Shown: positions 1 through 20,479 of the stretch, piece by piece
Numbering within the stretch: the stretch's first letter is position 1
Layout of the letters: each line of letters begins with the position of its first letter
Source: a virus
Direction: 5' to 3' (one strand)
IMG/VR virus record: IMGVR_UViG_3300005581_000175
Coordinates: 1-20,479 of that record
DNA: 20,479 nt
Made by a program: the position numbers and the translations under genes
The notes under the pieces: generated by a model
Database searches by the model: none
The model's input: only the letters and a program-made list of their open reading frames with translations
What the model was told of the DNA's origin: nothing

Positions 1-80
1 GTAATATCAAAACCAAGCGTTATCTGTCTTGCTTTGAAAGTATCGCCCTTTGTATGATTTGGAAAATTGTATGTTGTCAT
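1..80 (-). CDS. Partial gene at window edge, probable phage structural protein (N-terminus only)
   Basis: An ATG at 80-78 opens a frame that runs off the left edge, so only 26 full codons are visible. They read MTTYNFPNHTKGDTFKARQI and then TLGFDIT. The ATG overlaps the TGA stop of the endolysin gene as ATGA, which supports a real, translationally coupled gene. The NFPNHxKGDTF opening resembles, from memory, the first strand of small phage structural proteins in Bacteroidetes phages. The rest of the gene is needed to name it. Confidence 0.6.
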   Translation of the reverse strand, partial: MTTYNFPNHTKGDTFKARQITLGFDI

Positions 81-634
81 AATTTAAGTGTTGATTTCCA
101 TTTTATTAATAATTCTTTTCGATGCGCTAAACCTATAAATCCCCCGTTAATTTTCTTTGTAATGGTTTCAACACTATCAACATCAGCTAAAGCATTCAGT
201 TTATTTTTATTCCAAAACCACAAAGCTGAAATCATTGCGTTGGCTTCTTGTAATAATATATCCGGGTTATCAAAACAATCTATTCGTGCATCTTTTGACA
301 AAACTAAATAGTTGTCCTTGCCCGTAATTTGCAAAAATCCACGACCTCGATACTTCCAGCCCTCTCCGCTTTGCTCGTTGCCATTCCCCATTCTATTTGC
401 ATAAACTCTATTGGCTATCTTTTCGGGTTGCCTTTGATATGCGTTTGCTAATTCAATAGTTGGAAAGTATTTTTTAAACGTTGTAGAAAGTCCTTTAGCA
501 CTATAATTCAAATTTTCAGAAATAGGTTTCAATCCGCTTTCGTGTTCGATTTGAGCCATAAAGTGCGCTAACCGTAAAGGTGTATTTACGTGATAGGAAT
601 TAAGAAGTGATTTGTATTTTTCGTCTAATCTCAT
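77..634 (-). CDS. GH19 chitinase-like endolysin
   Basis: A 185-residue glycoside hydrolase family 19 type enzyme that would cleave peptidoglycan glycan strands at the end of infection. The family core is visible: the catalytic-type HES (E32) in AQIEHESG, ENLNYSA (residues 40-46), YRGRGFLQITG (about 95-105), WFW (about 139-141) and the NGG motif near residue 163. I chose the ATG at 634 rather than the upstream codon at 697. The ATG overlaps the preceding stop as TAATG and removes 21 residues that do not look like the family. There is no signal peptide, so the enzyme would depend on the neighbouring holin-like genes for release. The stop overlaps the next gene as ATGA. Confidence 0.9.
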   Translation of the reverse strand: MRLDEKYKSLLNSYHVNTPLRLAHFMAQIEHESGLKPISENLNYSAKGLSTTFKKYFPTIELANAYQRQPEKIANRVYANRMGNGNEQSGEGWKYRGRGFLQITGKDNYLVLSKDARIDCFDNPDILLQEANAMISALWFWNKNKLNALADVDSVETITKKINGGFIGLAHRKELLIKWKSTLKL

Positions 635-957
635 TATTTTGTAATTAACCAAGTTAAGTATGCGAAGATGATCCCCAATAATCCCCGTTGAAACCATTTA
701 ATGTTATTAGAAAACTCATCCGCTAAAATCTGTTTATCTTCTAAAGTTTGCACTCGTTTGTCGATGTCGTCTAATAAATGAACCATTCCTTTATGGTCGT
801 TTAAATTAGAACCTATCAAAGCAAATTCGATGTTTCTGACACTTTCTTTTACATCAGTCATATCGGTTTTATAAACTTTAAAATGATTTTCTAAACGGTC
901 AATTTTTTCTTCCATTATACAACTTTTGCTTATTCTTTTTTTCGGGGCATCTTCCAT
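634..957 (-). CDS. XhlA-like membrane-anchored coiled-coil lysis protein
   Basis: A 107-residue protein. Residues 15-85 are charged and heptad-rich (MEEKIDRLENHFKVYKTD and onward), and are followed by one transmembrane segment at about 89-105 (WFQRGLLGIIFAYLTWLI). A cytoplasmic coiled coil plus a C-terminal membrane anchor is the XhlA/hemolysin layout found in phage lysis cassettes. The gene lies between a two-TM holin-like gene and the GH19 endolysin, and its TAA overlaps the endolysin ATG, so a lysis role fits. Assignment rests on architecture and context, not on a sequence signature. An inner-membrane spanin-like role is an alternative. Confidence 0.65.
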   Translation of the reverse strand: MEDAPKKRISKSCIMEEKIDRLENHFKVYKTDMTDVKESVRNIEFALIGSNLNDHKGMVHLLDDIDKRVQTLEDKQILADEFSNNIKWFQRGLLGIIFAYLTWLITK

Positions 958-964
958 ATTCTAA

Positions 965-1138
965 TTATTCAGTTGGTTTTTTATCTTGTGTAAAATACCC
1001 CAATGAAGCTGTGATAATTGCACCTACTAACTGCATCCAATCCCGTTTAATATCAAAACTCCCGTTAGTGATAATAGGTTGAGCGATTAACCAAAACGAA
1101 GCTAAAAACCCTATTACTGTTGTTTTCCAATTTGTCAT
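965..1138 (-). CDS. Small two-TM holin-like protein
   Basis: A 57-codon gene from ATG at 1138 to TAA at 967-965, filling what would otherwise be an empty gap. The protein begins MTNWKTTVIGFLASFWLIAQ and has two predicted membrane spans, about residues 6-24 and 35-51 (WMQLVGAIITASLGYF), joined by a short polar loop and ending in a charged tail (TQDKKPTE). Size, topology and position directly before an XhlA-like gene and an endolysin fit a class II type holin. It starts 6 bases after the stop of the 82-residue gene and ends 7 bases before the next ATG. Confidence 0.75.
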   Translation of the reverse strand: MTNWKTTVIGFLASFWLIAQPIITNGSFDIKRDWMQLVGAIITASLGYFTQDKKPTE

Positions 1139-1144
1139 ATTTTT

Positions 1145-1393
1145 CTATTTAAAAATTGTTTTTAAAAAATTAATTATCGATTGTAAAAAAGAAACTTTCT
1201 TCTTTGGTGTTATTTTTATTTCGGGATATTCGTATTTTGGAACTCCTAAACTTACTTCTACTACTACTATCGTATCGACCTGCTGCATTATTGCGAATGT
1301 TTCCCCGAATGTTTCGCTTTGATTTCCTGCTGCAACGATGCTGTTTTGAGCAATTGAAAAATTAACGAATAGTAGTAGGATTATTAGTTTCAT
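1145..1393 (-). CDS. Small secreted protein of unknown function in the lysis region
   Basis: An 82-residue protein with a clear signal peptide (MKLIILLLFVNFSIA, probable cleavage before QNS). The mature start, SIVAAGNQSETFGETFAIMQ followed by VDTIVV, resembles the opening of Bacteroidetes surface proteins of the SASGG...YSVGQ kind, as recalled. The C-terminus (KKKVSFLQSIINFLKTIFK) is basic and amphipathic. Its ATG overlaps the tail fibre stop as ATGA. A periplasmic or outer-membrane step in lysis, similar to a spanin, is possible from its position. I see no lipobox and no known domain. Confidence 0.7.
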   Translation of the reverse strand: MKLIILLLFVNFSIAQNSIVAAGNQSETFGETFAIMQQVDTIVVVEVSLGVPKYEYPEIKITPKKKVSFLQSIINFLKTIFK

Positions 1394-4300
1394 TTTATAA
1401 TTTTATAAATATCCGTTTGCTTACAAATCAAAACTTTTGGACTTGCTGTGACATCAAAAACTCCTGCTGTTGCTGAAATTCCTGCTTGTGTTCCAATTGA
1501 CCTGGTGGCTGTTGAAATCTCTTTTGCAAAAAATCTTATCGCCACATTGTTGCTGTAAATTTCGCCGCTTGTAATGATTCTTGAAGTTTGACCAACTCCG
1601 CAATCGTCTAAAATAATTCCATCGATATAACCGTCAGCGTTTAATGCTTTTCTAAATGTGTTATCGGCTAAAAAGACAACACCCATTCCATTTAAACATT
1701 CTGTGGTATCAGCGTTTACTCTCGTTTCAACTCCTTTAAATTTTGGGTAATAATTTACAGATGGTGCAAAAGTGCTGCACGTTGCAACCGAACCAATAAC
1801 AGCGTTAATTTCAGCAATTATGGTAGCGTTTGAATAATTTGGAGCAACACCTACCGCAGTTCCATTATAATTTTTATCGAATACCACATTGTAAGTCGTG
1901 CCATTAATAATAATTCCAAGTGTTTTATTTACACTCGAACAATCGCCTAATCTTTTCCCCAATGCACAAATATAATCACTACTTGAAGCATCTGCCATTA
2001 CATTCCACAGGCCATAAGCAAAAGCGTTCAAACCATTGATTCCGTTTCTGTATGAATACCCTTTTAACTGTTTGAAACCATATCGATTGATATATTCAAC
2101 CGTTTGGGTAGAATCTCCAATTAATGCATTAAACGCACTTGAAGAACTCACAAATGAAATAGTTGCGCTACCACCAGTAAGAAGTGTTTTAAACATTAAA
2201 GCAATGTCTGTAATTTGATAATTACGTATTGCTCTCGGCTCTAAATCGGTTTCAAGTAAAAAATTAGCACTATCAGCTAAAAGATTAATTTTAGATATAT
2301 TAGTAAAATTCAATTTAATTGCGGCAGGTGTAATGTTGCAATTTTCAATAATTGTTTTGCTTTTATTTCCTGCACCCAAACTTTCAACAACAATATTCCC
2401 ATCAGAATTTCCATTATCTGTAATTACCTCACAGTTAATATATTTTACAGTGGAAGAATTATTGAAGTTTGAATTATCGTGAGCATACAAACCGTTTTTT
2501 GGATTTCTAAAAGTGCAATTTTCGGCAATAATTTCTTGACCGCTTGAAGTTCCCACACCAAAAGCTGTACCGATGCCCCAAATAGACAAAGCGTTATTTG
2601 TATTTCCTTGATGCCAAATAGTACTGTTTTTAATAAACTGAACAAAATCTTCGCATCCGTAAGCACCACCATCTATATGCAAAGGGTATCGTAAATTTTT
2701 ACCAATAATAGTAACATTATTAATTTCTGCTTTTACATTCCACCAAACCCCTTGATATTGTTGATAAGGGAATCCAAGACCTAAATTATCAGGCAATGAA
2801 CAAGTGATAATGCAATTATCTCGATCAGTTCCATCAAGATGAACATAGTCTTTTCCTGCTACTAATTGGTAAAATCCTGTTCCAACTTCTAAAATATAAT
2901 CAGCAGCAGCAGTACATTCAAAAATACCACTTGCTTTGATAATATATTGGTTTTGCTCACTTGCATCAGTAATAGAATCAATCGCATCTTGTATGGCTGT
3001 TCTACCTACAAAATCAGCCGTTCCAGTTCTTTTTGCTGTTATAATAGTGTAAATAGGATTTACTGCTTTATTTACAATATCAGATTCTAAATTTTTTACC
3101 CTATCATTCAAAAATTTAATTTTAGAAAAAGTAATACTGCTCATTACTAAATTCACCGCAGAAGCCACAGCATTAGTATTGTTTAATTGTACATACAATC
3201 TATAATAATTCTCATTGTCAAAATCATCTTGAGTAAATACATAAGAAAAATTAACAACTCTACTTAGGTTTGCTCCCGTGATTGTATCTGAAAAATCTAC
3301 AACCGGAAAATTATTATCTAATTGCGCTCCGTTTCTAAATTTTTGAAATAATGGCGTAAAATTTAACGGTTGGGTTAATTGCAAATAATTACTGATTTCA
3401 AGTGTGGCAGTAAATTTTATTTTTTGACCAACACGAATACTTGAATCGAATTTAAAAACTTCGGGAGTTACGGCAAAATAACTTCCTGTTCCTGTTTGCC
3501 CGATAGGTATATTAAACCCATTAGTAATAGCAGAAGCTCCGCCTGCTGGATTAATTGATTTAACAACATTTTCAAAAATATTTTCTTTGATAGCTCCAAC
3601 AGCTTCTGGCAATTCTTTTATATCTTTTTGAATAGTTGATATTGAAGATTCTACATCCTGAAATTCTAATAAAGAAACTTCCTCATAATAAAAGTTTTGA
3701 TTTCCGACATAGGTTGCAGGACCAGTTATATACAGAAAGAAAGAACCGTAATCTAATTTTAAATAAGAAATAAACTCATATTTTCCATCGCTTCGTAATT
3801 TCCAATTTACATCAGTGATATTTGTTCCATTTCCGGATATGATTATTCCCGATGGATTTATTGTAGATATAACTTTTATATAAACATCTAAAACACCATA
3901 AGAAACAAGATTATATCCAAAATACTTTCCTGCTGAAGAAACACCTGAAGGAATTGTGAACACTCCATTATTTAACCATCCTGTTGGATCTATCACAGGT
4001 GCTAAACTATCCTTTACATCTGTTCTTTTATAAATTGTTTCCGAACTTTTCCAAAAGGTTTGTTTAGAAAAATCACCTACAACACCCGTAAAAGTCCAAG
4101 TATTCCAAATCCCTAAAGAATTTTCAAAAGTTAATTTTAATCCTATTTTTTTAATCGCAACAGGAACGGTTGCAATTGCCGTTGTAAGATTATAAAATGA
4201 ACCACCCGAAAGCGGGATTTCTTTTGTGATATTATAAACAGCAATATCGGAAAAGTTTAATTTACCTGATACATCATAAGCAACTTGACTAATACTAAAT

Positions 4301-4569
4301 ACCCCTGATAAGTTTCTAAAGATTGTACCTCTGCTGTTAGCACCTAAAACAACACCACCAAAATTTGTGTATGTTCCTGCTTCGATACATTCCCAATAGT
4401 TTATTCCTGTTCCTGCTGGTGTATCGGTTGGCGTTACAACTCCTAAGTTGGGAGCGTAACGGGTGTAAATCTCGCTAAAGTTTTCATTTGATTTTCTTTG
4501 GCTTTCTCTTAAACTATCGCCTGTTCCATCTCCTGCTACCGTACCTATATTTATAACTTGTTGCGCCAT
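1390..4569 (-). CDS. Tail fibre/tailspike-like protein with beta-helix region
   Basis: At 1059 residues this is the largest protein in the window, probably the host-recognition fibre. The N-terminus (MAQQVINIGTVAGDGTGDSL, then RESQRKSNENFSEIY) is a common virion-anchoring start in tail fibres. Next come repeated beta-rich segments, then a short heptad-like stretch (ESSISTIQKDIKEL, about 310-325), then a region from about residue 510 (RTAIQDAIDSI) to 760. That region has short repeated strands rich in N, C and I (IIAENCTFRNP, VKYINCEVITDNG, TIIENCNITP), typical of a right-handed parallel beta-helix as in tailspikes or pectin-lyase folds. I cannot identify catalytic residues, so enzyme activity is unproven. 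Its ATG overlaps the stop of a 34-codon ORF as TAATG. Confidence 0.8.
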   Translation of the reverse strand: MAQQVINIGTVAGDGTGDSLRESQRKSNENFSEIYTRYAPNLGVVTPTDTPAGTGINYWECIEAGTYTNFGGVVLGANSRGTIFRNLSGVFSISQVAYDVSGKLNFSDIAVYNITKEIPLSGGSFYNLTTAIATVPVAIKKIGLKLTFENSLGIWNTWTFTGVVGDFSKQTFWKSSETIYKRTDVKDSLAPVIDPTGWLNNGVFTIPSGVSSAGKYFGYNLVSYGVLDVYIKVISTINPSGIIISGNGTNITDVNWKLRSDGKYEFISYLKLDYGSFFLYITGPATYVGNQNFYYEEVSLLEFQDVESSISTIQKDIKELPEAVGAIKENIFENVVKSINPAGGASAITNGFNIPIGQTGTGSYFAVTPEVFKFDSSIRVGQKIKFTATLEISNYLQLTQPLNFTPLFQKFRNGAQLDNNFPVVDFSDTITGANLSRVVNFSYVFTQDDFDNENYYRLYVQLNNTNAVASAVNLVMSSITFSKIKFLNDRVKNLESDIVNKAVNPIYTIITAKRTGTADFVGRTAIQDAIDSITDASEQNQYIIKASGIFECTAAADYILEVGTGFYQLVAGKDYVHLDGTDRDNCIITCSLPDNLGLGFPYQQYQGVWWNVKAEINNVTIIGKNLRYPLHIDGGAYGCEDFVQFIKNSTIWHQGNTNNALSIWGIGTAFGVGTSSGQEIIAENCTFRNPKNGLYAHDNSNFNNSSTVKYINCEVITDNGNSDGNIVVESLGAGNKSKTIIENCNITPAAIKLNFTNISKINLLADSANFLLETDLEPRAIRNYQITDIALMFKTLLTGGSATISFVSSSSAFNALIGDSTQTVEYINRYGFKQLKGYSYRNGINGLNAFAYGLWNVMADASSSDYICALGKRLGDCSSVNKTLGIIINGTTYNVVFDKNYNGTAVGVAPNYSNATIIAEINAVIGSVATCSTFAPSVNYYPKFKGVETRVNADTTECLNGMGVVFLADNTFRKALNADGYIDGIILDDCGVGQTSRIITSGEIYSNNVAIRFFAKEISTATRSIGTQAGISATAGVFDVTASPKVLICKQTDIYKIIK

Positions 4570-4673
4570 TATTTTTTAGTTTCTTTTTGTTTTGATAAAT
4601 ACAGTTCGATTTTTTTAATCAGTCGTGCTACTTTTACGTGATCTACTTTATCCGTTTGGGAAGTCTCTTTCAT
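4569..4673 (-). CDS. Possible 34-residue small ORF bridging connector and tail fibre
   Basis: ATG at 4673-4671, TAA at 4571-4569; the product begins MKETSQTDKVDHVKVARLIK and ends in a lysine-rich helix-like tail. It starts inside the last 26 bases of the connector gene in another frame and ends in TAATG, sharing one base with the tail fibre start. It therefore fills the only non-coding gap there exactly, a junction geometry repeated at several other places in this window. It is too short for recognition of homology, and chance is possible. Confidence 0.5.
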   Translation of the reverse strand: MKETSQTDKVDHVKVARLIKKIELYLSKQKETKK

Positions 4674-5208
4674 AATCGTTATATGATTTGTTAGGTAAAT
4701 TATCGTTTGAGGATTGACCAAAATACCAACCGCCATAACTTTGTCGTGTTGCTGGTACTATGGTAGTGTTTAAATAAGTGTTGTATTCTGGAAGTACATT
4801 TCTAACCAACCATTTTTCAAGTCGTGCCTGATACATTTCTGCTTTGCTTCTTTGGTTTTGTACTAAGAAATCCACTTCGTTTTTTTCTACGGGTGTTCCG
4901 TTAATCGGGGTGTTTTTAAATATCCCTCCATTGCTAACCATATAAGCACCTACTAAAAGATATTCTACGGCACTTTGATGGATTAAAAACGGTTTAACGT
5001 ACTTCGTGTATAAAATAGAATAATTACCCGTTAAAGTGTTCGCTGTGTAGTCTGTTTTAATCTTTTCGTATAAAGTTTCTCCTAAGATTTCCTCTAATTT
5101 AGAAACCTGAGCATCAGCGATACAAAATCTAAATTTATCTACATCAATATTACCCCCTAAAGGGGTGTTTTCTGTAATGTCCAAATCATTTAATAGTAGT
5201 GCTTCCAT
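4648..5208 (-). CDS. Head-tail connector / head completion-like protein
   Basis: A 186-residue soluble protein directly after the portal gene (6-base gap). The N-terminal half (DVDKFRFCIADAQVSKLEEI, then LGETLYEKI) is helical and matches, from memory, the gp6-like head-completion family of Bacteroidetes phages, in which a short helical bundle attaches below the portal. The C-terminus (ATRQSYGGWYFGQSSNDNLP) is likely flexible. Position after the portal supports an adaptor that joins portal and tail. No catalytic motif is seen. Confidence 0.65.
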   Translation of the reverse strand: MEALLLNDLDITENTPLGGNIDVDKFRFCIADAQVSKLEEILGETLYEKIKTDYTANTLTGNYSILYTKYVKPFLIHQSAVEYLLVGAYMVSNGGIFKNTPINGTPVEKNEVDFLVQNQRSKAEMYQARLEKWLVRNVLPEYNTYLNTTIVPATRQSYGGWYFGQSSNDNLPNKSYNDYERDFPNG

Positions 5209-5214
5209 AGTTTT

Positions 5215-6906
5215 TTATTTTAAAGCTCCGTGATTTGGTAAATCATAAGTCCATTTTGCAACCTCGATAGGGTTTTGCTCGAATTTTGCTTCTTTTCTAA
5301 GGCTCGGATCGAGGTCGTTTATCATTTGTTGCGCCTGTTTAGCTGTTAATCTGTCGTTGTTTTTCTTTAGATAGATACTTCTTTGCCAGAAATGTTTACA
5401 ATTAACACCTCCTTTGTATAAAAATAGGTTGTAAGTGTCTGCACCACCCGGTCCAAAACCTTTGTTTACCCCTTTTCTACTCGCTGCTTCTATATCTTCC
5501 TTTCTAAAAAGTAGATTTGCGCCCATCATTTTACGACAAAACGCTCTTTCTGGTGACATACTCCCCTTATATTCGTATCTAATTTTGAACAATTTAGTGT
5601 CTTGTTCGCTTGTTCTTTCTGCAAAAGCACTCGGAGCGTATGCCAATTGTAACGATGACATATTTAATGCTGTTTCTGTAACCTTTGAATCTGCATTATA
5701 CTCGCTTTCGTCTATCGCTTCCCATTCGTTAAGGTCGATTTGTTCCCCTAATTCTAATAAAGCATCGGCAAACATATCGTCTGTATGGTCGTGATTGCAT
5801 TGCACTTGTGCGCTTAACGTTGTGGCTTGTTGTACGACCTTTCTAAGAGGTATAAAATCTAAATCAATTACTAACCCTGCATCTGTAAATATTTCCATTA
5901 AAGCATCTAAAACAACTTCTTTCTTAGGTGCAATTACATTAATCATTAATTCGTTAAATGCGCTTTCCATTTCGTTAGCATTATTACCTAATCCTGTATT
6001 GTCTTTAATACCAAAAAGGATTGGAGAAGTTACCCGGTGCGAAATCATAATCTTTTGCCCTGATTCAGCACTTAAAAACTCGTATTGCTTGTGCGCTTCT
6101 GAAACTTCCAACGCTTCAACTGTGATAGCGTTTTCTTTGTTATCGTTAAAGTTTAAAACAAATTTTCCTGCTCCTTGTGAACCTGTTAATTTGTCTTTAA
6201 TATCTTTTTGAATTTCTCTTTTAACATCTTCGCTTTCGGGTGTACCATTATTCATATTAACGATGTGACCGAAAGACAAACCGTTTTTAATATGATTGAT
6301 ACAATAGTTAGCGATTTCTTCCTCTAATTCTGCATAAGGTAAACCTGCTAAATAGCACGGGTCTGTAAAATAGGTTTTCCCTACTTGGTAATCTGAAATA
6401 ACATAAACTAAAGAACCCTCTTTTACTTTATTAAATCCGAAAGCATCGATAAATACAGGCTCGTATTTTCTGGTGTTGTTAAAATCTTGTGAATACCAAT
6501 AGCCTAAAATATCCCCGTTCTCATCCATTTTTTGAGGAACTACTTTATTTTTAGGTATGTGCTTCGCTTGTTTAAGTTCGCCTTTTTTGTAGATTAATTC
6601 GATGGATGCTTCGCCGAATAAAACATAGTCTTGACAAATGGCTCTTAAATCATTCTTTCCTAAAATAGTTTTGATGGTAGCAAACAATAAAGGTTTTATT
6701 GCTTGTTGCGTACTCATTAAACCCTTGCCGTAAATGAATTGTGCGTAGCTATCTATAATGGCTCTATTGGTAGGACTGCCATTGTAACGGTCTATGATAT
6801 ACTGATAGAAAGAGTTTTTATCGCCATTTAAAACCCATTCTTTAGACTGCACCTCTTTTACTTGTGGTCTAATATAATTTGATAATTGGATTACTTCTAT
6901 ACTCAT
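5215..6906 (-). CDS. Portal protein with an extra C-terminal domain
   Basis: A 563-residue portal that would form the ring through which DNA is packaged. Portal-like features are the N-terminal helical region with RAIIDSYAQFIYGKGL (about residues 48-63), DYVLFGEASIELIYKKG (about 95-111) and a long central helix region ending in NELMINVIAPKKEVVLDAL. The last 130 residues form a separate domain (RKEDIEAASRKGVNKGFGPG, then GADTYNLFLYKGG and CKHFWQR) seen in Bacteroidetes phage proteins, so this looks like a fusion with a minor-capsid-like module. I set the start at the ATG at 6906. An in-frame TTG at 6921 lies within the conserved upstream element and is unlikely to be used. This is the first gene of the leftmost transcription unit. 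Confidence 0.85.
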   Translation of the reverse strand: MSIEVIQLSNYIRPQVKEVQSKEWVLNGDKNSFYQYIIDRYNGSPTNRAIIDSYAQFIYGKGLMSTQQAIKPLLFATIKTILGKNDLRAICQDYVLFGEASIELIYKKGELKQAKHIPKNKVVPQKMDENGDILGYWYSQDFNNTRKYEPVFIDAFGFNKVKEGSLVYVISDYQVGKTYFTDPCYLAGLPYAELEEEIANYCINHIKNGLSFGHIVNMNNGTPESEDVKREIQKDIKDKLTGSQGAGKFVLNFNDNKENAITVEALEVSEAHKQYEFLSAESGQKIMISHRVTSPILFGIKDNTGLGNNANEMESAFNELMINVIAPKKEVVLDALMEIFTDAGLVIDLDFIPLRKVVQQATTLSAQVQCNHDHTDDMFADALLELGEQIDLNEWEAIDESEYNADSKVTETALNMSSLQLAYAPSAFAERTSEQDTKLFKIRYEYKGSMSPERAFCRKMMGANLLFRKEDIEAASRKGVNKGFGPGGADTYNLFLYKGGVNCKHFWQRSIYLKKNNDRLTAKQAQQMINDLDPSLRKEAKFEQNPIEVAKWTYDLPNHGALK

Positions 6907-6940
6907 ACCTTTATAATGCAAAAGTTTGTTTTTGGCTCAA
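6907..6940 (-). promoter_or_regulatory. Bipartite late promoter-like element, copy B (before portal)
   Basis: Read on the minus strand: TTGAGCCA (6940-6933), 11 variable bases, TTGCATTAT (6921-6913), 6 bases, then the portal ATG at 6906. Both blocks and both spacings are identical in copies at 9712-9745 and 17299-17332. It starts one base after the T-run of a terminator, which fits a new transcription start. If CATTAT is the -10 box and TTGAGC the -35 box, the spacer is 16 bases and transcription would begin at or next to the ATG. Confidence 0.75.
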
Positions 6941-6941
6941 T

Positions 6942-6971
6942 AAAAAAGCCACTATACTTAAATAGTGGCTT
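6942..6971 (-). terminator. Rho-independent terminator after the tail tube gene
   Basis: A perfect 10-bp inverted repeat, AAGCCACTAT / ATAGTGGCTT (6946-6955 and 6962-6971), with a 6-base loop. It is followed on the minus strand by TTTTTT at 6947-6942. It ends the protease-capsid-tail tube unit and sits directly before promoter-like copy B. The A-run on the other side might allow weak bidirectional function, but no plus-strand gene approaches it. Confidence 0.9.
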
Positions 6972-6994
6972 GTTTAATAAAGTTATTGTTAAAA

Positions 6995-7513
6995 TTACGG
7001 TGCTACATTTGTTGCTGAAACTAATACTTCTAAAGCTGTTTTCGCTGTAGATGATAAAGACGGACTAATTACCTTATCCATTGCTTCTAATGCAATATTA
7101 TAACATTGGGTGTCTGTAGATTTGTTTAAAGTTGTTGCATCCATTCCAGATTCAACACCGCAAACAATTACATTACCGTTATAATCTTTTACAAATGCGT
7201 AAACTCTACCGTACAATAAAGCAGAAAGTTCAACCTCACTTGTCACTCCTAATTTAGGCAATACTAAAGACAATGATTTTTTAAATTCTACCGTTCTATT
7301 TTCTTGATTAATAGTTCCTACATCTTCAAACTTATTACCCGTTCCTTTTACTTGGTATCTGAATACCGCTGTAATACTTGCAGGAATAGCAGTCACTTCC
7401 CCTGCTGTAGTGGTAAATACTGCATCATTAAAGACTGCAAAATCCACGCTTTTAATTCCTATTCGAGAATCTTTACATCCTAATCCTCTTCCTTTTGTTA
7501 TATCACAAGCCAT
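6995..7513 (-). CDS. Probable major tail tube protein
   Basis: A 172-residue, mostly beta protein starting MACDITKGRGLGCKDSRIGI. This cysteine-containing start is, from memory, typical of structural proteins of this size that follow the major capsid gene in Bacteroidetes phages. The alternating hydrophobic pattern (YGRVYAFVKDYNGNVIVCGV) fits a tail-tube beta-barrel. It follows the capsid gene after a 53-base gap containing a hairpin, and is the last gene before a strong terminator, an arrangement suited to an abundant virion protein. A head decoration protein is the main alternative. Confidence 0.55.
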   Translation of the reverse strand: MACDITKGRGLGCKDSRIGIKSVDFAVFNDAVFTTTAGEVTAIPASITAVFRYQVKGTGNKFEDVGTINQENRTVEFKKSLSLVLPKLGVTSEVELSALLYGRVYAFVKDYNGNVIVCGVESGMDATTLNKSTDTQCYNIALEAMDKVISPSLSSTAKTALEVLVSATNVAP

Positions 7514-7532
7514 TTATTTTAGTTTTAAAATA

Positions 7533-7554
7533 AGGGGAGAAACTAATCTCCCCT
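7533..7554 (-). terminator. Hairpin between capsid and tail tube genes (partial terminator or mRNA stabiliser)
   Basis: A perfect 8-bp inverted repeat, AGGGGAGA / TCTCCCCT, with a 6-base loop, followed on the minus strand by TATTTT. The T tract is shorter than at the other two hairpins, so it probably stops only part of the transcription. It might also protect the 3' end of the capsid mRNA. Either would raise capsid output relative to the next gene. It ends 20 bases before the downstream ATG. Confidence 0.7.
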
Positions 7555-7566
7555 CGTTACTTGTTC

Positions 7567-8589
7567 TTATCCTGCGTACAATACGTTGAATTTTTGATTT
7601 ACTACGTGAGCAGCAATAGTCACATTGTTTTTGATAAACATTTGTTCGCTGTTCGCTGCGATAAAATCAACTTTCATTGTGTTTACATCAGACAATAAAT
7701 CAGTACACCATACCAAGTTAGATTTCAAAGCTGCGATAACTACTTTCTCTGGTAGTGGTACAAATTCCACTTTCAATCCGTTGAAGTAGATATTTTGCGC
7801 ACTTGCATCCACATCAAAAGGTTTAGTATAATCAGTAGTAACATTGTTAGCTGCGATTATAAATTGTCTGTGTGATCTTGGAGCGTAGATAGTAGGTTGT
7901 TCTGCACCTGACAAAGCAGCGGCTGGAATAGCGGCAAAGATTTTGTCATACTCTGCTTTGATTACACTTGCAGTAACTGTAGTTCCTACAACTTTGATAC
8001 GTGTTCCAACTCCTGCTGTTGCTGAAGCGTTAGAATCGTTGTAAATCATTTTAACTAAAACACCATCAATTTGAGAAGCTGTTAAGGCTGCTACTTGTGC
8101 TTTTTCGGTTGTTGATACTTCCGTGTTTAAAGTTCCTGCTGTAAGTGCTGCAACTGCTGTTTTAGTAGTTGATTTAACACCATTCCAGAACTCATTTTCT
8201 AAAGCCAAAGAGATTTGTTTAGCATACAATCCACCGATTAACAATCTTTCAAATTCTGTTGACATAATTTCCCAAGCACCCGGCTTGATGTCTTTTTTGA
8301 ATCTTGAAAAACGTAAGTTAGCAGGATCGAATGTTTGGTAAAACTGACCTTTAGTTGGAGTTACGGCTACATCAAAAGCGGTCAAAGAACCTGCTGTAGT
8401 AGGTACTCCACTTGTGTAAGCTTGTAGGGTTGCAGATGCTGTAGCTTCTGTAAAAATTGTTTCGGCTTTAACATCTTCTTCAAATGTTACAAGTCCTTTT
8501 CCTATGGTAGCATTTTCGAATAAGATTTCTTCGATTATCGGTTCTGCTGCTACTCCTTTAATATCAATACTGTTATAAGTAATTGCCAT
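7567..8589 (-). CDS. Major capsid protein
   Basis: A 340-residue protein with an HK97-type capsid pattern. There is an N-terminal arm (about 1-60), then alternating helix and strand regions with GAWEIMSTEFERLLIGGLYA (about 103-122) and NEFWNGVKSTTK. The central section is Ala/Thr-rich (about 140-175), and the second half contains TIYAPRSHRQFIIAANN and a strand-rich end (EQMFIKNNVTIAAHVV). Position right after the protease-scaffold gene, size, and the strong hairpin behind it all fit an abundant coat protein. The gap to the upstream gene is only 18 bases, so the two are probably co-transcribed from the element at 9712-9745. Confidence 0.85.
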   Translation of the reverse strand: MAITYNSIDIKGVAAEPIIEEILFENATIGKGLVTFEEDVKAETIFTEATASATLQAYTSGVPTTAGSLTAFDVAVTPTKGQFYQTFDPANLRFSRFKKDIKPGAWEIMSTEFERLLIGGLYAKQISLALENEFWNGVKSTTKTAVAALTAGTLNTEVSTTEKAQVAALTASQIDGVLVKMIYNDSNASATAGVGTRIKVVGTTVTASVIKAEYDKIFAAIPAAALSGAEQPTIYAPRSHRQFIIAANNVTTDYTKPFDVDASAQNIYFNGLKVEFVPLPEKVVIAALKSNLVWCTDLLSDVNTMKVDFIAANSEQMFIKNNVTIAAHVVNQKFNVLYAG

Positions 8590-8607
8590 TGTTTATTTTT
8601 TTTTAAA

Positions 8608-9711
8608 TTATTTTGTTGCTCTGCGTTTTTGTAATTCTGTCATTTCTTCCCAAGCGATTTCTTTCGCTGGTTTGTTTTTTGTCAAACTGATTGGTGCTTG
8701 TGCTTCCAATTCTGTTTTAAATTCGTTTCTCAATTCTGAAATTTTAGTCTCTAATTGATTGGCAAATTCTAAAGTCATAGCGTTTAAATCTTCTTTTGAC
8801 AATTGGTAAAAAACCTCTTGTGTAGATTTTTCGCTTTTTACTACGGGTGCGCTTGTTGGTGCTGCTGCCATTGGTGCTGGTGCGTTTTCTTCTTCGACCT
8901 CTGCTTCTGGTGTTCCAATCTCTGCAACTGTTGAACCTGCTACTGTAATAACCATTCCATCAGCCAAAGTGTAATCCCCATCAGGAACTTCCATTTCGCC
9001 CTCTGCGCCTGTCATACTCATAAGCGTACCAACTGCTATGGTATCTCCCTCAAAGTTGAAAGTGATACTACCATCTGCATTGGCAATACTTCCAAGATTT
9101 ACCTCTGTTTCTTTTTTCAAAGACAAAGAAGCAAACCCTTGTTTAATCGCATCTACGATTTCGTTTACATTCATTTCTTGTTTGTTTAAATTAATTTGCT
9201 CTAAGTCGAAAAATCCATCTATTGAAAATCCCGTTACTTTTCCCGTTTTGATATAGTCATTCCATACTTGCTCGTTATCTACTTTCATTGAAGCAAACCA
9301 CGTTCCTATTGGCTCATCGAATCCGTGTAGTACGGACTTGTCATTTACCATATCTTCCTTAATCCAACTCTCTACGAATGTCACATCGGATAACTTCATA
9401 TCTTCGTTATGCTCTAATGTCGAACTGCTTTGATAGTTTTGTTTTAAGAAATTTTGGGAAGCAAGTAATATTGTTTCGGCAGGAAATACGATGTTAAACT
9501 CCTTGCCGTCTTGATTTCTGTATATTGGTTTTTCTGGAATAAGCACCGCTCCGAGTAGTATTCTTTTTTCGGTGTCGATTGCTTTTAATTGTAGTTTGGT
9601 ATCTTCTTTGAGTGCAATAAACATTGAATCCATTGCAGGATTTTCTACAAGTGAAATACCATACACTCCTGTAGTCTCGCCCTCTTTGAATATTACTTTG
9701 TACGTTTCCAT
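8608..9711 (-). CDS. Prohead protease (XkdF-like) fused to a scaffold domain
   Basis: A 367-residue protein that would guide and then process the capsid. Residues 1-170 look like a phage serine protease of the XkdF kind. There is LLGAVLIPEKPIYR (about 52-65), then LEHNEDMKLSDVTFVESW containing H101 and GFSIDGFF containing S163, the likely His/Ser catalytic pair. A small beta segment follows (DGSITFNFEGDTIAVGTL), then a low-complexity E/A/P linker (EEENAPAPMAAAPTSAP), then a charged helix (MTLEFANQLETKISEL) typical of scaffolds. I chose the ATG at 9711. A TTG further upstream lies in the promoter-like element. It is the first gene of the capsid unit. Confidence 0.8.
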   Translation of the reverse strand: METYKVIFKEGETTGVYGISLVENPAMDSMFIALKEDTKLQLKAIDTEKRILLGAVLIPEKPIYRNQDGKEFNIVFPAETILLASQNFLKQNYQSSSTLEHNEDMKLSDVTFVESWIKEDMVNDKSVLHGFDEPIGTWFASMKVDNEQVWNDYIKTGKVTGFSIDGFFDLEQINLNKQEMNVNEIVDAIKQGFASLSLKKETEVNLGSIANADGSITFNFEGDTIAVGTLMSMTGAEGEMEVPDGDYTLADGMVITVAGSTVAEIGTPEAEVEEENAPAPMAAAPTSAPVVKSEKSTQEVFYQLSKEDLNAMTLEFANQLETKISELRNEFKTELEAQAPISLTKNKPAKEIAWEEMTELQKRRATK

Positions 9712-9745
9712 ATTTAGATAATGCAAAAAGAACAAAGTGGCTCAC
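9712..9745 (-). promoter_or_regulatory. Bipartite late promoter-like element, copy C (before protease-scaffold)
   Basis: Minus strand: GTGAGCCA (9745-9738), 11 variable bases, TTGCATTAT (9726-9718), 6 bases, ATG at 9711. The 11-base spacer differs from copies A and B while both blocks are kept, which argues for selection on the blocks. It lies about 17 bases after the T-run of the terminator at 9763-9788. Confidence 0.75.
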
Positions 9746-9762
9746 ATTTATTTTATAAGCAC

Positions 9763-9788
9763 AAAAAAACCCTAACTAAATAGGGTTT
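9763..9788 (-). terminator. Rho-independent terminator ending the tail unit
   Basis: A perfect 8-bp stem, AAACCCTA / TAGGGTTT (9767-9774 and 9781-9788), with a 6-base loop. The minus strand continues as seven T residues at 9769-9763. It follows the stop of the small acidic gene by about 5 bases and separates the tail unit from the capsid unit. Confidence 0.9.
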
Positions 9789-9793
9789 CTTTT

Positions 9794-10015
9794 TTAATCT
9801 TCAAAATTCTCATCATACATCATATTAATATGATATTCTATTAATCGTAATGCCTTTCTTTTAATCTCATTCACTCGTATTTTATCATCTTCTAAGTAAG
9901 AATCAAAACCATCAACTGCGTTTAAAGCCTGATTACAAATTGAAACTACCTCATAACGTGTATCGCTTTGCTCGTATTCCATATCATCGAAGATAGGATC
10001 GTCTTGTTCTTCCAT
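9794..10015 (-). CDS. Small acidic protein of unknown function, end of tail unit
   Basis: A 73-residue, strongly acidic, mostly helical protein (MEEQDDPIFDDMEYEQSDTR at the start, MMYDENFED at the end). It begins 3 bases after the tape measure stop and is the last gene before a terminator, so it is surely co-transcribed with the tail genes. Acidic helical proteins beside tape measure genes can act as assembly factors, but nothing in the sequence identifies this one. Confidence 0.7.
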   Translation of the reverse strand: MEEQDDPIFDDMEYEQSDTRYEVVSICNQALNAVDGFDSYLEDDKIRVNEIKRKALRLIEYHINMMYDENFED

Positions 10016-10018
10016 AAT

Positions 10019-11638
10019 CTAATTGTTAAAAGTTGCTGTTGCTATTCTATTGCGGTCTAAACTTTGTGCTGTAGTCATATTGCCACTAACTACAAACGCT
10101 TCAACTGGTCTGTTTTGAGTTTTACCTATGCTTTGAGCAAGTTGATTGTTTGAATTTTGCCCTACTATGTTAAATTGTGGGGGTGCGCTTTGTCTGCCAC
10201 CATCATTACCACCTGCTGAACCACCACCGCTTATAGATGAAGCCTGACCTATTCCTGCTGCAACTATCGAAGCAATAGAGGTGGCTGCTGTTATCTTTGT
10301 AGCTAATATTCCTTTAAGTGTTGCTGCCGCTTGTACCGCATACATTGGATTGGGAACTACACCAATAACCGCAGGAACGGCTGCTAAATTTGCTTGTGCT
10401 ACTGCAATTGATTTAGCCGCTCCAACTATCACATCCGCAATTGCTAATCCTTTTTGAATTACCAATATACCCATTGCAATTTTTTTGTTTTTACCTGCAA
10501 ATTGTTGTAATATATCAAGACCTGTATCTAATGCGTTTCTTTTTGCATCTTGTAAAGTTTGCTCTATTTCTATTTTTCTAAGGTTAGCTTCTTCTAAGTC
10601 TAAAATTTCTTGTTCTGAAATTCTACGTTGTTCAATTACCCAGTTATCCCCAATAGCAACTTTGTTGGCTAAATCTTCTTCCATTGCGATTTTATCCGCA
10701 TCCCTTTTAATCTTATCGGTATCAACTGCTTTTAAATTATTCTCCTCTCCAAACGCATTCGCTTTGTCTAAGTACGCTTTTCGGTCTGCTAATAATTTAT
10801 CATTATGCTCTTTTGATTTCGCTTGACTTTCTTCATTTGCTTTTGTTTGATTTTCCCTGCCTTTATTTGCCGTATCTCTTTCTATTGTTAATCTTGCAAG
10901 TTCTTGACCTTGTATTTCCTTATTAAAAGCTGAATTATTTTTAAGTAAATCATCGTTTAATTTTTGGCTTTGCTCAACTGTCATTCCTTTAGTTTTTTGT
11001 AATTCTAAAAGTCTGTTTTGCTCTGCTTTTAACGCTGCTAATCTTTCAGTACTTGCCCCTCTTTCAATCGCCTGTATTTCCTTTACACTTTTACCTTGTG
11101 CTTCTGCTCTTAATATTTGTGCTTTGGCTACGTAATCAATATTAGATAATTCATCATTTAAAACCCTGCTACTTCTTTCTATTTCATCGTTTAATAATTT
11201 TTGTGCGTGTTCTGCTTTTTTTGCTGAACTTTCCATATTTGACATTGCAACTACTAAGGCAGTAATCAATACTACAACCGCCCCAATTCCTGTGCTTATC
11301 AAAGTGGCTCTAAATGCTTTTGTTGCTACGTTTGCCCCATTCGTTACCCAAGTTTGTAAAGCTGTTGCTGCTGTTGCTATCTTACTACCTTGCGAAAATA
11401 AAGCCAATGATTCAACCCCATCCTTAACGGACATAGCAAGTCCTCCCGTTGCATCGTTAAGCAATCCCATTGCACCGCCATTTTCTAATACTGACATACT
11501 CGAATCCCTCATCGAACCCGATAAACTATTATTAGAACCCTCTAATTTATTTAAGGATTTATCTAAATCTTTTACGTGTTTGTCAGCAACTGAAACATTA
11601 TCATTAATCCTAATATTAACTACTTTCTCTATTGCCAT
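10019..11638 (-). CDS. Tape measure protein
   Basis: A 539-residue protein that would set tail length and help DNA enter the host. The layout is typical: an N-terminal helix region, a hydrophobic segment at about 112-133 (TLISTGIGAVVVLITALVVA), a long charged coiled coil at about 135-385 with many E/K/Q heptads, and a second hydrophobic stretch at about 386-465 (AIADVIVGAAKSIAVAQANL and onward). A Gly/Ser/Asn-rich linker and a short C-terminal part follow. It is small for a tape measure, which suggests a short tail. Its start overlaps the stop of the 47-codon ORF by 10 bases. Unusually, it lies far from the tail chaperone gene. Confidence 0.85.
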   Translation of the reverse strand: MAIEKVVNIRINDNVSVADKHVKDLDKSLNKLEGSNNSLSGSMRDSSMSVLENGGAMGLLNDATGGLAMSVKDGVESLALFSQGSKIATAATALQTWVTNGANVATKAFRATLISTGIGAVVVLITALVVAMSNMESSAKKAEHAQKLLNDEIERSSRVLNDELSNIDYVAKAQILRAEAQGKSVKEIQAIERGASTERLAALKAEQNRLLELQKTKGMTVEQSQKLNDDLLKNNSAFNKEIQGQELARLTIERDTANKGRENQTKANEESQAKSKEHNDKLLADRKAYLDKANAFGEENNLKAVDTDKIKRDADKIAMEEDLANKVAIGDNWVIEQRRISEQEILDLEEANLRKIEIEQTLQDAKRNALDTGLDILQQFAGKNKKIAMGILVIQKGLAIADVIVGAAKSIAVAQANLAAVPAVIGVVPNPMYAVQAAATLKGILATKITAATSIASIVAAGIGQASSISGGGSAGGNDGGRQSAPPQFNIVGQNSNNQLAQSIGKTQNRPVEAFVVSGNMTTAQSLDRNRIATATFNN

Positions 11639-11772
11639 ATCCTTTTTATTTTTGCGATTGTTCCCTTAAAGTTTGTTGGCAGTTCATACTTGCCTTTAGC
11701 GATTTCGATTATCTCGCTTTTCGTACCGTACCACTCGTTAGAGTTGAGTAAATCAATGACTACTTTTATCAT
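11629..11772 (-). CDS. Hidden 47-residue ORF directly before the tape measure gene
   Basis: ATG at 11772-11770, TAG at 11631-11629. The product begins MIKVVIDLLNSNEWYGTKSE and continues as a basic, helix-prone chain ending KIKRIWQ. It overlaps the upstream distal-tail gene as ATGA and the tape measure start by 10 bases, so it fills the 130-base gap between them exactly. That double overlap makes a real gene likely despite its size. I do not recognise a family. The amino acid order (hydrophobic helix, basic second helix) would fit a small DNA- or protein-binding fold, but this is only a guess. Confidence 0.75.
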   Translation of the reverse strand: MIKVVIDLLNSNEWYGTKSEIIEIAKGKYELPTNFKGTIAKIKRIWQ

Positions 11773-14117
11773 AATAATTGTGTAACTGTTAGTGTGTAAG
11801 CTGTAACTCCTATCGTAAATACTACTGTTCCTGTGCGCTCTATTCCTGTTGCATTTTCTGCCGTTGTGATTCGTACATAGTCGCTTTGCTTTCCTGCCAT
11901 TTTATTAATAGTAATCCAACTCGAAGCCGTTGCAATTGTCCAACCTGTGTTGGCTTTTATTGCTATTTCAAAATGCTCTTTCGCTCTGGTGCTTGTGTAT
12001 GTTGTTGCACTTATTCCATTGGTAATGTATGAGGTCGTAGGTGCTGTAGAAATAATACTATCAACGGTCATAGGACTGTCAACTGTAGGAAGTAAAGCAT
12101 CAACTGTAATAAACGATATTGTACTTGCGCTATCTACGGGTGCTGAAAAATCTGTAAAGACTTCTACTGTTGCATCTGAATTAATCAGGTTTACTTTTAA
12201 AGTCGAAATCTTATATTTTTTATCCCCGATTATAAACCTATCATTTAACCCTAAATTATAAAGTATCGAAATAGGTATCTTACATTTGAACGTTAACACC
12301 CTGCATTTACGATTGAATAAATCTTCGATGTAGGTTTTCCAAAAGTTATAATACAATCCTTTTATTATTGGTGTATAGAAATAACTTGAGTTTTCATCTC
12401 CAAAGTTTAACGAGTTTGTTACCTGATTAAAATCTAAATTATCCTCCGTTGCTGTATGTGTTAATTTAGGAATGGAAACTCCAGACACTTTTATATTTGT
12501 GGCTAAATCTAACCGCCCATTTTTATAAAACAGTATTGGTTTGCCTTTGTACGGTTTTAATTCTTTGTCAATAGATAAACCACATTGTATATTAGTTTGT
12601 ATTTTAGGACTTACGTTATCGTTTGTCATACGCTCAAACATCATATTTTCAAACTGACTTTCTATCTTTAAATCCGAACCGCTTACATCATACTTTGCTT
12701 TTAAATCTCCGTACCCTACTTGGTATAAATCAAAATATCCTTTTCCTGCGATGGCATCAGTCTTTTGATAGGCAAAGTCTATTTGTTTTTTTATATCAGG
12801 TTTAGCAACTGTTATTTCTTTTATGTCAACTAAACCCGTTATATCATACGTCTTTCCTTTACCGTACCAATTATCTAAAGTGTCAATATAAAAAGTCGTT
12901 GCGCTGGTCGGTTTGATTATTAAATTAAATTGAGTTATCAAACTATTGATAAAATCCTTAACCTTAATTTGTGGTAGGTTATCCTTAACTACTAAATCCC
13001 CTAATACGGTTTGCTCTGCGAAAGTGGCTGTTTTTGTAACGGATGGAAATCCAAGTATTGCTACGGTTGTAACCGTTAGCGTTGTAGTGAATTTAAATTC
13101 CTCTGTTGCGCTAACTTTCCAAGTGTGTTTTTTTGTGTCTTTGTCTGTTTTCCATTGGGTTGTAGTAACTCCTTTTAAATTAGTTCTAACTCCCCAACTC
13201 TCCCCATCTAATAACCGTTCAACTCCATAAGGTACGGTCTCATATCCTGCGCTCGGTGTTATTGTTGTGTACGCTGCTGAATTTGTAGAAGTGCCTTGTG
13301 TGTATTCATTTGTTCCTAAATTCATTAAAACCCCTGTAAGGTCTGTTATATTCCCTGCGCTTGTGAAATCAACTAATAAACTTTGCCCCCCATTATCTAC
13401 CGTTCCCGTTTCTTTATGCAACCACATAAACAAATTATAAAACAAAGCTCGGTCAAAGAAATCCCTTGAAAAAGTTATTCCATACGTAACCTCTAAAGCT
13501 TCGATAATACGAATCAATCGTAAGGCTGGTTTGAAGTCGGTAAACTTTAACGTATTAGATACATAAATTATATCACGGGTTGAGTTATCGCCATAGTTTA
13601 AATCGCCTGTGGCTGTAATTAAAGGATAGTACACATCGCCCCCTGAAATAGTATCTTTGTGCATTCCATCGGTGACCGTTGCTATGTCGTAATTGTGATT
13701 GTAAGTAGTAAGGTTTAAATCTTTGGTCACATCAGCATTACCACTTAGTAAATTATCTCCGAACCGATCCGTTAAACTTACTGCATTACTGAAAAAAGTA
13801 ATCGAATACGAATAAGGCAAACCATCTTTTAACTTGCAATTGTCTAACTGAATTACCCCCGATTTATAAGGTAGGCTATTTACTTCTAAATAAGAATCTA
13901 CTCTTAAGTTTCCGTTAAATGTTCCATCTACATCCGCATTAAACCAATACGTTAAAATCTGGTTATTAGTCGGACTTGCTGGAATAGTAAACCCTTGCGT
14001 AAAATCCGTTACTACCTTTGAAATGTCAGATATGTTTTTTACCGATAAATTAATCTCGATATTCTCATCCTTAAATAAGTCAAGCTGTTTGCCTTGTATG
14101 TAAATAGATACGTTCAT
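11769..14117 (-). CDS. Large distal-tail/baseplate protein with C-terminal BACON-like domain
   Basis: A 782-residue protein. The N-terminus (KNISDISKVVTDFTQGFTIP, about 27-46) and the following beta-rich parts are like those of tail proteins shared among Bacteroidetes phages, probably baseplate hub or tail-tip components. The middle holds KVKDFINSLITQFNLIIKPT. The last 95 residues or so form a BACON-like beta-sandwich: TGWTIATASSWITINKMAG, then a GIERTGTVVFTIG strand pair and the terminal TLTVTQ. BACON domains are usually linked to binding of sugars or mucin, so this tip may touch host glycans. The start shares one base with the preceding stop (TAATG); the stop overlaps the 47-codon ORF. Confidence 0.7.
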   Translation of the reverse strand: MNVSIYIQGKQLDLFKDENIEINLSVKNISDISKVVTDFTQGFTIPASPTNNQILTYWFNADVDGTFNGNLRVDSYLEVNSLPYKSGVIQLDNCKLKDGLPYSYSITFFSNAVSLTDRFGDNLLSGNADVTKDLNLTTYNHNYDIATVTDGMHKDTISGGDVYYPLITATGDLNYGDNSTRDIIYVSNTLKFTDFKPALRLIRIIEALEVTYGITFSRDFFDRALFYNLFMWLHKETGTVDNGGQSLLVDFTSAGNITDLTGVLMNLGTNEYTQGTSTNSAAYTTITPSAGYETVPYGVERLLDGESWGVRTNLKGVTTTQWKTDKDTKKHTWKVSATEEFKFTTTLTVTTVAILGFPSVTKTATFAEQTVLGDLVVKDNLPQIKVKDFINSLITQFNLIIKPTSATTFYIDTLDNWYGKGKTYDITGLVDIKEITVAKPDIKKQIDFAYQKTDAIAGKGYFDLYQVGYGDLKAKYDVSGSDLKIESQFENMMFERMTNDNVSPKIQTNIQCGLSIDKELKPYKGKPILFYKNGRLDLATNIKVSGVSIPKLTHTATEDNLDFNQVTNSLNFGDENSSYFYTPIIKGLYYNFWKTYIEDLFNRKCRVLTFKCKIPISILYNLGLNDRFIIGDKKYKISTLKVNLINSDATVEVFTDFSAPVDSASTISFITVDALLPTVDSPMTVDSIISTAPTTSYITNGISATTYTSTRAKEHFEIAIKANTGWTIATASSWITINKMAGKQSDYVRITTAENATGIERTGTVVFTIGVTAYTLTVTQLL

Positions 14118-15586
14118 TAAATTACGGTATTCATTAAGTCAAAACTGTATTCAAAATCCATTGAGTACTGAATCAACTTATTAATTAGTTTGGTTTTCTT
14201 TTCAAATGATTTCTTAACGATATTAACCGGGAGTACTTGTCCGTTTTCTTCGAGATAAACAAACTCACTTAGCATTAATTCTTTGAATAAATCGTTATAA
14301 TGCTCCCCGATAAAGTCGGTATTGACTGTTACTTTCTCTTTTCCGTTGTTTAAAAAGGTCTTTTTGTTATGTGAGTTAAGATTATACGTTCCAAAATTGG
14401 AAACAATAGGCATAAAATCCTGACTTTCAAAGTCGATTGTTTTCTTTGACAGCTTGTTAAAGGGTATTGTTTGCCAGAAACCGTACTTATTTTTGAATAC
14501 ACAGTTAATAACAGGGTATTTACATTCCTCTTTTACCTCGAAAGTGTGCGTTTCTGTTCCTGTTGAGTACACAAAGACCGCATTAAACGAACCCTCAACA
14601 CTTGCATACGCTCCGATATTAACCATTCCTATTAATTGATTGGATAAATTCTGACTATAACTAAACGGAACGCTTACCCCATTGACTGTTATAGTGGTTA
14701 GGTTCTTTGTTTTAAAGTACAATGGATAAGTAGAACCATTGTAAAAGATATGCTTTGAAATGCTACTTAAAACGTTTGTGTTGATAGTAGGGTTCGCTAA
14801 TTCTGTATGATACCCGAAGCCATCCAAAGCGAATAAAGTTTGATTGATATAATAAACGGGTTCGTCTAAATACTTCATCGTCATTTCAGCATAAATCCAG
14901 GTACTATCGTTTAGACTTATAGCGTGACTTCCCCCTCCTAAAGTGGCTGTATAATTATTCTTTATAAAATCGTTTACTATCTTACTAATCTCAATTGCTA
15001 TCTTTGGCTGTCCTGCATACACTACGATTTTAGATAAAGTATAGTTTGGCAATATTGGTTTATCGGTTGTTTTATGTCCTTTGTATAAGTACAAGTTCAT
15101 AATGATTTGGTCAAACAATATTGTTGGTGTTACTGTAATATTATAAGGCGACCTCGATAATATAGTAGCGTCAGGCAATACTATTGGAATGATTGGATCG
15201 GGTATCTCAGGAGCAACGTAATGATTTGTAGTTGTTATCGTTGCATCTGTATTGTTTAAAACAGTCGCAAACACCGCATTATCATAATTAGCTGTAATAG
15301 TAACCGAACCTAATCCAGAATACAGCGTTCCATTCGTTGCTACAACTGTAAACAAACTCGAAGTATTGTAATCTAAATCAAAGGCTTGTTTATAATACGT
15401 TGGAATATAACCAATGTAACGAGATAGTAAATCGTCATACTCTGGTATTTCTGTATTCCCTGCTCCATACCTTGCAACCTTAAATATTTGATTTAGACTT
15501 AAACCTAAATTAGATTCACTAATATTTAATACTTCGTTCTCGCTTGGTATGGAAGTGAAGTCTATCGTTATCGTTGAAAATGCCAT
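14117..15586 (-). CDS. Distal tail / baseplate-associated protein
   Basis: A 489-residue, beta-rich protein with no signal peptide or membrane span. Residues about 130-145 are a Pro-rich linker (PEIPDPIIPIVLP). The second half contains EECKYPVINCVFKNKYGFWQ and then TIPFNKLSKKTIDFE, which resembles, from memory, a conserved region of Bacteroidetes phage tail proteins of this position. It abuts the gp10-like gene with no gap and overlaps the BACON-tail gene by one base, so the two large proteins are probably made together and act in the same tail-tip structure. Confidence 0.6.
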   Translation of the reverse strand: MAFSTITIDFTSIPSENEVLNISESNLGLSLNQIFKVARYGAGNTEIPEYDDLLSRYIGYIPTYYKQAFDLDYNTSSLFTVVATNGTLYSGLGSVTITANYDNAVFATVLNNTDATITTTNHYVAPEIPDPIIPIVLPDATILSRSPYNITVTPTILFDQIIMNLYLYKGHKTTDKPILPNYTLSKIVVYAGQPKIAIEISKIVNDFIKNNYTATLGGGSHAISLNDSTWIYAEMTMKYLDEPVYYINQTLFALDGFGYHTELANPTINTNVLSSISKHIFYNGSTYPLYFKTKNLTTITVNGVSVPFSYSQNLSNQLIGMVNIGAYASVEGSFNAVFVYSTGTETHTFEVKEECKYPVINCVFKNKYGFWQTIPFNKLSKKTIDFESQDFMPIVSNFGTYNLNSHNKKTFLNNGKEKVTVNTDFIGEHYNDLFKELMLSEFVYLEENGQVLPVNIVKKSFEKKTKLINKLIQYSMDFEYSFDLMNTVI

Positions 15587-16126
15587 TTACTTTTTTATTA
15601 AATTGTTTTGTATCATTACTTCCACATCCTGCCCAAAGGCTTTCATTAAATCTGTATCTACATATTTTTTAAATCCTAATTCTAAAGGTCTCGAAAAGAA
15701 GTTACTCGGTTTCATTCCTTTGTGATAAATGGAACGTGAGATTAAAAAGGCTGTACTTTGATAGGATAAAAACCTACCTGATTTTTTATCTTGAAATTGA
15801 AACCCTCTCGCCTTTACCCAATTTAAAATCCCTTTACTTAAACCGCCTTTTTTACCCGTGCCACTCCCAAACTTAAAAGGACTGTTTGGTGCTTTACTAC
15901 TTGAACTTTTACCCTTTACCCCTTGATCCACAAACTGACCGTACCCATCCATCGAAAATCCTATAATAGTATAGTTGTTATCTGTATCGCTTACTACTTC
16001 TTTTGTAATCGAGTTGTATAAATCCTTTGAAACGTTCTTCCCTCCTTTAGTTAAGTTTGTCCTTGCCTGTTGCACTACATAATCAGCAAAGGCTTGTGTA
16101 ACTACTTGTGTATTTAAGAGAAACAT
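15587..16126 (-). CDS. HK97 gp10-like tail completion/neck protein
   Basis: A 179-residue basic protein with the pattern of the gp10-like family. There is an N-terminal helix (VVTQAFADYVVQQARTNL), then SITKEVV and a strand pair, then GYGQFVDQGVKG, where an aromatic and DxG motif sits in a turn. A Gly/Lys-rich loop follows (GSGTGKKGGLSKG), and then a C-terminal part with FFSRPLELGF. Such proteins join the head to the tail tube. It overlaps the preceding gene by 13 bases, which fits pairing with the tail terminator-like protein. Confidence 0.75.
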   Translation of the reverse strand: MFLLNTQVVTQAFADYVVQQARTNLTKGGKNVSKDLYNSITKEVVSDTDNNYTIIGFSMDGYGQFVDQGVKGKSSSSKAPNSPFKFGSGTGKKGGLSKGILNWVKARGFQFQDKKSGRFLSYQSTAFLISRSIYHKGMKPSNFFSRPLELGFKKYVDTDLMKAFGQDVEVMIQNNLIKK

Positions 16127-16572
16127 CCGCTTGTGTTATTAGCTATTGTTAATTCAAACGTGCAGGAATACCCATCTAAAATGTTTAAGAAATCAAACTT
16201 TATCGCTTCGAGTGTTGGCTCATTGCTTAAATCAATATCGTTTGTATTATCTTGCGTTTTTAAATTCGTGATTGCTTTAATGATTATATCAGAAGTCAAA
16301 TCGAGATTATCCAACTTATTATCGTTTTTATAAAATCGGTCTGAACTTGCCACCTTACTTGTGTTTCTTTGTGTTAATGCGTGTACTACAAATTGATGTT
16401 TTACCTCTCCAATTCCTACTGTAGTTGTACCTATTGAAAGATTAACCAATGGGTACTGATTTGTTTTATACGTATCTATTTCTTCGCCCTCGCCCTCGAT
16501 TACGGTTGTAACTCTGGTGTCTAATTCAAAGAGTGATTTTAAAAAGGTTAAAGTTGTGAGTAAACTATTCAT
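16114..16572 (-). CDS. Tail terminator-like protein
   Basis: A 152-residue protein. It has the mixed alpha/beta outline of tail terminators: an N-terminal helix (LLTTLTFLKSLFELDTRV), central strands (YPLVNLSIGTTTVGIGEV, then HQFVVHAL), a segment with DRFYKNDNKLDNLDL followed by a helix, and final strands (GYSCTFELTIAN). The gene before a gp10-like protein is where such a terminator is expected. Its ATG overlaps the stop of the -1 frame extension of the upstream gene by 8 bases, a further sign that the extension is translated. Confidence 0.65.
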   Translation of the reverse strand: MNSLLTTLTFLKSLFELDTRVTTVIEGEGEEIDTYKTNQYPLVNLSIGTTTVGIGEVKHQFVVHALTQRNTSKVASSDRFYKNDNKLDNLDLTSDIIIKAITNLKTQDNTNDIDLSNEPTLEAIKFDFLNILDGYSCTFELTIANNTSGCFS

Positions 16573-16816
16573 TTTTATTTAGGTGTTTGTTTTCTTCTTG
16601 TGCTAAATCTATTTTAAATTCTAAAAACGTTAAGAAAGTATGTATGTCGAGGTTCGTAGTTTCTCCAAACTTAAAGATGCTGCTTCCAGCAACTGTATAA
16701 ATTGATTGATACCAACCCCATTTTTCGCTAAAACCTCCTCCAAAAGTTGATTCTCCGCTGTTTGTGCTTGGAAATAATGTTTCGTAGATTTCAATAATTC
16801 GTTGCTTAAATTGTAA
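16565..16816 (-). CDS. Minus-one frame extension of the tail chaperone gene (recoded product)
   Basis: An 83-codon open frame in -1 relative to the 222-residue gene, from just after the T9 run to TAG at 16567-16565. It has no ATG, GTG or TTG start of its own; the nearest upstream in-frame stop (TGA) lies before the T9 run. The product includes EKWGWYQSIYTVAGSSIFKF and then GETTNLDIHTFLTFLEF, a pattern I recall from tail chaperone-linked proteins of Bacteroidetes phages. The fusion would be 161 + 83 = 244 residues. It ends overlapping the start of the next gene, whereas the zero-frame stop leaves a 57-base gap. Confidence 0.75.
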   Translation of the reverse strand, partial: LQFKQRIIEIYETLFPSTNSGESTFGGGFSEKWGWYQSIYTVAGSSIFKFGETTNLDIHTFLTFLEFKIDLAQEENKHLNKNE

Positions 16817-17298
16817 AAAAAAACAATCGAACCTAATGCAACATCGAGTGGCATATCTAACAGTTCCTTTCCGTATGTTTCAGAACTTGTATAAGGCTCG
16901 ATGTTGTATAGGTCTTTAAAATTGTTGGCTATTGGTCTGAATAAAACTGCCATTGCTAAATGGTAATCTTCTTCTTCACGTAAATACTTGTCTAAGTCGA
17001 TATATTCCCCTGCTGTCATTTTATCTAAGTTCGGAATAAAACCAAACTCTTTGCCGTTGAGTTTAAAGCGTTGGATAAATTGTGGCTCTTGCTGTAGTGT
17101 TTGAGAAATTTGTAAAGCAATACTATTCAAGTCTTTAATCCTGATTTTAATTACATCTTCTAATGATAGTTTACAAAAGATAGTAACTAAAGCAAGTTTA
17201 ACAAACTCCTCGTCTTTGTTTTTTGCTACTGCTGCCCTAAATGTTTGATACTGTTTTAGGGTAATTTCGTTTAGTGTAGTTGGTATGGTTATCTTCAT
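16630..17298 (-). CDS. Tail assembly chaperone-like protein (zero-frame product)
   Basis: A 222-residue helical protein that begins MKITIPTTLNEITLKQYQTF. A tail chaperone would bind the tape measure protein and recruit tail tube subunits. Residues 1-161 are shared with the recoded product. V159-F160-F161-Y162 are encoded over a run of nine T residues (16823-16815). The zero-frame tail (residues 162-222) carries LAKNGVGINQFIQLLEAA. The identification rests on the frameshift architecture as in lambda G/GT, the helical character and the position among tail genes. It is first in its unit, behind promoter-like copy A. Distance from the tape measure gene is unusual. Confidence 0.65.
   Translation of the reverse strand: MKITIPTTLNEITLKQYQTFRAAVAKNKDEEFVKLALVTIFCKLSLEDVIKIRIKDLNSIALQISQTLQQEPQFIQRFKLNGKEFGFIPNLDKMTAGEYIDLDKYLREEEDYHLAMAVLFRPIANNFKDLYNIEPYTSSETYGKELLDMPLDVALGSIVFFYNLSNELLKSTKHYFQAQTAENQLLEEVLAKNGVGINQFIQLLEAASLSLEKLRTSTYILS
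16815..16823 (-). other. Slippery T9 run, probable recoding site
   Basis: Nine T residues on the coding strand, read in zero frame as GT-T TTT TTT T-AC. T TTT TTT lets both P-site and A-site tRNAs re-pair after a -1 slip. A run this long can also cause RNA polymerase slippage, where one added U would give the same -1 frame. It is the longest homopolymer I noticed in a coding region here. Confidence 0.75.
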
Positions 17299-17332
17299 AC
17301 CTTAATAATGCAATAAGGTTATTTTGGCTCAA
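17299..17332 (-). promoter_or_regulatory. Bipartite late promoter-like element, copy A (before tail chaperone)
   Basis: Minus strand: TTGAGCCA (17332-17325), 11 variable bases, TTGCATTAT (17313-17305), 6 bases, ATG at 17298. The TGA within the first block is also the stop codon of the large terminase gene. In this copy the six bases before ATG begin with TAA, so the in-frame TTG cannot extend the protein. That shows the block is a nucleic-acid signal rather than coding sequence. Confidence 0.75.
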
Positions 17333-18537
17333 CCGATATTGTATTTTCCTGCGTTGGGTTTAGCAAGTTGAAAGTAAATAGCGTAACGCATTGCATCGAT
17401 AGCGTGATTAAAAGCGTCTATTGCCGTGTTGCTTTTCTTGTCACTCCAAGAGTAGTTGTTTAGTTCTTTGATTATATTAATAGAATCGTTATCGATTATC
17501 AATTCATAATCCTGCATCAAAGCAATTCCTGCGCTTACACTTCCCGGTCCTTTAATCGTTTCTCTTACATTGTTTCCTCTGCTTCGTAGTTCGTGAATCA
17601 ATCGAGGTTCTGCACTATCGGCAACGATTAAACTGTTCGCACAATAACGAGCATTAATAACCGATATTTCTGTAGTGGTCAGTTTGGTTTGATATAATAA
17701 TTCCTTTACGTAAATGCGCTTATTTGGTTTGTCAATCGATGTTTGTACTAATGTAGTTGGATCAACTGAGAATCCGTAATCCTGACCGTAAATAGATTGT
17801 CCTACTTCCTCGAACTTTCCGAGTTTCCAATTCGTAAAGACTGCACCCTCTGACTTATCCAACCAACCTCCAAGTATAACGTGTTTGTATTTTAACGGGT
17901 TTGTTGCTTCGATGTTTAAAACTTCATCGATAAAACTCTGGTCTAAGTTTTGAATATTATCTAAGTAAGTAGTATGAATATAAGTTGTGTTTCCTTTTAT
18001 TCCATTGAATCCTGTTTCCACTCCTGCACTTTCAAAGAAACGTTTGTATATCCAATGTTCTTTTGTTGCAGGATTAAGTATTAAGATTACCCTATTCTGT
18101 ATTCCTTTTTGCCTAATTGATAAATTGATTTTATCGAAAGTCTTTTCGTCTGTGAGTTCTTCCGCTTCATCTAATATCCAAGTGGTAACACCTTGCAAGG
18201 ATTTAAGGTTTGCCGTTTGGTCTCCGCTTGAAGATTTAATACCTCTGAATATTATTTCGCTTTTGGTTTGCTTGTTTACGATTTCGGACTTGTTAATGTC
18301 GAAGTGATGGTTGGCATCCATTAAATCGATTTTCTCTTGAAATTCGGGAATAATCGAAAGGTGCGCACTTGTCATTGTCTGCCGAGTGAATAGAATCTTA
18401 TGCCCTGTTTCAAACGACAAAAGGCTGGCAAATGTGCCAACCCCGAAACTCTTTGAACTTCCACGACCTCCCGTAATTATAAAGAATCGTGTATCGTTTG
18501 CGAATAAAGATTTATATTTAGGATTTAGTGTTATCAA
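17329..18537 (-). CDS. terL: Terminase large subunit
   Basis: A 402-residue ATP-driven DNA packaging motor with nuclease. The ATPase part shows Walker A GGRGSSKS (residues 23-30), FTRQTMTS (50-57) and Walker B WILDEAEE (120-127, D123 E124). The nuclease part shows D253 in GQDYGF, D307 in VADSAE, and D374/D381 in AIDAFNHAIDAMRYA. Length and order match PBSX-type large terminases. The start is a TTG at 18537: an in-frame TAA lies two codons upstream, and the first in-frame ATG would come after Walker A. It overlaps the small subunit gene by 20 bases, so the two are coupled. Confidence 0.95.
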   Translation of the reverse strand: MITLNPKYKSLFANDTRFFIITGGRGSSKSFGVGTFASLLSFETGHKILFTRQTMTSAHLSIIPEFQEKIDLMDANHHFDINKSEIVNKQTKSEIIFRGIKSSSGDQTANLKSLQGVTTWILDEAEELTDEKTFDKINLSIRQKGIQNRVILILNPATKEHWIYKRFFESAGVETGFNGIKGNTTYIHTTYLDNIQNLDQSFIDEVLNIEATNPLKYKHVILGGWLDKSEGAVFTNWKLGKFEEVGQSIYGQDYGFSVDPTTLVQTSIDKPNKRIYVKELLYQTKLTTTEISVINARYCANSLIVADSAEPRLIHELRSRGNNVRETIKGPGSVSAGIALMQDYELIIDNDSINIIKELNNYSWSDKKSNTAIDAFNHAIDAMRYAIYFQLAKPNAGKYNIG

Positions 18538-18811
18538 ATTTAATTACGTCTTTCAACTCAAAACTATTTAGATTAACATTCTGGTCTATTGTTTCTTTTG
18601 GTTTACCGAATATGTGTTCCGCTATAAATAACTGTCCTCTTTGCGATTCTAATAAAACGGATTTAACAAACATAATCTTTGCATCATCGTCAGTTTCTTT
18701 TTTATACAAATCCTTTAAGGCTGACAAAAAGATAGTATTTACTTTCTCCTCGTCAACCTTTGATTTTCTGCCTGCTCCCTCTCTTGCACCTCCATTTGTC
18801 TTTTCTTCCAT
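18518..18811 (-). CDS. terS: Probable terminase small subunit
   Basis: A 97-residue protein that would recognise phage DNA and load the large subunit. It opens with GGAREGAGRKSK, a flexible basic start common to small terminases of this group, followed by helical segments (TIFLSALKDLYKKETDDDAK; MFVKSVLLESQRGQLFIAEH) and the IFGKPKET motif often found at the end of the conserved part. Its position just upstream of terL with a 20-base overlap supports the call. A 14-bp palindrome lies 12 bases before its ATG. Confidence 0.8.
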   Translation of the reverse strand: MEEKTNGGAREGAGRKSKVDEEKVNTIFLSALKDLYKKETDDDAKIMFVKSVLLESQRGQLFIAEHIFGKPKETIDQNVNLNSFELKDVIKFDNTKS

Positions 18812-18836
18812 TCTGAAAAAAGTATTGATTAATCAA

Positions 18837-19058
18837 TTATCTACAACTCCCTTTACTTGGTGCTGTTCCTCTCCAATCGTAACTGTTCTGAACTCCCGTA
18901 CAATCGTTTATGGTTGTATATTTACCAAACACCGAACGGTCTGGAAGCGTAAAAGAAGCCACTTCAACAATTCTATCGCAGCCACAATCTTTAGGTGCTT
19001 CTTCTGGAGAACAACTCAATAAAAATAAACTCGCTAATAATAATACTGACTTTTTCAT
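18837..19058 (-). CDS. Small phage-encoded lipoprotein
   Basis: A 73-residue precursor with signal peptide MKKSVLLLASLFLLSC; LLSC is a lipobox with Cys16 as the lipidated residue. It is followed by SPEE, an acidic stretch that fits the Bacteroidetes lipoprotein export signal for surface exposure. The mature part holds four Cys (CGCD, INDC, SKGSC) and a conserved-looking KYTTINDCTGVQNSYDW core. Small phage lipoproteins often block superinfection by closely related phages, but there is no direct evidence here. It sits between the 102-residue gene and terS. Confidence 0.75.
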   Translation of the reverse strand: MKKSVLLLASLFLLSCSPEEAPKDCGCDRIVEVASFTLPDRSVFGKYTTINDCTGVQNSYDWRGTAPSKGSCR

Positions 19059-19092
19059 AATTTAATATTTAGTTGGTTTTTAAATATAATCT

Positions 19093-19401
19093 TTAATAAG
19101 TACTTAATTTTAACAATGAATTTATAACCGCATCTTTAACTCCTCCGTTGTAATGTTCTAAAATCAAATCAGTATTAAAAGCATCGTTATAAATTGCTAC
19201 TACTTCCTCATCTTCTAAATCTTTTAAAACAGCTACTTTAGCTTTTTGTTCGTCTGTAAGTTCAATTACATTCTTATACGGAAACCAATCATTTAAAAGA
19301 GCCTTTCTGCCGGTACACCCTGCACACGGTTCAATTCCAATTGCTTCTGTAAACTTTGCGATAGTATCTCCAACCCCGTTGGATTTTTTAGACTTTGCCA
19401 T
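19093..19401 (-). CDS. Small GxGDTI / CxxC protein of unknown function
   Basis: A 102-residue protein. The start MAKSKKSNGVGDTIAKFTEA leads into IGIEPCAGCTGRKALLNDWFPY, a short pattern (GxGDTI...CxxC...RKxxLNxxFPY) that I recall from small proteins of Bacteroidetes phages near the terminase genes. C26 and C29 could bind a metal. The rest is acidic and helical (LKDLEDEEVVAIYNDAFNTD). It overlaps the end of the sigma-like gene by 109 bases in another frame. The function is not known. Confidence 0.75.
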   Translation of the reverse strand: MAKSKKSNGVGDTIAKFTEAIGIEPCAGCTGRKALLNDWFPYKNVIELTDEQKAKVAVLKDLEDEEVVAIYNDAFNTDLILEHYNGGVKDAVINSLLKLSTY

Positions 19402-19826
19402 ACTTTATTTTTTAATTTGTTTCTGTAATTTAAAACCGTTCCCCTGCCTATTCCCATTTTACGAGCGCACTCTCTCGATCCATCTTCATAACTATATTTT
19501 ATAATAGTCTTTTCGTGCCATTTAAGAGAATCAAATTCTTTCTTTACTATTTCGTAGTTTATGTTATTCTGGTAATGGTCAGAAGTTTCATCAATGATGT
19601 TTAAGTTTTCAATCTCTACAAATGTTTTGTTTTTGTTTTCTCTCAACTCCATTAAGAAAAGAGTTTTGATAGTTCGATAAACATACCATTCGTTAATCTC
19701 TTTAGTAACTCCGTGCAATTGCAGGTACATATCCTGAGTTAAGTCGTTTGCTTTGTCACGGTTTCCGCAAATAGACTGTGCCATTCGTACCCATTTCTCG
19801 TGATCTAAAGCTAACTTTTCTAACAT
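19293..19826 (-). CDS. Sigma-70-family-like factor
   Basis: A 177-residue protein resembling short sigma factors. Region 2-like sequence lies at about residues 8-60 (MAQSICGNRDKANDLTQDMY, then LQL), with the DLTQDMYLQL core matching the DLxQExxL pattern. A region 4-like helix-turn-helix lies at about 98-140 (WHEKTIIKYSYEDGSREC, then ARKMGIGRGTVLNYRNKL). The last 35 residues lie in the overlap with the next gene and look less conserved. Position just before the packaging and structural genes suggests a late-gene regulator. A DNA-binding protein that only shares the fold cannot be ruled out. Confidence 0.7.
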   Translation of the reverse strand: MLEKLALDHEKWVRMAQSICGNRDKANDLTQDMYLQLHGVTKEINEWYVYRTIKTLFLMELRENKNKTFVEIENLNIIDETSDHYQNNINYEIVKKEFDSLKWHEKTIIKYSYEDGSRECARKMGIGRGTVLNYRNKLKNKVWQSLKNPTGLEILSQSLQKQLELNRVQGVPAERLF

Positions 19827-19843
19827 TGAGAATTAATTTGCTT

Positions 19844-19872
19844 CAAATATAATGAATAAACTAATACAACAA
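19844..19872 (-). promoter_or_regulatory. Bacteroidetes-type promoter before the sigma-like gene
   Basis: On the minus strand TATATTTG (19851-19844) matches the -7 box TANNTTTG exactly. A TTG at 19872-19870 lies 18 bases upstream, where the -33 box is expected. It sits within the 71-base gap before the ATG at 19826, so the host housekeeping sigma factor could drive the sigma-like gene and those behind it. It differs from the repeated element of the later units. Confidence 0.6.
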
Positions 19873-19897
19873 CGTAACTTTAGCAATTATTTTTTAA

Positions 19898-20239
19898 TTA
19901 TTTTTCAAAAGTTTCGTCAAAGTACTCCTCTGCGCTTTTATCCATTCCCATTTCTTCACATAAACGCCCAGAATTGAACGCTTTTATAATTATATCTTTC
20001 TCTACCTCTTTTAAGTCTTTAGCCTTTAAATCTATCTTATTGACTGTTTCTGTATCTACTAACTCATTTGGAAAGAAGTCTAACCAAATCCATTTAATCA
20101 ATTGGTTGATTGCTGTTTTCATTTTGCTGTATTTTTTATCATAGTGAATATCACAAAGCCACGCACCAAATATTTTAACGGTTGCGTTTCTCCTGCAAAG
20201 ATCGCATTTATGTTTGATGGGTTTAGGTTTACGTTTCAT
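19898..20239 (-). CDS. Small protein with a zinc-binding-type motif
   Basis: A 113-residue protein. Its N-terminal part (residues 1-32) has two positive patches (KRKPKPIKHK) and a CxxC...CxxH pattern (CDLC, then 16 residues, CDIH) that could hold one zinc ion. The remainder is helical and acidic (LKAKDLKEVEKDIIIKAFNS; EMGMDKSAEEYFDETF). Zinc-ribbon proteins of this type are common in phage regulatory regions, and the neighbours are a ribbon-helix-helix-like protein and a sigma-like factor. A DNA- or RNA-binding role is reasonable but unproven. Confidence 0.65.
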   Translation of the reverse strand: MKRKPKPIKHKCDLCRRNATVKIFGAWLCDIHYDKKYSKMKTAINQLIKWIWLDFFPNELVDTETVNKIDLKAKDLKEVEKDIIIKAFNSGRLCEEMGMDKSAEEYFDETFEK

Positions 20240-20247
20240 AACTTATT

Positions 20248-20439
20248 TTAAAAAGGGCAATATTCTTTTTTAACTTTCGGTATTAGATCGCTGTGTTCTC
20301 GTTTAATCTTTTCAGAAATAGCATCCCTTATGAATTGAGCTACATTGATTTGATAAGAATCTAATTTTTTCAATGTAGCATCTTGAATAGGTGTAATTTT
20401 AATTACTTTAACTTTACTATATTTTAAAGGTGTTGCCAT
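20248..20439 (-). CDS. Ribbon-helix-helix-like small protein
   Basis: A 63-residue protein with the outline of an Arc/CopG type regulator: a strand at about 8-15 (KVKVIKIT), a helix at about 18-27 (QDATLKKLDS), and a helix at about 32-47 (NVAQFIRDAISEKIKR), where NVAQFIRDAI is the recognisable part. Such proteins bind DNA as dimers through the paired strands. Only 8 bases separate it from the zinc-type gene. The remaining 40 bases to the window edge show no convincing promoter. Confidence 0.65.
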   Translation of the reverse strand: MATPLKYSKVKVIKITPIQDATLKKLDSYQINVAQFIRDAISEKIKREHSDLIPKVKKEYCPF

Positions 20440-20479
20440 AAGAAAGTAATACTTTTATAAGTGTTAGCAAGTAGTTATC

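Follow-up and report, generated by a model that had tools for sequence, protein, structure and literature searches.

Putative late promoters and a candidate cognate ECF-type sigma factor in a group of related Bacteroidota phages

Late gene units and bipartite elements

The window, i.e., the whole stretch of DNA analysed here, comprises 20,479 bases and corresponds to the entire IMG/VR record; the features described below lie on its minus strand. The terminase large subunit gene (terL; 17329..18525; Pfam Terminase_3, E=1.6e-32) is followed by a 222-aa gene (16630..17298) that opens a first late unit and matches phrog_32199 (E=1.5e-21), a phrog of unknown function. The second late unit opens with a head maturation protease-like gene (8608..9711; Pfam Peptidase_S78_2, E=1.2e-11; phrog_3017) and the third with the portal gene (5215..6906; phrog_33693 portal, E=2.7e-149). 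Mosaicism is strong in this region: the structural genes at 7567-8589 and 10019-11638 are swapped for distant versions (35-39% identity) in the related phage G011, while their neighbours are ~90% identical between the two phages.

A pattern search for TGAGCCA-N11-TTGCATTAT-N6-ATG returned exactly three matches in the window, and tolerating up to three mismatches added none. The spacers of 11 and 6 bases are constant in all copies, and the pattern never occurred in 100 dinucleotide shuffles. Each copy leads directly to the ATG of one of the three unit-opening genes. The earlier note on this DNA was thus right to describe three identical bipartite elements, far beyond chance, before genes that open a unit; its coordinates were off by 1-3 bases and are corrected here. 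Copy A (17296-17331) carries its predicted -35 block TGAGCCA at 17325-17331 and its predicted -10 block TTGCATTAT at 17305-17313, begins on the stop codon of terL, which it overlaps, and ends with the ATG of the 222-aa gene (17296-17298). Base frequencies across 67 distinct starts of this gene lend it further support. Copy B (9709-9744; -35 at 9738-9744, -10 at 9718-9726) precedes the protease gene, and copy C (6904-6939; -35 at 6933-6939, -10 at 6913-6921) the portal gene. As had been noticed, the latter two sit behind terminator-like structures. A hairpin followed by a T run lies at 9762..9788 (listed by the scan on the plus strand, the hairpin being symmetric), with AAACCCTATTTAGTTAGGGTTTTTTT preceding copy B, and a second hairpin lies at 6946..6971 ahead of copy C. 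The hexamer TTGAGC, formerly placed in copies A and B, is found in the 17.3-kb and 6.9-kb copies, whereas the 9.7-kb copy reads GTGAGC.

The promoter consensus of Bacteroidota is TTTG/TANNTTTG (PMC6847099). In agreement with the earlier note, the host-type TAnnTTTG is missing at the three sites, none of which shows the primary-sigma feature TANNTTTG just before the start. A promoter of the TANNTTTG type is present at 19844..19872 (TTG-N18-TATATTTG, predicted from its likeness to the consensus), upstream of the sigma factor gene described below. Among related phages, TAnnTTTG precedes 19 of 36 sigma genes and also 24 of 66 terL genes, an enrichment ahead of sigma genes that is suggestive only.

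A phage sigma factor gene upstream of terL

The earlier note did not mention the 177-aa gene located upstream of terL (19293..19826), which, judging from profile searches and structural modeling, clearly encodes an ECF-type sigma factor. Alone, the window protein scores below the cut-off of 24 bits against Pfam Sigma70_r2 (E=0.0074, 16.5 bits), and its assignment therefore rests on the family profile and on the fold. Within a family set of 38 proteins (the window member and 37 relatives from other phages), 32 match Sigma70_r2, which represents sigma region 2 (best 1e-9), and all 38 match the NCBIfam ECF model; TIGR02937 spans residues 13-142 and thereby includes the region 4 helix-turn-helix. 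Searched against the PDB, the family profile retrieves ECF sigma factors (5uxx, 8e-7; SigL 6dv9, 1e-6; SigW, 1.5e-5). The AlphaFold model contains two helical domains, the second of which adds to the evidence for region 4, with a pTM of 0.38 that leaves the arrangement of the domains uncertain. The best Foldseek matches to this model are the ECF sigma factors SigL, SigE, and SigH, several of them in transcription complexes. With its 177 residues, two domains and neither region 1.1 nor region 3, the predicted protein agrees in sequence and fold with ECF (group 4) sigma factors.

A search for close relatives of the window sigma recovered only those of G011 and G012; sigma relatives confirmed overall number 335, of which 80 were listed. 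The sigma factors of the window and G011 are 75% identical; since other genes of this pair are equally divergent, this value alone is no proof of co-evolution. Replacement of the sigma gene by recombination was also considered and set aside, since identity does dip but mosaicism is just as marked in other genes. A CxxC motif is present in the product of a 102-aa gene (19093..19401) that overlaps the 3' end of the sigma gene out of frame by 109 bases. It lies directly downstream of the sigma gene in most of the 40 loci that contain both, and is a candidate partner or anti-sigma factor.

Putative promoter versions among related phages

Relatives were gathered through portal, protease, and terL searches. 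The 67 distinct starts of the 222-aa gene share AACAAAA around -31..-25 and CGTTAT at -12..-7. In related phages, 46 of 2106 ORF starts have CGTTAT precisely at -12, the mean for other offsets being 0.59, and a promoter score blind to -12/-11 finds 85 sites on the strand of the sigma gene versus 5 on the opposite strand. The sigma gene is present 1-5 kb upstream of terL in 48 of the 51 non-redundant terL loci that have enough upstream DNA; the 222-aa ortholog is likewise undetected in the remaining three. Cultured members of this group include the Nonlabens phages P12024S and P12024L, whose sigma gene (E=5e-30) is annotated as hypothetical with a Sigma-70 region 2. Their genomes contain 5-6 sites at -12, located at the starts of structural units, and reading AACAA...CGTTA[ATC]-N6-ATG; the database records do not mark them as promoters. 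A shared motif thus precedes late gene units in the window, in its sigma-encoding relatives and in P12024S/L. The related phages RAP44, Harreka_1, phiST, BS-TP2, and Larrie, the last three of which were covered in part, gave no match to the sigma and contain 0-1 sites each. In two other relatives, L045 and L044, with portal starts near positions 3084 and 858, respectively, a terminator hairpin and the portal promoter overlap: the -35 block is inside the hairpin, the T run extends into the -10 block and A stands at -11, an arrangement amounting to a fused terminator-promoter.

When the exact motif was searched over IMG/VR, one true relative was found, G002, with two sites; the other matches are unrelated and have no ATG at the right place. 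The earlier note expected copies before orthologous units; in many related phages the orthologous starts show a diverged version, at an equal distance from the ATG. Relatives that keep the genes and lack the blocks, which the note would have counted against its reading, do occur with respect to the exact blocks, yet they possess co-varied versions, so that the spirit of this objection does not apply. On the sequences compared, the exact TGAGCCA/TTGCATTAT blocks are a version of this phage rather than a family consensus.

Each of the near relatives has a single version at all its sites. TGAGCCA/TTGCATTAT occupies 3/3 sites in the window and 2/2 in G002, and TGATACA/TTACGTTAT occupies 3/3 sites in G011, 3/3 in G012, and 2/2 in L024; in G011 and G012 it precedes the same 222-aa gene as copy A. 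Both sites of L028 combine TGATACA with T[TC]GCATTAT, and this phage looks like an intermediate in which only the -10 block would have changed. The contigs of G002 and L028 do not include their sigma genes. These near relatives are ~90% identical in most genes, yet the promoter version differs between phages, and flanking sequences are conserved, e.g., TAAGGTATG after copy A in the window, G011, and G012. One version at all sites of a phage is expected from a change of their common reader.

One link between promoters and sigma factors concerns base -11. In Mycobacterium tuberculosis, SigH requires G-11 T-10 T-9, and through its residue N92 it touches the base paired with G-11 (PMC6411747). The equivalent of N92 is position 59 of the phage proteins, according to a profile alignment to SigR (1h3l) read against SigH numbering. 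Across 71 confident sites, selected by a score that uses neither -12 nor -11, G occurs at -11 in 64/64 phages with D, N, or E at position 59. Seven phages have another residue, six of which have A or C at -11: Met (the window), Gln (twice), His, and Leu are associated with A, and Tyr with C, the exception being L157, where Arg59 goes with G. The Fisher value of this association is 5e-8, ignoring relatedness, and in a scan of all 140 columns residue 59 ranks first for -11. When the sigma factors are clustered at 50% identity, the phages without D/N/E59 are spread over several different clusters. One sigma position thus appears to predict one promoter base almost perfectly.

In the -35 block, bases -31..-28 follow region-4 columns more closely than those of region 2 (p=2e-5). 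Base -28 is associated with residue 132, equivalent to K170 of SigW (PMC6713349). The spacer shows a similar, weaker region-4 trend, and both associations may result partly from descent. At the residues through which SigW is known to contact bases directly, no changes account for the altered -35 bases. In partial Mantel tests of sigma versus promoter distance given TerL distance, the correlation is 0.28 for the -35 block (p=0.001) and not significant for the -10 block. The spacer correlates as well; part of the association is therefore common descent, and this modest test was set aside as the main proof.

A predicted late switch and its known counterparts

Taken together, the element copies, their conserved position, the co-occurring sigma gene and the co-variation of residue and base lead us to propose, with a probability of about 90%, that the three elements are late promoters read by the phage-encoded ECF-type sigma factor. 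Host RNA polymerase would first express the sigma gene from its host-type promoter. The phage sigma would then load onto the host core polymerase and recognise a -35 element, TGAGCCA, and a -10 element, TTGCATTAT, in front of each of the three structural-gene units, where transcription would begin at or beside the A of the ATG. When this A is taken as +1, the common phage core reads G-11 T-10 T-9, in the register of SigH, so that the predicted start coincides with the ATG. An extra base separates the element from the ATG of the protease gene in G011, G012, and L024, hence leaders of 0-1 base are predicted. Late mRNAs would accordingly be leaderless or have one leader base, whereas 87% of the predicted transcripts of F. 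johnsoniae have leaders of >10 bases (PMC6847099). The phage-specific late promoter with leaderless mRNA put forward in the earlier note is therefore favoured, given the diverged version at orthologous starts, the missing TAnnTTTG and the co-occurring sigma. Its reading as sigma-70 hexamers, TTGAGC-N16-CATTAT, gives way to one of ECF type, whose core is at -12..-7.

The resemblance of these hexamers to sigma-70 elements could also point to host primary-sigma promoters of unusual sequence, but the host type is absent at the three sites, and sigma-70-like sites show no excess (48 vs 50 in shuffles); we give this idea hardly any credence. ECF sigma factors are common in Bacteroidota, and this abundance, together with the ECF-like motif of the window, would suit recognition by an alternative ECF sigma of the host, with the phage sigma active elsewhere. 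Yet sites differ between near-identical phages and agree inside each phage, their bases co-vary with a residue of the phage's own sigma, and five related phages without the phage sigma also lack the pattern, which makes a host reader unlikely. A translational operator or another RNA element before the three starts, the alternative retained in the earlier note, would fit the constant distance to the ATG and the lack of Shine-Dalgarno sequences in Bacteroidota (PMC6847099). Nevertheless, two blocks at promoter geometry with a free spacer between them are unexpected for an RNA operator, copies B and C come straight after terminators, and such an element fails to account for the coupling to sigma residues, leaving it very improbable.

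Beyond the late promoters themselves, the related phages probably constitute a natural sigma/promoter series with repeated switches of specificity, in which residue 59 would set base -11 (D/N/E to G; Q/H/L/M to A; Y to C), all sites of a genome would change together, -10-only intermediates would exist, and late mRNAs would be leaderless in hosts whose transcripts mostly have leaders. If true, a group of Bacteroidota phages would possess a defined late switch, for which P12024S/L would offer a cultured model, and contigs of uncultured phages could be searched for late gene units. Direct tests of leaderless late translation in Bacteroidota would become feasible. Moreover, this series would be a natural data set on how a sigma factor and all of its promoters change specificity jointly, the virus remaining unbroken.

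Phage-encoded sigma factors for late genes are already known, and what appears undescribed is the present family of Bacteroidota phages, with its natural switches of specificity; our literature search found no paper on this sigma/promoter family and no transcription study of P12024S/L. In phage 7-11, SaPh711_gp47 reads late promoters of sequence GTAAtg-(16)-aCTA (PMC8948821). The system predicted here resembles it in that a phage sigma directs the host polymerase, late genes are preceded by bipartite promoters and the start is 6-9 bases from the element; 7-11 is, however, a Salmonella phage with other promoter sequences, and the start in the window is predicted on the ATG. The likeness concerns the predicted mode of action, and the window sigma is not filed in the 7-11 family. 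The phiEco32 sigma, phi32_gp36, likewise serves middle and late genes, from promoters reading tAATGTAtA (PMC8948821, PMC4331800). These are single-element promoters and phi32_gp36 has no region-4 homology, whereas the window combines two elements with a region-4 domain. The bacterial ECF sigma factors SigH, SigW, SigL, and SigR share the reduction to regions 2 and 4, and the phage promoters share GTT at -11..-9, in their common core, with those of SigH and a -35 like TGAAAC with those of SigW; unlike them, the window sigma is encoded by a phage, upstream of terL, and its predicted targets are structural genes. Finally, the closest counterparts in culture, the Inhavirus members P12024S/L, have both the sigma gene and six sites, in a different promoter version, AACAA...CGTTAA.
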